Shown here piece by piece: positions 1-64,000 of a DNA stretch of 64,000 nt. A model generated the notes under the pieces. It did no database searches. It was given only the letters and a program-made list of their open reading frames with translations, and was not told where the DNA came from. The translations under genes and the position numbers were made by a program. The stretch lies in contig JAGXIO010000186.1 of NCBI GenBank assembly GCA_024635555.1, positions 1 through 64,000 of the forward strand, written 5' to 3'. Each line of letters starts with the position of its first letter. Position 1 is the stretch's first letter. The stretch is from Saccharicrinis sp. Lineage in GTDB: Bacteria; Bacteroidota; Bacteroidia; Bacteroidales; Marinilabiliaceae.

Positions 1-1845
1 ACCGAAGGTGGCACTGAATACATTGGTAGTTGTCAAGCTCTTGTCGTTATTGGCTGCTTTAATAAATTCAGCACCAACCAAGGCACTTGGCAACGTGCTT
101 ATGGTATAAGTTCTGTCTGTATAATAAGTGTCGTTGGCTTTTAAACCCGTAGCCCTAACATATTTGGGGCCATTGGTTACGTTGGAAATAAGCTGTGATT
201 GGCCTACGGTGATGGTACCTGAACTGGCAGTTCTAGTAAGTGTTCCATCGGTGACAGTTAATGTAGCCGTGTATGTTCCTGCAGTAGTATAGGTATGCGA
301 GGGTGCTGCAAGTGTAGCAAGTGCCGAACCATCCCCAAAGTTCCAACTGTATGATGGAGATGTTGCACCAGATATGGTAGCAGCGAAGTTTACTGTTAAA
401 GGTACATTTCCGGTTACAGGAGTAGCTGTAACAGCAACAGTAAAACCATCGCTAAAAACAGAGAAAAACCCATCGTTACCATTGGCCGTGGCATCTATAG
501 CTGAGGTAGTGTATAAAGTTTGGCTTTCCGGAATATAGCCTCCTATAACCACTTTGCCATTTCTTACCGCAATAGTATGTCCTTCGCCACCTATTGCCGT
601 TCTGGTACATAATTCTCTGGTTGTAAAATCAGGATCCATTACTAAAACAAACGCACCTCCCGTGTATCCACCTGATATGGGTTCCATTGTTATAGGAAGG
701 CCTGAGGCAGAGGAACCTATAACATAAACTCGACCATCTGCATCTGCATGTATATCACCAAATTCAGGGTGTGCAGTACTACCAGCCCCTGATGATAATC
801 GGGCACAGAATAGTTGTCCTTTAATATAAGTTCCGTCGTTAGGATTATACCTTCCAAAGAAAGTTTTTTTCTCTGTTTTGGTGTTATAGAAAGCATGATA
901 TTTATCGCCTCCTACAATACTTGAAGGGGTGCTGATATTGAAAGGGCTGTATCGGAAAATATGATTTCCCCCATCTACGGCAAATGCCATGTATAGTTTT
1001 CCATCATCTCCTATTTCACATCGTGCTCCACGTGAGTCGGCCATATTATTTTCGGGTAGATTAATCCATTTGGGGTCGTCACGAGTGCCATTCCAGTCAT
1101 ACGCCTTGTATTTCTGTGACCCGGTATAGGACCACCCTTTGTAAATTGAAACATCCACCGGATTGTAGCCACTTTGGTCAGCTGCTGTTATGTTTTTGAA
1201 CCCAAGACTTATAACTGTTTGTGAGGTTTCGTCAATACATACGTCAAGCGAATATTGCATTCCGGTTGACCAGTTACCTGCTAAGTTCCAGGTATTATTG
1301 TAATTATACACTTCACCTGAAGTTACTGCTTTGTTTAGGAATGTTGTATTGCTAAGTAATACAGCAAATCTTCCAGAAGGCGATGCATCTATTCGTTGAA
1401 CGCTCTTACTAAATGTGTTGGACCATAAGAGTGTGGATGCTGTATTGTTTAATATCAAAGCCCCACCACCCATGGCAGCAATGTAAAGACGATCTTGACT
1501 GTCAATGGATAAATCGGTAACCTGATCGGCCACACGTGTTACCGAAAGTACCGTTCTGCCATCGGACGATAAGCGAATAATAGCCCCCGAGGAGCTTGCT
1601 GTTGCACCATTCAATAATACGGGCGTTAAATTACCCGGTTGGGCGTCGGTAATGCAGGCTGCCAATACAATGGTGCCATCACTTAAAATTGCACTGCCAT
1701 ATACCCTGTCCGTAGTGCCGGACCCTCCAAGGAACGAGGATGCTCCAATGCTGTATGCACCATAGGAATAAAAAGACACTAAAAAGAAACAGAGCAAGCT
1801 TAAATTAAAGCTGTTTTTTTGAAGAATAGAAATAATTTTTTTCAT
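1..1845 (-). CDS. Secreted beta-propeller protein with PKD domain (3' end off the left edge)
   Basis: A reading frame opens with ATG at 1845 and stays open for 615 codons to the window edge, so the C-terminus is missing. It starts with a lysine-rich, hydrophobic signal peptide (MKKIISILQ..., LLCFFLV). The first ~480 residues are propeller-like repeats rich in Asp/Gly turns, such as 'SIDSQDRLYIAAMGGG' and 'DADGRVYVIGSS', as in SBBP/NHL-type propellers. A PKD domain follows (core 'YSWNFGDGS', then 'TVTDG'). The visible C-terminal part has a module with a 'YYTDRTYTI...LVGAEFI' pattern. The same module occurs near the C-terminus of the neighbouring 2361-6005 protein ('YTDRLYKF...LLGKEAL'). A T9SS tail would be expected beyond the edge but cannot be seen. 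The function is unknown; surface binding or display is an inference from architecture. Confidence 0.8.
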   Translation of the reverse strand, partial: MKKIISILQKNSFNLSLLCFFLVSFYSYGAYSIGASSFLGGSGTTDRVYGSAILSDGTIVLAACITDAQPGNLTPVLLNGATASSSGAIIRLSSDGRTVLSVTRVADQVTDLSIDSQDRLYIAAMGGGALILNNTASTLLWSNTFSKSVQRIDASPSGRFAVLLSNTTFLNKAVTSGEVYNYNNTWNLAGNWSTGMQYSLDVCIDETSQTVISLGFKNITAADQSGYNPVDVSIYKGWSYTGSQKYKAYDWNGTRDDPKWINLPENNMADSRGARCEIGDDGKLYMAFAVDGGNHIFRYSPFNISTPSSIVGGDKYHAFYNTKTEKKTFFGRYNPNDGTYIKGQLFCARLSSGAGSTAHPEFGDIHADADGRVYVIGSSASGLPITMEPISGGYTGGAFVLVMDPDFTTRELCTRTAIGGEGHTIAVRNGKVVIGGYIPESQTLYTTSAIDATANGNDGFFSVFSDGFTVAVTATPVTGNVPLTVNFAATISGATSPSYSWNFGDGSALATLAAPSHTYTTAGTYTATLTVTDGTLTRTASSGTITVGQSQLISNVTNGPKYVRATGLKANDTYYTDRTYTISTLPSALVGAEFIKAANNDKSLTTTNVFSATFG

Positions 1846-1893
1846 AGCAATATATTTATTTAATGATTAATTTTTCAGCAGTACTTTATTTCA

Positions 1894-2274
1894 ATAATTA
1901 ATAAAGTAATACCATTTTTAACACGACGAAAAATAGTTAGATTACCCTTAACCCTAAAATCAAATATTTAATATTTTAAAACATATATTAAAAAATGTTG
2001 CAAAATATATACAAACAGTATTTTAAGTTAAATTAATATAAAAACCAACTTGTAACTGAGCGTAAATACAGAAAAACTCACACCCACCCAATCTACCAAT
2101 CACCTGCTAATCCTGACTATCATTTTAAGTATATAACACTAAACAAAAAAAGAGGTTAACTAATCGTGTAATTAGTTAACCTCTTGTAAAGTTACAATAC
2201 GTAATGGGTTGATTATTTTTTGATTATTTTTTCAGTAGTTATATTACTACCATTAATTACTTTCACCATATACA
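1894..2274. repeat. Long direct repeat, copy A (partner at 6221-6592)
   Basis: About 380 bp here match 6221-6592 almost base for base, with scattered substitutions and a few small indels. The shared block holds AT-rich leader, the hairpin terminator and the last ~60 bp of the 6531-8948 coding sequence (codons for the tail ...TEKVIKK). In this copy the coding part is an orphan: similarity stops abruptly at 2274, where copy B continues into its gene. The two copies flank the 2361-6005 gene in the same orientation. The rest of the gene-free stretch 1846-2360 (1846-1893 and 2275-2360) is AT-rich and shows nothing else I can name. Confidence 0.9.
2150..2185 (-). terminator. Hairpin terminator in repeat copy A
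   Basis: A 15 bp perfect stem (2150-2164 paired with 2171-2185) has a 6 nt loop. On the minus strand it is followed by a run of seven T. It is a duplicate of the terminator at 6468-6503 and would stop transcription leaving the 2361-6005 gene. Confidence 0.8.
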
Positions 2275-2360
2275 GTGATTATTTAGTTCCACTAATGATT
2301 GGCTGGAGTCTGTGCACGCACATTTAATAAACCAAATACAATTAATGCAAGTAATATAAC

Positions 2361-5300
2361 TTACGGCATTAAGAACGTTTCCGATACTATTTCTCCTGTT
2401 TTCTTATATATCGCCCGAACAATGTAATATCCATTCTTAATATTTGACGGTATATCCGTACTTGAGATTGCATTACCTGCTGTAAACACTTTTCGTCCCA
2501 TAACATCAAATATTTCAATGTTACTAACCTCTCCAGCAAATTCAAGGCTGCACGATCCACTCTGTAATACTCTTACTTTAATTTTAGATCCATTCTCCAG
2601 TTCGTCGTTAGTTTTCTCAAACCAAGTACGATTTTTTGGATCCACATATTCTTCAATACCAGTAGAAACTTTGTTTGGTACAAGTATAACATTATACATG
2701 CTACTTTCCCCTCCGTTTCCATTTAGAGTAATGTTTTCACCTTTACTAAAAAATTTACTTCTTATATACCTAGTAGCTTCAGCTCCGTTTAAATTTGTAG
2801 AAATGGTTTCTGTATAATCAATCCAGCCATTTTCATTTGTAAGCCAAGTCGTAGCCAATTCTGTACGTTCTGTTGTGTAAACAACAAACACTGTCATATC
2901 CTGCTCTACAGTAAATGAAATCAGACTTGTTGTCGGTGAAGTTATCTTATCGTCGTTTGGAGTTCGTAAAGCCTCTTTTCCTAGTAACAAGGAAGGTACA
3001 CCTGTAAATTTATATAATCTGTCGGTATACATTTTCTCATCTTCGTTTAAAGTAAACCACTCATAAGTTTTAGTGCTATTTACGCTGAATCCTGAAATCG
3101 GATTCACTTGCTCTTCAGTAATTGTAGCTACACACTTAGCTGTAAAATCTCCATCAGATGTTTTTACTGTAATGGTTGCTGTACCTTTCCCAACAGCAGA
3201 GACAACACCATTAACAACAGAAGCTATAGTCGGATCACTAGAACTCCACTCTACAGATTTGTTATCAGCATTTGCAGGAATAATAGTTGCTGTAATAGTT
3301 TCACTACCACTAGCCATGTTTATAGCCGATTTATCTAATGTTATTCCTGTAACAGCTATACTAACTTTGTCGGTAGTAGGATTAATGACTTTACCATTCC
3401 ATGTATCAAAATCTATTGTGTATGTTGATGCTTCAGGTATGTAACCATTTTGTCTCTTTCTAAATTCATCTCTATTCCATTTGTTCGATAAGATTTGATT
3501 TCCTATGATGTTTTCACAAAGTAAACCAAAACGCAGGTGAGAGAAGCCGGCATTATCTGCTCTACCCATTTCTAATGGTGCATTATATATGTTTACTTTT
3601 GAATCTGGCACACCTGTTGCAGCATCAAGCCTCCAAGCATAAATACCACCATCTGCTTCAGAATGTCTTCCGGCGGCACAAGTAATTTTTCCACCACTTA
3701 CACTAACGCCAACTACTGGCCATCTCGATTCTAGTTGTCCGTGTACACCAATTTTACTTTCTTCTGGGGCAGCAAGAAATTTCCATTTCATTTTTCCATC
3801 AGAAGGATTCAGACAGTAAACATATCCATCAGCAGAACCAAAATAAACTGCACCGTTAAACTCTACCACTGAACCATTAATTCGGCCACCAGCAAGAAAA
3901 GTCCATTTTACGGTTCCACTTTCCTTTGCAACAATCATGTTTTCGTGAATATAACCCTGTATCGATAAGCTACCTACTGTTACGGTATTCGTGCTCGTCA
4001 TTGCTAATGCTTCGTATTTGAAGTTATCCGTCCAAACACGTACAATTTCACTATTGCTTTTCGTATAAGGTGCTGCAGCAGCAGCCATATTTGTTGCTAA
4101 TTCGTTGTGTGTAATTAATCGATTAGCATCATTAATAGGCGTCTTATAAGGCTCGAGCAAAGGGGATGTTAACGATATCACACCACGTACGGAATTATAA
4201 CATGAACACCATCCTGTGGCAAAATAAAGCCCACCATAAGCAGGAGTGCTAGCGCCACCACAAGCACTACGAGTAATAAAATTTCTTGATACTTTTACAT
4301 AATTTTCAGTGGGCACTTTCCAATCTGCCAACATTACACAGCCAGTAACAATATAGTTTTTTGTACCACTGGCACGTGTACAATTATTGTATTTACCCAT
4401 ATCGTTCCATGAAATAGTTGCACCTGTTTCTCTGTCAATACGTTCAAAAGCATCAGAGTTAGTAACTATAACTTGGTTATCAACAACCATTAACATATGG
4501 CCATAAGATGTTTTTTCACCACCAGCTACAAGAGGAAAGATGTCTGTTCCCCAGTAACTAGAAGTTTTTAAGGTTCTTTTTTTCTCCGGTTCCATCTGAT
4601 AATGCGTTTTCCATAGAAGTTGGTTTTTGGCAACATCAATTGAGCAAAGAAATGGGTCGTTATTAGCTGCTAAAACACCAGTAGCGCCAAAAAGATATAG
4701 TCTTTCGTTATCGTAAATTATCTGAGTAATATTTGGATAGATTGTATCGGAACCGACACCACCTGCACCAACAAATTCCGTGTTTTCCCAAAGTTTATCT
4801 CCGTTTGTTGCATTAAGCGCAACTGCTTTCTCGTTCGATGTGCCGTCCCATCTATTTCTAGTTTGGTTTTGTAAGCTTTGAGCAAAAAAGATTCGCTTGT
4901 CTTTTTTATCTAATACTGGAAATATAACATATTTGTCTGAAGTAAATCTCCATTTAAGATTTCCTGTAGATATTTCCACAGCACTTAGTTGTTTAGCATT
5001 TGCGATATATAAAATGCCATCATCCGCGATTAAATGCTCGTCGCAAAATTTCTTCCAACTATTTAAAGAATCTACAGAAAATGCACCACCTTCGGGATAT
5101 TCCATTATTTTATCGCCGGTATGTAAATCGTAAGAAGTAAGCACACCACCCTCTTCAGGTACTAAAAACACCTTTCCATCAGCAATAATGTGATTCGTTC
5201 TGTGATCTACAGCGTATGTAAATAATCTCCACAATGGCATACCGTTCATAGCATCTCTTGCAGTATACACATGTGATTTCTTATCAAAAGCAGCTCCTGT

Positions 5301-6005
5301 TTGACTCCAATCAACAATAACACCTTCAGATGCCATTATTCCCATAGTAAAGTCCATACCGTAGCGCAAGCCACTAATAAATCGAAATCTATTCATAGGT
5401 GGAGCAACTGCGCCATCATTAGAAACAGGATTTCCATTATTGCCGCAAAAACGACGCTCCCAACCATCAAAATTAGCAGGAACTATGGCTTTAACAACTT
5501 TCCATGTGCCAGCTTGTTTAATATAAGCCACACCGTAAGGAGAGAGTACTCTTTTTATCTCGTCATCACTTGGTTTGTCGGCACTATTAATGTTGTCTAA
5601 ATCGGAAACAAACAGGTTAATTGCACCCGAAGCAAAAGGAAGTACGTTTATGGTCTTTGGCTTTTCAACACTTACAAGTCCCATTAATCCTTTTTGAAGA
5701 ATTTTGGAGCGTGTTGCCTGTAATTCTGTTTCAGTAACGGCTATTCCGGCCACATACATTTTACCACTATTGGTTAGTTCAGTGGTAAGGGAACCATCGC
5801 CTGTACCTAAATGCACACAAACACCTTGTTTGATACCCGTAGCGTTAATAATTGTTTGGGCCGTTTGGCTATGGGCAAGGGTAGATTGGAGCAATAACAT
5901 GATAATTGCTAACAAACTGAGATTAACAGTTGTCATTCCCGTAATACGGCTCTTGCTATTTGCCATCAGCGATATTACTTTTCGTGCAATGTTAGTTTTA
6001 ATCAT
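2361..6005 (-). CDS. T9SS-secreted methyltransferase-like/PQQ beta-propeller protein with Big_2 domain
   Basis: The frame is open back to 6143, but ATG 6005 (MIKTNIARKV) is preferred because the extra 46 codons upstream look non-coding; a hydrophobic export signal (LSLLAIIMLLLQSTLAHSQ) follows from either start. After it comes a ~125 residue class I methyltransferase-like fold with a glycine loop 'VHLGTGDGSL' and a later 'LPFASGAINLFVSDLD' strand. Next are ~650 residues of PQQ/quinoprotein-type propeller repeats ('ALNATNGDKLWE', 'LNPSDGKMKWKF', 'YVYCLNPSDG'). Then come a Big_2 Ig-like domain ('VEWSSSDPTIASV'), the 'YTDRLYKF' module shared with the 1-1845 protein, and a T9SS tail ('IEIFDVMGRKVF'...'GYYIVRAIYK'). 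It is a paralogue of 9119-14029. S-adenosylmethionine is not expected outside the cell, so methyl transfer is doubtful and the real activity is unknown. The gene sits between two copies of a long direct repeat. Confidence 0.85.
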   Translation of the reverse strand: MIKTNIARKVISLMANSKSRITGMTTVNLSLLAIIMLLLQSTLAHSQTAQTIINATGIKQGVCVHLGTGDGSLTTELTNSGKMYVAGIAVTETELQATRSKILQKGLMGLVSVEKPKTINVLPFASGAINLFVSDLDNINSADKPSDDEIKRVLSPYGVAYIKQAGTWKVVKAIVPANFDGWERRFCGNNGNPVSNDGAVAPPMNRFRFISGLRYGMDFTMGIMASEGVIVDWSQTGAAFDKKSHVYTARDAMNGMPLWRLFTYAVDHRTNHIIADGKVFLVPEEGGVLTSYDLHTGDKIMEYPEGGAFSVDSLNSWKKFCDEHLIADDGILYIANAKQLSAVEISTGNLKWRFTSDKYVIFPVLDKKDKRIFFAQSLQNQTRNRWDGTSNEKAVALNATNGDKLWENTEFVGAGGVGSDTIYPNITQIIYDNERLYLFGATGVLAANNDPFLCSIDVAKNQLLWKTHYQMEPEKKRTLKTSSYWGTDIFPLVAGGEKTSYGHMLMVVDNQVIVTNSDAFERIDRETGATISWNDMGKYNNCTRASGTKNYIVTGCVMLADWKVPTENYVKVSRNFITRSACGGASTPAYGGLYFATGWCSCYNSVRGVISLTSPLLEPYKTPINDANRLITHNELATNMAAAAAPYTKSNSEIVRVWTDNFKYEALAMTSTNTVTVGSLSIQGYIHENMIVAKESGTVKWTFLAGGRINGSVVEFNGAVYFGSADGYVYCLNPSDGKMKWKFLAAPEESKIGVHGQLESRWPVVGVSVSGGKITCAAGRHSEADGGIYAWRLDAATGVPDSKVNIYNAPLEMGRADNAGFSHLRFGLLCENIIGNQILSNKWNRDEFRKRQNGYIPEASTYTIDFDTWNGKVINPTTDKVSIAVTGITLDKSAINMASGSETITATIIPANADNKSVEWSSSDPTIASVVNGVVSAVGKGTATITVKTSDGDFTAKCVATITEEQVNPISGFSVNSTKTYEWFTLNEDEKMYTDRLYKFTGVPSLLLGKEALRTPNDDKITSPTTSLISFTVEQDMTVFVVYTTERTELATTWLTNENGWIDYTETISTNLNGAEATRYIRSKFFSKGENITLNGNGGESSMYNVILVPNKVSTGIEEYVDPKNRTWFEKTNDELENGSKIKVRVLQSGSCSLEFAGEVSNIEIFDVMGRKVFTAGNAISSTDIPSNIKNGYYIVRAIYKKTGEIVSETFLMP

Positions 6006-6220
6006 TATTAAATTATTTTTAATTATTGTTGTTGCATCGTAACTTTTCCCGTTCTTTTTCAGCGGCGATTTTATTTCTCTACGATTTCTCGGGCTCTTCA
6101 AAGAAAGCGTCCAACTTTTTGGGTGCAACTCAAAAAGAATCACCTTTTGTTATATATGGTCTCGGTTAGCTTTACTGTATTAATATTCTATGGGTCTCTA
6201 CAACCCCATTTTCTTTACAG

Positions 6221-6592
6221 ATAATTAATAAAGTAATACCATTTTTAACACGACGGAAAATAGTTAGATTACCCTTAACCCTAAAATCAAATATTTAATG
6301 TTTTAAAACACACATAAAAAATTGTTACAAAATATATAAAAACAGTATTTTAAATTAAAAATCAACTCGCAACTGAGCATAAATACAGAAAAACACACAC
6401 CCACCCAATCTTCCAATCACCAGCTAATCCTGACTATCATTTTAAGTATATAACACTAAACAAAAAAAAGAGGTTAACTAATTGTGTAATTAGTTAACCT
6501 CTTGTAAAGTTACAATATGTAATGGGTTGATTATTTTTTGATTACTTTTTCAGTAGTTATATTACTACCATTAATTACTTTCACCATATACA
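6221..6592. repeat. Long direct repeat, copy B (partner at 1894-2274)
   Basis: This copy spans the leader upstream of the 2361-6005 gene, the hairpin terminator and the final ~60 bp of the intact 6531-8948 gene. Because the coding portion is continuous with a complete gene here, copy B is probably the original and copy A the derived copy. The gene-free stretch 6006-6530 holds little else: 6006-6143 is an open but unconvincing extension of the 2361 gene. Confidence 0.9.
6468..6503 (-). terminator. Hairpin terminator after the 6531-8948 gene
   Basis: A 15 bp perfect stem (6468-6482 with 6489-6503) with a 6 nt loop lies 27 bp past the stop codon. It is followed on the minus strand by eight T's. 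The stem is AT-rich but long, and the identical stem at 2150-2185 supports its function. Confidence 0.85.
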
Positions 6593-8948
6593 ATCCATTG
6601 GCAAGATCAGAGATGCTTAACTTAACACTAGTTGAAGCATTACCCGATTTAACAACTACGCCATTTACGGTAATAACCTCATAATTAAATGTTTCGTTTG
6701 CAGTTGAGTTAATGTTTAAAAAGCTAGTTACAGGATTAGGAAAAATAGATATACTTAAATCCTTTGTTACGCTGATTACATCAGTTGTTCCATCAGAATA
6801 CTTTATCAGCTCAGTATTTCTATCTGCAAGTAAAGTATATACAGTTCCAACTCTATAGTCATATTCCTTTGTAGATGACGCCAGATAATCCATCCAATTT
6901 GCAGGATTAAACTCACCAACCGCAGTAAATGTTTTACCATTTGCAGTACCCAATCCATATGACCCGGAAGTTATTCCTTCTTGACGTGGACGATAAGCTA
7001 TTTTTAACCATTCGGTACCTGTCTTTTCTTTACGCTCCACAACATATGCCAACTCACCTGATGAAGCATCTACCCAGGAAACAGTATATGCATTAACGGT
7101 AGGATCCCATTCAGCGTTTACGTTAGTAGGAGCATCAATCAACTCCTCAACAGGAGAGTACAAGGCAAAATCATCAATACCACTATTTCTGACAGGTGAT
7201 TGAGTTCCCATATTATTATTTAAAAAATTATCAAAGGCTGAACATGCCACACTACCGCTAGAAGCTCCAACCCAACCTTCTTGTACTGATGATGTCAAGT
7301 TGTGTCCTGCAAAATAACCAAATGCCTTGGTATCCCATACCCCCATATATTTACCCTGGCCTGTTTTTCCACAGATATTATTGGTAATAGCTAAAGAGAA
7401 CGCAGCACACTCACCAGGTGTTTTTTGTATAAGAATTCCTTCGCCATCATTAGCTTGCGAGCCTGTACCGGTGTACCAGTTGTTATCAACCCAAGTATTA
7501 AAGGCACAAAGGTCGGTAAAACGATTCATAAAGTCATCTGTTGGTTTTGAGATTGTAGCTCCATATTGGAACGGAATTATAAAGGAATTGCTGAAATTGT
7601 ATACACTATTCCAATTTGAATTGTCGCACTTATACTTCCAGCCAACATTGTGTTGTATAACAGTATATGAGCCTGCTACGTCAAATATTTTACCGGCAGC
7701 ATTATGTAACCAGTTGTCCTTAATTACAATGTTTTTTGAGAATTGAACTCCATCAGGGAAATCACTACGGTTATCCACTTGGCTTATCAACTGTTTGTTT
7801 ACATCTACACAGTGACCATAAGCATAGTTGAAAATTAAATTCTTCTCTGTTGAAGTAATTTTATTTGTTTCCCGGTCAATCATTATACTTTTAAAGATAA
7901 AATTCTTTGTCGGTTCAGAAACAACATTGTTGGCAATGAAAACATCAGAACCGTATATGGCTATTTTAGATGCATATCTGAAACTTCCCCCACTAAGGAA
8001 GTTATCACCCATACCATACTGATAGACGTTACTAGAGTTTTTATACCACGTACCGTCAAACATATAGTTGGTTACACATGCATTGTCCAATTTGCAACCA
8101 AATACAAAACGTTTTTCACCGGTATAAATTTTCCCTACTCCTTTTTGGTCGGCAGGACAAGTAACACCGCACCAAATATCAAAAGTATTTGTTCCGTCTG
8201 GTACCCTATCGTTCCAACCGTTGATGCCAGCTTGTTTGGTAGCCTTAACTAACCATGAATTTACTGAAGTCCCCCATGTAGAAGCCCAGTGAGCATCAAA
8301 ACCAAAGAACACATAAGCAGCATCCAAATTAACCCACGCAATACCAACATTAGACACATCGGCCAAGCCTGCTTCGTTAGCTCCTTTCATAATACCAATA
8401 AAATTCCACACATAAGGTACTAAACCTTTGCCTGAAGGATCTTTCGACTCAACAACTTTCGACTGCTCTATTTCTTTGTATGGAAAATGAAATTTGGTTT
8501 TCAAATCAGATAATCCATGGTTTTGATATTCACTTTGCGTTACACCATCAAATTCTGCCCAAGGTACAGCCTTAGTGGAGGCTGTTGGTGTTTCACCAAG
8601 GATAACAACTCCTTTTTTCAACATTAAACCTTTTCCTCCAGGGCTATTACCCCAAGCAGCAATGTCGTCAAAATAATAATCGCCAGCAGGATAATAAAGG
8701 ACTCCGCCCCCTTGATTATATAATACATCACGAGCGTATTCAAATTTTGTAAAATCACTAATACAATTAGCACAACCTGCCCCAGCAAAATCATACGTTT
8801 GCATGTTGATTTGGTTATCCCAATTTATATCATCCGTCCACCCAGGATAATTATCACCCTTATAAAATTCAGCAATCGGATTGGCAACCATTGCAAGGCT
8901 TGAGCTTACAGCTAAAGCCAACATTAAAAATATTTTTTTTACTTTCAT
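6531..8948 (-). CDS. T9SS-secreted beta-helix (pectate-lyase-fold) protein with FnIII domain
   Basis: An 805 residue protein with a clear signal peptide (MKVKKIFLMLALAVSSSLA). The N-terminal region carries the 'YPGWTDDINWDN' opening and 'ARDVLYNQGGGVLYYPAGDY', typical of the first coils of pectate-lyase_3-like right-handed beta-helices. Asn-rich coil motifs continue to about residue 600. A FnIII domain follows (~620-715; 'YTVSWVDASSGELAYVVERK'), then a T9SS tail ('ISIFPNPVTSFLNI'...'GLYMVKVING'). It is a close paralogue of 42321-44768, with the same signatures in the same order. A polysaccharide lyase or hydrolase role is likely from the fold, but I cannot assign catalytic residues or a CAZy family. 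It is transcribed after 9119-14029 and ends at a strong terminator. Confidence 0.85.
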   Translation of the reverse strand: MKVKKIFLMLALAVSSSLAMVANPIAEFYKGDNYPGWTDDINWDNQINMQTYDFAGAGCANCISDFTKFEYARDVLYNQGGGVLYYPAGDYYFDDIAAWGNSPGGKGLMLKKGVVILGETPTASTKAVPWAEFDGVTQSEYQNHGLSDLKTKFHFPYKEIEQSKVVESKDPSGKGLVPYVWNFIGIMKGANEAGLADVSNVGIAWVNLDAAYVFFGFDAHWASTWGTSVNSWLVKATKQAGINGWNDRVPDGTNTFDIWCGVTCPADQKGVGKIYTGEKRFVFGCKLDNACVTNYMFDGTWYKNSSNVYQYGMGDNFLSGGSFRYASKIAIYGSDVFIANNVVSEPTKNFIFKSIMIDRETNKITSTEKNLIFNYAYGHCVDVNKQLISQVDNRSDFPDGVQFSKNIVIKDNWLHNAAGKIFDVAGSYTVIQHNVGWKYKCDNSNWNSVYNFSNSFIIPFQYGATISKPTDDFMNRFTDLCAFNTWVDNNWYTGTGSQANDGEGILIQKTPGECAAFSLAITNNICGKTGQGKYMGVWDTKAFGYFAGHNLTSSVQEGWVGASSGSVACSAFDNFLNNNMGTQSPVRNSGIDDFALYSPVEELIDAPTNVNAEWDPTVNAYTVSWVDASSGELAYVVERKEKTGTEWLKIAYRPRQEGITSGSYGLGTANGKTFTAVGEFNPANWMDYLASSTKEYDYRVGTVYTLLADRNTELIKYSDGTTDVISVTKDLSISIFPNPVTSFLNINSTANETFNYEVITVNGVVVKSGNASTSVKLSISDLANGLYMVKVINGSNITTEKVIKK

Positions 8949-9044
8949 ACAAATTATTATTAAATTTAAAATTATAAAAAATAGTTAATACGTTTGGAGT
9001 TTATATGCTAACTCTGACATTCTTTCAACACAATAATGATAATC

Positions 9045-9083
9045 AAAATGAAGCAATTTGAATTTATCAAATTGCTTCATTTT
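9045..9083 (-). terminator. Hairpin after the 9119-14029 gene
   Basis: A 17 bp perfect inverted repeat (9045-9061 with 9067-9083) has a 5 nt loop and starts 36 bp past the stop of the 9119-14029 gene. The stem ends in a short T run on the minus strand, so it is a plausible AT-rich terminator or mRNA-end stabiliser. Confidence 0.65.
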
Positions 9084-9118
9084 GTGTACGCAACTCAATA
9101 CTTTTTGTTGTAAATAAA

Positions 9119-12100
9119 TTAATATATTACAACAATAGCCGATGAACTCAATTTTAATGATGGGCTGTAAGCATTTAAAATATATTGTCCTGCAGGATAC
9201 TTAGATACATTAATATTGAACGTAGAAGATGATTTGAATGTATATACTACTACTCCTTGTACGTTCACTAATTTAAACTCTAATGTCTCATCAAGCTGAG
9301 GCAATTCAACAGTAATCTTTTCGTTTGCAGGAATAGGATATATTGAATAGTTCCCTTTTATTAACACATCTTTGACATTATTCACAACATCTGTTTTTAC
9401 GGTAATTTCATTCGATTTAGGTGATTCACCTGAAGCATTAGATGCTACTACGTAAAAATTATAGGTAGTGTTTTCATTAAATCGATGTTTGCCAGAATTG
9501 CTTAATGTTACCGAAGTGTAATTAGCTGGATAGGTTGACGTTTTAACATAGTCAGCTTCAGATTCTTCTTTAAAATAAATATCATAACCGCTTTCATTGT
9601 CAGCATTGTCAGCCCATGTTAATTTAATTTCAAGTAATCCGCCTATGGCAACAGCTGTTAATTCAGTAGGGGCTACAGGTAATTTAATAGGAGCATTTAC
9701 AACAATATTATTAGAGTATGCAGATATTACTGAGCCTAAAAATGCAGAAACTCTATATGTGTAAACACTGTCAAGCATGGTTGCATTATCAACATACTGT
9801 GTTACGTTAGCTCCAACTGTTGCAATGTTATTAAAGTTTCCGGAGTTGGTTTTTCTTTCTATATAATATCCGGCTTCGTTGGTTGCGTTATCTGTCCACT
9901 CAATTGATATTGGCGAATTACTTGGAGATACAAGATTTGTTGGTGTGGCCACAAACAATCCTATTGTAACAGTTACACTGTTAGAGTATGGACTTACATT
10001 TGTGCCAGCAAAGGCACAAACCTTATATGTATAGGTGATACCTGAAGCAATATTTTTATCAATAAAGCTATTGCTATTGGAAGGTAACACGGCTAATTGC
10101 TCCCAATAACCCGAAGCTGTTTTACGCTCTAAGCTATAACCTGCCTCATTATTATTGGCATCAGTCCATTGTATTACCACCGAATCGTTTTGCAAAACAG
10201 CGCTTAATGGGCTAGGTGCATTTGATGGGTTGGGAGCATTTACATTCACTAACCAATGCTCGCCTGTTACCACATTATAATTCCCAATTTTATTAGGGTA
10301 AGCGGCTAACTTAGTCCATGCCAATTTAGAGATAGTATTCTCCTGATCATTGGACCCATACAAATAAATACTGTCGCCTCCAACTCCGTTATCACCATTG
10401 GCTTTAATGTCAATTAATATACTATCAGGGTATATTCTATATGCGTTAGACATATCAAGTACAATATCATTATGTCTTACCCAGGCATTAGTTGATTTAG
10501 ACCCGTCATACATTGCATAAGTTGTTCCACCTCCTTTGAGAAATGCGATTAAACCAAGCGGACTTCTATTAATTTCACCCCAGTCATCGTATTTTAAAGG
10601 AGTGGTTGAAAACTCAGGTTTTAAACATTGTGGGTAATTATAGCCACCACTGTAAAAACTAAGTTCATTAACTTTTGTATCAGAATTCCATGATGTTCCT
10701 GTTTCAGCAAAATTTAATCTTAGGTAACGGTATGTACCTGGAGAGTAACTTGCATTCAAGGTAAGTGTTAATGTATCGGAGCTGATTAATCCTTTTGAAG
10801 ATGTTATCTTTAAAATTACATCATGTTTGCCAGGGCTTAACTCCAATGTTTGCTTTACTCCATCAGCTAATAATGTAGCCCCTTTATACCATTGATAACT
10901 TGCGATAGTATCATATGGTGCGTACGATGCACTACCATCAACATAAAATGGTTCTTTGCCATCAAGCCCAACATCTGATTTCACCTGGTCATTACCGGCA
11001 CGAGCAAAAGGCTCTTCGTTAGAACCACTTCCATAACAATATACTTTGCCATCTTCACAACTAAAATACAGTTTGTCATAAGCAGCAGCTAACCCATTAG
11101 TAACAACAGCTGATGCTAATGTAATGGTTGACAAGAGTGTTCCTCTATAGCTATCAAATATATACACTTTGCCTCCGGCGGAGGTGAATACATTTGGTTT
11201 TTTGTCTTCAACCGCTACAACAAGATTGTTGCCGGCAAAAATTAAACTATTCGCATTTTTCAAAACTGAATAATTATACTCCCAGTTAAGCTTTATTTTT
11301 TCCTCATTGGTCAAATCCCCACCCCCATCGGTACTGGTTATCAAACTATCTTCAATATAAGCTAAACGACTAACATTTATTTTTGATGGAAAACCTTTGA
11401 CCGTTGCATGAATTAAGTTATGAGCTGTACCTGGACCATCAAAACTAATCAATGAATTTCGCTTTACAGGATTCCTTTCAGTTGAATTAATATTAGTGGA
11501 CATTCCTTCGGAGGTAAATTGCCCATCGGAAAAATTAAAGTTTCGACTACCATTGAAACTGAATTTATCATCGTCGGCATACAATAAGCAGCTAGCTAAT
11601 TTGCTTTGATACAATGAAGTAACAGAACTAGCCGTATAATGGGGTTCGTCTGATTTTTTTTCAGTATAATCATACCATCTCCGAGGCCGATTGATAATAT
11701 TGTTCCACTCCACCTCGCCAGTATACGGGTTTAACGCCCACATGTAAATACCTCCATCAGAATCCGGAGTATAACCGGCATTTACAATTACCTTATTGTC
11801 TTTTATTAAAAGGGATCCTAATAAACTCCATGCAGTTTCAACATGGCCATGGGCTACAATTTTTTTCTCGTTAGCAGCTGCCATAAATTTCCAAACCAAT
11901 TCTCCGGTTTTTAATTTCAAACAATAAACATATCCATCACCTGCACCAAAAATACACATACCATTGTACAATGACGGTGGACTTACCAAACGACCTCCCA
12001 CGATATAATACCACAACTCATTTCCGGTAATTGCATCGTAAGCTATTATTTTATTCTCTTCGTGAGCAGACACAACCAATACACTATCTGACACAACAGG

Positions 12101-14029
12101 TGCTGTAAGAGGACCTATGTGTTTGTCGCTACCTAACCAATCTTGATAAATACTTTGAGTTTTTGCCCAAACGGGCATCGCAGCGGCTTTAGACCAGCCC
12201 AAAACAGGTACTGTTGACGTAGGTATTTGACTGTTATTGGCTGATGTTCTATTGGCGTTAGCCATAAACATTGGCCATTCATTAACTCGTGGCCATACCT
12301 TAGGGGTAACGGTATCAGTCAATGTTATTTTAGTTGTCAATCGCTTATTTAAAGCAATATCAGGCCACAAAGGCTCTGAACTTAAAGCATTGGCTCCTCT
12401 GATCCCATGACCACACTGACATCGGTTTCCTGTATAATAGATAAGCCCATATGATGGGTATTGCGATGTTCCACACTCACTACGCGTTATATCACGCCTT
12501 GTTACCTTTGAAGTAGAAGGGTCAACAAATAACTGAAATCCTACTAAAAGTTTTTTTGACGTGGCTGAACTTTGTGTACATCTTAAATTACCGCCATCGA
12601 AAGTACGTATTAGGTCTCCATTGTTAGCATCAAACTCGGCAAACCCACCAGACATTGCATAAAACTTTCCATTTAAAACAGTGGCATCAAGCTTTTGACC
12701 AATACCTCCTGCAGATGTAAGTTCTTGCTGCCAAATAAGTTGTCCATCATTCAAATTACGTGCTCCCCACAAATAATAGTTCCCTACGGCACTAATTCCC
12801 CGTGCTTTATTGTAAAATAATTTTCCCTCGGCTATAAAAAGCTGTGATATCACAGCATTTCCCTCTTTCACAGTGATAGCCTCTTCCCAAACTTTGGCAT
12901 ACGTTTCGGTATCAAAACAAGCAATGGTTTGTACTTGATCCATTAGTATATCTCTACCTGTTTTATAACTACTAGCAGCAGTAACCACATATACTTTGTT
13001 ATTTACCTTGTCAACAGTAGGGAAGCCAGCAAAATTTGTAAATGTATTTGAAAATAATTTTGCGCCATCAATGCTCATAATAAATAATGATTTCTCAGCA
13101 GTAAGGAATATCTTATCATTGGCAATCACAAAATTAGGGTAGTCAGTTTTACTAGATTTACCTCCATTGGTAAACGTTTTTACAATATTTCCATTTTTTG
13201 CGTCGATAGCAACCATATAACCTGTTTTGCTAAGGAATGTATATATTAATCCTTTATAAAAAACTACAGGCAATTGCTTTTCTATAAACGGGTCTGACTC
13301 TGGATGTTTTTTTCGCCATATCATTGTTCCGTTAGCAGCATTTCTACATATCATATACACCTCATTGGAGCTGTTTGAGGTTTTATTATTAAATTTTGTA
13401 GTATAAAACATCATTCCATTATCAAACCGAAAGCCAGCTTGAGAGCGAGATTCTGTACTTATTTCCACATCGGCAATCCACTGAAGCGACGTAGGCACAT
13501 CTACAATATTGTCGTCAACTCTATTCACGTTGGTTTCATCACCATAAAAATGACTCCATTCCCCCATATTAGCTTTGAGGTCAATTTTTTTAGCAGTCCA
13601 AGTGCCACCTTGCTTTACATAGTAAGCACCAAAAGGGGCTACTACACGCTCAATTTCTTCAATGGAAGGTGCATTTGCCCCAAGAGCATCTCGGTCAATG
13701 ACCAATAAGTTTATCAAATTATTGGCAAATGGCAGTTTCGTTAAATTAGCATAATAATCCACAGTTACAATTCCATTCAACGAACCTGCATTAATACTTT
13801 CCCTAATGGCCGGGATGTTAGATTCGTTCAGTGCAATACCATATACCAACATATTTCCTCCATTGGAAAGGTTCATCTCCAATGATCCGTCAGTTGTTCC
13901 AACTCTCACACATAAACCACTGGTTATACCCGTTGCAGATATTATCTCGCTGGATGTTTGTGCATAAACATTACCCCATCCTATTATTAATAGGATAATG
14001 AAAACAAAAAATGTAGAAATTTTTTTCAC
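9119..14029 (-). CDS. Giant T9SS-secreted methyltransferase-like/PQQ propeller protein with PKD-like, discoidin-like and FnIII domains
   Basis: A 1636 residue protein. The signal peptide is followed by a class I methyltransferase-like domain (~27-150; 'VRVGTTDGSLEMNL', 'LPFANNLINLLVIDRD'). Next come a linker with 'EWSHFYGDETN', a long PQQ propeller region (~160-1040; 'AIDAKNGNIVKTF', 'AYDAITGNELWYY', 'CLKLKTGELVWKF'), a PKD-like domain ('VDGSASYAPYDTIASYQWYK') and an F5/8-type-C-like segment ('YRYLRLNFAETGTSWNS'). Three FnIII domains ('GYSLERKT', 'GYYIERKT', 'GYDIYFKE') and a T9SS tail follow ('YSIYPIPANEKITVEL'...'GQYILNAYSPS'). The N-terminal 1000 residues align in order with 2361-6005. The combination of methyltransferase-like and PQQ domains resembles uncharacterised secreted proteins I recall from Planctomycetes; no biochemical role is known to me. 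Extracellular polysaccharide-related oxidation or binding is only a guess. Confidence 0.85.
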   Translation of the reverse strand: MKKISTFFVFIILLIIGWGNVYAQTSSEIISATGITSGLCVRVGTTDGSLEMNLSNGGNMLVYGIALNESNIPAIRESINAGSLNGIVTVDYYANLTKLPFANNLINLLVIDRDALGANAPSIEEIERVVAPFGAYYVKQGGTWTAKKIDLKANMGEWSHFYGDETNVNRVDDNIVDVPTSLQWIADVEISTESRSQAGFRFDNGMMFYTTKFNNKTSNSSNEVYMICRNAANGTMIWRKKHPESDPFIEKQLPVVFYKGLIYTFLSKTGYMVAIDAKNGNIVKTFTNGGKSSKTDYPNFVIANDKIFLTAEKSLFIMSIDGAKLFSNTFTNFAGFPTVDKVNNKVYVVTAASSYKTGRDILMDQVQTIACFDTETYAKVWEEAITVKEGNAVISQLFIAEGKLFYNKARGISAVGNYYLWGARNLNDGQLIWQQELTSAGGIGQKLDATVLNGKFYAMSGGFAEFDANNGDLIRTFDGGNLRCTQSSATSKKLLVGFQLFVDPSTSKVTRRDITRSECGTSQYPSYGLIYYTGNRCQCGHGIRGANALSSEPLWPDIALNKRLTTKITLTDTVTPKVWPRVNEWPMFMANANRTSANNSQIPTSTVPVLGWSKAAAMPVWAKTQSIYQDWLGSDKHIGPLTAPVVSDSVLVVSAHEENKIIAYDAITGNELWYYIVGGRLVSPPSLYNGMCIFGAGDGYVYCLKLKTGELVWKFMAAANEKKIVAHGHVETAWSLLGSLLIKDNKVIVNAGYTPDSDGGIYMWALNPYTGEVEWNNIINRPRRWYDYTEKKSDEPHYTASSVTSLYQSKLASCLLYADDDKFSFNGSRNFNFSDGQFTSEGMSTNINSTERNPVKRNSLISFDGPGTAHNLIHATVKGFPSKINVSRLAYIEDSLITSTDGGGDLTNEEKIKLNWEYNYSVLKNANSLIFAGNNLVVAVEDKKPNVFTSAGGKVYIFDSYRGTLLSTITLASAVVTNGLAAAYDKLYFSCEDGKVYCYGSGSNEEPFARAGNDQVKSDVGLDGKEPFYVDGSASYAPYDTIASYQWYKGATLLADGVKQTLELSPGKHDVILKITSSKGLISSDTLTLTLNASYSPGTYRYLRLNFAETGTSWNSDTKVNELSFYSGGYNYPQCLKPEFSTTPLKYDDWGEINRSPLGLIAFLKGGGTTYAMYDGSKSTNAWVRHNDIVLDMSNAYRIYPDSILIDIKANGDNGVGGDSIYLYGSNDQENTISKLAWTKLAAYPNKIGNYNVVTGEHWLVNVNAPNPSNAPSPLSAVLQNDSVVIQWTDANNNEAGYSLERKTASGYWEQLAVLPSNSNSFIDKNIASGITYTYKVCAFAGTNVSPYSNSVTVTIGLFVATPTNLVSPSNSPISIEWTDNATNEAGYYIERKTNSGNFNNIATVGANVTQYVDNATMLDSVYTYRVSAFLGSVISAYSNNIVVNAPIKLPVAPTELTAVAIGGLLEIKLTWADNADNESGYDIYFKEESEADYVKTSTYPANYTSVTLSNSGKHRFNENTTYNFYVVASNASGESPKSNEITVKTDVVNNVKDVLIKGNYSIYPIPANEKITVELPQLDETLEFKLVNVQGVVVYTFKSSSTFNINVSKYPAGQYILNAYSPSLKLSSSAIVVIY

Positions 14030-14215
14030 AATATTTATTTTTAATTAGTTAACAATTGACTTCGACAAATGAATGTTTTTGTAAAACTAGTTCACGTGTC
14101 GTTATCATTTTTGATTAAAACATTTCATTTTAAACCAAATAGCAAAAAACTAAAAAAGCCGCGTGTTGGTCTTTCATAAAGGAAAGATGTATCATGTTGA
14201 AGTTCTTTTAGATAA

Positions 14216-14263
14216 TTAAGTAATGCTCATTAAATTTCGTGAAATTTTGTGATCATTACTTAA
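14216..14263. repeat. Nested two-tier hairpin
   Basis: An outer 10 bp inverted repeat (TTAAGTAATG at 14216-14225, CATTACTTAA at 14254-14263) encloses an inner inverted repeat AAATTTC/GAAATTT. It lies ~190 bp upstream of the 9119-14029 start, so it could act in that gene's leader or as an operator. The role is not shown. Confidence 0.6.
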
Positions 14264-14552
14264 CGTAGACGAAATAAGGATTCAATTAGCTTAAACAAAG
14301 AGATCGGAAAATATATGTTTTAAAACATACAAAACAGCTTTCTAATTCAAATAATTTACTGATAACTGTTCTACAAATTATATCCATGATTATCTATATT
14401 GTTTTGACCACCAATACCAATATATGCATTTGATACAGCAGTAATCTTCCAGCTTTGTGGTAATTGCGCAGCCAGACTAATAGTAAGAAATAAATTGCAG
14501 TGAGTGGATACCTGAAATTAGTTTATATTATAGTTATCCAATAATTGACATC

Positions 14553-14728
14553 CAATCCCATAGGGATTGCCGGACTCTAACCTGCCCTATTCATAAATTT
14601 TATGAATAAGGCACCAAAGGCCGATTCTGCCTAAGCAGAATTGAGGGTTAACCCTCGAAAAAGTTTAAGTAAACTTTTTCGGCTTTCCGCCTATGATAGC
14701 GGAAAGTGAAAAATGCGTGCATTTTTCA
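14553..14728. repeat. Array of seven consecutive inverted repeats
   Basis: Seven different perfect or near-perfect inverted repeats follow one another within 176 bp: 14553-14569 (7 bp arms), 14583-14613 (15 bp arms, one mismatch), 14624-14641 (7 bp), 14643-14656 (14 bp palindrome), 14656-14681 (12 bp), 14683-14706 (8 bp) and 14707-14728 (10 bp). The arm sequences are unrelated to each other, so this is not a tandem duplication and not a CRISPR array. It could be a structured RNA, a palindromic mobile or repeat element, or a recombination site. It lies ~65 bp past the stop of 14795-16666. Confidence 0.8.
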
Positions 14729-14794
14729 GGCTAAATAGTATAAACTAAATTTCGCAACGTACTTGTCATGATTTTTTTAAACTTATGTTATTCG

Positions 14795-16666
14795 TTATTG
14801 TTTAATCAATTTATATGTTTTATTCGTTGAATCCAGATGTCTCAACGTGATGAAATATACACCGCTTGGCAGGCTAGCAAATGATACTTCCGAATTTAAA
14901 GGTACAAGGCGCACTATTTCACGGCCATTTATATCCTTTAATATCAAGCTTTTAATGTCAGATGGATTTCTTAAATAGATTGATGTACTGACAGGATTTG
15001 GATAAAAATCTGGTATGCTCGATCCAGCAATCGGGCTGTCTTTTAACCCAGTGTATATCAACGCCTTAGCGCCCACATGGAATTCATCGAAACTCACATT
15101 TGCACTAAGTAGTGAACCAGGATTAAAGTTAAAGAAAACATTTTTAATAAAATTCCCTTTAACACCATTAAATTGAAAACGATCAGCAAAATTAAAAAAT
15201 AGCCAATGCCACTGATTGTCACCAGGTAGATTAGGTAATTCAATAATTTCGTCTGTTACTGGATTTGCATAATCTGATATAGGTAGGCAGTTTGGATTTC
15301 CTGATTGTTCGTAATTTACAGGACCAACCTGAACCATGATAGCTTTATCAGATTTTGCTTTAATAGCAATATATGGGTTCAATGACATATCAATAAGGAA
15401 ACTATCAGTGATTAACTTAGGGTTAAATATGAAAGCTGAAAATTTATTTGATGCATTATTTTTTGTCACTGCAATATTCATAGCGCCTTCGCTTTCTGTA
15501 AATGAGTGGTACAATGGGTTTTCAGGTATGAATAGACTTGATTTTACCCCATCATTAAATAAATCTTCGTATTCAGTTACTACAGCTGAGGCATCGGGTG
15601 AGCCTTCATTAGTCGAAGTACCAAGGGCAGTTACTGTATAGCTGGTTGCTAATGATGGTGAAGTGATGGTAAATACCGTTCTAACTGCACCAAGTACAAT
15701 AGCAGTCATTTTTAAGGTGATAGTCTTTTTTTCTCCTGCTGCTAAGTCAACATTTGTTTGGCTTGAAGCGAAATATGAATTGTTTTTTGCTATGTTCAGG
15801 GTCATCGCTGTGGCACTAAGATTTTGTACAAATATATCTTGATTGGTGGTTGAGTTTACAAAGTCGACATAACCAGCTGTTGAAAAGTTTACCGAACCTT
15901 TACCTATATTGAATTTTGGTGTATCATAGGTGTAGAGTTTAAAGTTTTTAAATACTAAACCTGGAACTGAAGCGGTATATTTACCATTATATCCAGGAGC
16001 ACATCCCAGCCATATTTTCATATCACGAGGCATATAGTCGCAGCCAAGTGTAGTTGACCATTTTGCAACTCCATCAATCGATACTGTATAAGTCTTATTT
16101 TTCCAATTTACTTTCATTTTATACCATTGGCTTTTATTCCAGGTCATACTACTTCCGTTAGGTTCGGTAAGGCATTCAGGTTCTGTAGAATAATCAATAA
16201 AAACAGCTTTACTTCTTAACTCTTTTGCTTCGGTGTTGGCAGTAGTTTGGATTTTACATTTGAACACAAAATTGTCACCTCTGAAGTGTACGTTCCATCG
16301 ATAATAATTTTGTTTAAAATCATTTGTGTATTGTATCGGTTCTTTTATTCCCTTTCCGTCATACAATCCACAAAACGCCGGATCACTATTAACATTTGTT
16401 GGCTTTTCCATTCCTTTAAATTCAAATTCGATATATCCTTCTTTAAACATATACGGAACATCATACAAAATATGGTTCTGGTTAGCTATATTGACACCAG
16501 GCATATAGCCATCAGTCGTAAATGAAGAAGTCGCAATAGCCCGATTCTCATATATTTCACCTATCGTTGCTCCATTTGTTAATGCATCGTCAATTATTAA
16601 TGTTTGACTGAATAATGAACCACTACATGTGATTGCTAATAAGAAAAGCTTTGTTTTTGTTTTCAT
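14795..16666 (-). CDS. T9SS-secreted protein with concanavalin-like lectin/glucanase domain
   Basis: A 623 residue protein with a signal peptide ending at '...GSLFSQ'. Residues ~25-245 look like a ConA-like/LamG jelly roll: 'EGYIEFEFKG', 'WYKMKVNWKNKTYTVSIDG', 'LVFKNFKLYT'. An Ig-like region follows ('IFVQNLSATAMTLNI...GEKKTITLKM', ~260-350), of the type often seen as ASH/choice-of-anchor domains. Residues ~360-540 form a second beta-rich, galactose-binding-like domain ('NQWHWLFFNFADRF', 'VSFDEFHVG'). The protein ends in a T9SS tail ('IPDFYPNPVSTSIYL'...'GVYFITLRHLD'). A glycan-binding or hydrolase accessory role is inferred; no catalytic residues can be assigned. A 13 bp inverted repeat lies just upstream (16702-16741). 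Confidence 0.8.
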   Translation of the reverse strand: MKTKTKLFLLAITCSGSLFSQTLIIDDALTNGATIGEIYENRAIATSSFTTDGYMPGVNIANQNHILYDVPYMFKEGYIEFEFKGMEKPTNVNSDPAFCGLYDGKGIKEPIQYTNDFKQNYYRWNVHFRGDNFVFKCKIQTTANTEAKELRSKAVFIDYSTEPECLTEPNGSSMTWNKSQWYKMKVNWKNKTYTVSIDGVAKWSTTLGCDYMPRDMKIWLGCAPGYNGKYTASVPGLVFKNFKLYTYDTPKFNIGKGSVNFSTAGYVDFVNSTTNQDIFVQNLSATAMTLNIAKNNSYFASSQTNVDLAAGEKKTITLKMTAIVLGAVRTVFTITSPSLATSYTVTALGTSTNEGSPDASAVVTEYEDLFNDGVKSSLFIPENPLYHSFTESEGAMNIAVTKNNASNKFSAFIFNPKLITDSFLIDMSLNPYIAIKAKSDKAIMVQVGPVNYEQSGNPNCLPISDYANPVTDEIIELPNLPGDNQWHWLFFNFADRFQFNGVKGNFIKNVFFNFNPGSLLSANVSFDEFHVGAKALIYTGLKDSPIAGSSIPDFYPNPVSTSIYLRNPSDIKSLILKDINGREIVRLVPLNSEVSFASLPSGVYFITLRHLDSTNKTYKLIKQ

Positions 16667-16701
16667 AACGCAATAGTTTTGTTAATCTTTACTATAAAAC
16701 G

Positions 16702-16741
16702 AAAATAATTCAAATCTCCCTAAAAGACTTTGAATTATTTT
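16702..16741. promoter_or_regulatory. Inverted repeat upstream of the ConA-like gene
   Basis: Arms of 13 bp (16702-16714 and 16729-16741) separated by 14 bp lie 36-75 bp upstream of the ATG at 16666. The position suits an operator or a 5' leader stem-loop for that gene. No known regulator motif is recognised. Confidence 0.4.
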
Positions 16742-17001
16742 TCACAAATTTCTGACAATTAGGACATTCTTAAATAAAAATAGCTTTTGGTTTTCCGGAT
16801 TTTACAATTGAGCCATTCTTAAGTACTAAAACAGAAATTGCCAAATGGAGAACTTCCGAAGCATCAATTAACAAGCTCATATCATACCATGGTTTCTTAT
16901 TGTAAGACTTTCTTATAAAAATGAAAGCAAAGATTCATTATTTACCCTATTGTTAATGAAAGAAAAACACAGACAGAAAAGAATAGTCTTGAAAAATAAA
17001 T

Positions 17002-17029
17002 GCCACAATTCAACATTTGAACTTGTGGC
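17002..17029 (-). terminator. Terminator of the Mo/W operon
   Basis: A 12 bp stem with one bulged base (GCCACAA+TTCAA paired with TTGAA+TTGTGGC) is followed on the minus strand by a T-rich tract. It lies ~145 bp past the last stop of the operon (17175). Confidence 0.6.
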
Positions 17030-17174
17030 GTAATAATTAAAGTTATTCTTTAAAAAAGATATTAAAAGCACAATGATTATTCAACTTTCAGATAATGAGC
17101 AAATAACATATTAACTTGTAAGGTTTAGTGAGGTTGTGAAAAATGATCTGGTATATCTACCTGACAAAAAAAAA

Positions 17175-18266
17175 TCAAAAAAGAGATTCAATCCCACCTT
17201 CAAGGTTATATAAATCAAATGTTGGATTTAACTTTAGTAGTTCAATGATTAAATCCTTGCTTCGAAAACCTTTTTGGCATACAACAATTACCGGCTGATC
17301 TGTTCGATTAAAACTTCCAAAATTGAATGTACTCAAAGGCATTTGTTCTACAGAAGGCATTTGGAGCTTAGGCTGTTCATAAAGTTCCCTGATATCTATA
17401 ATACGGTAAGCAGAATAATTCAAATTAAAGTCTATTGCTGTAATGGATTTAATTTCTCCAACACTATTGATTTCACAATTAAAATTGTAATCGAATTTAA
17501 CGAATTCAGTCTCATTTAGTTGAATCTTTGAAGTATTCTCCGCTCCACCCTTAATGTCAATTATAAAAACAGATTGATCAAGGCTATCATAATAAAATAT
17601 TCTACCATCTAATGGTTGTCCGATTCCGGTAATGATTTTTATAACTTCAGAGGCTTGAATACATCCAATAATACCAGGTAAAATTCCAATAACACCTATT
17701 TCAGTACAATTCGGAACTGTTCCGGGTTGAGGCGCATCAGGATATACCGAACGATATGTTGGACTTTCAGGAGTTAAATTAAACACAGTAACTTGTCCCT
17801 CAAATTTAAATATTGCTCCGAAAACCAATGGTTTTTTAAGCAAATAACAAGCATCATTAATTATATATCTGGTAGTAAAATTATCTGTACCGTCAACTAC
17901 AATGTCGTAATCCGACAAAAGACCCAAAGCATTCTTGTTGGTTAATTTAACATCGAATGTTTGTACATTGACAAATGGATTAATTTTAGCAATAGCTTCG
18001 GCGGCACATAGCACTTTCTTCTCACCTATGTGGGTTTCAGAATAAAGAATTTGACGCTGAAGATTACTAATACTTACAACATCAAAATCAACAATACCAA
18101 TATTGCCCACACCTGCCGCCGCCAAATATTGTAAAACAGGACATCCAAGGCCTCCTGCCCCAACAACCATTACTTTAGCATTTTTGAGTTTTATTTGACC
18201 CTCAACGCCAAGTTCAGGTAGTATGATATGCCTGGTATAGCGTTGTAATTCTATGTTTGAAATCAT
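17175..18266 (-). CDS. moeB: MoeB/ThiF-type adenylyltransferase fused to a rhodanese domain
   Basis: A 363 residue protein expected to adenylate the C-terminal Gly of a MoaD/ThiS-like sulfur carrier; the rhodanese domain would then supply sulfur. The E1-like domain (1-~245) has the Arg of 'RYTRHI' (R9/R12), the nucleotide loop GAGGLG (36-41), D62/N68/R71 of 'DFDVVSISNLQRQ', K83/K84, 'DGTDN' (D128) and C187 of 'TVPNC'. The rhodanese domain (~275-363) has an active-site loop C-QKGFRS with C330. The two CxxC pairs that bind Zn in classical MoeB are absent (T170/S173 take the place of the first pair). It is the last gene of the operon, 18 bp after the second E1-like gene and near a MoaD-like gene, which supports a molybdenum/tungsten cofactor role over thiamine. 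Confidence 0.9.
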   Translation of the reverse strand: MISNIELQRYTRHIILPELGVEGQIKLKNAKVMVVGAGGLGCPVLQYLAAAGVGNIGIVDFDVVSISNLQRQILYSETHIGEKKVLCAAEAIAKINPFVNVQTFDVKLTNKNALGLLSDYDIVVDGTDNFTTRYIINDACYLLKKPLVFGAIFKFEGQVTVFNLTPESPTYRSVYPDAPQPGTVPNCTEIGVIGILPGIIGCIQASEVIKIITGIGQPLDGRIFYYDSLDQSVFIIDIKGGAENTSKIQLNETEFVKFDYNFNCEINSVGEIKSITAIDFNLNYSAYRIIDIRELYEQPKLQMPSVEQMPLSTFNFGSFNRTDQPVIVVCQKGFRSKDLIIELLKLNPTFDLYNLEGGIESLF

Positions 18267-18284
18267 GAGATTTTTACATTTGGT

Positions 18285-19025
18285 TTACTGTTTTCCGCAC
18301 ACAGGACAAGTTGGATTTTTATGAATAGCTACAATATCAAAAGTATTATTCCGATAATCCATGAGCAATAATTTACCTGCCAACACTTCGCCAAACCCTG
18401 CTAAAACTTTTATTGCCTCCATTGCTCCCAAACACCCCACAACACCAGAAACAGCCCCAAACACAGGGAAACGTCGCTTCCAATGTGGGGGATTCTCAGG
18501 ATAAAGGCATGATAAACATGGCGTTTCGCCAGGTATGAATGTTGTAATTTGAGCCTCCAGTTCATACATTGCACAGTCAATCATTGGCTTATTTTGAAGC
18601 ACCGACTGCAGATTCATACTATAACGTTCCTCAAAAAGTGGTGCTGCATCAACAATTAAATCAACTTTACTTACGATGGAAGTAGCGTTTAAGGGAGTAA
18701 TATTCTCGTTAATAATCTCAATATTTAAGCGAGGGTTAAGATCCAACAATCTCTTTTTAGCCGATTCAACCCGCGATGTTCCAAGAGACTGATCGGTCAT
18801 CAGCAATTGGCGATTTAAATCACTATTCTGTATGTTTCCATTATGTGCTAACACCAAATTACCAATCCCGGCAGCAGCCAATTCATAAGCCACAATTCCT
18901 CCTAATCCACCACATCTTGAAATCAACACACTTGACTCCTTTAATTTTATCTGTCCTTCTTCTCCAAAATCGGGAACATCAATTTGCCATGAATAAACTT
19001 CCCTTTCTTTATCTGTCAAAATCAT
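18285..19025 (-). CDS. HesA/MoeB-family E1-like protein, probably non-catalytic
   Basis: A 246 residue protein of the ThiF/MoeB/HesA fold. The framework is conserved ('FGEEGQIKLKESSVLIS', 'CGGLGGIVAYELAAAGIG', 'NSDLNRQ', 'GAVSGVVGCLGAMEAIKVL'). Both Zn-type pairs are present: CLSC (C170/C173) and CPVC (C240/C243). Several residues needed for adenylation in MoeB are changed: the 'RYSRQ' arginines are V/W, the first loop Gly is R37, the acidic residue before 'SNLxRQ' is lost, and the 'D.TDN' motif reads 'DAAPLFEERY'. It may act as a structural partner of the downstream MoeB-rhodanese protein or in binding the MoaD-like carrier. HesA/MoeB homologues occur in tungsten aldehyde oxidoreductase gene clusters, but no such enzyme is in this window. 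Confidence 0.8.
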   Translation of the reverse strand: MILTDKEREVYSWQIDVPDFGEEGQIKLKESSVLISRCGGLGGIVAYELAAAGIGNLVLAHNGNIQNSDLNRQLLMTDQSLGTSRVESAKKRLLDLNPRLNIEIINENITPLNATSIVSKVDLIVDAAPLFEERYSMNLQSVLQNKPMIDCAMYELEAQITTFIPGETPCLSCLYPENPPHWKRRFPVFGAVSGVVGCLGAMEAIKVLAGFGEVLAGKLLLMDYRNNTFDIVAIHKNPTCPVCGKQ

Positions 19026-19042
19026 TATCTATTATTTAAACA

Positions 19043-19324
19043 TTAACCTCCTGATATTGGAGAAAATATTGTAATGATATCACCATCGTTTAGCTCAATA
19101 TTATCTTCAGATCTAATTTGTTCTGACTGATTAATTGTGAATAACAACGAACGTGAGACCTTACTCTCTGAATCGAAAAGTATGCTATTCAACTTATGAA
19201 TGGACTCATTCTTAATTTCAATCATTAAGTCATTAAAAGTTGAATTAACCGGAAGTTCAACTTTTACATTATCAACACTCGCAGCTACTTTCACCTGTGT
19301 TCTGAAATTTACTTTTACAACCAT
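19043..19324 (-). CDS. MoaD/ThiS-family sulfur carrier ending in Gly-Gly
   Basis: A 93 residue protein with a ubiquitin-like beta-grasp pattern and the C-terminal 'IITIFSPISGG', so the diglycine is residues 92-93. The Gly-Gly tail is what E1-like MoeB adenylates and thiocarboxylates. It lies 17 bp upstream of the HesA-like gene and 11 bp downstream of the ABC ATPase gene, inside the Mo/W operon. This favours a molybdopterin-type role. 'NDGDIITIFSPISGG' is the classic family ending. A large-subunit MoaE partner is not present here. Confidence 0.85.
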   Translation of the reverse strand: MVVKVNFRTQVKVAASVDNVKVELPVNSTFNDLMIEIKNESIHKLNSILFDSESKVSRSLLFTINQSEQIRSEDNIELNDGDIITIFSPISGG

Positions 19325-19335
19325 ATGATTTGCTT

Positions 19336-20028
19336 TTAAATAACTTCTTCGTTAAAAAGAAAGTTTCTTGTTTCAAAAAATTCATTCCTTTCTTGCATTT
19401 CTATTTTTGCATTTTCAATTGTCAATACTTTCTCTGCCAGATTTTTAACTTCATCAATATTATGTGTGACATGTAAAACGGTCACTTTCATTTTAGATTT
19501 TATAGATTTTAGCATCTTAAATAATTCCTGCTTTGTGACATAATCTAAGGCATTAAATGGCTCATCAAGCAATAATATAGCTGGTTGAAAAATAATTGCA
19601 CGTCCTATTGCAACCCTTTGTTTCTCGCCACCAGACAAATTGCGGGGCAAACGTTGCAATAAATGCGAGATACCAAGCATTTCACTCACTTCCTTAATTC
19701 TTTGATCCCGGACTATTTTATCAACCTTACGAATTTTTAGTGCGAATCCTATATTATCCGAAATAGTCATTTGATTAAACAAAATCAAATCCTGAGGCAC
19801 ATAACCAATATCTCTTTCGCCAGGTTTAAATTCCGATGCATCAATTCCATTAATAAACAAACTGCCACTATTGAATTTTCGTAATCCACACAACACCTCT
19901 ACTAAAGTGGTTTTACCCGAACCTGTTTTTCCAAGCAGGCAATAGTAAGTGTCATCGTCCAATTTAACCGAAATATTATTTAGCGAAAATACACCTTGTT
20001 TTATACTTATATTTTGAAACTCAACCAT
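19336..20028 (-). CDS. ABC transporter ATPase, molybdate/tungstate type (pair 1)
   Basis: A 230 residue cytoplasmic ATPase with Walker A GKTGSGKT (33-40), Q-loop 'YVPQD' (76-80), signature LSGGE (131-135), Walker B 'ILLLDEP' (D155/E156) and switch His in 'LHVTHN'. It lacks the C-terminal TOBE/Mop domain of classical ModC and is the short form seen in TupC/WtpC-like systems. It follows its permease by 3 bp. Oxyanion import is inferred from the substrate-binding protein two genes upstream and the MoaD/MoeB genes downstream. Confidence 0.9.
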   Translation of the reverse strand: MVEFQNISIKQGVFSLNNISVKLDDDTYYCLLGKTGSGKTTLVEVLCGLRKFNSGSLFINGIDASEFKPGERDIGYVPQDLILFNQMTISDNIGFALKIRKVDKIVRDQRIKEVSEMLGISHLLQRLPRNLSGGEKQRVAIGRAIIFQPAILLLDEPFNALDYVTKQELFKMLKSIKSKMKVTVLHVTHNIDEVKNLAEKVLTIENAKIEMQERNEFFETRNFLFNEEVI

Positions 20029-20031
20029 AAC

Positions 20032-20832
20032 TTAAAAAACACTTTCGCCCATATACCTTACCAACATCAATACTACAAAACTAGCTCCAATCATTATTAA
20101 TGAAACAGCTACTGCAGCTTCAATATTGCCAATAGACATTTCGAGAAAAACCGTTGTGGGCAATACTTCAGTTTTCATTCTCGTAGCACCTGAAAATAGT
20201 AAAATTGGACCAAATTCGCCTAATGCACGAGCCCACGCTAAGGAAGCAGCAGTAAAAATACCATTTTTTGCTTCTGGAATAAGTATATACCAGAAAGCCT
20301 CCCGTTTATTTGCCCCCAAGGTCATTGCAACACTTTCCATTCGCTTGGGTATCTGATTGAAGGTGACCATCATAGTTCGAACAGAAAAGGCACATGCTAC
20401 TACAAATTGTGCTATTATTATACTTGGTATAGCGTACGTTATACTTACATATTGTTCAATGAATTTTCCTACACCAGTTTGAAATAAAATCAACAAACTC
20501 AGCCCAATAATGAGTGGAGGCAAAATAATTGGAATATCAATAATTGCGTCAATAAATTTTGATCCTTTAAATTTATAGCGTGTAAGGAAGTAGGCAATTG
20601 GTATTGAAAAGATAATTGACAATACCATTGATACCGTGCAGGTAAACAGACTTAACTTAATGGAGTATTGAATTTCCGGGCTTTTTAATGCCAAAAATAT
20701 TTGGGATGAATTTGTAAATGACAAATCGGAAGCTATCATCGCCAAAATCAACAAAATATATGTACTTGCTATTACTGCCATTATAAGAATAAATGGCAAA
20801 TCGGAACCGACTTTATGTTTTGCTAAACTCAT
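20032..20832 (-). CDS. ABC transporter permease, molybdate/tungstate type (pair 1)
   Basis: A 266 residue membrane protein with about six hydrophobic segments. The ModB/TupB-type coupling motif 'TLGANKREAFWYILIPEAKNG' contains the EAA-loop glycine and is followed by 'ALGEFGPILLFSG', the hallmark of molybdate/tungstate/sulfate permeases. It is 7 bp after the substrate-binding lipoprotein gene and nearly abuts its ATPase. It forms the intact transporter pair of the operon. Confidence 0.9.
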   Translation of the reverse strand: MSLAKHKVGSDLPFILIMAVIASTYILLILAMIASDLSFTNSSQIFLALKSPEIQYSIKLSLFTCTVSMVLSIIFSIPIAYFLTRYKFKGSKFIDAIIDIPIILPPLIIGLSLLILFQTGVGKFIEQYVSITYAIPSIIIAQFVVACAFSVRTMMVTFNQIPKRMESVAMTLGANKREAFWYILIPEAKNGIFTAASLAWARALGEFGPILLFSGATRMKTEVLPTTVFLEMSIGNIEAAVAVSLIMIGASFVVLMLVRYMGESVF

Positions 20833-20839
20833 AGATGAA

Positions 20840-22294
20840 TTAATTCTTTATAACAAAACCATTATTGGTAAAGTGATTATGGGATTTTTCAGATTTAATG
20901 GCATCAACAAGTCTTTTCATTGTGTTTTTATTCTCCGATATTTTCGATAAGCCAAAATTTTGGGTTGCTTTGGCATATGTTTCTTTTATTGCAATGACAT
21001 CAAGTTTATCTTTTACTTTGGCCGTATTCGCCTCGTAAACAATAGCTGCATCCAAAGCCCCTGTACGCAACTGATTTATCAATAAATCGGCAGTTGGGGT
21101 TTGCACAAACACATTTTTATTTATTGATTCCAGTTTCAATGATTTAAAAATTCGCTGCGTTAATGCACCCAGTGAGCTTTGTTGAGGATTGCAAACACCA
21201 AGCTTAAGGGATTGATCAGACAAATCTTTTAAGGACTTTATATTGAGTGGATTTCCCTTCTTAGTTACAATTACAATGTCAGTTTGTGAGATGTTACGCA
21301 GATCACAAAAATCAGCTTTTACCATATCCATAAAACTAATATCGCAACTGAGAAACGCATCGGGTTTTCGTCCCGTTTTAATTTGACCAACCAATATACC
21401 ACATCCATTATATACTCGTGTGACTGTTAGCCCTTCACGAGCTTCAAACTGTTTGATGATTTCTTCTACTGAAACACGATTAACCCCGCCACAATACAAA
21501 AGTAAATCAGGCTTTTCAGACCATTTATCACCTTCCACTACAGTATATTTGTATTTTTCAAAAACGCTCAGCCCTTTATCTCTGGCAGAGAGATACCGAA
21601 GGAATTTAAGTGCTTCTGTTGGATTCTTACTGGATTTAAGAACTGACACCCAAACACTTTCTTGGAAATTGTCTAATTGCGGGTCTTTTATAATATCCAA
21701 TTCAGGGTATTGATAAGCAACACCATCCCAGATTATAGCTGCGTCGACGGTTCCTAATTTCACATCATTTGCAACATCAAATACCGTAGGTTTAAAAACA
21801 GTCACTTTTTTACTAATATCCCCCCAAACATTTAACTCAGTATATAACTTTTGAGTCATTTTACCAATAGAAGTAACCTCTGGAGTACCCAAACAAAAAG
21901 TTACATTGGGCTTTAAAAAATCTAGAATTGTTGAAATTTTCTTCGGGTTTCCTTTCCTTGTAATAATTACTGGTTTCAGAAAAGCCAATGGCTGAATTTC
22001 ATCCACCAGATTATATTTTTTTGCACTTTCCAGAAAACTGTTATCTGAGGCTAAATAAAGATCTCCTTTATTTGATACACGGATATTTGAAAGTAATGAG
22101 CCGGATCCACCATACTGGACAATCACATCAACTCCATATTCTTTTTTATATTGCTTTACAACACTATCCATTGGAGTTTTCATTCCAGCAGCACAATAAA
22201 CTAATAATTCAGCTTCCTTTTTATTATTATTTGTGCAAGAATCAAATGTAATTAAATAAAAAATCGCAAAAAATAAAACAACTAATAGTTTCAT
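20840..22294 (-). CDS. Tandem-duplicated molybdate/tungstate-binding lipoprotein
   Basis: A 484 residue lipoprotein (lipobox 'ITFDSC', lipidated C20). Two complete ModA/TupA-like binding domains sit head to tail. Domain 1 begins 'LLVYCAAGMKTPMDSV' with 'YGGSGSLLSNI', and domain 2 begins at ~257 with 'LLLYCGGVNRVSVEEI' and 'YNGCGILVGQI'. Both carry the later pattern 'GNP...SLGALTQRIFK' or 'GTPEVTSIGKMTQKLY' and 'LGTVDAAIIWDG'/'TGALDAAIVYEA'. Normal family members have one such domain (~250 residues). The gene lies between two permease/ATPase pairs, so one anchored protein may serve both. Molybdate versus tungstate cannot be told from sequence by eye. Confidence 0.9.
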   Translation of the reverse strand: MKLLVVLFFAIFYLITFDSCTNNNKKEAELLVYCAAGMKTPMDSVVKQYKKEYGVDVIVQYGGSGSLLSNIRVSNKGDLYLASDNSFLESAKKYNLVDEIQPLAFLKPVIITRKGNPKKISTILDFLKPNVTFCLGTPEVTSIGKMTQKLYTELNVWGDISKKVTVFKPTVFDVANDVKLGTVDAAIIWDGVAYQYPELDIIKDPQLDNFQESVWVSVLKSSKNPTEALKFLRYLSARDKGLSVFEKYKYTVVEGDKWSEKPDLLLYCGGVNRVSVEEIIKQFEAREGLTVTRVYNGCGILVGQIKTGRKPDAFLSCDISFMDMVKADFCDLRNISQTDIVIVTKKGNPLNIKSLKDLSDQSLKLGVCNPQQSSLGALTQRIFKSLKLESINKNVFVQTPTADLLINQLRTGALDAAIVYEANTAKVKDKLDVIAIKETYAKATQNFGLSKISENKNTMKRLVDAIKSEKSHNHFTNNGFVIKN

Positions 22295-22314
22295 ACTTTA
22301 TACATTTAAAAAGG

Positions 22315-23013
22315 TTAATTTCGCTTTACAAAACGGGAAACATATTCATTCAATGGATTATTAATCAAGTCATGAATGGTACCGGATTGTACAACAGAAC
22401 CATTCTGCATAATAAACACAAAATCAGCAATTAATTTGGTTTCATCAAAAGAATGAGAAACATGCAGGACCGGAATATCCAACGTTTGTTGAATATTCTT
22501 TAATTCAAGGCAAATAATATCCCGAGTGTGCTCATCGAGCGCACTGACTGGTTCATCTAAAATTAAAATGTCAGGATTATAAGCAAGGGCACGCGCTAAT
22601 GCAACACGTTGTCTTTCTCCACCCGACAAATGCGTTATGCTTCTCTTTGCAAGGTGTTCTATTCTCAATAATTTTGTAACTTCAGTAAATTTAAGATCTT
22701 GTAATTCCGTGCTCGCATCTCGTAATTTCAATGGGAATAATATATTCTGCCTAACAGACAAATGAGGGAAAAGTTCACCACTTTGAGTAACGTAACCAAT
22801 ATTACGTTTTCGTGGAGGCAAATCAGAAATTAACTTATTATTGATATAAATATCCCCTTTGGATTGCAACAATCCACAAATGGATTCCAGCAAAAGTGTT
22901 TTTCCTGAACCGGTATGACCTAAGATTACACAATAAAGAGGTTCTATAATTTCAAATGACGTATTCAGTTCAAAATCACCAGCTTTAAGTTTAATATTAT
23001 CTATTTTAATCAT
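22315..23013 (-). CDS. ABC transporter ATPase, molybdate/tungstate type (pair 2)
   Basis: The ATG at 23013 is chosen over the TTG at 23028; this gives 232 residues and an 8 bp overlap with the end of the permease frame, as in translational coupling. It has Walker A GHTGSGKT, 'GYVTQSG', signature LSGGERQRVALARA, Walker B 'ILILDEP' and 'LHVSHS'. It has no TOBE domain. It pairs with the permease at 23006-23833, which is frameshifted, so this ATPase may be orphaned or may serve the intact permease of pair 1. Confidence 0.88.
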   Translation of the reverse strand: MIKIDNIKLKAGDFELNTSFEIIEPLYCVILGHTGSGKTLLLESICGLLQSKGDIYINNKLISDLPPRKRNIGYVTQSGELFPHLSVRQNILFPLKLRDASTELQDLKFTEVTKLLRIEHLAKRSITHLSGGERQRVALARALAYNPDILILDEPVSALDEHTRDIICLELKNIQQTLDIPVLHVSHSFDETKLIADFVFIMQNGSVVQSGTIHDLINNPLNEYVSRFVKRN

Positions 23014-23833
23014 GTTTACTTGTTCCAAAAATATTGTTTTTAAACACTAGTCTAAATGACAATAAAACCACAAATGCTAGTATTATCATTAGAAGTGAAA
23101 TCACAAGAGCAATATCAACACGTCCTATTGATATTTCAAGAAATACAGACGATGAGAGTACTTCAGTTTTGTTTCGCGCAGTACCCGCAACAATTGCCAC
23201 AGCACCGTAAAGACCAAAGGCACGAGACCAACCTAAAATGGCTCCGGCAATAACACTGCTTTTGGCCAATGGCAACGACACTTAAAAAAAAGGCCTGAGT
23301 AGGTATACAACCCAGGATTAAAGCCACTTGTTTAAGTCTTGGATTGATTTGATCAAATCCAGCTTTAATTGCGCGAACAGTAAAGGGAATGGAGCAAAAA
23401 AACTGAACAAGAACAATGCCGGCTTTTGTGTAAATAAAGAATTCGCCAAGTGACTGTACAATTGAACCAAAAATGACAAAATGGGATTACCACTTTGAGT
23501 AAAATCAGTTCCCACTCTAAAGAATACCAGAATACTAATTCCGATAACAATAATAGGAAGGATAATCAATAAATCAATTAAAATATCGGCTATAAAATAT
23601 CCTTTGCTTTTAGCTTTTGATAAGGTATAAGCAACAGGCACGCCTATTAAAACACACAACACAAGCGCAGTAAGTGAAGTTTTTATAGTCAGCAATAATG
23701 CGTTGCGGATATAATCAGATTGATAGACTTCCTTGATAGCAGCATAGTTTACATATAAAACATCTGCCAACAACAGTAGCAAAATTAGAAAAATAAAACC
23801 AAATAATACGAATCGAAAACCCCATTTAATCAT
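23006..23833 (-). pseudogene. ABC permease, molybdate/tungstate type (pair 2), with two frameshifts
   Basis: The N-terminal part (23833 down to ~23460: MIKWGFRFVLFG..., 'IGVPVAYTLSKAKSKG', 'VFFRVGTDFTQSG') and the C-terminal part (23281-23006: 'SLPLAKSSVIAGAILGWSRAFG', 'SLLMIILAFVVLLS') are in one frame. The middle continues in another frame ('LGEFFIYTKAGIVLVQFF', 'PFTVRAIKAGFDQI', 'ALILGCIPTQAFF'). It returns at the eight-base homopolymer around 23284-23291. So one apparent base is lost near 23455-23475 and one gained near the A8/T8 run. Together the three pieces make a normal-length permease (~275 residues). Either the gene is a recent pseudogene or these are sequencing/assembly errors at homopolymers. 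It is the first gene of the Mo/W operon. Confidence 0.8.
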
Positions 23834-24368
23834 AAAGTATCTTTATTTGACTAACAATCAATGTAAAGTTAAATATTTTAATGATTCAATATTGCAACAC
23901 AATGAAATTGAATACAAAGGACGTAAATTAAGCACAAAAGCCCTAATACGTGGGAAAAAGAAATTCTAACATTGTACTATATAATTATTAATCTCAAATT
24001 AAGGAGAATTGGTTGTTTGTTCGTCATAATCCAGTTGTTTGACAGCGTTATATGAACAAAAGTATTTCTACTAAAAAAAATAAATATAAATTTTTATTAT
24101 TTAATATAATACAAATGACTGTTGGTTTTAAACTGCCTGATATAAATGATATTTGGAACACAAGGAATGGGAAATAAGGGAAAATTAGAGGCATAAAAAA
24201 AACTAATCTTATAGCAACAACTGAGTGCAGCATTCATAGCTTTTCACAATACAAAACTAAATTCGAACGTAAACGGACAATCACTATTTTTCTGATTCTC
24301 AATACTTATTTTTATAGGTATTCAACGTTTAATTCGCATTACAAATGAAAAATAAATAAATTAAACAG
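23834..24368. other. 535 bp divergent intergenic region
   Basis: This lies between the start of the Mo/W operon (minus) and the GH38 gene (plus), so it must hold promoters for both. It is very AT-rich. I did not find a convincing Bacteroidetes-type -33/-7 pair, a molybdate operator or a riboswitch-like structure. The only open frames are low-complexity shadows. Confidence 0.4.
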
Positions 24369-27300
24369 ATGAAAAAACGAATAACAATTTTATCCATCTT
24401 TATACTTTTCTGCACAATTTTGGTTGCACAACCATTGAAAAATACGAAAAATTACAACATTGAAAGTGAAAAAGTTTTATATACTGTAGGGTATGTTCAC
24501 CTTGATACCGAATGGCTTTGGGACTATCCCACAACCATTAATTATCACATCAAAAACACGATGGAGGAGAACTTCCTTTTGTTCGAAAAATATCCAGATT
24601 ATGTTTTGAATTTTACCGGTTCTCGGCGGTACGGTATGATGAAAGAATATTATCCTGAAATGTACAAAAAGGTTGTTGAGTATGTAAAAAAGGGTCGATG
24701 GAAAGTTTCGGGCTCCTCGGTAGATGAAGGGGAAGTAAATATTTCTTCTTCCGAATCGGTTATTCGTCAAGTACTATACGGGAACCAGTATTTTAAAAAG
24801 GAATTTGGGAAAGAAAGTGTAGATTATATGTTGCCCGATTGTTTTGGTTTTTTGGCGAATCTACCATCCGTTTGGCATCATTGTGGTTTACTTGGTTTTT
24901 CTACCCAAAAGCTGACATGGAGATCGGCTATGGGACTTCCATTTAACGTAGGAATTTGGAATGGTCCCGACGGCAAAGGAATTATCGCTGTACTAAACGC
25001 AATGGATTATACCGGACATGTTGTTCCACGGTTAGATAAGGATAGTGCGTGGTTAGCGCGATTAGATGATAACCAGAAGAAATATGGCTTTTCATTTGAT
25101 TATCGATATTATGGCATGGGTGATTGTGGCGGATCACCTCGCGAAAATGACGTTTTTTATGCAGTAAACAGTATAAATAATGTAGATTCGAAAATAAAAG
25201 TAGTGTTATCGTCGTCCGACCAAATGTTCAAAGATATTTCACCTGCTATCCGCAAAAAGTTGCCGATATATTCTGGTGATTTATTACTTATTGAGCACAG
25301 TGCAGGTTCAATGACATCGCAATCGTATATGAAGCGGCTGAATCGGAAAATTGAAATTTTAGCAAAAAATTCAGAGCAAACCGCCTCTATTGCCGATTGG
25401 TTTGGAGGTGCGAAATATCCGTTTACAAAGTTGAATAATTCATGGAATTTGGTTTTAGGCAGTCAGATGCATGACATATTACCCGGAACGAGTATTCCAA
25501 AAGCGTACGAATATGCTTGGAACGATGAATTTATTGCGGCCAATGGTTTTGAGGAAGTATTGAAAAATTCACTGAAAACCATTTCCAATAAATTGAATAC
25601 CAATACAGTTGGAAGAACAATTGTGGCGTATAACCCAGTGGAAATTTCTCGCGAAGATGTGATAACTGCTGAATTGAGTTATGATAAAGTACCTGAAAAT
25701 ATTCAGGTTTTTGATAGAAGTGGTGCTGCACTAAAAACACAAATCATTGAACGCAACGAAAACAAATTGAAATTTATATTCTCAGCTAAACTTCCTTCTG
25801 CAGGTTTGGCAGTTTTTGATATACGTGAAGTTTCTGAAAAATTGCAAGAAAAATCGCGCTTGTCAGCTAGCAATCGAAGCATTGAGAATGAATATTATTA
25901 CGTACAGGTGGCTTCAAATGGCGACATCACAAGTATTTTTGATAAAAAAGTTTCCCGTGAATTGTTAGCTAAGCCTGCACGATTAGAATTTTTTAAGGAA
26001 AAGCCAGCTATATATCCTGCGTGGAACATGGATTGGAAAGACCGACAAAATGAGCCGTTAGATTATTTAGACAAAGAAGCAACTATTTCTGTGTTAGAAA
26101 ATGGTCCTGTTCGGGTTTCGCTATTGATAAAACGGAATGGTCAAAACTCAAAAATTGAGCAAATTATCAGTCTTTGTGTGGGTGAATCAGGAAAACGCGT
26201 TGAAGTAAGTAACAAATTGGATTGGCAATCCAAAGAAGTTTCATTGAAAGCTTCTTTTCCGCTTACCGTTAGTAACCCGAAAGCATCGTACAACGAAGGA
26301 GTGGGAGTGATTGAAAGAACGAATAATGATGAATTGAAATTTGAAGTACCAACCAAAGAATGGTTTGATTTAACTGATAAAAAAGGAGATTATGGTGTGT
26401 CAATACTCGAGGATTGCAAATATGGGTCAGATAAACCAACCGATAATACGCTTCGACTTACTTTGATGTATACACCTGGAATTTCGAAAAAATCAGAAAA
26501 GTATGCCTTTCAGTCGTCTCAGGATTGGGGAATTCATCAATTTAAATATGCCATTTACGGTCACAAAGCGGATTGGTATAATGGCAAATCGCAATGGCAA
26601 GCTAAGTTTCTTAATCAACCATTGATAGCTTTTGAAACTACAAAACACGACGGCGTTTTAGGAAAGGAACTTTCGTTAATTGAATCAAATTCAGCTCAAA
26701 TTGGTGTTATGGCATTCAAAAAAATGGAAGAAAGCGATTACTATTTGGTTCGCGTTAATGAACTTTCAGGAAAGGATGGTAAAAATTTGCTTCTACGTTT
26801 TCCTGCACAAATAATGGATGCTTATGAGGTAAATGGCCAAGAACAAAAGATAGGTAGTGTGAATTTTGCAAAAGGGGTGCTGAATTTCGATTTATCACAT
26901 TTTACAATTCGGAGTTTTGCCATAAAATTGAAGCCAAGTCATAATGATAATGAAAAATTGAAGCAATTACCGCTCGTCTTACCCTACAATTTCGACCATA
27001 TAAGCTTCGATACGAATAGGATTGACTGCAGTGACAAAAATAGTTATCCAGCTGAATTGATTCCATCGGAAATTATTAGCGAAGATATTCATTTTATAAT
27101 GGGAAATTCCGCCGACCGCGAAAACAATTCTGTCAGAGCCAATGGACAAACAATTAATCTGCCCGAAGGAGCATATACTAAACTATACATTTTGGCTTCT
27201 GCTACTGTAGATACTAAAGCTGATTTCAATGTTGATGGACAAATGGTTGAATTAAACATTCAGGCTTGGAACGGGTTTATTGGCCAACATTATAACCGGG

Positions 27301-27611
27301 TTTTTGAGTGTAACGATCCTAATAATCCGGTGCAGAGCATTCAAAGTCCATATCTTAAAAAGGATAATATTGCATGGTTTGCTTCGCATTCGCATTATAG
27401 ATATCCGAGGGAAAATAAGGCATATCAGTATTGCTATTTGTACAAATACGAAATAAAATTGCCAAAAGGATCCAAAGTATTAACGCTTCCAAAAAATGAT
27501 AAAATATTTTTATTTGGAGCTACTCTAGTTGGAAGTGAAACTCAAGATATCCATGTTGTTGCTCCATTGTTCGATGATTTTTCGGATAGTAAAACAGTAC
27601 AATTAAGGTAA
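24369..27611 (+). CDS. Secreted GH38-family alpha-mannosidase-like protein
   Basis: A 1080 residue protein with a signal peptide (MKKRITILSIFILFCTILVAQ). The GH38 catalytic domain begins at ~38 with 'VGYVHLDTEWLWDY'; H44 and D46 match the Zn-binding H-x-D pair. The nucleophile Asp lies in 'LPDCFGF' (D157). Later 'SQMHDILPGTSI' is the conserved helical/metal His motif. The central helical and beta-sandwich parts typical of GH38 run to ~880. The C-terminal ~200 residues ('YILASATVDTKADFNVDG', 'HRYPRENKAYQYCYLYKY') look like an added beta-domain. There is no T9SS tail, so the location is probably periplasmic. It would release alpha-mannose from mannans or N-glycans, though some relatives have other specificities. 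It is followed by the GH42 gene 109 bp downstream. Confidence 0.88.
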   Translation: MKKRITILSIFILFCTILVAQPLKNTKNYNIESEKVLYTVGYVHLDTEWLWDYPTTINYHIKNTMEENFLLFEKYPDYVLNFTGSRRYGMMKEYYPEMYKKVVEYVKKGRWKVSGSSVDEGEVNISSSESVIRQVLYGNQYFKKEFGKESVDYMLPDCFGFLANLPSVWHHCGLLGFSTQKLTWRSAMGLPFNVGIWNGPDGKGIIAVLNAMDYTGHVVPRLDKDSAWLARLDDNQKKYGFSFDYRYYGMGDCGGSPRENDVFYAVNSINNVDSKIKVVLSSSDQMFKDISPAIRKKLPIYSGDLLLIEHSAGSMTSQSYMKRLNRKIEILAKNSEQTASIADWFGGAKYPFTKLNNSWNLVLGSQMHDILPGTSIPKAYEYAWNDEFIAANGFEEVLKNSLKTISNKLNTNTVGRTIVAYNPVEISREDVITAELSYDKVPENIQVFDRSGAALKTQIIERNENKLKFIFSAKLPSAGLAVFDIREVSEKLQEKSRLSASNRSIENEYYYVQVASNGDITSIFDKKVSRELLAKPARLEFFKEKPAIYPAWNMDWKDRQNEPLDYLDKEATISVLENGPVRVSLLIKRNGQNSKIEQIISLCVGESGKRVEVSNKLDWQSKEVSLKASFPLTVSNPKASYNEGVGVIERTNNDELKFEVPTKEWFDLTDKKGDYGVSILEDCKYGSDKPTDNTLRLTLMYTPGISKKSEKYAFQSSQDWGIHQFKYAIYGHKADWYNGKSQWQAKFLNQPLIAFETTKHDGVLGKELSLIESNSAQIGVMAFKKMEESDYYLVRVNELSGKDGKNLLLRFPAQIMDAYEVNGQEQKIGSVNFAKGVLNFDLSHFTIRSFAIKLKPSHNDNEKLKQLPLVLPYNFDHISFDTNRIDCSDKNSYPAELIPSEIISEDIHFIMGNSADRENNSVRANGQTINLPEGAYTKLYILASATVDTKADFNVDGQMVELNIQAWNGFIGQHYNRVFECNDPNNPVQSIQSPYLKKDNIAWFASHSHYRYPRENKAYQYCYLYKYEIKLPKGSKVLTLPKNDKIFLFGATLVGSETQDIHVVAPLFDDFSDSKTVQLR

Positions 27612-27720
27612 GTATTAAATAACTATATTATTCTTTATGTGTAAACGATTTTAAGAAATCTATTCTTTAATTTCGTCTATTTATTTTTAAAATCAAGAAC
27701 TCAATATCTGATAAACAATT

Positions 27721-29847
27721 ATGCTAAAATCACTTTTTAAACTCACGATATTATTCATGTTCTTTTGTGCCTTTTTACAAAAAAATATTGCGCAAAATGC
27801 ATATCCAACGATAACTAAATCACTCGAAAATAGTAAATTTATTGGGAGTCAGAAACTCTATTATGGTGCTGCTTACTATCCCGAAGTCTGGTCTGAATCT
27901 GATATTGACAAAGACATAATAAGAATGAAAGAGTTGAAAATGAATGTAATGCGAATTGCAGAATTTTCATGGAGCAAAATGGAACCTACTGAAGGCAAAT
28001 ACGATTTCTTATGGCTTAGACACATTATTGAAAAACTTCATGCTAATGGGATAGATGTAATATTGTGCACCCCTACTGCTACTCCGCCTGTATGGTTGAG
28101 CCAAAAGCATCCGGAAATTTACTTGGTGAATGAACTAGGTATTAGGCTTACACAAGGTGCCCGACGAAATTGTAGTTATACAAGCAAAGTTTATAGAAAG
28201 TATTGTGAGAAGATTTGTTTGCAAATGGCAAAAGAATTTGGCAATTGCCCAGGAGTGATCGGTTGGCAAACTGATAATGAATTTTCACTTTTTTACGATT
28301 ATAGTAAAGAAACTAAGGAAATTTGGCTGAAATGGTTGAAAAAAAAATATCAAACAATAGAAAATTTGAATCAACTATGGTGTACTGACCTGTGGAGTCA
28401 AACATATCAGAGCTTTGATCAAATTCTAATGCCAACCTCCTTGGTTTGGAATCATCCTTCTTTACAATTTGCTTGGACAAATTTTACAAATGACATGATT
28501 GTAGAATTTCAGGATGTCCAAATTGCTGCTATTCGTAAATATAGTAATTTGCCTATAACGCATGATGGAATGCCTGGCCAGAGTGTTGATTATGAAAAAC
28601 TTTTTAAAAACCTTGATTTTGCAGCAGTTAATAATTACCATAGTTTCGAAGCTTATGATTTGATCCAGAGCAATTATGATAGAATGAGAGGTTTTCACAA
28701 GGGCTTTCATTGGCTTTTTGAGACAGCTCCAAATTACTCTGGTGGAGGTAAAACATGGTATTTACATCAAATTCCGGGGAGTATGAAAGCAGCACTTTGG
28801 ATGAATTATGGCTCTGGAGCACAGGGTTCTATGTTTTGGCTTTGGCGTCAACATCGCGCTGGACAGGAAATGGTACATGGCTCAATATTATCAGCTTGGG
28901 GAGCCGAAGTTTCAAATTATCAAGAAATTAAGGAAATGGGTGTTGAATTAGAAAAAGCATCCCCGTTTTTAATGAATAATCCTGTTGCAAAAGCAGAAGC
29001 AGCTATTATTTATAGTCATAAGTCGCAAAACGGATTCAAGATTGAGGAATATGCAAATGGATTGAATTATTATCAGGACTGGTCGTATAGATTCTATCGA
29101 ACAATGGCTGATGCGTATATTTTTAGAGATGTAATTTATCCTTCCGCTGATATTACTTCTTATAAATTATTGTTCATTCCATTGCTTCCAATAATTGATG
29201 AACAATTGCAGGCAAAATTGAAAAAGTGGGTAGAACAAGGTGGGACACTGATACTAGGTCCAATGACAGGCTATCGGAACGAAGAATGGGGTCAGCATGT
29301 AAATCATTTTACAGGAAATGTTGAAGATTGGACAGGTATTTATACTCAGTCGTTGATTCCAATTGGCACCTCCCGCAGAGCACAGGAAATACCCTTTATG
29401 CTTGATTTTAAATCAGATTTCTCAATCCCACCTTCGGAATCATCACTTTGGAGTTTGGCTTTACAAAGTCCAAAAGGAAAAATAATTGCGAATTACATTG
29501 GTGGATCACACAACAAAAGGGCAGCCATTATCGAACACGAAGTTGGAAAAGGAACTGTAGTTATTTTGGGAACCGACCCTGGAAAAATGGCGCTAAAAAA
29601 ATTATTGTTGCATTACGCCAAAAAGGCTGATATATCTCCATTGGCAAGTGGCGATGAGTCGGTGGTGGTAGTTCCACGTAAAGGAGAAGAAAATGGCTGG
29701 GTAATTGTAAATCTATCAAAACGACCTCGAAAAATAACGCTAAATTCATTAACTTCTCAATTCATCAATATTCTAAAGGATTCAACAGTTACATCAAAAG
29801 AGTTTGACTTAAAACCTTTTGAAGTGCAAATCCTAAAAGAAAATTAG
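27721..29847 (+). CDS. Secreted GH42 beta-galactosidase
   Basis: A 708 residue protein with a hydrophobic export signal (1-25). The catalytic TIM barrel starts at 'YYGAAYYPEVWSE'. The general acid/base is E187 in 'WQTDNEF' and the nucleophile is E334 in 'WLFETAPN'. Other family signatures are 'MRIAEFSWSKMEP', 'CTPTATPPVWL' and 'MNYGSGAQGSMFWLWRQHRAG'. The trimerisation (glutamine-amidotransferase-like) domain ('KLLFIPLLPIIDEQL', 'WVEQGGTLILGPMTGYRN') and a small C-terminal beta domain follow. The length is normal for GH42. It would remove terminal beta-galactose from galactan-type oligosaccharides. It lacks a T9SS tail. It is probably co-transcribed with the GH38 gene. Confidence 0.92.
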   Translation: MLKSLFKLTILFMFFCAFLQKNIAQNAYPTITKSLENSKFIGSQKLYYGAAYYPEVWSESDIDKDIIRMKELKMNVMRIAEFSWSKMEPTEGKYDFLWLRHIIEKLHANGIDVILCTPTATPPVWLSQKHPEIYLVNELGIRLTQGARRNCSYTSKVYRKYCEKICLQMAKEFGNCPGVIGWQTDNEFSLFYDYSKETKEIWLKWLKKKYQTIENLNQLWCTDLWSQTYQSFDQILMPTSLVWNHPSLQFAWTNFTNDMIVEFQDVQIAAIRKYSNLPITHDGMPGQSVDYEKLFKNLDFAAVNNYHSFEAYDLIQSNYDRMRGFHKGFHWLFETAPNYSGGGKTWYLHQIPGSMKAALWMNYGSGAQGSMFWLWRQHRAGQEMVHGSILSAWGAEVSNYQEIKEMGVELEKASPFLMNNPVAKAEAAIIYSHKSQNGFKIEEYANGLNYYQDWSYRFYRTMADAYIFRDVIYPSADITSYKLLFIPLLPIIDEQLQAKLKKWVEQGGTLILGPMTGYRNEEWGQHVNHFTGNVEDWTGIYTQSLIPIGTSRRAQEIPFMLDFKSDFSIPPSESSLWSLALQSPKGKIIANYIGGSHNKRAAIIEHEVGKGTVVILGTDPGKMALKKLLLHYAKKADISPLASGDESVVVVPRKGEENGWVIVNLSKRPRKITLNSLTSQFINILKDSTVTSKEFDLKPFEVQILKEN

Positions 29848-29934
29848 AGGCTTAAAATATTCACATAAGCCCAACAATTGGGGAAATGAGGCTTTGCCAC
29901 CATCTTTATCAAAAAATCAATAAAAAGTAAATTA

Positions 29935-30411
29935 ATGAAGAATATACTATTTGTCATACTAATGAATGTATGTGTGCTGAATAGTTTTGCAACTGAAATT
30001 TCTGTAAATTCAATACCAAGTAATAGGTGGTCAGGTAATCATCGAAAAAGGACAAACACGCGAGGAAATAGATGCGCTTTTTGAAACGTTGCATGATTGC
30101 AATATGGCCATTTCCCGGATTCGTATGTTTGAATCGTATATGCACGATGGCAAAGGAAATTGGGATTTCTCCACTTTCGACCATGCATTTAAGGCTGCCG
30201 AACGAAACAATGTCAAGATAATTGCAACCTTATTTCCGCACACCGAATTTACCGATATTGGCGGTTTTAAATTCCCTCGCACTAACAAGCATTTAACCTC
30301 TGTAGCCGCTTATATCAAAGCAGACACAATGCATTTTAAAGCTTTTCCAGCTTTGTATGGTTGGGTGTTGATGAATGAAATTGGCATTGTCAAAGCGCCT
30401 AGTGGGCGTAT
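29935..30411 (+). pseudogene. Truncated GH42-like gene, N-terminal remnant with frameshift
   Basis: ATG 29935 opens a signal-peptide-like start (MKNILFVILMNVCVLNSFA). The frame then shifts near 30010-30020 into one reading 'IIEKGQTREEIDALF', 'MAISRIRMFESYMHDGKGNW' and 'IIATLFPHTEF...GGFKFP'. This matches in order the first ~150 residues of the 60101-62137 protein ('YIEPGQTPQEIEHYF', 'MQVCRIRMDESHMRDNQGDF', 'FATLFPTNV', 'GGFKFPESEAH'). Similarity ends just after 'GWVLMNEIG', at the position of the acid/base Glu, where the sequence switches to unrelated DNA at about 30400. The gene is dead: it lacks three quarters of its length. Confidence 0.85.
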
Positions 30412-30561
30412 ATGGATTTTATGTATAATCAGGTTGAAGAGTTACTGACCCGCTATGGGGATGTGGTGGAGTTATGGGCAGATAAATCCAGAACGATATC
30501 GGAGATACTGAAAATTGTTAAAATGAGCAGGGCTGCTTTTTATAGGTATTATGGCCTATAA
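30412..30561 (+). pseudogene. Chimeric fragment: GH29 fucosidase piece joined to a recombinase-like HTH
   Basis: An open frame of 49 codons. The first half (MDFMYNQVEELLTRYGDVV, ELWAD) matches the pattern of GH29 alpha-L-fucosidases around 'Q..ELL..YGDI..LW.D'. The second half ('KSRTISEILKIVKMSRAAFY' then RYYG) has the form of the C-terminal HTH of serine resolvases/invertases ('G.S..EIA..L.ISR.TVYR'). I read it as two gene fossils joined at about 30485, not a functional protein, although the frame is intact. Confidence 0.6.
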
Positions 30562-30770
30562 TGCTACAAATGGAGAAAAAATCTGGGAGAAAGCTAATAT
30601 TTATGCCGGAGGTTCATATGGCGCAGTTATTTATAATGATATGATAGTAGACTGCGCAACCAGCGGGGTAACTTTTAGAAAAATGACCGATATTTGATGG
30701 TTGCGCTACTACTTCTTGTTCAGCTACTGTAGAAATGGTATTTGTTACGAATTCACCATCCTCATTTTAA
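30551..30770 (+). pseudogene. PQQ-propeller gene remnant
   Basis: A 48 codon frame (MAYNATNGEKIWEKAN..., 'AVIYNDMIVDCATSGVTFRK') ending at 30697 continues after a frameshift as 'DGCATTSCSATVEMVFVTN' to TAA 30768-30770. It resembles the propeller of the 2361-6005 protein ('ALNATNGDKLWENTEF', then 'RSACGGASTPAYGGLYF'). So it is a fossil of a third member of that family. From 30771 to 31000 nothing more is seen except an intergenic motif of the form 'CGCGGATGAACGCTGATTTC' at about 30785. Confidence 0.65.
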
Positions 30771-31000
30771 AACAAATTAATGAAACGCGGATGAACGCTG
30801 ATTTCCGCTGATAAAATGTAAACACCGATTATTAAACGGATTGTATACCCAATAAATTGGGGTTGATTTTAATATCGAAGTCTTTATCCCCCCTCAAAGG
30901 CGAGATTTAATCTTTTTTAGTCCGATAAATCAGGGTATAGCAACGTGCTATTATCAATAACAACCTAACTTATATAAACTCTAATATTTATATGATTTAT

Positions 31001-33229
31001 TTATTTATTTAGATAAAATCGTTTTTCAAGAGTGCCCACAGCTATTTTAAAAAATCCATTTTCAAGTATTTGACAGCCGTTTTTATCAGGATAACTCAAA
31101 TGTTCATTGATTTTGATAGTAAATTTTACTTTTTTCTCTTCCCCTTGTTTTAATTCTATTTTTTCAAAATATTTCAAAAGTTTTACAGGACGTGATATTG
31201 TTCCTGTTTCATCCGAAACATACCACAATACGGCTTCTTTGCCAAATCGTTTTCCTTTGTTTCTAACTGTTACAGTTGCCGTAATTTCTTGATTTTCTTC
31301 TGTTAAAAGCGTGTCGCTTAATTCCAATTTATCATATTCAAATGTTGTATAACTTAACCCATGACCAAATGGAAATAAATTCTTTCGTATAGGATTGTTT
31401 TTCCAATAAATATTATATTCAGATGGTTTATTGTAATAAGGAGACACATGGCCAACCGATAATGGATAAGTAAAAGCCAATTTGGCTGATGGGTTTACAC
31501 TTCCCGAAAGTATATTAACGATGGCATCAGCCCCCATTATTCCGGGGTATCCTGCAAAAAGAATTGAATTAATTTGATCAGCTTGTTCAGTAAATACTCT
31601 TGGTCTACCTTCGAGCAATATTACAACAACAGGTTTTCCTGTTTTAATTGCTACATCCATCAAATTTAGTTGTATTTTATCCAATGTTAAATCATTAATA
31701 TTGCCCATAAATTCGCTATAAGGCTTTTCGCCAATTGCTAATACAATTATATCAGAGTTTTGGGCAGCATTAAGAAATTGCTTTTTATCTTTCTCACAGC
31801 TTATACCTTCCAACTCAACATATTTCACATTTTTAGCACCGAATTTATTTTGAATCGACTCATACAAGGTATTCATACTATGAGGTTGTAATTGTTCAGG
31901 TGCGCCAAGCCAATCAAAAGACCAAGGACCATTGAGCATCCCTTTTGAGTTTGCACCCAAGCCTGAAATCAAGATTTTTTTCCCTTTTGATAAAGGTAAT
32001 ATCCCATCATTCTTAAGTAATACGATTGATTCTTCAGCAACTTCTCTGGCTTCAATCTGATTTTTTGTTTGATTTACATTAGATAGCAATTGTTTTGATG
32101 GATAAGGATTATCGAATAACCCTAATTCAAATTTCAACTTTAAAATGCGGTAAACTGATTCATCAATACGTTTCATCGAAATTCTACCTTCAGCTACTAA
32201 TTCTCTCATATCTCGAATAAAAACATAGGAATTGCAAGCCATATACATGTCAATTCCAGCATCCACCGATCTAAAAGTGCCTTCTTTTTGATTTTCGACT
32301 GTTTTATGCATTAACTCCAAACGTTCAATATCTTTAATATCCGACACCACTAAACCTTTAAAACCTAACCTTTGTCGTAGCAGTGTATCCAACAGAAATT
32401 TTGATCCGTGTACTGCTTCACCATTTAGTTCTCCACTATTTATCATTACAGTTTTCACTCCAGCATCAAAGGCAGCTTTAAAAGGTGGTACAAAAAACTC
32501 CCAAATTACTTGACTAGGAATTTCTGAAGGTGAACGGTCATAACCATATTTTGGATCAGAATAGCCAATAAAATGTTTTGCACAAGCACTCAATTTTACA
32601 GGTAAAATATCCTTACAACCTTCGTAGGCTTTAATATAGGCCTTACCCATCTCGGAACATAAAAACGGATCCTCGCCAAAAGTTTCGTAAAAACGTGGCC
32701 AATAAGGGTTTTTTCCAACATCCAAAACGGGTGCAAAATTCCACGAAAGCCCTATAGGTGCGGTTTCGATAGCACATATATTAGCCATTTTTGCCACAAC
32801 TTGTTGATCGAAACTACAAGCTAAACTTATATTATGAGGAAAAATAGTGCCTTCCGAAATGTAATTTGCACCATGTACGTGGTCAATCCCGATAATTAAT
32901 GGTATTTTCAATCGGGTTTCTTCAACCGCAATTTTCTGAATAGCAGTAATGAATTCAAACCACTTATCATAATTATCGCTCCCGCTCAGAAACGAACCAA
33001 TGTTATGCTTAATTACTGATTCACGAAAATTAGCAACATTTAAATCTAACGATTTTGACCCATCCAGCGTAATTGTGCTGAAACACAGCTGAGTCATCTG
33101 ACCTATCTTTTCATCCAATGTCATTATATGTATCAACGAATCAATTCTATTCAAGTCTTTTGTTGACAATGAAAAAGCATGTGAAAAATTGGTAAATAGG
33201 AATATTATTGCAACAAAAAAATTTTGCAT
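31001..33229 (-). CDS. Secreted GH3 beta-glucosidase/xylosidase-like enzyme
   Basis: A 742 residue protein with a signal peptide (MQNFFVAIIFLFTNFSHAFS). The GH3 N-domain has 'LDEKIGQMTQ', 'DHVHGANYI', 'ETFGEDPFL', the 'AKHFIGY' KHF motif (218-220) and the nucleophile D297 in 'LVVSDIKDI'. The GH3 C-domain has 'SIVLLKNDGILPLSKGKKIL' and 'PSAKLAFTYP', followed by an FnIII-like C-terminal domain ('VTVRNKGKRFGKEAVLWYVS'). The length and order are normal for BglX-type enzymes. It lies 22 bp after the heparinase-like gene on the same strand, so the two are probably an operon. It removes terminal beta-linked glucose or related sugars; the exact specificity cannot be set by eye. Confidence 0.92.
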   Translation of the reverse strand: MQNFFVAIIFLFTNFSHAFSLSTKDLNRIDSLIHIMTLDEKIGQMTQLCFSTITLDGSKSLDLNVANFRESVIKHNIGSFLSGSDNYDKWFEFITAIQKIAVEETRLKIPLIIGIDHVHGANYISEGTIFPHNISLACSFDQQVVAKMANICAIETAPIGLSWNFAPVLDVGKNPYWPRFYETFGEDPFLCSEMGKAYIKAYEGCKDILPVKLSACAKHFIGYSDPKYGYDRSPSEIPSQVIWEFFVPPFKAAFDAGVKTVMINSGELNGEAVHGSKFLLDTLLRQRLGFKGLVVSDIKDIERLELMHKTVENQKEGTFRSVDAGIDMYMACNSYVFIRDMRELVAEGRISMKRIDESVYRILKLKFELGLFDNPYPSKQLLSNVNQTKNQIEAREVAEESIVLLKNDGILPLSKGKKILISGLGANSKGMLNGPWSFDWLGAPEQLQPHSMNTLYESIQNKFGAKNVKYVELEGISCEKDKKQFLNAAQNSDIIVLAIGEKPYSEFMGNINDLTLDKIQLNLMDVAIKTGKPVVVILLEGRPRVFTEQADQINSILFAGYPGIMGADAIVNILSGSVNPSAKLAFTYPLSVGHVSPYYNKPSEYNIYWKNNPIRKNLFPFGHGLSYTTFEYDKLELSDTLLTEENQEITATVTVRNKGKRFGKEAVLWYVSDETGTISRPVKLLKYFEKIELKQGEEKKVKFTIKINEHLSYPDKNGCQILENGFFKIAVGTLEKRFYLNK

Positions 33230-33251
33230 AAAAATGTAATAGAGTTATAAA

Positions 33252-36050
33252 CTATTGGACAATCAGTTTAATATTTGTTTTGTCGTGATTATTTGACAAA
33301 CATAAAATATATATGCCTGTTTTTAATCCTTCTAATTTCAATATATTTAAACCTTCCTGAGCTACCCCTTCTTTAATAATCAAACCTGCTAAATTACTAA
33401 TAGTGTATTTTGTATTGTTCAATGGACAATCTAAGTACAAATCAGTATTTTCTAATGGATTAGGAAAAATCTGGGCATTTGCCAATTCCGAAGAAAAATG
33501 CAACCCGGTTGTTATATGGTTTACTGTTATTCTCTTTTTTGAAGAAGTTACTTTCAAGTTATAATTATCATAAACATCTGCATAAATATCCCACACACCG
33601 TCAACAGGGTTTAACCATTTGCCAACTAAAGGATATCCATCGTTTGTGAAGATTTTTATTGTTTCAAATGGAGAAACAGTATTGACAGCAAAATAATCAA
33701 TTTTGCTGATAAATCCATCCACATCCAATGCATTGACTTTTAAATCAATATAAGCATTGTCGTTGAATTGACTATTTGATGCCGGGCTGCTTAACGAAAC
33801 TGTAGGAGGAATGTTAGGTAAAAAGGAACTGTTCCAAACTGATATCTGCGTTCCTGTTTCAGAAGTAAGACCCTCCGGGTCAGTTATTTTATATTTAACA
33901 TAGTAATTCCCTTGGGTAGTGTACGTATGGGAAACTGAATCCGAGGACGAAACAACGCCATCGCCAAAGTCAATTTGATAGGTTAATTGTTTTCCTTCAG
34001 GATCAAAACTTGTTTTTCCATCAACCACAAAAGTGAATGGTGCCTGACCAGCAGTCCGGGAAACCGACCAATCAATTCGTGGGGCTTTATTAACTGCTAT
34101 TTCATTATATAACACGTCGTTATCTGTCAAAGAAAATGATTTGCCTCCAATTTGAATTTTCGATCCAACTACACCCGAACCGCTAATAGTAGGCACAGGA
34201 TGCGCTACGCCCTGATTAGCAATGGTAAGCGAAACGACATAATCACCATTATCACTCATAAATGTTATGAATTTGTTGTTTGAAGTTTCACCAAAATTAC
34301 TACCACGCTTGCGTACTCCCACATTAAACCGGAAATTTGATGTCGGATAAAGTACTGTTCCCTTCATGGTTTGCCCCGTGGGACTTGTGATGGTGAAAGT
34401 ATTTCCACTGGTAGTAATCACATTTTCTTCGTAGGTACACATTTGCCAGACTTTTCCATTATCGGATAAATCGCCAATAATATAGGTTGCTGCCGATCCG
34501 GTTGAAATGCTATCATAATCGGCAACGAACCAGCGTTTTTGATTGCTTACTCCAACATTATTTAAACTAATAGAGGAAATTACGTGACCATTTCCTTTGC
34601 TTGTAACAAAAGGATTACCAACCAACTTTCCTGAAGTTCCTGAAGTTGTAATCAGATTATCAGGATTGCCGGGATATAAGGTATTCATTGAACAAATGTA
34701 CACATCGTTATCTTTAGATGGCACATCAAGTGACGGAACCTTTACCCCATACCTGCCGCCACCAACTGCCCAGGGCGTGTTTTTGGCAAAGATTCTGAAG
34801 GTCAAAGCATCGGGTGCACTATGGCCTCTGTTACCCCTGAATTTCAAATATATCTGGGCTAAGGCATCTTCATTATTTTCATATTTATTTCGGTAACAAA
34901 AGTACCCATTTCCTGCATAATCGGCATCCAGGTCATTCCATGCTGAAATTTCTTTGGGATTCTTTCCAATAACATCAACAGGGTAATAAAGATACGAATA
35001 CACTATTCCATACCTGGAATTATCATAAGGCTGATCTTTATTCGTTGCAATTAGTTTATCATAGCAAAACTTTGCTCCCTGTTTTAGTGAATCTGGCAAA
35101 AAATAAAAAGCTTGACCAAAAGTGCCTTCACCACTTACACCAGCATTATCATCACCAAAATCGGGATGCAATAGTCCGATGTCTTTATAGTCGAGTGTAC
35201 TCGTTAATGATGAAAATATAGTACAATAGTTATTTATTACACTTGGATATTTCCGAAAATCGATAGTTGGTGAATGCAGTCTAAGTGCAATTATTGCAGG
35301 ACCAACATAATTTCCCATGGGATAATACATATAACCCAAACTCTCAACATTCCAACCTTTACTGTTAAATATGTCGCCCAGATTATCGATGAGGTAGGTA
35401 TTCATTTTATACAATGAATTCTCAAAATTTGTGGTGGAATAAGTTTCGTCACAAGCTAAATAACATAGAAGTGCAGAAGCTCCGCGAGCTCCCTGCCAAT
35501 TGCTTGCTGTATTTTTATTTTGCTCAGCTCCGCCATTGGTAGATATCATATCCGCCATCACCTCTAATTTTTTTGAAACGCTAACGTTAAATGTATCTGG
35601 CCAAACCGAGGAACACATATCATAGGCTAAAGAAATGTAAGTTCCTTGGAAATAAGAGTTTAACCCTTTAACCGAGGAACTTCCCCAATCGGCATATTGT
35701 GTGGTGCTCTTCGACTTCAGTGCTTTCCCGTAAATACTGTTCAGTGTGAGTTGCATGGCTTTTTGAGCATAATGAATGCTGTCGGTCACTGAATAAAGAA
35801 AAGCACCCAAAGCAGCCTGAATCGGTTGATTTCGAACGGAATCAAAATTAGTTGGTATGGGAATTAAATCTAAATCGTATTTGTTGTATTGAATTCGAAC
35901 TTGATTAAGAATATCCACAAAAGGTTGCTGATTAGATTTTAGTTGAAGAGCTGCTTTTTCCGAACTATTAAAAAGTATACGCGGATGTTGTTGCGAAAAA
36001 ACCGAGGTGCAAGCAATTATTAAAACTGCGGTTATCAAATAGTATTTCAT
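33252..36050 (-). CDS. T9SS-secreted alginate-lyase/heparinase-II-like protein with PKD domain
   Basis: ATG 36050 (MKYYLITAVLIIACTSVFSQ) is used; the GTG nine bases upstream is less likely. The mature part starts 'HPRILFNSSEKAALQLK', the usual entry of alpha/alpha-toroid polysaccharide lyases. Helical toroid repeats follow (~25-370; 'NWQGARGASALLCYLACDE', 'WNVESLGYMYYPMGNYVGP'). A heparinase II/III-type beta-sandwich ('FRGNRGHSAPDALTFRIFAK', ~400-640), a PKD domain ('YQIDFGDGVVSSSDSVSHTY'), an Ig-like domain ('PTVSLSSPASNSQFND') and a T9SS tail ('AQIFPNPLENTDLYL'...'GIYILCLSNN') come after it. A uronic-acid polysaccharide lyase is a reasonable inference. The family and substrate are not certain. 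Confidence 0.85.
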   Translation of the reverse strand: MKYYLITAVLIIACTSVFSQQHPRILFNSSEKAALQLKSNQQPFVDILNQVRIQYNKYDLDLIPIPTNFDSVRNQPIQAALGAFLYSVTDSIHYAQKAMQLTLNSIYGKALKSKSTTQYADWGSSSVKGLNSYFQGTYISLAYDMCSSVWPDTFNVSVSKKLEVMADMISTNGGAEQNKNTASNWQGARGASALLCYLACDETYSTTNFENSLYKMNTYLIDNLGDIFNSKGWNVESLGYMYYPMGNYVGPAIIALRLHSPTIDFRKYPSVINNYCTIFSSLTSTLDYKDIGLLHPDFGDDNAGVSGEGTFGQAFYFLPDSLKQGAKFCYDKLIATNKDQPYDNSRYGIVYSYLYYPVDVIGKNPKEISAWNDLDADYAGNGYFCYRNKYENNEDALAQIYLKFRGNRGHSAPDALTFRIFAKNTPWAVGGGRYGVKVPSLDVPSKDNDVYICSMNTLYPGNPDNLITTSGTSGKLVGNPFVTSKGNGHVISSISLNNVGVSNQKRWFVADYDSISTGSAATYIIGDLSDNGKVWQMCTYEENVITTSGNTFTITSPTGQTMKGTVLYPTSNFRFNVGVRKRGSNFGETSNNKFITFMSDNGDYVVSLTIANQGVAHPVPTISGSGVVGSKIQIGGKSFSLTDNDVLYNEIAVNKAPRIDWSVSRTAGQAPFTFVVDGKTSFDPEGKQLTYQIDFGDGVVSSSDSVSHTYTTQGNYYVKYKITDPEGLTSETGTQISVWNSSFLPNIPPTVSLSSPASNSQFNDNAYIDLKVNALDVDGFISKIDYFAVNTVSPFETIKIFTNDGYPLVGKWLNPVDGVWDIYADVYDNYNLKVTSSKKRITVNHITTGLHFSSELANAQIFPNPLENTDLYLDCPLNNTKYTISNLAGLIIKEGVAQEGLNILKLEGLKTGIYILCLSNNHDKTNIKLIVQ

Positions 36051-36322
36051 GTTTATCACTTGGTTTTTTAAAATAAATAATTAATGACTGCAAATAGAAA
36101 ATCAATGCCAAATCAAAGGACGTATAGTAACTACAAAAACCCTAAAAGGATACTAAAAGAAATAAACGATTACCTCGACCAAGGAATATCGAATCAGGCA
36201 AAATATGTTAAAAGCATAAATGAATTAAGGTTTTTATGTTCATTTTTCGTCATATTCACTAATTAAAAGTTGTGACATTTTTTGGTATCAACTCATTTAC
36301 AATTTATTTAAATTAATAATTT

Positions 36323-37984
36323 ATGAAAAAACTACTTCTTACCTTTATGACTGTGTGCTTATCAGCCACAATGTTTGCCCAAACAGGCGATTACTTCGTA
36401 GATGCTTCAAGAGATGATGACTCAGGAGATGGAACAAGCTGGGCAACAGCTAAAAAAACAATAAGTGAAGCTGTGACGCTAGCAGGCTCGCCAAGCAGTT
36501 TTAAAAATGTCTTTGTAGCGCAAGGAACGTACACAAGACAATTTTACGGTGCTAACAAAAGACTAAACTTTTACGGTGGATTTCCTGCCGGTGGGGGTGA
36601 TGGCACTTTTGCTGCCAGAGATTGGAAAGTTTACCAGACTATTATTGATAATGATTATCCCAATTACGCAACTACTACTAGTACATCTTTGTCTTTTTCG
36701 AGTTATTCTATGGTTTTTGACGGGTTTATTGTTCAAAATTGTTATGCATATTCTAATGGTAATAAAGGTTCAGGGATTACACTAACAAGTGATGGGACTA
36801 TATCCAATTGTATCATCAGAGGCAACGCATATTTTGATAGTAATGGCAAAGGGGGCAACTCAGCCGTAGTATTAAATGCACTGGCTGCCACTAATCCAAA
36901 ACTTATAAATTGTGAGATATATGGCAATTATACCGTTTCCGTAAACGGTCCCAGAATAAGCCATAGTAATTCTATTCATATATGGGATGGTGGTACAGTT
37001 CAGAATTGTAAAATGTACAATAATTCTAACCTCTTTAATGATCCCAATACTGGAGGAAACGGTGGTAATGGCGCTATATGTATTCGTAATACAGCATCCG
37101 ATGCAGCATTGAAGAATGATGTAAATGTGATAAATAATGTGGTGTTTAATAATTCAGCTAAAAGCTGTAGTGGCATTTATATTAATCTGAATCAAACAAT
37201 TGATTATACAACTAAAAAAATTAATATCGTAAACAATACTTTTGCCAATAATAAAGCTATAACTGGATCAGATGGATTTTTAAGAGTTGATTTGTCAGAT
37301 ATTGCTTTAGATGCAGCCGTAAATACATCTCCGGACAAAATAAATATAAACAATAATATTTTCTGGGGTAATAAAGATGTTGATGTCGCCACAGTCCCAA
37401 CTGCTTCGATAGCAAAAACCACCTTTACTTACAATGCGATTGAAGGCAGTGTCAGTGGATTGGATGCAAGTAACATAAGCCTGTCGGCAACCAATGAAAC
37501 CGATGTGAAGTTTTCCTCGCCTTCTGCTACTACCGGTTGTAGCATTACCAAATCAACTGTATTAGCTCCAACAACAGCAGATGGAAACTCGGCAGCATTA
37601 CAAACCGCTGATTGGAGCATTACGAGTTCTTCGGTTTGTGATGATGCAGGAAGCGCAGCAGCATTAACCGCTACGGGCGTAGAAGTCACTACCGACTTTG
37701 CTGGAAATGAAAGAATCCTTGGTGCCGGTATTGATATTGGTGCTTACGAAGCTTTATTTACTACAGCAGTTGAAACTACAAAAAAGAATGAAATTCAACT
37801 AATTCCAGTTGCAGGCGGTATCAAACTTGATGCAGTTTCTGCCCAAGTATTTAATTTCAGCGGGCAGCTAGTTTGGAAAGGCAATGTCAAGGGACAGTTT
37901 ATTGCACTCCCTGCCGGAAGCTATATCGTTAAAGCTAAAACAGCAGATGATCTACAAATTGTTGGCAAAGTAAGTGTAAAATAA
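36323..37984 (+). CDS. T9SS-secreted right-handed beta-helix protein
   Basis: A 553 residue protein with a signal peptide (MKKLLLTFMTVCLSATMFAQ). The N-terminus 'YFVDASRDDDSGDGTSWATA' and 'AKKTISEAVTLAG' are the standard entry of polysaccharide-lyase-like/choice-of-anchor beta-helix proteins. Asn-ladder coils follow ('GTISNCIIRGNAY', 'GTVQNCKMYNNSN', 'INIVNNTFANNKA', 'ININNNIFWGNKD'). The helix closes with 'GAGIDIGAYEALF', a typical ending. The last ~75 residues are a T9SS-like tail ('IQLIPVAGGIKLDA'...'GSYIVKAKTADD'). Polysaccharide binding or cleavage is inferred from fold only. A terminator hairpin follows at 38015. Confidence 0.85.
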   Translation: MKKLLLTFMTVCLSATMFAQTGDYFVDASRDDDSGDGTSWATAKKTISEAVTLAGSPSSFKNVFVAQGTYTRQFYGANKRLNFYGGFPAGGGDGTFAARDWKVYQTIIDNDYPNYATTTSTSLSFSSYSMVFDGFIVQNCYAYSNGNKGSGITLTSDGTISNCIIRGNAYFDSNGKGGNSAVVLNALAATNPKLINCEIYGNYTVSVNGPRISHSNSIHIWDGGTVQNCKMYNNSNLFNDPNTGGNGGNGAICIRNTASDAALKNDVNVINNVVFNNSAKSCSGIYINLNQTIDYTTKKINIVNNTFANNKAITGSDGFLRVDLSDIALDAAVNTSPDKININNNIFWGNKDVDVATVPTASIAKTTFTYNAIEGSVSGLDASNISLSATNETDVKFSSPSATTGCSITKSTVLAPTTADGNSAALQTADWSITSSSVCDDAGSAAALTATGVEVTTDFAGNERILGAGIDIGAYEALFTTAVETTKKNEIQLIPVAGGIKLDAVSAQVFNFSGQLVWKGNVKGQFIALPAGSYIVKAKTADDLQIVGKVSVK

Positions 37985-38014
37985 ATTCGTGTTGTTTATT
38001 AGTATTGAAAGATA

Positions 38015-38053
38015 GTGGCAGTTTAACAAGTAGTTGGGCTGCCACGTATTTTT
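38015..38053 (+). terminator. Terminator after the 36323-37984 gene
   Basis: GTGGCAG (38015-38021) pairs with CTGCCAC (38039-38045) around a 17 nt loop, and a T-rich run follows on the plus strand. It lies 30 bp past the stop. Confidence 0.55.
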
Positions 38054-38166
38054 AAAGGAATAGAGTAAATTTTCGTTTAAATTAAATAGATGAAATACTC
38101 ATTCTGGTTTACGCTTTGCAGAATGAAGCATGTTATATATATGTTAATTATCTGAAACTATATGGA

Positions 38167-39675
38167 ATGAATAAATCAAAAGCATTAATATTTTTATGCA
38201 TTGGGCTATGTTTGATTAGTCCAACACTTGCATTTTCTGAGGCTCCTAAGCCAATTTTTGATGTGAAGAATTATGGCGCAATCGGCAATGGAACAACCAA
38301 CAATACAATAGCGATTCAGAAAGCGATTGATAGTTGTGCCGGAACTGGTGGATCTGTTTATTTGCATAACGGAACTTTTTTGAGTGGCATGATAAAATTG
38401 AAATCGGACATGACCTTATACATTGATAGTACTGCAACTTTATTGGGAACTACCGACATTACATACTATCCGACACAGATACTTCCCACCAATAATTGGA
38501 ATAAACAAGAAAACGGCAGAGGCTTAATTTTTAGCCTAGGTGCTCGCAACATAAAAATCACAGGCGGTGGCACCATTAACGGTAATGGCAAGTTTCCGGC
38601 GTGGTATGGTAGAAGTGTTGGTGAACTAGAACGACCAATCCCGATTTGGTGTGTACAATCAAAGAATGTTGAAATTTCAAATTTGAAAATCGTCGATGGT
38701 GCAATGTGGACTATTGTTCCTTTTGAAACGGATTCCGTTATCATCCGAAATGTAAACATTAATAGTAATATTTCAGCAAACAGAGACGGTATTGATATTG
38801 TCGATTGCCACAATGTACTTATAGAAGGATGTACCTTCAACACCGAGGATGATGTTATTTGTTCCAAAAGCGGTCATATAAGAGGCGTTGTAAATGTAAC
38901 AGTGCGAAATTGTACCATAAATGGAAGTACCAACGCAAATGGCATAAAATTCGGCACTACTAGCTACGGATCATTTAAGAATGTGTTATTTGAAGATATT
39001 ACGATAAATAATGTAAGTGATGCCGGAATTGCTATTGAGGCTGTTGACGGATCGAACATAGAAAACGTTGTTTTCCAAAGGATAAAAATGAAAAATGTAG
39101 GGTCTCCGTTTTTCATTATTCTTGCTGATAGAGGTCGTACTCCCGCTGGTGATGTTCGTAAAGCAGGTACAATAAAAGATATAATTTTTAGAGACATAGT
39201 TGTAACAAGCTGTGGTACAACTATAGGATGCGCAATATCTGGTACTACTAAAAATGGAATTACTTATAAACCACAAAATATTCTTTTCGAAAATATAAAT
39301 ATTAATTTCATGGGTGGTTTAACAACAGCACCCTCAACTCCAGCAGAATATAGCGGTCAATATCCGAATTCGGATATGTGGGGAAATTTACCGGCCTACG
39401 GTTTTTATTTACGCCATGTCAGCGGTTTAACCTTTAAAAACTGCCATTTCACTGCAAATACAGCTGATGCTCGCCCTTGGCTAGTTTGTAGAGATACCTC
39501 GAACATAGTATTCGATAATTGTATAGCAAAGGTTCTGGTTAAAGACGCCGTAATAAATGCAGAAACACATGTTGCAAATAGTGGCTTTACTCTTATCAAT
39601 AATCTGACGGATGGCATAACAAGTAGCGAATCAGATGATTCAATTGGGGAATTTACACGAAAAGACGCTTTATAA
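38167..39675 (+). CDS. Secreted GH28 polygalacturonase-like enzyme
   Basis: ATG 38167 (MNKSKALIFLCIGLCLISPT) is chosen because it directly begins a signal peptide; the upstream ATG 38116 adds 17 non-signal residues. The mature protein begins 'PIFDVKNYGAIGNGTTNNT', the universal GH28 entry, with 'AIQKAIDSCAGTGGSVYL'. Catalytic features are N-x-D-G in 'NRDGID' (N205, D207), the Asp pair 'EDDV' (D228/D229) and 'SGHIRG'. The 'GIKFG' stretch takes the place of the RIK motif. At 503 residues it has normal GH28 length and no T9SS tail. It would hydrolyse pectic galacturonan or rhamnogalacturonan oligosaccharides, probably in the periplasm. Confidence 0.9.
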   Translation: MNKSKALIFLCIGLCLISPTLAFSEAPKPIFDVKNYGAIGNGTTNNTIAIQKAIDSCAGTGGSVYLHNGTFLSGMIKLKSDMTLYIDSTATLLGTTDITYYPTQILPTNNWNKQENGRGLIFSLGARNIKITGGGTINGNGKFPAWYGRSVGELERPIPIWCVQSKNVEISNLKIVDGAMWTIVPFETDSVIIRNVNINSNISANRDGIDIVDCHNVLIEGCTFNTEDDVICSKSGHIRGVVNVTVRNCTINGSTNANGIKFGTTSYGSFKNVLFEDITINNVSDAGIAIEAVDGSNIENVVFQRIKMKNVGSPFFIILADRGRTPAGDVRKAGTIKDIIFRDIVVTSCGTTIGCAISGTTKNGITYKPQNILFENININFMGGLTTAPSTPAEYSGQYPNSDMWGNLPAYGFYLRHVSGLTFKNCHFTANTADARPWLVCRDTSNIVFDNCIAKVLVKDAVINAETHVANSGFTLINNLTDGITSSESDDSIGEFTRKDAL

Positions 39676-39818
39676 TTTAAAAACTGATGTTGAACAGACT
39701 GAGAATGTCAATTTAAAAGAGAAGAAAAAATTGAATAAAATTGGAAAGCGATTTTTTGAAATTGTTGATGGATTTTACAAATCGGATATACAATAAACTG
39801 AATTAAATTAATAAGATT

Positions 39819-42164
39819 ATGAAAACTTCGAACTTTACTTCCTTATTCCTACTATTTTGTTCAGTAGCCATCTTTGGTCAAAACCAAAAAGCAAGTTGGA
39901 CATCAAATGCAACTCCGAACACGAATACTTTTGTAACAGGTAATCCGCTGAAAATAATTGAAGAGGACTTTACCGATGGAGCTTTCGATGAAGTCAATGC
40001 AGGTGTTGCCGGCGAAAACTATTTGCATGGTAATAATCTATCTGATGGTATTGCTTTCAGAGCACCAAATAATCGTACAGGATTTACGAATGCGCTTTCC
40101 CGTAAAATCTCAGAAGGTGTGAAAGGGCCTTGGGGTGGTGCCATTCAATGGTGGCAATACAAAGATGCATCAGATAAATCGCGGAGAAATGCCATAAAAT
40201 ATTTTATTGACAAATATGATGATGTGGTATTTGTTAAATACAAGGCATTTAGTGATATTGCTGACGGTCACGAAACTTATCATGCACAGATAACTCTTAT
40301 GAATTATAACGAGGCATTTCTGGGAAATCCACATTACGACCATGATATCTCTATTGAAGTAGATCAGTACTTTCAGGGTACTAAGACTCCAATCAGACAA
40401 TTGGCAGGCAATGTAAATGTTATTAAACCAAGTGGTTCGGTTGCTTGTATCAATAAGAACCAGTACACCGGAAAAAATGGATATGCCACACCATCGGATT
40501 TGGATCAAGAATACCAAAACGAAGTGGTCTGGAGAGCTATTCCAAGTTCTAATAAAGTAAATATTGAACAATGGGGTGCTATCAAATCCTGTGAATACGA
40601 CCTAAACACAGGCCTAAACAATCGATTGGATAATAATAGTTTTGATGTAAGTTCGCGCTATGCTGTTTTCAATTATATTCAATTTACTTTTTTCTGTCCT
40701 TGTAATGGGAATGCAATACCTACACCAGCAGTTATTCGGAGTGGAATAAGCACTGAGGATGCTCAAATTGGATTTTTGGACGCCAATGTGTATATAACTA
40801 AAAAATCTGACTTTAATCTCGATTTGAATATTGATCAGAAGGATGCTGATGTATTAAACTCAAATTGGGGATTTTCACAAGGTAGTATTAAAACCGGTGA
40901 TGCAAATAATGATACCAATATTGATATTGAAGATGCCAATCCATTAGTGGCTTTTTGGAGCAATCCAATTAATGCTTCTGCCAGTGCTACTGCCCAATAT
41001 AATTCCACTACAGGCGAAATAACGATTGATTTTCAAAATGTAAGTTACTTTAAAATTGAAAGTAAAAGTGGAAGTCTTAACGGTACTAGCCCCAGTTTAT
41101 TAGGATTGTCAGAAGCAAAATATTCAGATAGCAACTCTCGCTTTGGTGCATATACCACAAACACATTAAATATTACAAAAAACTTTGGTGCAATTGCCGC
41201 CGTCGGAATTCCAAATGGCGATTTAACAGTTACTTTCAATTATTTAGGAAGTGGTGTGGCTGATGGCTTTACTATTCCGTTAAAAGAAATAAACTCCACT
41301 CCTACTCCACCGACTATCACCGACTTTTTAAAATATACTTATCGTGATCAGGCTTTAAGTCTGTCATTATCTGATTTCAGCACTGGCTATTCCGATGTAA
41401 ACCAAGATGCAATGTTTGGAATAAAGCTTATTCAACTTGCGATAAATGGTATTCTGAAGTTAAATAACACAACGGTAAATCAAGATCAGGAAATTTTAGT
41501 TGCCGACATACAAAATTTGACTTACACACCAAATTTCAATTATACAGGAACAGATCCTTTTCAATGGACAGCTACTGATGGAAATGTATATTCTAACCCT
41601 ACCATGGCTAATATCAAAGTGCAGGAATTTATGTCCATTTCCCTTACCCCAACACTGACGAACGTTAGTCTAAATAGTTTCCAGACATTTTCTGCTTTAG
41701 CTTTAGACCAGGATGGTGTGGCATTGGCAAATCAACCAGCTTTTACTTATGCTGTAACATCAGCGGGCAATGTAGGTGGTGTAGATATGGGTTATAGCCA
41801 AAATAATGCGTTAACAGCGCATTTTATAAATTCCAACGAACCCTTTTTATTTACAGCACAAGCCACCGTAAATGGTGTGAATCTTATTTCGCCAAGTGCA
41901 CAAGCATACATTACTAATCCATCCACGGCAATTGACCCACTTTCTGCAACAAAAATTAAAGTTTATCCAAATCCCGCTTCCTCTAAAGTAACAATAGAAA
42001 CTGGCTCGACGGATCTAATCCCTGTTTCAATTATTGATATTAATGGTACAGTCCTTATGCAAAAAGAAGTATCAGCAACTGTTAGTCTCTCTATAAATCA
42101 GCTTGCTAAAGGGCTTTACATTCTTTCTGTAGGACAAGAAAAAAGGAAGTTGGTAGTATACTAA
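39819..42164 (+). CDS. T9SS-secreted protein with dockerin-like repeats and a cadherin-like domain
   Basis: A 781 residue protein with a signal peptide (1-20). The first ~330 residues form an unrecognised beta-rich domain ('EEDFTDGAFDEVNAGVAGEN', 'GPWGGAIQWWQYKD', 'VFNYIQFTFFCPCNGNA'), possibly carbohydrate-active or carbohydrate-binding. Then come two Ca-binding, dockerin-type loops in tandem: 'FNLDLNIDQKDADVLNSNWG' (~332-351) and 'GDANNDTNIDIEDANPLVAF' (~360-379). A cohesin-like/beta segment ('FKIESKSGSLNG'), a cadherin-like domain ('FNYTGTDPFQWTATDGN') and a T9SS tail ('IKVYPNPASSKVTIET'...'GLYILSVGQEK') follow. The dockerin pair suggests calcium-dependent docking to a cohesin, or simply a stabilising module. 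No cohesin is evident in the window. Confidence 0.75.
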   Translation: MKTSNFTSLFLLFCSVAIFGQNQKASWTSNATPNTNTFVTGNPLKIIEEDFTDGAFDEVNAGVAGENYLHGNNLSDGIAFRAPNNRTGFTNALSRKISEGVKGPWGGAIQWWQYKDASDKSRRNAIKYFIDKYDDVVFVKYKAFSDIADGHETYHAQITLMNYNEAFLGNPHYDHDISIEVDQYFQGTKTPIRQLAGNVNVIKPSGSVACINKNQYTGKNGYATPSDLDQEYQNEVVWRAIPSSNKVNIEQWGAIKSCEYDLNTGLNNRLDNNSFDVSSRYAVFNYIQFTFFCPCNGNAIPTPAVIRSGISTEDAQIGFLDANVYITKKSDFNLDLNIDQKDADVLNSNWGFSQGSIKTGDANNDTNIDIEDANPLVAFWSNPINASASATAQYNSTTGEITIDFQNVSYFKIESKSGSLNGTSPSLLGLSEAKYSDSNSRFGAYTTNTLNITKNFGAIAAVGIPNGDLTVTFNYLGSGVADGFTIPLKEINSTPTPPTITDFLKYTYRDQALSLSLSDFSTGYSDVNQDAMFGIKLIQLAINGILKLNNTTVNQDQEILVADIQNLTYTPNFNYTGTDPFQWTATDGNVYSNPTMANIKVQEFMSISLTPTLTNVSLNSFQTFSALALDQDGVALANQPAFTYAVTSAGNVGGVDMGYSQNNALTAHFINSNEPFLFTAQATVNGVNLISPSAQAYITNPSTAIDPLSATKIKVYPNPASSKVTIETGSTDLIPVSIIDINGTVLMQKEVSATVSLSINQLAKGLYILSVGQEKRKLVVY

Positions 42165-42200
42165 ATAAATTATTAAAAAAACAAATAAAATGTATTGGCA

Positions 42201-42234
42201 TAACTTCACTAATAGTGTAGGGTACGTGAAGTTA
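42201..42234 (+). terminator. Hairpin between 39819-42164 and 42321-44768
   Basis: A 9 bp inverted repeat (TAACTTCAC/GTGAAGTTA) with a 16 nt loop lies 37 bp past the stop. There is no T tract, so it may be a transcript-processing or weak termination structure. Confidence 0.35.
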
Positions 42235-42320
42235 AATATTACAACAAAAGATAAAGTATTTTAGAACGGGTTCAAAATACATTTTAATAATTTGGCATCA
42301 CCATTTTTTAAATAAAATTT

Positions 42321-44768
42321 ATGAAAATCGACAAAGTATCAATTTTAGTATTAATCACCTTAATTTTTGTGGGTTTGAATAATTTATTTTCACAACCCAT
42401 TGATAATTCGATAGCAACATTTTATAACTCATCGCAGTATTCTGGAGAGGGGTATCCAATATGGACTGATGATATAAAATGGAACAATGTTATTGATATG
42501 TCAACTTATACAAATGGAGCAAACGATTTTGCAAAATTTGAAAGTGCACGTGATTTGCTTTATTCTCAAGGTGGTGGAGTCTTGTATTACCCTGCGGGAA
42601 TCTATGATTTTAAAGATCATCCTACCGATCCTAATGGAGGAAGAGGCTTGCATTTAAAGAAAGGAGTAGTAATTAGAGGTGCAGAGCCAAGCACTAATAA
42701 ATGGGCAATTAAAAATAGAGCAAACACAACTGATGATTCAGGTTTATCAGATTTGCAGACTGTTTTTTTATTCCCTACTTGGGATAAAAAAACAAGTCCT
42801 ATGGGCGAATTTACTGTTCAAGCTGGAAATGGATTGGTTCCAAGAACCTGGAACCAAATTGGCTTAATGCCTGATAAGGCAAATGGTGAACACTTAAGAG
42901 ATGTAAACTATGTAGGGGTGGCATGGGTGAAATTTAAATTTGCTACTGTATATTTTGGAGATGATTTTGCATGGGATGAAGTTTCAACAACTTATGCAAC
43001 TGCAGGAGCATGGAAAAGCAACAGTGCTAAAACGACTAACGAATACGGGCAAAATTGGGCAGATCGCATACCAGATGGAACTCATCCTTTTGATCCTTTT
43101 ACAGGGTCAGCTCCCAATGGATATGTTCGCAATGGTTCAAAATGTAGATTTATATTTGGGTGCCGTTTTGAAAATGCTGTTGTGACTGATGATATTTGGA
43201 AACATGGAGGTGATGCTGCTACTGCTAATTATGGTTATTTCGGCTCACGTTTTATAGGTAGAATAGTTATGGGAGGCGAACATATTTTTGTTGCAAATAC
43301 TATTGTTCCAAAATCAACAGAAAGTTTTTACTATGATATGAAGCTTAAATTAATTAGTAAAAGCGTTGTGTTAAAAACCGTATGTTTTGATTATTCAAGA
43401 AGTATTGGAATTGATATAAATAAAAGTCTCTCTAGTCAACGTGGAAATCTTTGCTTATTTACTGGAGCAGATAAAGGATCATATTATTTAAATGATGTGA
43501 TTGTTCAAGATAATTATGTTTGGCAACATGGTAATAAAGGGTATGAATTATCAGGTAAATGGATGGTTGTTCGTAGAAATGTGAGGGAAGGAAAACCATT
43601 AATAGGTAATAATACAGAACAGAATCCAACAAGTGATGATGTGTATGGTTTTGGTTTGAGTTTTAATGGTGGTAAAGGGTGGTTTAATACTTTGAGTGGA
43701 GGAGATGAAGCTGGGGGTGCTAGTGATAATATGAGTAGAGGCATGGATATGAGTGGGTGGAATTTATGGGTGGATAACAATTATATTAACGGACAAGGCT
43801 CATGGCCAGGCAATGACGGAGAGGGAATATTATGGCAAGTTAATGGAGCCAATAATCATGCCTTTTCGGCTGCTGTTACTAATAATGAACAAGGTCCCAG
43901 CCGCAGATGTGCTTTTGTTTCTACTTCTTATATTGCTCCATGGGGTACACACATTATGGGTATGTTGCAAGGATGGAATAAAGTATTTAAAGTGGGTACT
44001 TGGGGACCTGGCATCTATAGATTTGAAGATTTTTCAGTTGTAGGTAATGATAATTTGGATATTGCAAAATCATTGACTGGAGTATACAAAGATGTTATGT
44101 ATGACACAGATTGTAGTGGTTCGGCAAATGGAATACCAACAAATCTTTCAGTAGTAAAAGACGTAGATAACAAATGTAATATTGTTTCTTGGACAGATAA
44201 TTCAACAAATGAATCATCCTTTAGAGTAGAGCGCAAAGAAGTTGCTGGAGCAACATGGTCTCTACTTGCCTATAGACCCAGAAATGCTACTGGTGCGAAT
44301 AATGGGCCTCAGAATCCAGATGGATGGCAGGTTATTACTACGGGTATTTGTGCCAATCAATATTTAGATTTAAATCCTCAACAATGGTATGATTATACCG
44401 CAATAAATGGTAAAAATTACGAGTATAGAGTGGTAGCAATAGGTTGTGATCAAAACGATTATTCGGCTGCAACAGTACCACAATATCCTACAAAAGTTGA
44501 TTTAGTAAATGATATTGTAAACGGTTTATTGATTTATCCAGTACCGGTTAAAGATATTTTACATGTACGTTTGGAAAATAAATTCGAGGGTAAATTAACC
44601 ATTGAAATCGTTGATTTACAAGGAAAAACCGTTCTTTCAAAAAACAATAACAAGTATAGCGATGTTTTAAATGAAACGTTGAATTTAAATACTTTGAACA
44701 AAGGAGTTTATTTATGTAAGATGAAGGGAAATGGATTATCGATTGTGTCTAGAATATTAGTTGAATAA
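42321..44768 (+). CDS. T9SS-secreted beta-helix (pectate-lyase-fold) protein with FnIII domain, paralogue of 6531-8948
   Basis: An 815 residue protein with a signal peptide (1-25). It shares the order of motifs with 6531-8948: 'YPIWTDDIKWNN', 'FESARDLLYSQGGGVLYYPA', 'RGLHLKKGVVIRG', 'GLVPRTWNQIG', 'GVAWVKFKFATVYFG' and 'NDGEGILWQ'. A FnIII domain follows ('NIVSWTDNSTNESSFRVERK'), then a T9SS tail ('LLIYPVPVKDILHVRL'...'GVYLCKMKGN'). The shared N-terminal 600 residues define a distinct beta-helix family present twice in this window. An extracellular pectate-lyase-like role is plausible; catalytic residues are not assigned. Confidence 0.85.
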   Translation: MKIDKVSILVLITLIFVGLNNLFSQPIDNSIATFYNSSQYSGEGYPIWTDDIKWNNVIDMSTYTNGANDFAKFESARDLLYSQGGGVLYYPAGIYDFKDHPTDPNGGRGLHLKKGVVIRGAEPSTNKWAIKNRANTTDDSGLSDLQTVFLFPTWDKKTSPMGEFTVQAGNGLVPRTWNQIGLMPDKANGEHLRDVNYVGVAWVKFKFATVYFGDDFAWDEVSTTYATAGAWKSNSAKTTNEYGQNWADRIPDGTHPFDPFTGSAPNGYVRNGSKCRFIFGCRFENAVVTDDIWKHGGDAATANYGYFGSRFIGRIVMGGEHIFVANTIVPKSTESFYYDMKLKLISKSVVLKTVCFDYSRSIGIDINKSLSSQRGNLCLFTGADKGSYYLNDVIVQDNYVWQHGNKGYELSGKWMVVRRNVREGKPLIGNNTEQNPTSDDVYGFGLSFNGGKGWFNTLSGGDEAGGASDNMSRGMDMSGWNLWVDNNYINGQGSWPGNDGEGILWQVNGANNHAFSAAVTNNEQGPSRRCAFVSTSYIAPWGTHIMGMLQGWNKVFKVGTWGPGIYRFEDFSVVGNDNLDIAKSLTGVYKDVMYDTDCSGSANGIPTNLSVVKDVDNKCNIVSWTDNSTNESSFRVERKEVAGATWSLLAYRPRNATGANNGPQNPDGWQVITTGICANQYLDLNPQQWYDYTAINGKNYEYRVVAIGCDQNDYSAATVPQYPTKVDLVNDIVNGLLIYPVPVKDILHVRLENKFEGKLTIEIVDLQGKTVLSKNNNKYSDVLNETLNLNTLNKGVYLCKMKGNGLSIVSRILVE

Positions 44769-44811
44769 TTCACTTATAGCTTGTTTTGCTGTACAATGTG
44801 ATGATTTCGCT

Positions 44812-44990
44812 TCAATTACAATTTCTAATTCTATTTCGGTTAATCATAATCCAATGTACAAAAATACCAAATTTAGCATCAGGAAACCATGCTTTTCCTA
44901 TGGAATCAGGTTTGTAATCTTGGCAATTAGCACTGCTTATGATAAACATAAGCAGTGCGCTGATTAAAAACAAATATCTTTTCTTTATCT
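44812..44990 (-). pseudogene. GH29 alpha-L-fucosidase N-terminal remnant
   Basis: A minus-strand frame reads a signal-like 'KKRYLFLISALLMFIISSA' followed by 'KPDSIGKAWFPDAKFGIFVH', then W. The 'WF.DAKFGIFVHWG' stretch is the hallmark start of GH29 fucosidases. After that Trp the frame turns into unrelated codons and stops at TGA 44812-44814. The expected start Met is ATA here; the first ATG in frame is at 44949. The rest of the enzyme is absent, so this is a fossil. It lies between the convergent 42321-44768 and 45037-48396 genes; otherwise 44769-45036 holds nothing I can name. Confidence 0.75.
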
Positions 44991-45036
44991 TTATAAATAC
45001 AAGCCAATTATTTGATAGTAAGATTTATAATCAGTC

Positions 45037-48000
45037 TTATCTGATTGAAATTTCGTCTAAAAACACCATTGATTTCTTCCCAGCAGATCTGGGATGATCA
45101 AATGATAAAATCCCGGCAGTTTTGATCGCAATTTGAACAAACCGTACCTCTTTATCATTGGTATTTATTGAAAGTTCTTCCCTGTAAATTTTATTTTTTG
45201 AAATTGCCTCATTCACATCAGGAATTAATTTCCCTGCCAATCGATATTTTTTTCCATCACCCGACACGCGAACTTCCACTTCTGAAGGCAATGTTACATT
45301 CGATAAACCTTGAATTGCACCTAAACTTATATTATTTAGCGATTGCGGTTTCTTTAATTCTATTGTTAAAGTGAAGTTTTTGTCAAAACATATCCACTTC
45401 TCATCTTTAATTGTTGGATCGCCATTCTCTCCATCCATTAATTTCACTAACCTATTGAATTCATACCCATTAAGTGGCTCAATATCTGAGATTATAGATT
45501 TTGCCGGAATAAACATGAATGATTTTGATACAATCTCCGACTTAACTTTGTCTTTTATATTTACCGCTTTTACATTACTTGATTCCGAAATGAGTATTGG
45601 TTTCGAGTAACAGGCTGAAAGTTCATTTGGTACTGAGTTATCAGTAGTGTAAAATATAGCACCTCCAACATTATTTTCAACGTCCAAACTTAACTCAAAG
45701 GGTTTATCGTAGGGTGATTTTTCGCTAAGGCCAAAATTTGGTTTTTCGATATAACAGTTTTTAAGCCGATTGATCAACGGTCTGATATTATTATCGTCTA
45801 AATCCATTTTTTCAATTTCTGATTCCAAATTTAAAAAGGAACTATTAAAATTTCTGAATTCATTCTCAGCTAAGTTAGGATTGTATTGAATTCTGGTAGC
45901 CATTTGCGAAAGGTTATTCAATAACGATGGCATTGCTCCTACATCAACTGCTCCGAGTGCTTCTTTCAATTTTGGCAAGACTTCTGACAACGCATCCATT
46001 CTTCCTTTCGTTCCGGATAAAAGCTGATTTGTTTCTTCAAGATTATTTTTAAATTCAATTAGAATATTACCCACTGTGTTCAAATTGTATGATGGAATAT
46101 TAATGTGTGTGGTTAAATTTGTTGCATCGTATGACCATGTTAACGATTCACCATTATAAGTGGCTTTAGTCGGCGGCAATGTATTTAACATGTCAATTCT
46201 GTATGATTTCACATGAGTTTGATAATTACCTACAGGTTTCTCAATTTTAATATGTACAATATTATTTGTGGTTGTTTGATCTGCTTTAATCCAGGTAAAT
46301 TTATCTTTCATATAATCAGTATCATTGCCAGCATCATCGTAAAAACGCATACTGCCCTTACTGCCAGGCACCACAGTCAAAATCAGTGTATCAGGCAAGT
46401 TTTGAGTGTTCGACATTGGAGGATACATTGGAATAATGCTGCCTGATTTCATAAAGATAGGGATTTGTGATAAAGAATAACTTCGGTTATAACTACGATT
46501 TCCAGTTATAATTTCACCTGTAGAATAATCGAACCATTTACCCTCAGGAAGCCAGATTTTGATTGGGGCTAATAAATTACTTATGCTGATTGAATCGGAT
46601 ATTGGCGAAGCAATTATATCATCTCCAAAATAATATTCATGACCCGATTTATATGCCATATCTACTTCAGAATGTTTATAGTAGAGAGGCAAACAAATTG
46701 AAAGACCGGTATCGTAAGCGTTTCGAGATGCAGTATAAATATAGGGCAACAATGCATAACGCAATTCGATTGCTTTTTTCATTTGAACATAATTTTCGTA
46801 AGGATATGCCCAAATTCGACGATCTGTTTCGGGTCTTTTCGTGCCGTGGGTTCTAAGGATTGGACTAAAAACGCCATATTGCACCCAACGTGTATATAAT
46901 TCAGGATCAAAATCTTTGTGAAAAATATGCCCACCAATATCATGACTCCAATATCCATATCCAACATTTGCCGCATTAGCAGTAAAATACTTTTGGAAAT
47001 CGAGACTCGACCAAGTCGAAAAAGTATCGCCGGAAAAGCCAATTTGATAGCGATGATTACCAAGACCTCCCCAACGATGAAAAAGAAAGGGTCTGTTGGG
47101 TGTATTTCGCTCCATATCAGTAAAAAAACAATAGTTGATCCACCATATGTTGTTCAAATTCTTAACAGGTGTGTTTTTCCATGATTGCCAATCAAGCCAC
47201 CAAAAATCAACACCTTGTTTTTCTAAATCGCGAATAATAACATCAAAATACGATGTTGCGAATTTCTTATTAGTTATATCCCAGGGAATATTATTACCAA
47301 TGGATACAGTATCCCATCCTACTTTTTTGGCGAATTCTCTATCATAAGCTGTGTTTTTGGTCGTATCCAAACCTAAGGATTTTGCCATTGCAGGATAATA
47401 AAAATCAGTGTTTAACACACCTGAAGCTGGATGTAAATTAAGCGCATTTTTCACCTGATTTTTCTCCATCCAATCTAAAAATTTTTCAGGAGAAGGAAAC
47501 AGGTCTTTATTCCAGCTATAATCACCCCACCCTTCTCTCTGCCCCATGATGTTTTTTTCATAAGTACCCCAACCTTTACGAGAATTCAAACCTACAGTTT
47601 TATGCCAATCCATATCTACTATTGCCACATCTATCGGAATATCGTTCAGTTTCATATTCGTAACCAGTTCTTTCATCTCAGAATCGGAATATGACCAATA
47701 CCTACACCACCAATAACCAAATGCATAAAGTGGAGGCATAGGAATTTTTCCAGCTACAGAAGTATAATCTTTCAGTGCCTTGCTATAATTGTGTCCGTAT
47801 CCAAAGAAATACCAATCCTGATACTCTTTTTCAGGGCGAGGCATAACCCAATTCCAATCTTTATTGCCATCAAATAATGGCATTGTATCATTTATAAGCG
47901 ACCATCCTGAACGAGATATAATTCCGTCTTCTATTGGCAGTTTTTGATTGCTCCATCCTATTTCTCCATTATATCCATCCAAGGTACGTGAAGTTCCTTT

Positions 48001-48396
48001 AAGATTTTGAGAATCTGTATCTCCGGGTTTCCATGTCATGGTTGAATTTCCAAGAAGATATTTGACTTCTAGATTTTTTGAAGTGAATTTATCCGAATTA
48101 AGCTTGTATTTCAAAGTGAGTTTGCTGGTAGTAATTGTCAAAACACCTGAATTAACAGATTTTTTAAATGCTGGTACAGCTAAATCTCTATTAATAAAAA
48201 TAATAGATGCATTATTCTGAAATGCTCCATCAACGCTCCATTCCATTCGAATCAACTCAGGAGTTAATACTGTAAAACGAGCATTTCCTTCAACAACTTG
48301 CGCTTTTGTATTTGAAACTGGATTATTGATCGTTTGTGCATGAATGATAGCAAACCCTATGGAAATTACAAGGAATAATAAAATTAACTTTTTCAT
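45037..48396 (-). CDS. Secreted GH31 alpha-glucosidase/xylosidase with long C-terminal extension
   Basis: A 1119 residue protein with a signal peptide (1-20). The N-terminal beta-sandwich is followed by the GH31 barrel: 'PLYAFGYWWCRYWSYSD', 'IPIDVAIVDMDWHKT', and the nucleophile D402 in 'FWWLDWQSW' (the usual 'W.DMNE' is changed). 'RPFLFHRWGGLGNHRYQIGF' leads to the acid/base D457 in 'SGDT'. 'WVQYGVFSPILRTHGTK' and a DUF5110-type domain follow. Beyond the normal ~800 residues are a coiled-coil-like helix ('LSGTKGRMDALSEVLPKLKE'), a chitobiase-C-type Ig domain ('AIFYTTDNSVPNELSACYSK') and a discoidin-like C-terminus ('SLNNISLGAIQGLSNVTLPS'). It has no T9SS tail. It would cleave alpha-linked glucose, xylose or galactose from oligosaccharides. 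It points toward the GH29 remnant. Confidence 0.9.
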   Translation of the reverse strand: MKKLILLFLVISIGFAIIHAQTINNPVSNTKAQVVEGNARFTVLTPELIRMEWSVDGAFQNNASIIFINRDLAVPAFKKSVNSGVLTITTSKLTLKYKLNSDKFTSKNLEVKYLLGNSTMTWKPGDTDSQNLKGTSRTLDGYNGEIGWSNQKLPIEDGIISRSGWSLINDTMPLFDGNKDWNWVMPRPEKEYQDWYFFGYGHNYSKALKDYTSVAGKIPMPPLYAFGYWWCRYWSYSDSEMKELVTNMKLNDIPIDVAIVDMDWHKTVGLNSRKGWGTYEKNIMGQREGWGDYSWNKDLFPSPEKFLDWMEKNQVKNALNLHPASGVLNTDFYYPAMAKSLGLDTTKNTAYDREFAKKVGWDTVSIGNNIPWDITNKKFATSYFDVIIRDLEKQGVDFWWLDWQSWKNTPVKNLNNIWWINYCFFTDMERNTPNRPFLFHRWGGLGNHRYQIGFSGDTFSTWSSLDFQKYFTANAANVGYGYWSHDIGGHIFHKDFDPELYTRWVQYGVFSPILRTHGTKRPETDRRIWAYPYENYVQMKKAIELRYALLPYIYTASRNAYDTGLSICLPLYYKHSEVDMAYKSGHEYYFGDDIIASPISDSISISNLLAPIKIWLPEGKWFDYSTGEIITGNRSYNRSYSLSQIPIFMKSGSIIPMYPPMSNTQNLPDTLILTVVPGSKGSMRFYDDAGNDTDYMKDKFTWIKADQTTTNNIVHIKIEKPVGNYQTHVKSYRIDMLNTLPPTKATYNGESLTWSYDATNLTTHINIPSYNLNTVGNILIEFKNNLEETNQLLSGTKGRMDALSEVLPKLKEALGAVDVGAMPSLLNNLSQMATRIQYNPNLAENEFRNFNSSFLNLESEIEKMDLDDNNIRPLINRLKNCYIEKPNFGLSEKSPYDKPFELSLDVENNVGGAIFYTTDNSVPNELSACYSKPILISESSNVKAVNIKDKVKSEIVSKSFMFIPAKSIISDIEPLNGYEFNRLVKLMDGENGDPTIKDEKWICFDKNFTLTIELKKPQSLNNISLGAIQGLSNVTLPSEVEVRVSGDGKKYRLAGKLIPDVNEAISKNKIYREELSINTNDKEVRFVQIAIKTAGILSFDHPRSAGKKSMVFLDEISIR

Positions 48397-48648
48397 AAAC
48401 TGAAGGAATTGATAATTGATTTGTTAAATTGTTTTGGAGGATATTTTTTTCTCTTGTTTAATATTTGGTTCAACCGATCCATTTAAATTATGGATTCAAT
48501 AATTATTATGATATGTATTTATTGTTTAACTTACAAAGAATAAGTCTCGTAACAAGTAAGAATATTCTTGTAACTACTAATCTATTTACCCGTTGAGGTG
48601 AAAAACTTGTAATTATCTGAATTATTTCAATTTTCAAGATATCAATTC

Positions 48649-48837
48649 TTAGTGACGGCACATTATTGGTTTTAAATCTATCCCCTTAGCCTGAAAAAGA
48701 ACACCATCTGTGACTGCAGTATAAAAGGGTTTTACCATCCCTGCTAAATGATGGTTTTATTTGTACAGGTACTTCTTTGTATTTTGTAACACTGTTGTAC
48801 GGCAAATCGGAATATTTATAATAATTAGATGTTAACA
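48649..48837 (-). pseudogene. C-terminal remnant of an unidentified protein
   Basis: ATG 48837 opens 'MLTSNYYKYSDLPYNSVTKY', then 'PVQIKPSFSRDGKTLL'. A shift of one frame gives 'YTAVTDGVLFQAKGIDLKPI' to TAA 48649-48651. The two pieces make a coherent beta-sandwich-like protein end. I do not recognise the family. It abuts the decayed IS, whose insertion may have truncated the gene. Confidence 0.5.
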
Positions 48838-48912
48838 TACAGTTAATCAGCACTTGATATTTTCATTTTCAAAAGTAAGCCCCCTGCAATTCTGGGAATA
48901 GCGAATTTTGAT

Positions 48913-48932
48913 ATTTCATTTCATTTCATTTC
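48913..48932. repeat. Short tandem repeat ATTTC x4
   Basis: Four perfect copies of the pentamer ATTTC are followed by degenerate copies up to about 48950, immediately beyond the transposase remnant's stop. This is a simple sequence tract. Confidence 0.8.
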
Positions 48933-48948
48933 ATTTTATTTTCTTTTA

Positions 48949-50104
48949 TTATTTGCGCCTCCAACTGCTTTCGGGATTCTCCAAAAAGCTATAAATATTG
49001 ATGTAATTCATCAGTTGCTGGTGGATTATCGACATCAAATTGGAAAAAGCCTAACTACGTTTCACACCGCTCCTTACAAGCGTTATCAGCAGATTGGCAA
49101 GCATGGCCGTCCATATTTGTATCTCGATGGTATTTTCGTTATCCCCCAAGAAATATTTTAAGAGGAAGTTTTGCTTCAATTGTTTAAACAGCTGTTGTAT
49201 TTGCCATCGTTTTTTATAGATCAATGCTATTTTCTGTGCCGAGAGTTCAAAATTGTTGGTCACAAACTCGAACATCCTCCCGTTTTCATTGTCCCAGTAT
49301 GCTATCCGCCTGGCACGGTGTTCTTGCTTTTTATTATCGCCATAATAAAGGATAATTTCTTCATCTTTCAGGACCCCCGAATCGGCATCATCAGGTATAT
49401 CATATTCATCCCTTGCTTTATAAACGGCATTGTCCATTAAGCGGGTCACATACCAGATATGACCTTTCGTAAAGGCTTCGTACTTGGCATAATCGACATA
49501 CCCTTTGTCGAAAGTAATTATCGAACCGGCAGCATAGTTATGAACTTCTTCCAAAAACACGTGGTCATGTCGGACCGCTTCGCTGGAACCGATAAGGCAG
49601 GGCACATTTTCGCTGGCCTTAATGATGGTATGAGCTTTTATCCCACCTTTCTTTTTCCCCACGCTTGGGTTGCAGCCTACTCCCGTAATATGCCTTTAAA
49701 CAACGATATGGTCATCGAATCCATAATATAGAGCCGTCTCATATCTGTGTCGCTCAACCGGCTGTCTGCTAAATGCCGGGCATGCTTACCGTAGGTGCTC
49801 ATGTAAATATTTACTCTTCTTACGCCCTTTTGCCTCGAAAAACATGCTCCTGTGCATAGATAGTATAGACCCAGATGAGAAAGCATATGCCCATTGGCCA
49901 ACAATCCCAAAATAGTCTCCCGCAAGGAATGATAGCCCTCAAAAGCAACAAAAAGCATTACCACAACATGATGATAGGTTGTATTTTTTTTACATACAGC
50001 TCGGCTTCGTGTTCTTTGGCTATTTTTCTAATATCACTCTTGTCAAGGTACTTTAATAGCTGATTAAACATCGGCTATCCGCTAAAACTTGCACTTTTAC
50101 TCAT
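48949..50104 (-). pseudogene. Decayed IS4-family transposase (DUF4372 type)
   Basis: The reconstructed frame runs from ATG 50104 (MSKSASFSG, then an in-frame TAG) through 'FNQLLKYLDKSDIRKIAKEH', a frameshift in the A8 run near 49985-49990, 'VVMLFVAFEGYHSLRETI', 'YIMDSMTISLFKGILR', a second frameshift (one G missing near 49680), 'VGKKKGGIKAHTIIKA' and 'ITFDKGYVDY', to 'LITLVRSGVKRS'. An in-frame TAG follows, then 'AFSNLMSIIHQQLMNYINIY' and TAA 48949-48951. Total length (~385 codons) is normal for the family. DDE residues are the D of 'MDSMT', the D of 'FDKGY', and the position of the Glu in 'YKKRWQIQQLFKQLKQ', which is Gln here. Two nonsense codons, two frameshifts and a lost catalytic Glu mean it is dead. 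Terminal inverted repeats were not found. Confidence 0.9.
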
Positions 50105-50418
50105 GGCTAACTTTTTTGTCTCGTAAACTCAATAGTAGCCAACCCGGGTCGGTCTGAAAAATGACTGCCCGGTTAAATATTTTTACCTGATCCTAATGGT
50201 TTCTAATCAAACAATTTCAAGAAGCTTTGTTTATCGTTGCTTAGTCAAAAAAGAGCTAAACCAAGTACCACAGTTGCAAAAAAATAAGGCACAAAAATAC
50301 AAAGCTGACCAGCCTAGATATTTGCATATTGGCGTTACTTATTTGTCCAAATTTAATGGCGTGAGTGCCTTATTTTTTTTGCAACTTGACAAGTACATAA
50401 ATGGATTAATCCGATTGT
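50105..50418. other. 314 bp stretch with IS flank and MITE-like element
   Basis: 50105-50175 is the upstream flank of the transposase and contains a GC-rich 'CAACCCGGGTCGGTC' patch that could belong to an IS end. 50262-50396 holds the MITE-like element with its flanking repeats. No gene is seen. Confidence 0.5.
50269..50389. mobile_element. Probable MITE (121 bp) with terminal inverted repeats and 7 bp target duplication
   Basis: AGTTGC-A7-TAAGGCAC at 50272-50292 is the inverse of GTGCCTTA-T8-GCAACT at 50365-50386; the arms match except for one A/T in the run length. The heptamer CAAGTAC stands at 50262-50268 and again at 50390-50396, each exactly 3 bp outside the arms, as a target-site duplication would. 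The 72 bp between the arms has no coding frame. It sits directly downstream of the esterase gene stop (50419). The parent transposon is not in this window. Confidence 0.7.
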
Positions 50419-52116
50419 TTAATTTTTAATGAATTTCGCTTTTTCATCGCCAATATATAAAATGTAAAACCCGGGTGTTAAATCACTTACTACTATATTT
50501 AACTCATTTGTTCTACTACTGTTTGCTAACGATTTAATTAACTGTCCTGTTATCGTGTATATATATACTGTTTCCGTTATTACTTTATTAGATTTAATAG
50601 CTAAAATATCGACACATGGATTTGGACTAACAGAAAATGACTCTTTGGTATTTACAGCTTTAATTGAAACTGTTCCGTCAACAATAGTAACCGACTTAAG
50701 CGTACTTGGTCTCCATTCAAAATTATATTTTGGATCTGTTTTATAAGCAATAGCTTTAGCAACAAAGTTTGCAGGGTTAATAAAATTTATCTCCTCGGTG
50801 TAAAGGGTTGATGATTTTGATGGAGTAGAGCCATCAATTGTATAATAAATTTCACTCCCTACAGAGGGCGACTTTATTGCAAGAGTTGTAGCACTAGTAA
50901 GTTCAAAAATAGGATTACTTACAACAGGCACATATCCTAAATTAGCGCCATTATAAGCACCATTATTATTCATATAATACAACCAATCTAGGGCAAACTC
51001 ATGATCTAAAAAGTAGAAATTGGAGTCAGGATCAACGGGACACTCATCATAATAATAAAATAGTTTAGGTGATTGTGATAAATCCGGATCAATAAAACTT
51101 GTTCGTATTTCAGTAGAAGTAGCAAACACCCCATTTTTCTTATCTATTGGTTTCAGCGTCATAAATCCATTGGTCGGATAGGTGTTAGCTGGTATTCTTG
51201 CTTCTGCCACTTTAGTAATAAACGATGCTAATAATTCACGAGCCTCCAAACCACGATAAGCGGTGCCACCTACCCAAATAGTATGCATATTACAAGCCGG
51301 ATGACTAACACCACAGCCTGACCAGCCGGTATTTGTTGTGTAACAGCTACCAGAAGTTAAACCTAACGATGGATCCATTGGTTGTGCTACAACATTTAAA
51401 AGATACCCTCTTGCATTCCAAGAAACAGTAGAATCTCTGTTTCCTTGCCATTGCACTTCCATAGATTCTGCTCCATAGTTATCGACACACCCTCCATGAT
51501 TGGGCGATGCTTGTTCGTACTCACCTGGGAAAAACAACACCGGAACATTTTTAAGGTCAGCGTCATTAGCAGCCCATTTGGGTTTTAAGAATTTTCCTGA
51601 TTTATAAATAATTACACCCAAAGCCCTATCTGGATTCCACCAAGCAATGCTACGAGCAAAAATACCAGAGGTAGAGTGTCCGAAAGATAAAAATGGAGCA
51701 TACTTAATTTCAGGATGCCCATTTCTACGGGCTAATGAATCCAAGCACGCCAAGAACTCTTCTTCAAAATTAGCATACCCATCACCTAATTTATCGGTAG
51801 TGGTATAAGGGCTTTCTGTTTCTCTACCAAATGTGCCATAATGGGCACCTATTATCTGTAACACACCTAATTTCTTTTGTCTACAAGCTTCACGTACTAT
51901 ACCATCTGTAGCAAAATTCGAGTCGTGACTTACACCGTCAGTAATTACCAATCCGGCAATACTCTCTGAGCCATTAGGTAACCATAGTTTAAACGTCTTT
52001 TTTTTAGTTGTTGACCCTTTCTCATAAAAAGTGAATTCATCAGTCCATTCTTGCCCGTAGGCTTGATTAAAGAATGAAAACATAAGAAACGCAATAAAAA
52101 ATGTAGTTTTTTTCAT
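50419..52116 (-). CDS. T9SS-secreted alpha/beta-hydrolase esterase with chitobiase-C-type domain
   Basis: A 565 residue protein with a signal peptide (MKKTTFFIAFLMFSFFNQAYG). The alpha/beta-hydrolase domain has the oxyanion-side strand 'LVITDGVSHDSNFA' and the nucleophile elbow G-H-S-T-S-G (Ser148 in 'SFGHSTSGIF'). The late 'CGVSHPACNMHTIW' probably carries the catalytic His. An Ig-like CHB_HEX_C-type domain follows ('SVGSEIYYTIDGSTPSKSST', ~425-490), then a T9SS tail ('FSVSPNPCVDILAIK'...'GFYILYIGDEK'). It is probably a carbohydrate esterase (acetyl or feruloyl type) acting at the cell surface. Its leader region (52117 on) carries no clear promoter motif. Confidence 0.85.
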   Translation of the reverse strand: MKKTTFFIAFLMFSFFNQAYGQEWTDEFTFYEKGSTTKKKTFKLWLPNGSESIAGLVITDGVSHDSNFATDGIVREACRQKKLGVLQIIGAHYGTFGRETESPYTTTDKLGDGYANFEEEFLACLDSLARRNGHPEIKYAPFLSFGHSTSGIFARSIAWWNPDRALGVIIYKSGKFLKPKWAANDADLKNVPVLFFPGEYEQASPNHGGCVDNYGAESMEVQWQGNRDSTVSWNARGYLLNVVAQPMDPSLGLTSGSCYTTNTGWSGCGVSHPACNMHTIWVGGTAYRGLEARELLASFITKVAEARIPANTYPTNGFMTLKPIDKKNGVFATSTEIRTSFIDPDLSQSPKLFYYYDECPVDPDSNFYFLDHEFALDWLYYMNNNGAYNGANLGYVPVVSNPIFELTSATTLAIKSPSVGSEIYYTIDGSTPSKSSTLYTEEINFINPANFVAKAIAYKTDPKYNFEWRPSTLKSVTIVDGTVSIKAVNTKESFSVSPNPCVDILAIKSNKVITETVYIYTITGQLIKSLANSSRTNELNIVVSDLTPGFYILYIGDEKAKFIKN

Positions 52117-52548
52117 CTGTGAAATATTTAAGTAGTTAATAATGATAGTTTAAAACATGTATGTAAATTCTAAAATCCACTGTGCCAATTTTTCGGTCGT
52201 ATTTACCACCGGGAATCCCCAGTGATAATTTCCTGTTCCAGTTGTAAGTGCAAAGTTGCTACGAAAACCTTGAAAATATTCTGTTAAGCTTTATATAGAA
52301 ACGCATTTAAAACTTTGCAGGTTAAGTATTATATGTGGAATAGAAATTTATTTATTAGTTTGATTATCAAATAATAAAAACACTGCAAATTAAATTTCGC
52401 ATAAAATTAAATTCAAATATAACCTTTCGGTTCAATTATTATATTACCTAATAACTTTCCCTTCTACACTTATCAAGAAATCACACCACTTTTACTCAAT
52501 AAAAGATCCTGATTCTTGTTTACTGCCAAAGGCCTTATCTTTAAATAC
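52117..52548. other. 432 bp stretch with a protein-tail remnant
   Basis: It holds the esterase promoter side and a minus-strand remnant at 52150-52290. From 52291 to 52548 it is AT-rich with nothing recognised. This stretch also marks the change to GC-richer DNA on its right. Confidence 0.5.
52150..52290 (-). pseudogene. 47-codon C-terminal remnant, unidentified protein
   Basis: A frame bounded by TAA 52291-52293 and TAA 52150-52152 reads 'SLTEYFQGFRSNFALTTGTG', then 'NYHWGFPVVNTTEKLAQWIL' and EFTYMF. It has no start codon, but its composition is protein-like and it ends like a natural C-terminus. The family is not recognised. Confidence 0.4.
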
Positions 52549-53751
52549 TCATTGTTTTATAATAAAAGAAGCATCCATCATCTCTGCTTCTCCGATAATA
52601 CACTCGTCTTCTTTTTCGTGAAATCCACAAACGTGAATTAACACTTTTTGGATATTGGATGCATACATCGCAATAAACTTCTTATCATCTGAAAGCATAG
52701 CCCCCTCCTCATCCTTGGCTCTAAATTGAGTACCTTTCATCAATGTAAATAAAATCCGGTCGTAAGGCATGTCGGTTTCCAAAGCCAGTTGAATAGCACC
52801 AACAAGTCGATCATCAGGCCCAAGTTTGCGGAACAAATCGCAGCCTACCCTAAAAATGGTATCTCCCAAGGCCTTATTTTTAAACCTAATAAGCAAATCG
52901 TCAATGTGTTCTTGCAAATCGTCATGCGTAAATTCCTTCGGGTATTTCTTAAGCAAAGCCGCTGCTGACTGAGCCATTGTTGCGCGAACTTCCTTTTCAA
53001 TAAGCGCTACATCAAGAGCTTCATAGACATACTTAAACATAGGATTATATTGATTTCCAATATAAGCCACAGCAGCATGACCCAAGTTGTGGATAAAAAG
53101 CTTGCGATCAACCCAGGCCTTCATATTTTCTTTAGGTGCCAGCCCAGGGATAGCGGGAATCGGATTTACAAAGGCACTCTTGTCGAGTATGAGTGTATTG
53201 TAAGGTTCCGCAAACACCAGTAGCGGATCTCGTTCCATATCTTCACGTGACATGATTGGAACCATTTTTCCAATAGAAGTCTCCACGAGACCAACCAAAC
53301 GATTTAAGGGGAAATCAGCCGATAATTGCTTTTTCAATTCTTGCTCGAAAAAAACTGAGGCATTTCGGAGGTTTTCGGCAATTATAATATCCAGCGGCAT
53401 CTCTCCCCGGGTTTCAAAGCGACGCACAATACCTTTGGCTATGAGTTTTAAAACTGCTGACAATCCTTTCTGACCAACTGCCGTAGCCAACAAATCAGCA
53501 TCAACGATTTCTTTAATCACGGTTTCTTCCGATGAAGCCAATACCCCTCTTACATTTTCAACAACAATGGTTTCCTCCGTCGTTCCTTTAATGACTACCG
53601 CATATTTTCTTCGACGATTAAGCTCATCAATGACCAAGGGATAAACATCTATAAAAATAACCTCATATCCTCCACTGCTAAACAGCTGGGCAATAAACGA
53701 ACGCCCAATCTTTCCTGCCCCAAACAGAACCATCTTCTTATGATTCATCAC
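52549..53751 (-). CDS. mtlD: Mannitol-1-phosphate 5-dehydrogenase-like protein
   Basis: A 400 residue cytoplasmic NAD-dependent dehydrogenase of the long-chain mannitol dehydrogenase family. It has an N-terminal Rossmann loop GAGKIGRSFI (11-20), 'IFIDV' as the cofactor-binding acidic strand, 'ATAVGQKGLSAVLKLIAKG', 'IIAENLRNAS', 'GLVETSIGKMVPIM' and the catalytic 'DRKLFIHNLGHAAVAYIG', which matches the MtlD pattern 'ERKLFTVNTGHA'. The length is close to E. coli MtlD (382). The expected reaction is fructose-6-phosphate to mannitol-1-phosphate or the reverse. It overlaps the kinase gene by 14 bp and is the last gene of a three-gene operon. A related sugar acid or sugar phosphate substrate remains possible. 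Confidence 0.8.
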   Translation of the reverse strand: MMNHKKMVLFGAGKIGRSFIAQLFSSGGYEVIFIDVYPLVIDELNRRRKYAVVIKGTTEETIVVENVRGVLASSEETVIKEIVDADLLATAVGQKGLSAVLKLIAKGIVRRFETRGEMPLDIIIAENLRNASVFFEQELKKQLSADFPLNRLVGLVETSIGKMVPIMSREDMERDPLLVFAEPYNTLILDKSAFVNPIPAIPGLAPKENMKAWVDRKLFIHNLGHAAVAYIGNQYNPMFKYVYEALDVALIEKEVRATMAQSAAALLKKYPKEFTHDDLQEHIDDLLIRFKNKALGDTIFRVGCDLFRKLGPDDRLVGAIQLALETDMPYDRILFTLMKGTQFRAKDEEGAMLSDDKKFIAMYASNIQKVLIHVCGFHEKEDECIIGEAEMMDASFIIKQ

Positions 53752-54952
53752 CTTCTATTTGTTTTAAATATGTGTCTTGATATTTTCTGAGTTGTTCCAG
53801 TTTCTGTCCTCTATATTGCTCCTTCCAGGTTCCGCCTTTATAAAAACAGGCAAATCCACCTGAGGCAATACCCCACGACAATGCTTCCCGTAAATCAAAC
53901 TCGCCTAAACAACTTGTTTTTAACTGACTTGCCAAGGAGGCGATAAGCCCTCCGGCAAAATTATCGCCACAACCCGTGGTGTCCCTTTGATCAGAAGAAG
54001 TTTGACTTAAATCGGCAACTACAGCATCAGAAACGGGGAATTGACATAACTCCATCGCCTTAAATACCGTTCCATTGGAATAGGCATAAATATTTTTACT
54101 GCCATTGGTAATAATAAAAGATGCCAGTGATTGCTGGGAAAAATAAAAGGCAGCTTGATCAATCGTTTGCTGACCGCTTATTTTTAATGCTTCTTCGCAA
54201 TCCATAATCAGCATATCTATCATTTTAAAACTCTCCTGATTATTAGTTCCTAATGGCCATGGCTTTCCTGTATTTAATTGTTCGTTTCTGAAGTCATAAA
54301 CGGTATTCACTACTGTCAGACATCCGTTATCTTTAGATTTTATTAAGAGGTAGGTCAGGTGATCATGTATTTGTGGTACCAGAGCCGTTCCTCCAAAACA
54401 AACAATATCAGAATCAAAAAATGAATCGTCCAACATCTCAGGTGTATAATCTCTGGCCGCTCCGATATTGTTTATGAAAGTGCGCTCTCCCTGACCATTG
54501 TCGTACGAAGCATCCGAAAGAACATCGGTAAAAGGAGTCTTCAGGTTATTCATTGTCTTGAAATGCTGAATCCCAAGTGGTGTTTTTTTTAAAAATGATC
54601 GGATAAGACCTGCAACATCATCGTCGCCTGAACATCCATAAAAGTTGACATCAAATTCTGATTCAGGCAATAATTGGGAAGCATTGATTAATGAAACCAG
54701 TGCCGGTCCGCCAATATTAAAAGCATCAAAGCTGGAACAGTTAATAATATCTGATAGAATTAAAGGGTAGGATTTACCTGCATATCGCTCCAATTCTTCT
54801 ACAAAGACTAACTTACCTGGGCTCAGACCGCCATCTCCAACTTTTTTTGATGTATACTGTTGGAAAACATTACTATTAAAGCGTACTTTAGTATATAAGA
54901 AATCTGCTAAAGCGCATCCTGTGCCGGAAACCATAATCTTATTCTTGCGCAT
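53738..54952 (-). CDS. PfkB-family carbohydrate kinase
   Basis: A 404 residue ribokinase-fold kinase. It has an N-terminal substrate-lid region with 'NIGGPALVSLINAS', the mid segment 'GERTFINNIGAARDYTPEML' (anion-hole/substrate side) and the C-terminal ATP/catalytic motif 'DTTGCGDNFAGGLIASLA' with the base Asp in 'GCGDNF'. It is a little longer than typical PfkB enzymes (~300-330) because of a long N-terminal region and an insertion near 'VSDAVVADLSQTSSDQRD'. It lies 2 bp after the isomerase and overlaps the dehydrogenase. Context suggests a keto-hexose or pentulose as substrate, for example fructose, but this is inference. Confidence 0.85.
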   Translation of the reverse strand: MRKNKIMVSGTGCALADFLYTKVRFNSNVFQQYTSKKVGDGGLSPGKLVFVEELERYAGKSYPLILSDIINCSSFDAFNIGGPALVSLINASQLLPESEFDVNFYGCSGDDDVAGLIRSFLKKTPLGIQHFKTMNNLKTPFTDVLSDASYDNGQGERTFINNIGAARDYTPEMLDDSFFDSDIVCFGGTALVPQIHDHLTYLLIKSKDNGCLTVVNTVYDFRNEQLNTGKPWPLGTNNQESFKMIDMLIMDCEEALKISGQQTIDQAAFYFSQQSLASFIITNGSKNIYAYSNGTVFKAMELCQFPVSDAVVADLSQTSSDQRDTTGCGDNFAGGLIASLASQLKTSCLGEFDLREALSWGIASGGFACFYKGGTWKEQYRGQKLEQLRKYQDTYLKQIEGDES

Positions 54953-54954
54953 AC

Positions 54955-55629
54955 CTAAAGAAAATTTGTATAATCCGAGGCTAGTAAATAATTCGGCACT
55001 TCATCTTCTTCTATCTTAGGGAAACGTCCTACGGTATTCAGGAAACGATTATCGGACGTATCATCGTTAACCGTACTAACTTCACCCACCAACACCTTAC
55101 CTTTCCCGGGCTCCCCGTAAAAACGGTGGTACAATCCCTGATAAAGACAGATACTCTCCCCGGGGGTCAGTATCACCTTTTCGCCAGGAACACAGGTACG
55201 TTCCACCCCATCCACACGAACTGAAAAAGGCTGATTAGAAAGCTCTTCGCTATTGCTTGAACCGAATAATTCAATAATTAAATTCCCTCCGCCACGATTA
55301 ATGATGTCTTCCATCTTATTCCAGTGAAAATGCATGGGGGTCTCCTGAAACTCCTCCACAATCATTATTTTCTCGGCATAGGGTTTATGATCCTTTTGAA
55401 GATTTCCATTCCTCAGGGTAAAAAGAATTAGTCCCTGCCGTAAAAAATCACCACTGCCAAAATCAGTCAGATCCCAGCCCAACATATTCTCATAAACCTC
55501 CTTGCATGAACCCTTTTTACGTGTCCACTCTTCAGACGTCCAATACGCCCATGGCGGTAATTGAAAGTTCATTTCCCTAAAAAATTCAATGGAATTTTCA
55601 ATATGCCGATTTATCTCACTTCTCTTCAT
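54955..55629 (-). CDS. D-lyxose/D-mannose isomerase (cupin type)
   Basis: A 224 residue cupin of the D-lyxose isomerase family (YdaE type, EC 5.3.1.15). Family motifs are 'FFREMNFQLPPWAYWTSEEW', 'LGWDLTDFGSGDF', 'EKIMIVEEFQETPMHFHWNK' with the metal His pair and 'KMEDIINRGGGNLIIEL' with the metal Glu. 'PGESICLYQGLYHRFYGEPG' carries the distal His. The length is typical. It interconverts D-lyxose with D-xylulose and D-mannose with D-fructose. Together with the kinase and the MtlD-like gene just downstream it suggests mannose to fructose to fructose-6-phosphate and on to or from mannitol-1-phosphate. A start at ATG 55629 is supported by alignment of the N-terminus. Confidence 0.9.
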   Translation of the reverse strand: MKRSEINRHIENSIEFFREMNFQLPPWAYWTSEEWTRKKGSCKEVYENMLGWDLTDFGSGDFLRQGLILFTLRNGNLQKDHKPYAEKIMIVEEFQETPMHFHWNKMEDIINRGGGNLIIELFGSSNSEELSNQPFSVRVDGVERTCVPGEKVILTPGESICLYQGLYHRFYGEPGKGKVLVGEVSTVNDDTSDNRFLNTVGRFPKIEEDEVPNYLLASDYTNFL

Positions 55630-55775
55630 CTGTAAAGTATATGTTTAGTTTAGATTGCTGTTTACATAAGACTTGCATGACTTGAATATCTCTAAACGCT
55701 TCATTTCTATTAATTCTTAAATGGTTAAGTTGCTAAAAACAAAGTTAGTATCTCCTCAGATTCGAAAAGGGGAGT

Positions 55776-55805
55776 ATGGTTACATTTTCCCCGAAAATGG
55801 TTACA
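55776..55805. repeat. Direct repeat ATGGTTACA, 21 bp apart, possible IS21-type end
   Basis: ATGGTTACA occurs at 55776-55784 and 55797-55805, each followed by a short A/T run, with a 'CCCCGAAA' spacer between. Ends of IS21-family elements carry spaced direct repeats of this general form. No istA/istB gene is nearby, so this could be a solo end or chance. Confidence 0.4.
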
Positions 55806-55841
55806 ATTGATCCTACTATAGTGTAAAAACCCCGAAAAACT

Positions 55842-55880
55842 AAAAAAAAAGCGGCGAAAACCAACATGGTTGACACCGCT
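55842..55880 (-). terminator. Terminator of the 56-64 kb operon
   Basis: AGCGG/CCGCT outer arms with an inner AACCA/TGGTT stem form one hairpin (55850-55880), followed on the minus strand by nine T's. It lies just past the decayed gene end at 55904. Confidence 0.75.
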
Positions 55881-55903
55881 CCAAATTTTTATAAAAAACA
55901 AAT

Positions 55904-56137
55904 TTAACGGACAAGCATTTTAGATGATGAATTATTAGATGATGAATTAATTACAACATCATCATCAACACCTGAAACTGATGCCTTAGCTGATGGAGTC
56001 CAAACATATCCACCATAAACATTGCGCAATAAGATCACCCTAAATTATGTTTGGCGTGGAATAAGATGATTGTAATTAGTGCTGTCAAAGCGCCGGTTTA
56101 TGCCCCAGCAGTCCCAGTCGAAGAAATGCTCCTTCAT
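55904..56137 (-). pseudogene. Gene-end remnant with an internal stop
   Basis: One frame from ATG 56137 reads 'KEHFFDWDCWGINRRFDSTN', 'YNHLIPRQT', a TAA, then 'VILLRNVYGGYVWTPSAKAS', 'VSGVDDDVVINSSSNNSS', and ends at TAA 55904-55906 just before a good terminator. The Ser/Asn-rich end looks like the tail of a secreted protein. The family is not recognised. Confidence 0.5.
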
Positions 56138-56167
56138 TTCAAGACAAATCGGTTTATTATAAATAGC

Positions 56168-58366
56168 TTATTTTTCGCAACGAATCCATCTACCACTGTA
56201 GGCTTCCAAGTCAAAAGACTCCGGATTCACCTTTTCTCCGGTTATGGCATCTACATATTTTTTATACCTATAATGCTTGAATTGGAGTGAAGTGTTTTTA
56301 GCCTCATCGTCATTAATGAGGAAATAATGATCGGCTGTTGGGGCGGCTATCCTGTAAACAATAGCATTGGGACAGGCATAGGGCGACTCTAGTTCTTTAA
56401 GGGTGTGCTTTAAACTCCACGATTCCATAAAATTGTTACCCGGAGCCTTCATCGAAAAGGCGGCATCGGCAGCCAACAATACTGCAGTTCCCTTTCCAAG
56501 TTGATATTCAGTAACTGCTGGTTCACCAGTTTGAAATCGTTCGACAACATTGGCATTTGTTGGATTTACATCTAGAATAAACCCGGATAACTGGTGCTCA
56601 TCAATAAAACGGGGTACATTATTGGAATATTGAAAATCAGCAATACTGGCTCCAAACAGGCGCTCAAATGGAGAACCCACACCAGTATTCAGGACTTTTC
56701 CGCTTTCGTCCCACCAACCTCCGGGAGCGTCGAGCACCAGACGTCCACCCTGGCGAACATAGGCTTCCAAAATAGGAAAGAGCTCCTTGTTAATGGCTGC
56801 TTGGGCTGGCATATAAATCACCTTGTAACGGGGTGCCAGCCCATCCTTCAAATCGGATGGCGTAACATGTTCCCAAGGAATATTAGCATTGATCAGCGCT
56901 CTACTAATTCCAATGCGAGCCTGAATGGGGTAATGTTTAAAATGAGCACGACCGGGACCTGACACAGCAGACCAAATGGCTTCATTGTCCCAGTTAATAA
57001 ATACGCCAACATAGGGTTCTTTATGTGCCTGCCACAATTCATCGCGATAGCGATCTGCCGCCTTCGCTATTTGGCCGGCACGGATGGCCCGCTCTGATGG
57101 TTCATTCTGTCGATTAAGCAGGGCATATTCACCTGATTCCCAACCTGCACGGCGGTAGTTCCACGACCAGAGTCCTACTCCCTTAAAACCACCGGCCAAA
57201 TAAGACAACAACAACTGGGTCATGGTACCGGCGTTCACCGTAAATCCAGGTGTACCTTCCTGACCTTTGCGGTCCCAACCTTTTCCACCACTAAATTGCT
57301 GAGGTCCTCCAGTACTCTCCCAGGTAGAAGCCCATCCTCCTTTGAACCAATCGGTGGAAATGGATGATTGCATATAGATGCAGCGAGCCACCTCATAATT
57401 GGCCTCTTCGAAATGCCAGGCCAAGTGGATAGAGGGATAGAAAGAGCCCCGCTCCGTCATCAGTTCAGCAATGCCCTCCATATCGGTACCACGGGAGGCA
57501 AAGGGTAGAAAAAGTCCCATCTCCCCACCAGCACGCACTGGTTGCTCTGGATGATTGGACACCACAGTCTGATTCAGAAATTCAATATTCATATCGGCTT
57601 TAAACCGTAAAATATCCCGAACCTGACCATATTCCCTGCCCGCTGAAGGAATTATTTCATCGGAACCAGGAATTTTTTTCACCAGGGGATCCCTTTCAAA
57701 ATCATCCCAAGAGAGATAAGGGTCATCAGTGATTCCCACCTCATACTGATTCCAGGCTTTGGATAATTCCTCAATAGTTTTATACTGGGCTCTAACCCAA
57801 TCCTTGAAAGGCTTCACATCATTGGCTCGCAGCCACGCATCCGGTTCATGAAAATAGACCTTACCCTTGTACTCCACTTTGTTGGTTCCCCAGGTCTCCA
57901 GTTGTGTATAAAACACTTTCTTTTGGTACTCAAGCATCCGTGGATCACGGCGAATCTCTTCGATGGGCGTATTTTTGGCAATGCCAAGTTTCTTCAGCAA
58001 TTCAGGAGTAATGGGCTTCCAGCCACCCTCACCATACCAAAAAGGGATAATCCCTTCTTCTAGGGCAATACGTAACACTTCCTTTTCAGGCCATTCAGGC
58101 GTTCCCTTTGTTTGTTTCAAATTGGTAAAACCCAGCTCCTTCATCATCCGGAAATGATGCCGCATGTCCTCTTCGGTACAGCCGGCCCAGGGCAGAAAAA
58201 CCACGCCAAAGGGCATGGGTGCAATCTGCCGGAATTTTTGTTGCATGGGTGAATCATGAAGCTGATCGTAAAGATCACTCATAAACTCATCTTTTTGTTC
58301 TTGTGCTACGATATAATTGCAGCACAGCAACATTACTAGTAATAAAGAAGAAAATCGAATCATCAT
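56168..58366 (-). CDS. Secreted GH42-like (clan GH-A) protein
   Basis: A 732 residue protein with a signal peptide (MMIRFSSLLLVMLLCCNYIVA). A TIM-barrel half starts 'PMPFGVVFLPWAGCTEEDMR' with 'MMKELGFTNLKQTKGTPEWP', 'GIIPFWYGEGGWKPITPELL', a GH42-like middle 'WVRAQYKTIEELSKAWNQYE', and 'LLLSYLAGGFKGVGLWSWNY'. It is followed by the glutamine-amidotransferase-like domain typical of GH42 ('YKVIYMPAQAAINKELFPIL', 'YVRQGGRLVLDAPGGWWDES') and a small beta C-domain. This is the same architecture as 60101-62137 and the 27721 GH42, but distant. I could not confidently place the catalytic Glu pair. A beta-galactosidase-like exo-enzyme is the best guess. It is the last intact gene of the right-hand operon. 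Confidence 0.75.
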   Translation of the reverse strand: MMIRFSSLLLVMLLCCNYIVAQEQKDEFMSDLYDQLHDSPMQQKFRQIAPMPFGVVFLPWAGCTEEDMRHHFRMMKELGFTNLKQTKGTPEWPEKEVLRIALEEGIIPFWYGEGGWKPITPELLKKLGIAKNTPIEEIRRDPRMLEYQKKVFYTQLETWGTNKVEYKGKVYFHEPDAWLRANDVKPFKDWVRAQYKTIEELSKAWNQYEVGITDDPYLSWDDFERDPLVKKIPGSDEIIPSAGREYGQVRDILRFKADMNIEFLNQTVVSNHPEQPVRAGGEMGLFLPFASRGTDMEGIAELMTERGSFYPSIHLAWHFEEANYEVARCIYMQSSISTDWFKGGWASTWESTGGPQQFSGGKGWDRKGQEGTPGFTVNAGTMTQLLLSYLAGGFKGVGLWSWNYRRAGWESGEYALLNRQNEPSERAIRAGQIAKAADRYRDELWQAHKEPYVGVFINWDNEAIWSAVSGPGRAHFKHYPIQARIGISRALINANIPWEHVTPSDLKDGLAPRYKVIYMPAQAAINKELFPILEAYVRQGGRLVLDAPGGWWDESGKVLNTGVGSPFERLFGASIADFQYSNNVPRFIDEHQLSGFILDVNPTNANVVERFQTGEPAVTEYQLGKGTAVLLAADAAFSMKAPGNNFMESWSLKHTLKELESPYACPNAIVYRIAAPTADHYFLINDDEAKNTSLQFKHYRYKKYVDAITGEKVNPESFDLEAYSGRWIRCEK

Positions 58367-58433
58367 AATTTAAAATTTTAAAATTAAATCTACAGGAGGA
58401 GACTACCACTTAAAGAGTGATTCCCATCCTAAG

Positions 58434-58820
58434 TTATTTCATTACTTTTATAGTTGAATGCCGGATATCAAATTTTGGCAATGCTTTGTTAGAAGGTAAT
58501 ACCATAGTGCCTTCAATTCTTCTACCCTGCAAATTGTTTCCCCAAAAAACAGAAAACTCTGTTTGGCGGGATTTTGAATAATCTATACAATGAATTCTTA
58601 AACTGCCATTTTCAATACGTTCGGGATGTGCCCATTTGGCCGGCGTAATCTCACTACTTGTCCAGTTAATCCGTAGATAATCAACAAACAAGTTTGTAAC
58701 ATTATCTGCCACGATAGCGGCCGAGCCATCATAGCACCCGGATGCTTCTCCTCCTTTGGAAACTGAGCATTCTCTGAACCTCGCTTCGGGATATTCCCAG
58801 TTTTCTCCGGCCATACTCAA
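58434..58820 (-). pseudogene. C-terminal orphan of a beta-helix (GH28-like) protein
   Basis: A 128 codon frame whose only candidate starts are TTG 58820 or an internal ATG. Coding character continues a little upstream ('NVNNKGRFSLSMAGENWEYP'). The sequence 'SGCYDGSAAIVADNVTNLFV' followed by 'DYLRINW' resembles the last coils and C-terminal strand of GH28-type beta-helix enzymes ('YPE...', 'NV.NL...N'). No signal peptide or N-terminal coils are present. It is probably the surviving tail of a larger gene lying between 56168-58366 and 58882-60093. A short functional protein is possible but less likely. Confidence 0.55.
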
Positions 58821-58881
58821 CGAGAAACGACCCTTATTGTTAACATTTATCGAATAAATAATTTAAAAACAAGTTTCTATC

Positions 58882-60093
58882 TCAAGAAAAAACATCATTG
58901 ACCTTTTTTATTAGTTTGGAATAATTATAAAGACCATTAGGAAACGCTTTTGAAAAGACGGTTTCAATAAACTTACCCTCACCCAATGTTTTATCAGGGT
59001 AGTAATCGGCCATAAAATAAAGAACCTGTTCCGCCACTTCAGGTCCGGTTCCTTTGTAATTGGTTCGATTATGGTAAAGAACATTATAAGGCCCCGGAGG
59101 CAAGTGCATGGATTCAGATCCAGTTCCTATGCAATGCCAGCTGTGCCAATTAGGCACCTTTATCGTGTTATTTTCAACCAAGTTATGACCTCTGTCGCCA
59201 TTATGAAAATTCACATCCACCTCCAGATCACACCCATAAACCACATTATAGGAACTCCCCAAATGGATACTCAGATGCCTGATTCGACGAACCGTTTCTT
59301 TATAAATCAAACAGTAATGTGAATTGATTAGGTTGTAATAGCCAGCACCTCCTCCTCCTTTATTGAAGGCGCGATCGATAAAATTATCACGACAGGTAAT
59401 GTGTCTACTATTCCGAATTCGTATCGGATCGTTTCCGGACTGCAAAATCCGGCACCCATCAAGCTTGCAATTTTCAGCTTTCTCAAACCAGACCATGGAA
59501 ACAAAAAGATTGTCTGTATTAGGATCCTCTACATGAAACACTTCTTTTTGCCAAGGATGATCAAAAGTATCAAAATCCATCGGCTCAAAATCGACCGCCG
59601 AATAAATCAGGCACAGATTTTCCATGGAGGCTCCCGTTACCTTTTCAAAAAGGAAGGCCATTGCATTTCCCTTATATGGAGGTAGATGCTGGGAGTTCTT
59701 ATAGACCTCGTTCATTTGCACCTTAAGGATACTGGCATCGGATGATACACCCACCAACGCTACATTGGAAGGGATGCGGATGGTTTGTCGAATCACAAAC
59801 GTTCCCTCCGGAACCACCAAGACACCGCCTCCGGCCTGGCCAATCCGGTCAAGTTGGGACTGAAGTTGATCGGCATCTGTTAAAGTATCTCGCAAAGCAC
59901 GTTTATTCCAATGTATGAAATCATCGGTAATACCGGCTCTGCTCCAACAAATACTGTCGTTGTGAATAATCTCAATATCACTCAAATCACAGGTGCAAGA
60001 TCGGGTTAATGTGGATTCCTTCCGGGTTACACCTGAGCAGGCCGCCAGACTCAAAGCTATGGACACAACAGTAAGTAGCTTATTAATTGACAT
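58882..60093 (-). CDS. Beta-helix (pectate-lyase-fold) lipoprotein
   Basis: A 403 residue lipoprotein (lipobox 'LSLAAC', lipidated C19). The helix begins 'DADQLQSQLDRIGQAGGGVL' and 'VVPEGTFVIRQTIRIPSNVA', the pectate_lyase_3-type entry. Coils follow ('NCKLDGCRILQSGNDPIRIR', 'HITCRDNFIDRAFNKGGGGA', 'YNVVYGCDLEVDVNFHNGDR'). It stays anchored in a membrane and lacks a T9SS tail, unlike the beta-helix proteins on the left of the window. It is packed 7 bp after the GH42-like gene. A lyase or hydrolase for uronic-acid-containing oligosaccharides is a fold-based inference. Confidence 0.8.
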   Translation of the reverse strand: MSINKLLTVVSIALSLAACSGVTRKESTLTRSCTCDLSDIEIIHNDSICWSRAGITDDFIHWNKRALRDTLTDADQLQSQLDRIGQAGGGVLVVPEGTFVIRQTIRIPSNVALVGVSSDASILKVQMNEVYKNSQHLPPYKGNAMAFLFEKVTGASMENLCLIYSAVDFEPMDFDTFDHPWQKEVFHVEDPNTDNLFVSMVWFEKAENCKLDGCRILQSGNDPIRIRNSRHITCRDNFIDRAFNKGGGGAGYYNLINSHYCLIYKETVRRIRHLSIHLGSSYNVVYGCDLEVDVNFHNGDRGHNLVENNTIKVPNWHSWHCIGTGSESMHLPPGPYNVLYHNRTNYKGTGPEVAEQVLYFMADYYPDKTLGEGKFIETVFSKAFPNGLYNYSKLIKKVNDVFS

Positions 60094-60100
60094 AAACGTA

Positions 60101-62137
60101 TTATTTTAAATGTTTAAGTGAATCCCTTTTCCAATGAACCACCATGCAGTCATCGGCCTGCATTGAGATTGCCCTATTTTTAACCGACGGTTGCTTTAAG
60201 CTGAAGATCACCTTTTGTATAGAATAGCCATCCTGCAAATATAACGTTTGACGTTCCCCCGTCTTATTAATCAACAGGGAATAAGTTCCTAAAGAACCTT
60301 GAAAATGCTTTATCAACAACCCTCGTCGATCAACCGATGATTCCACGGGTTGAGGAGAAAGTGACGGTTTACAATGATCCAACACAAAGTTAATAAACCC
60401 GGGTTCCGTTTTTTCCCAGGCAGCCAGACCAATCATAGAAGGCACCCAAATAACTTCACCTTTACCAAAGGAATGTTTTATAGCAATGGCCTCCCCTGAT
60501 CCATTAACTCCTAATACTTTTGCACCCTCTGGAACGATAATTCCATTTAAGAAATGAGTTGGTATTGTGGCATCAGATAATTGAAGGTCATAACGATTGT
60601 TTCCTGCCCGAAATTCCTTGAGTGAAGCACCAAAGAGCTTTTGGAGCGGCCATTGTCCAAACATCACATTATAAACATACTCGTCATAATGACCAGATTG
60701 ACCGGTAACAATCAACCGTCCTCCTTTTTGCACAAATTGTTGGATGGATTGATAATATGTACGGGGAATAATAGCCATGTTGGCTAAAATAACCACTTTC
60801 CCTTTGGAATCTCCTTGCCAATCAAATTGATCCATATTATAGATCTGAGCACCAATACCACGTTCCTGAAAAACCCTGTAAAAAGCAAGAAGTGATTTTA
60901 TATGTCCGCCTTCCTCACGAGCCATAAAACGTTCCCTAATTTCCGGAGAACGGATAACCGACTGCCGCTGTAAAACCATGGACTCAGGGGAGTACAACAG
61001 ATAAACCTGATCGTGTAACGGTTTTAGATGCTGAAGATCGGGTGTTGCATTCACTAAGGCAGATATTTCCGAAGCCATTTCAAGCCGACAAGTAGGCTGT
61101 TGCTTAAAGTCGATCAGAGCCCATTCTCCAGCTTCAAACCCTGTGCCTCTGGGATTGAGCGTCCAGAAAATAATCCCTTTAGTTCCAGAGGCTAATCCGG
61201 TCCACATCCATTGAGCAATCTCCTCCTCGGTTGGCATCAGTGGATTATAGCCGCTAAAATTATTATTTCCTCCTTGTAATTCGGTAATCCAGAAAGGTAA
61301 AGGGGCTGCTCCACTGCGAATAATCTCACAATTAGCCGCCATAGCCAAAGGGTACTCGTTGCGATTAAAATATCCGAAATGCCAGCTAGGATGCATGGAA
61401 GCCCCCAAATGAGAAAGAAACCTCTGCCAGGATGGGAAATCATAATCGGCCAGGTTGCTAAAAATCATATGTGGATTCACATGTAATTCATGGAGTACAT
61501 CATATTTTCTCACCTTGTTAGCTAACCATTGCAAATACCATGTAGTGTAATCGCGAATAAAAGCCTCCTGCTCATGCCTTATTTGCATAAATCCATTGTA
61601 AGTAGATACCGTATCTTTGATACTCTTCCACTCCGACAAGCGTTCCCTGGCAAAATCATTATCAGGAACATTCCCTGCCACCCCCGGCTCATTTTGCAAT
61701 ACCCAAGCTCTTAAAGCCGGATGATCTTTAAAGTGATTCACTACTGCCTGCACATACCGTTCAATAGAGTGCAAGTGAGCTTCCGATTCTGGAAACTTAA
61801 AACCCCCAACCCCACCAGCACTGCTGGCAGCGCTTAGAACATTGGTCGGAAATAGAGTGGCAAACACAGCCACATCATTTTTGGCGGCTTCATCAAAAGC
61901 TTTCTGATATAATGAAAAATCAAAATCCCCTTGATTATCACGCATATGCGATTCATCCATCCGAATACGACATACCTGCATGTTATGGGTTTTAAGAAGC
62001 TGAAAATAATGTTCAATCTCCTGAGGTGTCTGCCCGGGTTCAATATAAACCTGTGCTCCAATGACTGTTTTCTCTGATGCGTGGAGCATTAAAGTCAGCC
62101 CTAAATAAATTGCCACAGCAAAGCTTAATCTTAACAT
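60101..62137 (-). CDS. Secreted GH42-like (clan GH-A) glycosidase
   Basis: A 678 residue protein with a signal peptide (MLRLSFAVAIYLGLTLMLHA). The TIM barrel starts 'VIGAQVYIEPGQTPQEIEHY'. The acid/base is E150 in 'WVLQNEPG' and the nucleophile E286 in 'FWITELQGG', spaced as in clan GH-A enzymes. 'WMWTGLASGTKGIIFWTLNP' ends the barrel. A glutamine-amidotransferase-like domain ('GKVVILANMAIIPRTYYQSI', 'FVQKGGRLIVTGQSGHYDEY') and a C-terminal beta domain follow, as in GH42. A beta-galactosidase or beta-linked exo-glycosidase is likely. The pseudogene at 29935-30411 is a broken homologue. It is in an operon with the GH2 gene (12 bp gap) and the beta-helix lipoprotein (7 bp gap). Confidence 0.82.
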   Translation of the reverse strand: MLRLSFAVAIYLGLTLMLHASEKTVIGAQVYIEPGQTPQEIEHYFQLLKTHNMQVCRIRMDESHMRDNQGDFDFSLYQKAFDEAAKNDVAVFATLFPTNVLSAASSAGGVGGFKFPESEAHLHSIERYVQAVVNHFKDHPALRAWVLQNEPGVAGNVPDNDFARERLSEWKSIKDTVSTYNGFMQIRHEQEAFIRDYTTWYLQWLANKVRKYDVLHELHVNPHMIFSNLADYDFPSWQRFLSHLGASMHPSWHFGYFNRNEYPLAMAANCEIIRSGAAPLPFWITELQGGNNNFSGYNPLMPTEEEIAQWMWTGLASGTKGIIFWTLNPRGTGFEAGEWALIDFKQQPTCRLEMASEISALVNATPDLQHLKPLHDQVYLLYSPESMVLQRQSVIRSPEIRERFMAREEGGHIKSLLAFYRVFQERGIGAQIYNMDQFDWQGDSKGKVVILANMAIIPRTYYQSIQQFVQKGGRLIVTGQSGHYDEYVYNVMFGQWPLQKLFGASLKEFRAGNNRYDLQLSDATIPTHFLNGIIVPEGAKVLGVNGSGEAIAIKHSFGKGEVIWVPSMIGLAAWEKTEPGFINFVLDHCKPSLSPQPVESSVDRRGLLIKHFQGSLGTYSLLINKTGERQTLYLQDGYSIQKVIFSLKQPSVKNRAISMQADDCMVVHWKRDSLKHLK

Positions 62138-62149
62138 AATAATTAAATT

Positions 62150-64000
62150 TTACAAACCCCTTATTGACAGTGCACTAAGAACAGGACTTCCTTTTAATGC
62201 CTGAAATTGAATAATCAAACCTGTCTTCATAACTCGAACCTTAAAACGGTATTCTTTTGCTGTAAAATCCTTGAGCCCATCTACTGTAAACATCTCCATA
62301 TTATTGGCCAAGACCTTAAAGCGCCGATTTGCAACCATACTTACCTCCCTATTATCCTCGGCACCCAGATTATAGGCCAGTTTCTCACGCACCCCACTGC
62401 TGTAAATCTCGGCCAGATGCATAGTTACTTCGTACCAACCGGGAGGTAAATCGGCTCGAAATTCAGAAATAGAGTCGCGATGGGTTTGATAAAGCGGTTC
62501 ATTATTGGTTCCATTAATCCGAACATCCGTTCCTACACGAAACCCATTCCAGGTAAGCAGCTGCTTACCATCGACAAAGCCGACGGAACCCTCCTGGTAA
62601 GCCCTTTCAGGGATCCAGATCTGACTGGAAACAGGATCGATCCAATGAAAGTTAGCCCCTAGATTCATGCTAATATTAATTTGAGAAGGCAATAAATTTT
62701 TGAAATTTGAAGGATAAACAATGGCTTGAAAACAAGACTCTTTATGCAAGCCATCCTTTGTTGTAACTTTGAGAAAATTGCGGCCCTCTTTAAAAGGAAC
62801 CATAGCTTTAACATAAAAATCCTCCACACGAATAGTTCCCAGCGATTCTTCATTCAGCCATAATTCTATCTCCTCACTGTTAGAAAAAATGTATACCGGT
62901 TCCAACAGAAACTCTTTCTCGCTGGCAAAACCCGCCCGCGAGGTCCAGTCTCTAGAACCAATCTCCAAATAGGGCTCTTTAGATAAAGCAGCCTGATAAA
63001 AGAGGTAACTGTCTTTAGGCGAACGATCGTAATTAAGAAGTCCTTTGTTGTTCATTCCGGGGACGGCATCCTTGCGTCCTTCCGAACTAAAGTCGGCAAA
63101 AGCCCAAGCCGTTGCACCCATTACATGAGGTCGGGCACTTACTTGTTTAAAATAAGAGGCATGAAGAGCTGTTTGCCATTCACAGGAAAAATCGAACCTT
63201 TGAGGATTAACAGCGTGCAGATTTCTCACAGCATCTGCTCCATATTCTGAAACAATAATGCCCTTGGACGGGTGTTGCTGATGAAATCGATCTAGGAATT
63301 CACCTGCCCGTTTTGACTCTGCTGAATACCATCCATAATAAATATTCCAACCCACCACATCAGTAAGTTCATTCAAACCAGCCTCCTGATACAGCGCTTC
63401 ATTTAAATGATGGGCTATAGTTGTCCAGCGTGCAGTATCCTCCAGTTTGGCAACCTGATTTAAATCGATAGCTAACTGTTGAACGGCCTGAAGATATTCA
63501 GTTCTGCTTAAATGGGAGTTCTGTTTTAAACCTGCATCCAATTGCAAAAGAACTTCATTCATCAAACCCCACATAATAACTGAAGGATGATTAAAATGCT
63601 GCCTAATCATTTCTTTCATCATATTAATGGATGAAGAAGTAAATCCTTTACTGACTGTTATATAATTAACCACGGGTATTTCTTCCCATACCAACAAGCC
63701 CAGTCGATCGCACGCATTTAGAACAGCCTGATCTTGCGGATAATGAGCCAGCCTAATAAAATTACTCCCCATTTCCTTTATGCGCTCCATATCGGATACA
63801 TGTAATGGATTTGTTAATGCATTCCCTAATCCTGGAAAATCCTGATGTCTGTTGACTCCTATGAGTTTCAAAGGTTTACCATTTAAATAAAAAGTCCTAT
63901 TTTCGTCCATTGAGACCCAGCGAAAACCGGTATTAATCATTACCTGATCCAAAAGAGAGCCTGTTCGGGCTTCCTCAATGCTTAGGTTCACCTTATAGAG
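62150..64000 (-). CDS. GH2-family glycosidase with malectin-like C-terminal domain (5' end off the right edge)
   Basis: 617 codons are open to the window edge; the GTG at 63991 is internal, not the start. Visible parts: the end of the Ig-like GH2 domain ('GFRWVSMDENRTFYLNGKPL'); the TIM barrel with 'LIGVNRHQDFPGLGNALTNP', 'MGSNFIRLAHYPQD', the acid/base Glu in 'VIMWGLMNEVLLQ' and the nucleophile Glu in 'IIVSEYGADAVRN'; then an Ig-like domain ('YIFSNSEEIELWLNEESLGT') and a malectin/CBM57-like domain ('LPPGWYEVTMHLAEIYSSGV', ~450 onward). The specificity could be beta-galactosidase or beta-glucuronidase. It is the first visible gene of the right-hand operon. Confidence 0.88.
   Translation of the reverse strand, partial: LYKVNLSIEEARTGSLLDQVMINTGFRWVSMDENRTFYLNGKPLKLIGVNRHQDFPGLGNALTNPLHVSDMERIKEMGSNFIRLAHYPQDQAVLNACDRLGLLVWEEIPVVNYITVSKGFTSSSINMMKEMIRQHFNHPSVIMWGLMNEVLLQLDAGLKQNSHLSRTEYLQAVQQLAIDLNQVAKLEDTARWTTIAHHLNEALYQEAGLNELTDVVGWNIYYGWYSAESKRAGEFLDRFHQQHPSKGIIVSEYGADAVRNLHAVNPQRFDFSCEWQTALHASYFKQVSARPHVMGATAWAFADFSSEGRKDAVPGMNNKGLLNYDRSPKDSYLFYQAALSKEPYLEIGSRDWTSRAGFASEKEFLLEPVYIFSNSEEIELWLNEESLGTIRVEDFYVKAMVPFKEGRNFLKVTTKDGLHKESCFQAIVYPSNFKNLLPSQINISMNLGANFHWIDPVSSQIWIPERAYQEGSVGFVDGKQLLTWNGFRVGTDVRINGTNNEPLYQTHRDSISEFRADLPPGWYEVTMHLAEIYSSGVREKLAYNLGAEDNREVSMVANRRFKVLANNMEMFTVDGLKDFTAKEYRFKVRVMKTGLIIQFQALKGSPVLSALSIRGL

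Follow-up and report, generated by a model that had tools for sequence, protein, structure and literature searches.

The window analysed here, a 64,000-nucleotide stretch of a Saccharicrinis contig, carries two large minus-strand genes encoding proteins A and B (Table 1). Both reading frames are intact and uninterrupted, and that of B is open over 2361-6143 on the minus strand (1260 aa), with an ATG at 6005. By eye, each protein begins with a hydrophobic N-terminus of the signal-peptide type, in agreement with the export proposed by the initial annotation, and it is by these signals that a cytoplasmic location, one of the outcomes that would have refuted that proposal, can be judged. Pfam cut-offs are passed by PQQ_2 propeller repeats in both proteins, by fn3 domains in A and by a Big_2 domain in B. 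The single long PQQ-type propeller first described is of the right repeat type but falls into two blocks, P2 and then P1, and P1 of B looks truncated. Type IX secretion (T9SS) tails had been assigned to both proteins. The tail of A passes two curated cut-offs (26.8 versus 23 bits and 30.8 versus 27 bits), which would place A on the cell surface, whereas that of B falls below both (20.6 versus 23 bits and 16.1 versus 27 bits).

Table 1. Features of the window discussed in the text.
Feature	Position	Strand	Details
Protein B	2361..6005	minus	signal peptide, M, P2, truncated P1, Big_2, weak T9SS-like tail
Protein A	9119..14029	minus	1636 aa; signal peptide, M, P2, P1, fn3 domains, T9SS tail
A, T9SS type A sorting tail	9155..9343	minus	residues 1563-1625
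A, propeller block P1	11030..12280	minus	residues ~584-1000; N-terminal block in P1-M-P2 relatives
A, propeller block P2	12374..13552	minus	residues ~160-552; holds four invariant cysteines
A, cysteines C484, C519, C537, C539	12413..12580 (first to last codon)	minus	alignment to relatives
A, domain M	13580..13957	minus	residues ~25-150; predicted class I methyltransferase fold; glycine loop VGTTDG; Ala in place of the strand-2 acid
ThiF-family protein, MoeB type	17175..18266	minus	PRK05690, 295.8 versus 266 bits; rhodanese-like C-terminus by eye
Second ThiF-family protein	18285..19025	minus	56% identical to L162:182-1000, beside a relative
ABC ATPase	19336..20028	minus	nearest WtpC, below cut-off
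ModB-like permease	20032..20832	minus	below cut-offs; 51-61% identical to permeases at relatives' loci (133-247 aa aligned)
Tandem ModA-type binding protein	20840..22294	minus	484 aa; 30% identity between its halves (175 aa aligned)
Second ABC ATPase of importer region	22315..23028	minus	second of the region's two ATPases
Second ModB-like permease	23318..23833	minus	N-terminal part only in frame
Propeller-blade-like remnant	30527..30770	plus	shuffle-tested alignment scores

The domain ahead of the propellers, M, is predicted to adopt the Rossmann-like methyltransferase fold suspected at the outset; a structure prediction lacking that fold, which would have refuted the initial reading, was not obtained. 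An AlphaFold model of A's M domain alone is confident (pLDDT 85.7), and its best Foldseek match in the PDB is the methyltransferase 3dlc (E 7.6e-9). Of 470 matches at E<=0.001, the 50 listed are all methyltransferases by title or fold; they include RebM, AtmM, SpnL, SpnF, MccD and MitM, which we take to share that fold. A profile of 51 M domains likewise matches 3dlc (E=3.5e-5), and Methyltransf_11 matches B at E=0.02, below the Pfam cut-off. In a larger model of A (989 residues, mean pLDDT 67), domain M stays near 90 and the cysteine region of P2 lies below 50 (fragment residues 459-559). The motif I glycine loop reads GTGDG in B and GTTDG in A, where the middle glycine is replaced, and the position of the strand-2 acid is alanine in both proteins.

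Beyond a single T9SS gene (14795-16666), a block of importer and ThiF genes (17175-23833) lies on the same strand as A. Its tandem ModA-type binding protein passes the modA model TIGR01256 (124.6 versus 62.5 bits). The second ModB-like permease, as judged from one reading frame and its ORF, is apparently split by a frameshift and could be a pseudogene or an assembly error. In those relatives' loci that were searched, no ORF resembles the T9SS proteins encoded beside A and B (6531-8948 and 14795-16666) at E<=1e-6.

A third, broken copy had been placed at 30551-30770, and its membership is not established. One propeller-blade-like piece with a generic motif lies at 30527-30697 and scores 74, with no more than 56 in any of 60 shuffles. 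The cysteine piece at 30687-30770 scores 36, exactly the shuffle median, and no M domain was found at the 30527-30770 site. Decayed pieces lie within 29844-30811, between the GH42 and GH3 genes, and comprise a glycosidase-like frame (30008-30448, by eye) and the one blade.

A family in two domain orders

Sequence comparison classes A and B as diverged members of a large, multi-phylum family that combines two propeller blocks with one predicted methyltransferase-fold domain. Two branches differ in domain order. One is P1-M-P2, an order revealed when partial matches in a few related genomes were read. The other is M-P2-P1 (hereafter M-first), which comprises A, B and relatives whose record titles name Planctomycetota, Verrucomicrobiota and Armatimonadota. 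The features that define membership, M and a four-cysteine P2 with P1 before or after them, are present in A and B.

The hallmark of the family is a set of four cysteines in P2, unchanged in every aligned row. The four positions hold cysteine in A and B, in every one of the 22 M-first rows and in all 88 of the P1-M-P2 rows that were aligned (86 of 86 after duplicate removal). The family ORFs inspected contain no CXXCH haem motif, and a cytochrome fusion was rejected on that ground. By a crude hydropathy test, an N-terminal hydrophobic stretch is present in 82 of 86 P1-M-P2 rows and 21 of 22 M-first rows.

Among 393 same-order genomes, a profile of A, B and three relatives detected the family in 11 at E<=1e-10, the genome of the window included, and no full-length match appeared beyond that genome among 296 genomes of the phylum. 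Within the window's own genome only the A and B loci match as members. A further propeller gene there (contig C197) gives a weak match over its repeats. Five weak propeller-type matches came from plasmid records, none spanning most of the query.

A scan of genome contigs seeded with six P1-M-P2 rows returned 384 relatives, of which we analysed the best 80; four of these (L097, L098, L116 and L132) are contigs of genomes that were also sampled as whole genomes. Record titles among the best 80 of 384 name Bacteroidota, Acidobacteriota, KSB1, Armatimonadota, Hydrogenedentota, Omnitrophota, Planctomycetota, Verrucomicrobiota, Latescibacterota, Gemmatimonadota and others. Judged by these titles, the family is present in eight phyla or more, with the proviso that individual titles of metagenome-assembled genomes (such as 'Klebsiella', 'Akkermansia' or 'Nealsonbacteria') are possibly mislabelled and do not count as evidence of the organism. 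A profile of A and B matches at E<=1e-15 in 26 of the genomes behind 50 of these loci. The family has expanded in some genomes, with 26 matches to that profile in genome G737 and 12 in G732.

Of 20 regions read around matches to the A and B profile, 18 hold M-P2-P1 proteins (22 rows), and in L224 and L226 the match is a P1-M-P2 protein. In a tree of 54 rows, the two domain orders form the two sides of one 100/100 branch, and A and B group with the M-first proteins. Their own branches are very long, and the tree's long-branch warning covers both of them and one more row. Column identity supports their membership: of 221 columns with at least 85% conservation among the 22 M-first rows, A is identical at 106 and B at 112.

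Parts of the family also occur in other arrangements. Frames that match M by itself, most of them 210-235 aa long, occur in distant genomes of the phylum (E down to 1.7e-15), which indicates that M has free-standing relatives. At four loci (L119, L125, L128 and L139), a shorter paralogue of ~960 aa directly precedes the main propeller gene and matches P1, M and the cysteine end, skipping most of P2. The libraries searched name only generic pieces of the family, namely propeller repeats and methyltransferase domains.

Gene partners of the relatives

We surveyed the surroundings of the family in 100 loci (80 from the scan and 20 M-first), all chosen for holding the family and many of them ending at contig ends, with ORFs picked mechanically and not by a gene caller. 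The most frequent partner, present at 51 loci, is an exported protein of ~260-390 aa with a CSC motif, hereafter the CxC protein, which recurs beside both branches. It is followed by an FtsX-type permease (30), the ATPase type that goes with it (29), a relative of TonB receptors (9) and a tandem ModA (7). Nearly all CxC-protein ORFs (58 of 59) and all 41 linked FtsX ORFs contain C-x-C, and both cysteines are invariant in the 21 aligned FtsX rows. The CxC protein has no credible match in Pfam, NCBIfam or the PDB, and the permease and ATPase at locus L098 do not reach the lolCE and LolD cut-offs.

The partners stand in cassette-like orders. At L098 the order is CxC protein-FtsX-ATPase-propeller-TonB receptor, at L102 it is TonB receptor-CxC protein-FtsX-ATPase-propeller, and at L215 and L219 it is propeller-CxC protein-tandem ModA-permease-ATPase. 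Among the 20 M-first loci, the CxC protein adjoins the propeller gene in six (L214-L219 only), and none was found next door in the other 14. Counted over the 25 commonest neighbour families, FtsX accounts for 20 and ABC_tran for 9 of 116 P1-M-P2 neighbours (drawn from 170 same-strand neighbours shorter than 900 aa), and SBP_bac_11 for 4 of 74 M-first neighbours.

The CxC protein and the permease track the family across whole genomes. The CxC protein was found in 10 of 13 family-positive genomes of the same order versus 0 of 60 negatives (Fisher p 4.6e-10), 20 of these negatives being named as matchless and 40 (G400-G439) inferred to be so. Two of the three family genomes in which it was not found (G032 and G683) carry divergent copies beside the family gene; the G032 copy is supported by hhalign (97.5%), and reading places divergent copies beside the genes in G683, G586 and a second G560 locus. 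The CxC-type FtsX is present at E<1e-80 in 11 of the 13 family-positive and 0 of the 60 negative genomes, and it is missing in G586, whose contig measures 4.7 kb.

One family-negative genome, G436, holds a more distant FtsX homologue (locus L254, contig C603; E 2.9e-39) in what looks by eye like an arsenic-related operon. The operon comprises ACR3-like, arsenite methyltransferase-like and reductase-like genes, an exported protein that ends in cysteine, and an FtsX/ABC pair bearing a CC motif. Homology between the CxC protein and the thioredoxin-like protein of this operon is unsupported (hhalign probability 0.4).

The window's own genome yields no CxC protein at E<=0.01, in a search that also missed the divergent copies in G032 and G683. 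It does encode an FtsX homologue (locus L253, contig C75; E 8.2e-39) in which, by eye, C-x-H replaces C-x-C. This gene is followed by an ATPase and then by a TonB receptor 36-42% identical to the cassette receptors over most of its length, and the row may be a remnant or variant of the cassette. The arsenic-type setting of the G436 homologue and the C-x-H of this one fit metal ligands.

A second link joins the window to distant phyla. Homologues of its tandem ModA (34-43% identity) occur in seven relatives' loci, and a full-length tandem ModA is found only in the window's own genome among 79 same-order genomes, eight congeners included. The protein matches at E<=1e-60 in 27 of 50 family-bearing genomes (counted by reading) and in 11 of 79 genomes of a planctomycete phylum sample; the two samples differ in phyla and the second was taken by phylum and not by family content, so this is a rough base rate. 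In 8 of the 50 genomes, by reading, it lies on the same contig as a match to the A and B profile, within ~16 kb. This linkage, common to the window and to distant phyla, is the main reason for a metal or oxyanion reading and may reflect joint acquisition. A and B may also be functionally linked to the importer, and the gene partners of relatives point to metal, oxyanion or thiol handling.

The cysteine site and its possible roles

We tentatively favour the following account, as a possibility that still falls short of probable. A and B may be surface-targeted members of an exported family in which the four-cysteine site of P2 binds a thiophilic metal and exchanges it with CxC partners. Outside the cytoplasm this cysteine site, most likely the working core, would bind a thiophilic metal or a metal-oxyanion species. 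In the relatives, the metal species would be exchanged with CxC-bearing partners, the exported CxC protein and the ATPase-driven FtsX-type permease, and the substrate would be brought in by the TonB receptor or the molybdate-type importer. Family membership, fold, export signals, cysteine invariance and gene linkage are computed, and from them we infer metal binding, partner exchange and substrate.

The cysteines could instead be structural, as two disulfides closing P2, with A and B acting as surface proteins that bind or act on glycans and M serving as scaffold; we consider this somewhat unlikely. Family proteins bear export signals, and disulfides form outside the cytoplasm. A glycan role would suit the window, which holds GH38, GH42, GH3, GH28 and GH31 genes and several T9SS proteins, as well as the fn3 domains of A and a malectin domain in the P1-M-P2 relative L097, at an end of the profile that most P1-M-P2 rows match. 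Against structural disulfides, the partner proteins have conserved CxC pairs of their own and co-occur with the propellers. Against a glycan role, no propeller lyase or glycosidase model reaches its cut-off in A or B (the nearest is the carrageenase propeller on B, 15.3 versus 26.8 bits), and sulfatases are the sole clear carbohydrate-type enzymes among the neighbours of relatives (2 of 116 for P1-M-P2 and 3 of 74 for M-first), in a count limited to the 25 commonest families, where single-member glycosidase families would not appear. The tie to polysaccharide use in the initial annotation has the window's own glycosidases on its side, but the recurrent partners of relatives are the CxC protein, FtsX/ABC components and tandem ModA.

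A broader version of the metal account is, in our view, unlikely. In it, the family and its CxC partners would form an undescribed cross-phylum exported system whose M domain, four-cysteine propeller site, CxC protein and CxC permease hand a thiophilic metal or metal-oxyanion species between outer membrane, periplasm and inner membrane. The M domain of M-first proteins would still bind a nucleotide-like ligand outside the cytoplasm, and A and B would be a surface offshoot acquired together with the tandem-ModA importer.

Methyltransferase activity of M outside the cytoplasm, in M-first relatives if not more widely, with A and B as inactive descendants, is quite improbable, although several observations favour it. 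Methyltransferase motifs are mostly retained in the relatives and the strand-2 acid is lost in A and B. The three loop glycines are kept in 21, 19 and 20 of 22 M-first rows. The SAM-contacting strand-2 acid is D in 15 of the same 22 and D or E in 82 of 89 P1-M-P2 rows, a set that includes two duplicates, removed only for the domain conservation counts and the 86-row cysteine recount. In the M-first relative L207, three Pfam methyltransferase models score above their cut-offs, namely Methyltransf_25 (40.1 versus 27 bits), Methyltransf_31 and Methyltransf_11; the P1-M-P2 relative L097 fails Methyltransf_25 (20.1 versus 27 bits). M is also the most conserved domain of the M-first branch (columns at least 85% conserved: M 39/122, P2 96/417, P1 79/398), which argues against a purely passive M there. 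Yet M ranks last in conservation among the P1-M-P2 proteins (columns at least 90% conserved: M 8/161, P1 76/386, P2 116/457), the acid is missing from A and B, and SAM is not known to occur outside the cytoplasm.

The initial proposal that the first domain was recruited for another job agrees with the alanine in A and B but finds no support across the family, where most relatives keep the acid. In A and B its loss is consistent with either recruitment or decay of M. Under the metal-site account favoured above, M in these two proteins is probably a ligand-binding or docking domain.

That the propellers act as PQQ-dependent dehydrogenases, with the Rossmann domain as an accessory, is in our view highly improbable: the repeats are of PQQ type, the propeller profile finds quinohaemoprotein dehydrogenases in the PDB and PF01011 is passed by the relatives L097 (36 bits) and L207 (39.3 bits), but BamB and tetrathionate hydrolase are about equally near, PF01011 stays below cut-off in A (22.1 versus 26.7 bits) and is not among the matches listed for B, and the haem motif is missing from the family ORFs inspected.

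The structural half of the earlier idea was right and its glycan half is unproven; the main discovery is a cross-phylum family defined by its cysteines and CxC partners. Although it spans at least eight phyla and reaches up to 26 matches per genome, the libraries searched name only its generic pieces. Titles and abstract openings of the literature surveyed contain no description of the family or its cassette. Its components belong to familiar kinds of export and ABC systems, and, as far as those titles and openings tell, their combination and job are not described. The family and its partners suggest that metals or thiols are handled outside the cell in a manner not yet described. Invariant cysteines, an unmatched partner protein and cassette-like gene orders together make this a concrete, testable hypothesis. 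They also raise the question of an exported SAM-binding fold whose motifs are largely intact in one branch and drifting in the other branch and in A and B.

Comparison with known systems

Each component has recognizable counterparts. Class I SAM methyltransferases (3dlc and RebM 3bus; Methyltransf_11 and Methyltransf_25) resemble M in predicted fold, remote sequence and glycine loop, and their motifs are conserved in the M domains of relatives too. Unlike them, M of this family comes with an export signal, has a short core, is fixed between or before two propellers and, in A and B, has lost the strand-2 acid. BamB/PQQ_2 propellers and quinoprotein dehydrogenases are built from the same repeat type as P1 and P2. 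The family differs from them in its two propeller blocks, four invariant cysteines and lack of a haem motif, and neither A nor B reaches the curated cut-offs for BamB (TIGR03300; 56.7 and 34.8 versus 285.2 bits) or PQQ enzymes.

The partners are related to known transporters. The cassette shares the permease C-terminal domain and the ATPase type with the FtsX ABC systems LolCDE and MacB; it differs from these in the periplasmic CxC pair of its permease and in being linked to genes for the propeller and the CxC protein. Like the binding protein of a ModABC molybdate importer, that of the window scores above the modA cut-off, but its ModA is tandem and in some relatives stands in line with propeller and CxC-protein genes. 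The closest parallel in working principle may be NosDFYL, the copper-delivery machinery of nitrous oxide reductase, in which an ABC-driven membrane pair would likewise work together with an exported thiol protein, a receptor in the outer membrane and a client of propeller type. The comparison concerns working principle only, and the cassette permease is of FtsX/LolC type, unlike that of NosDFYL.
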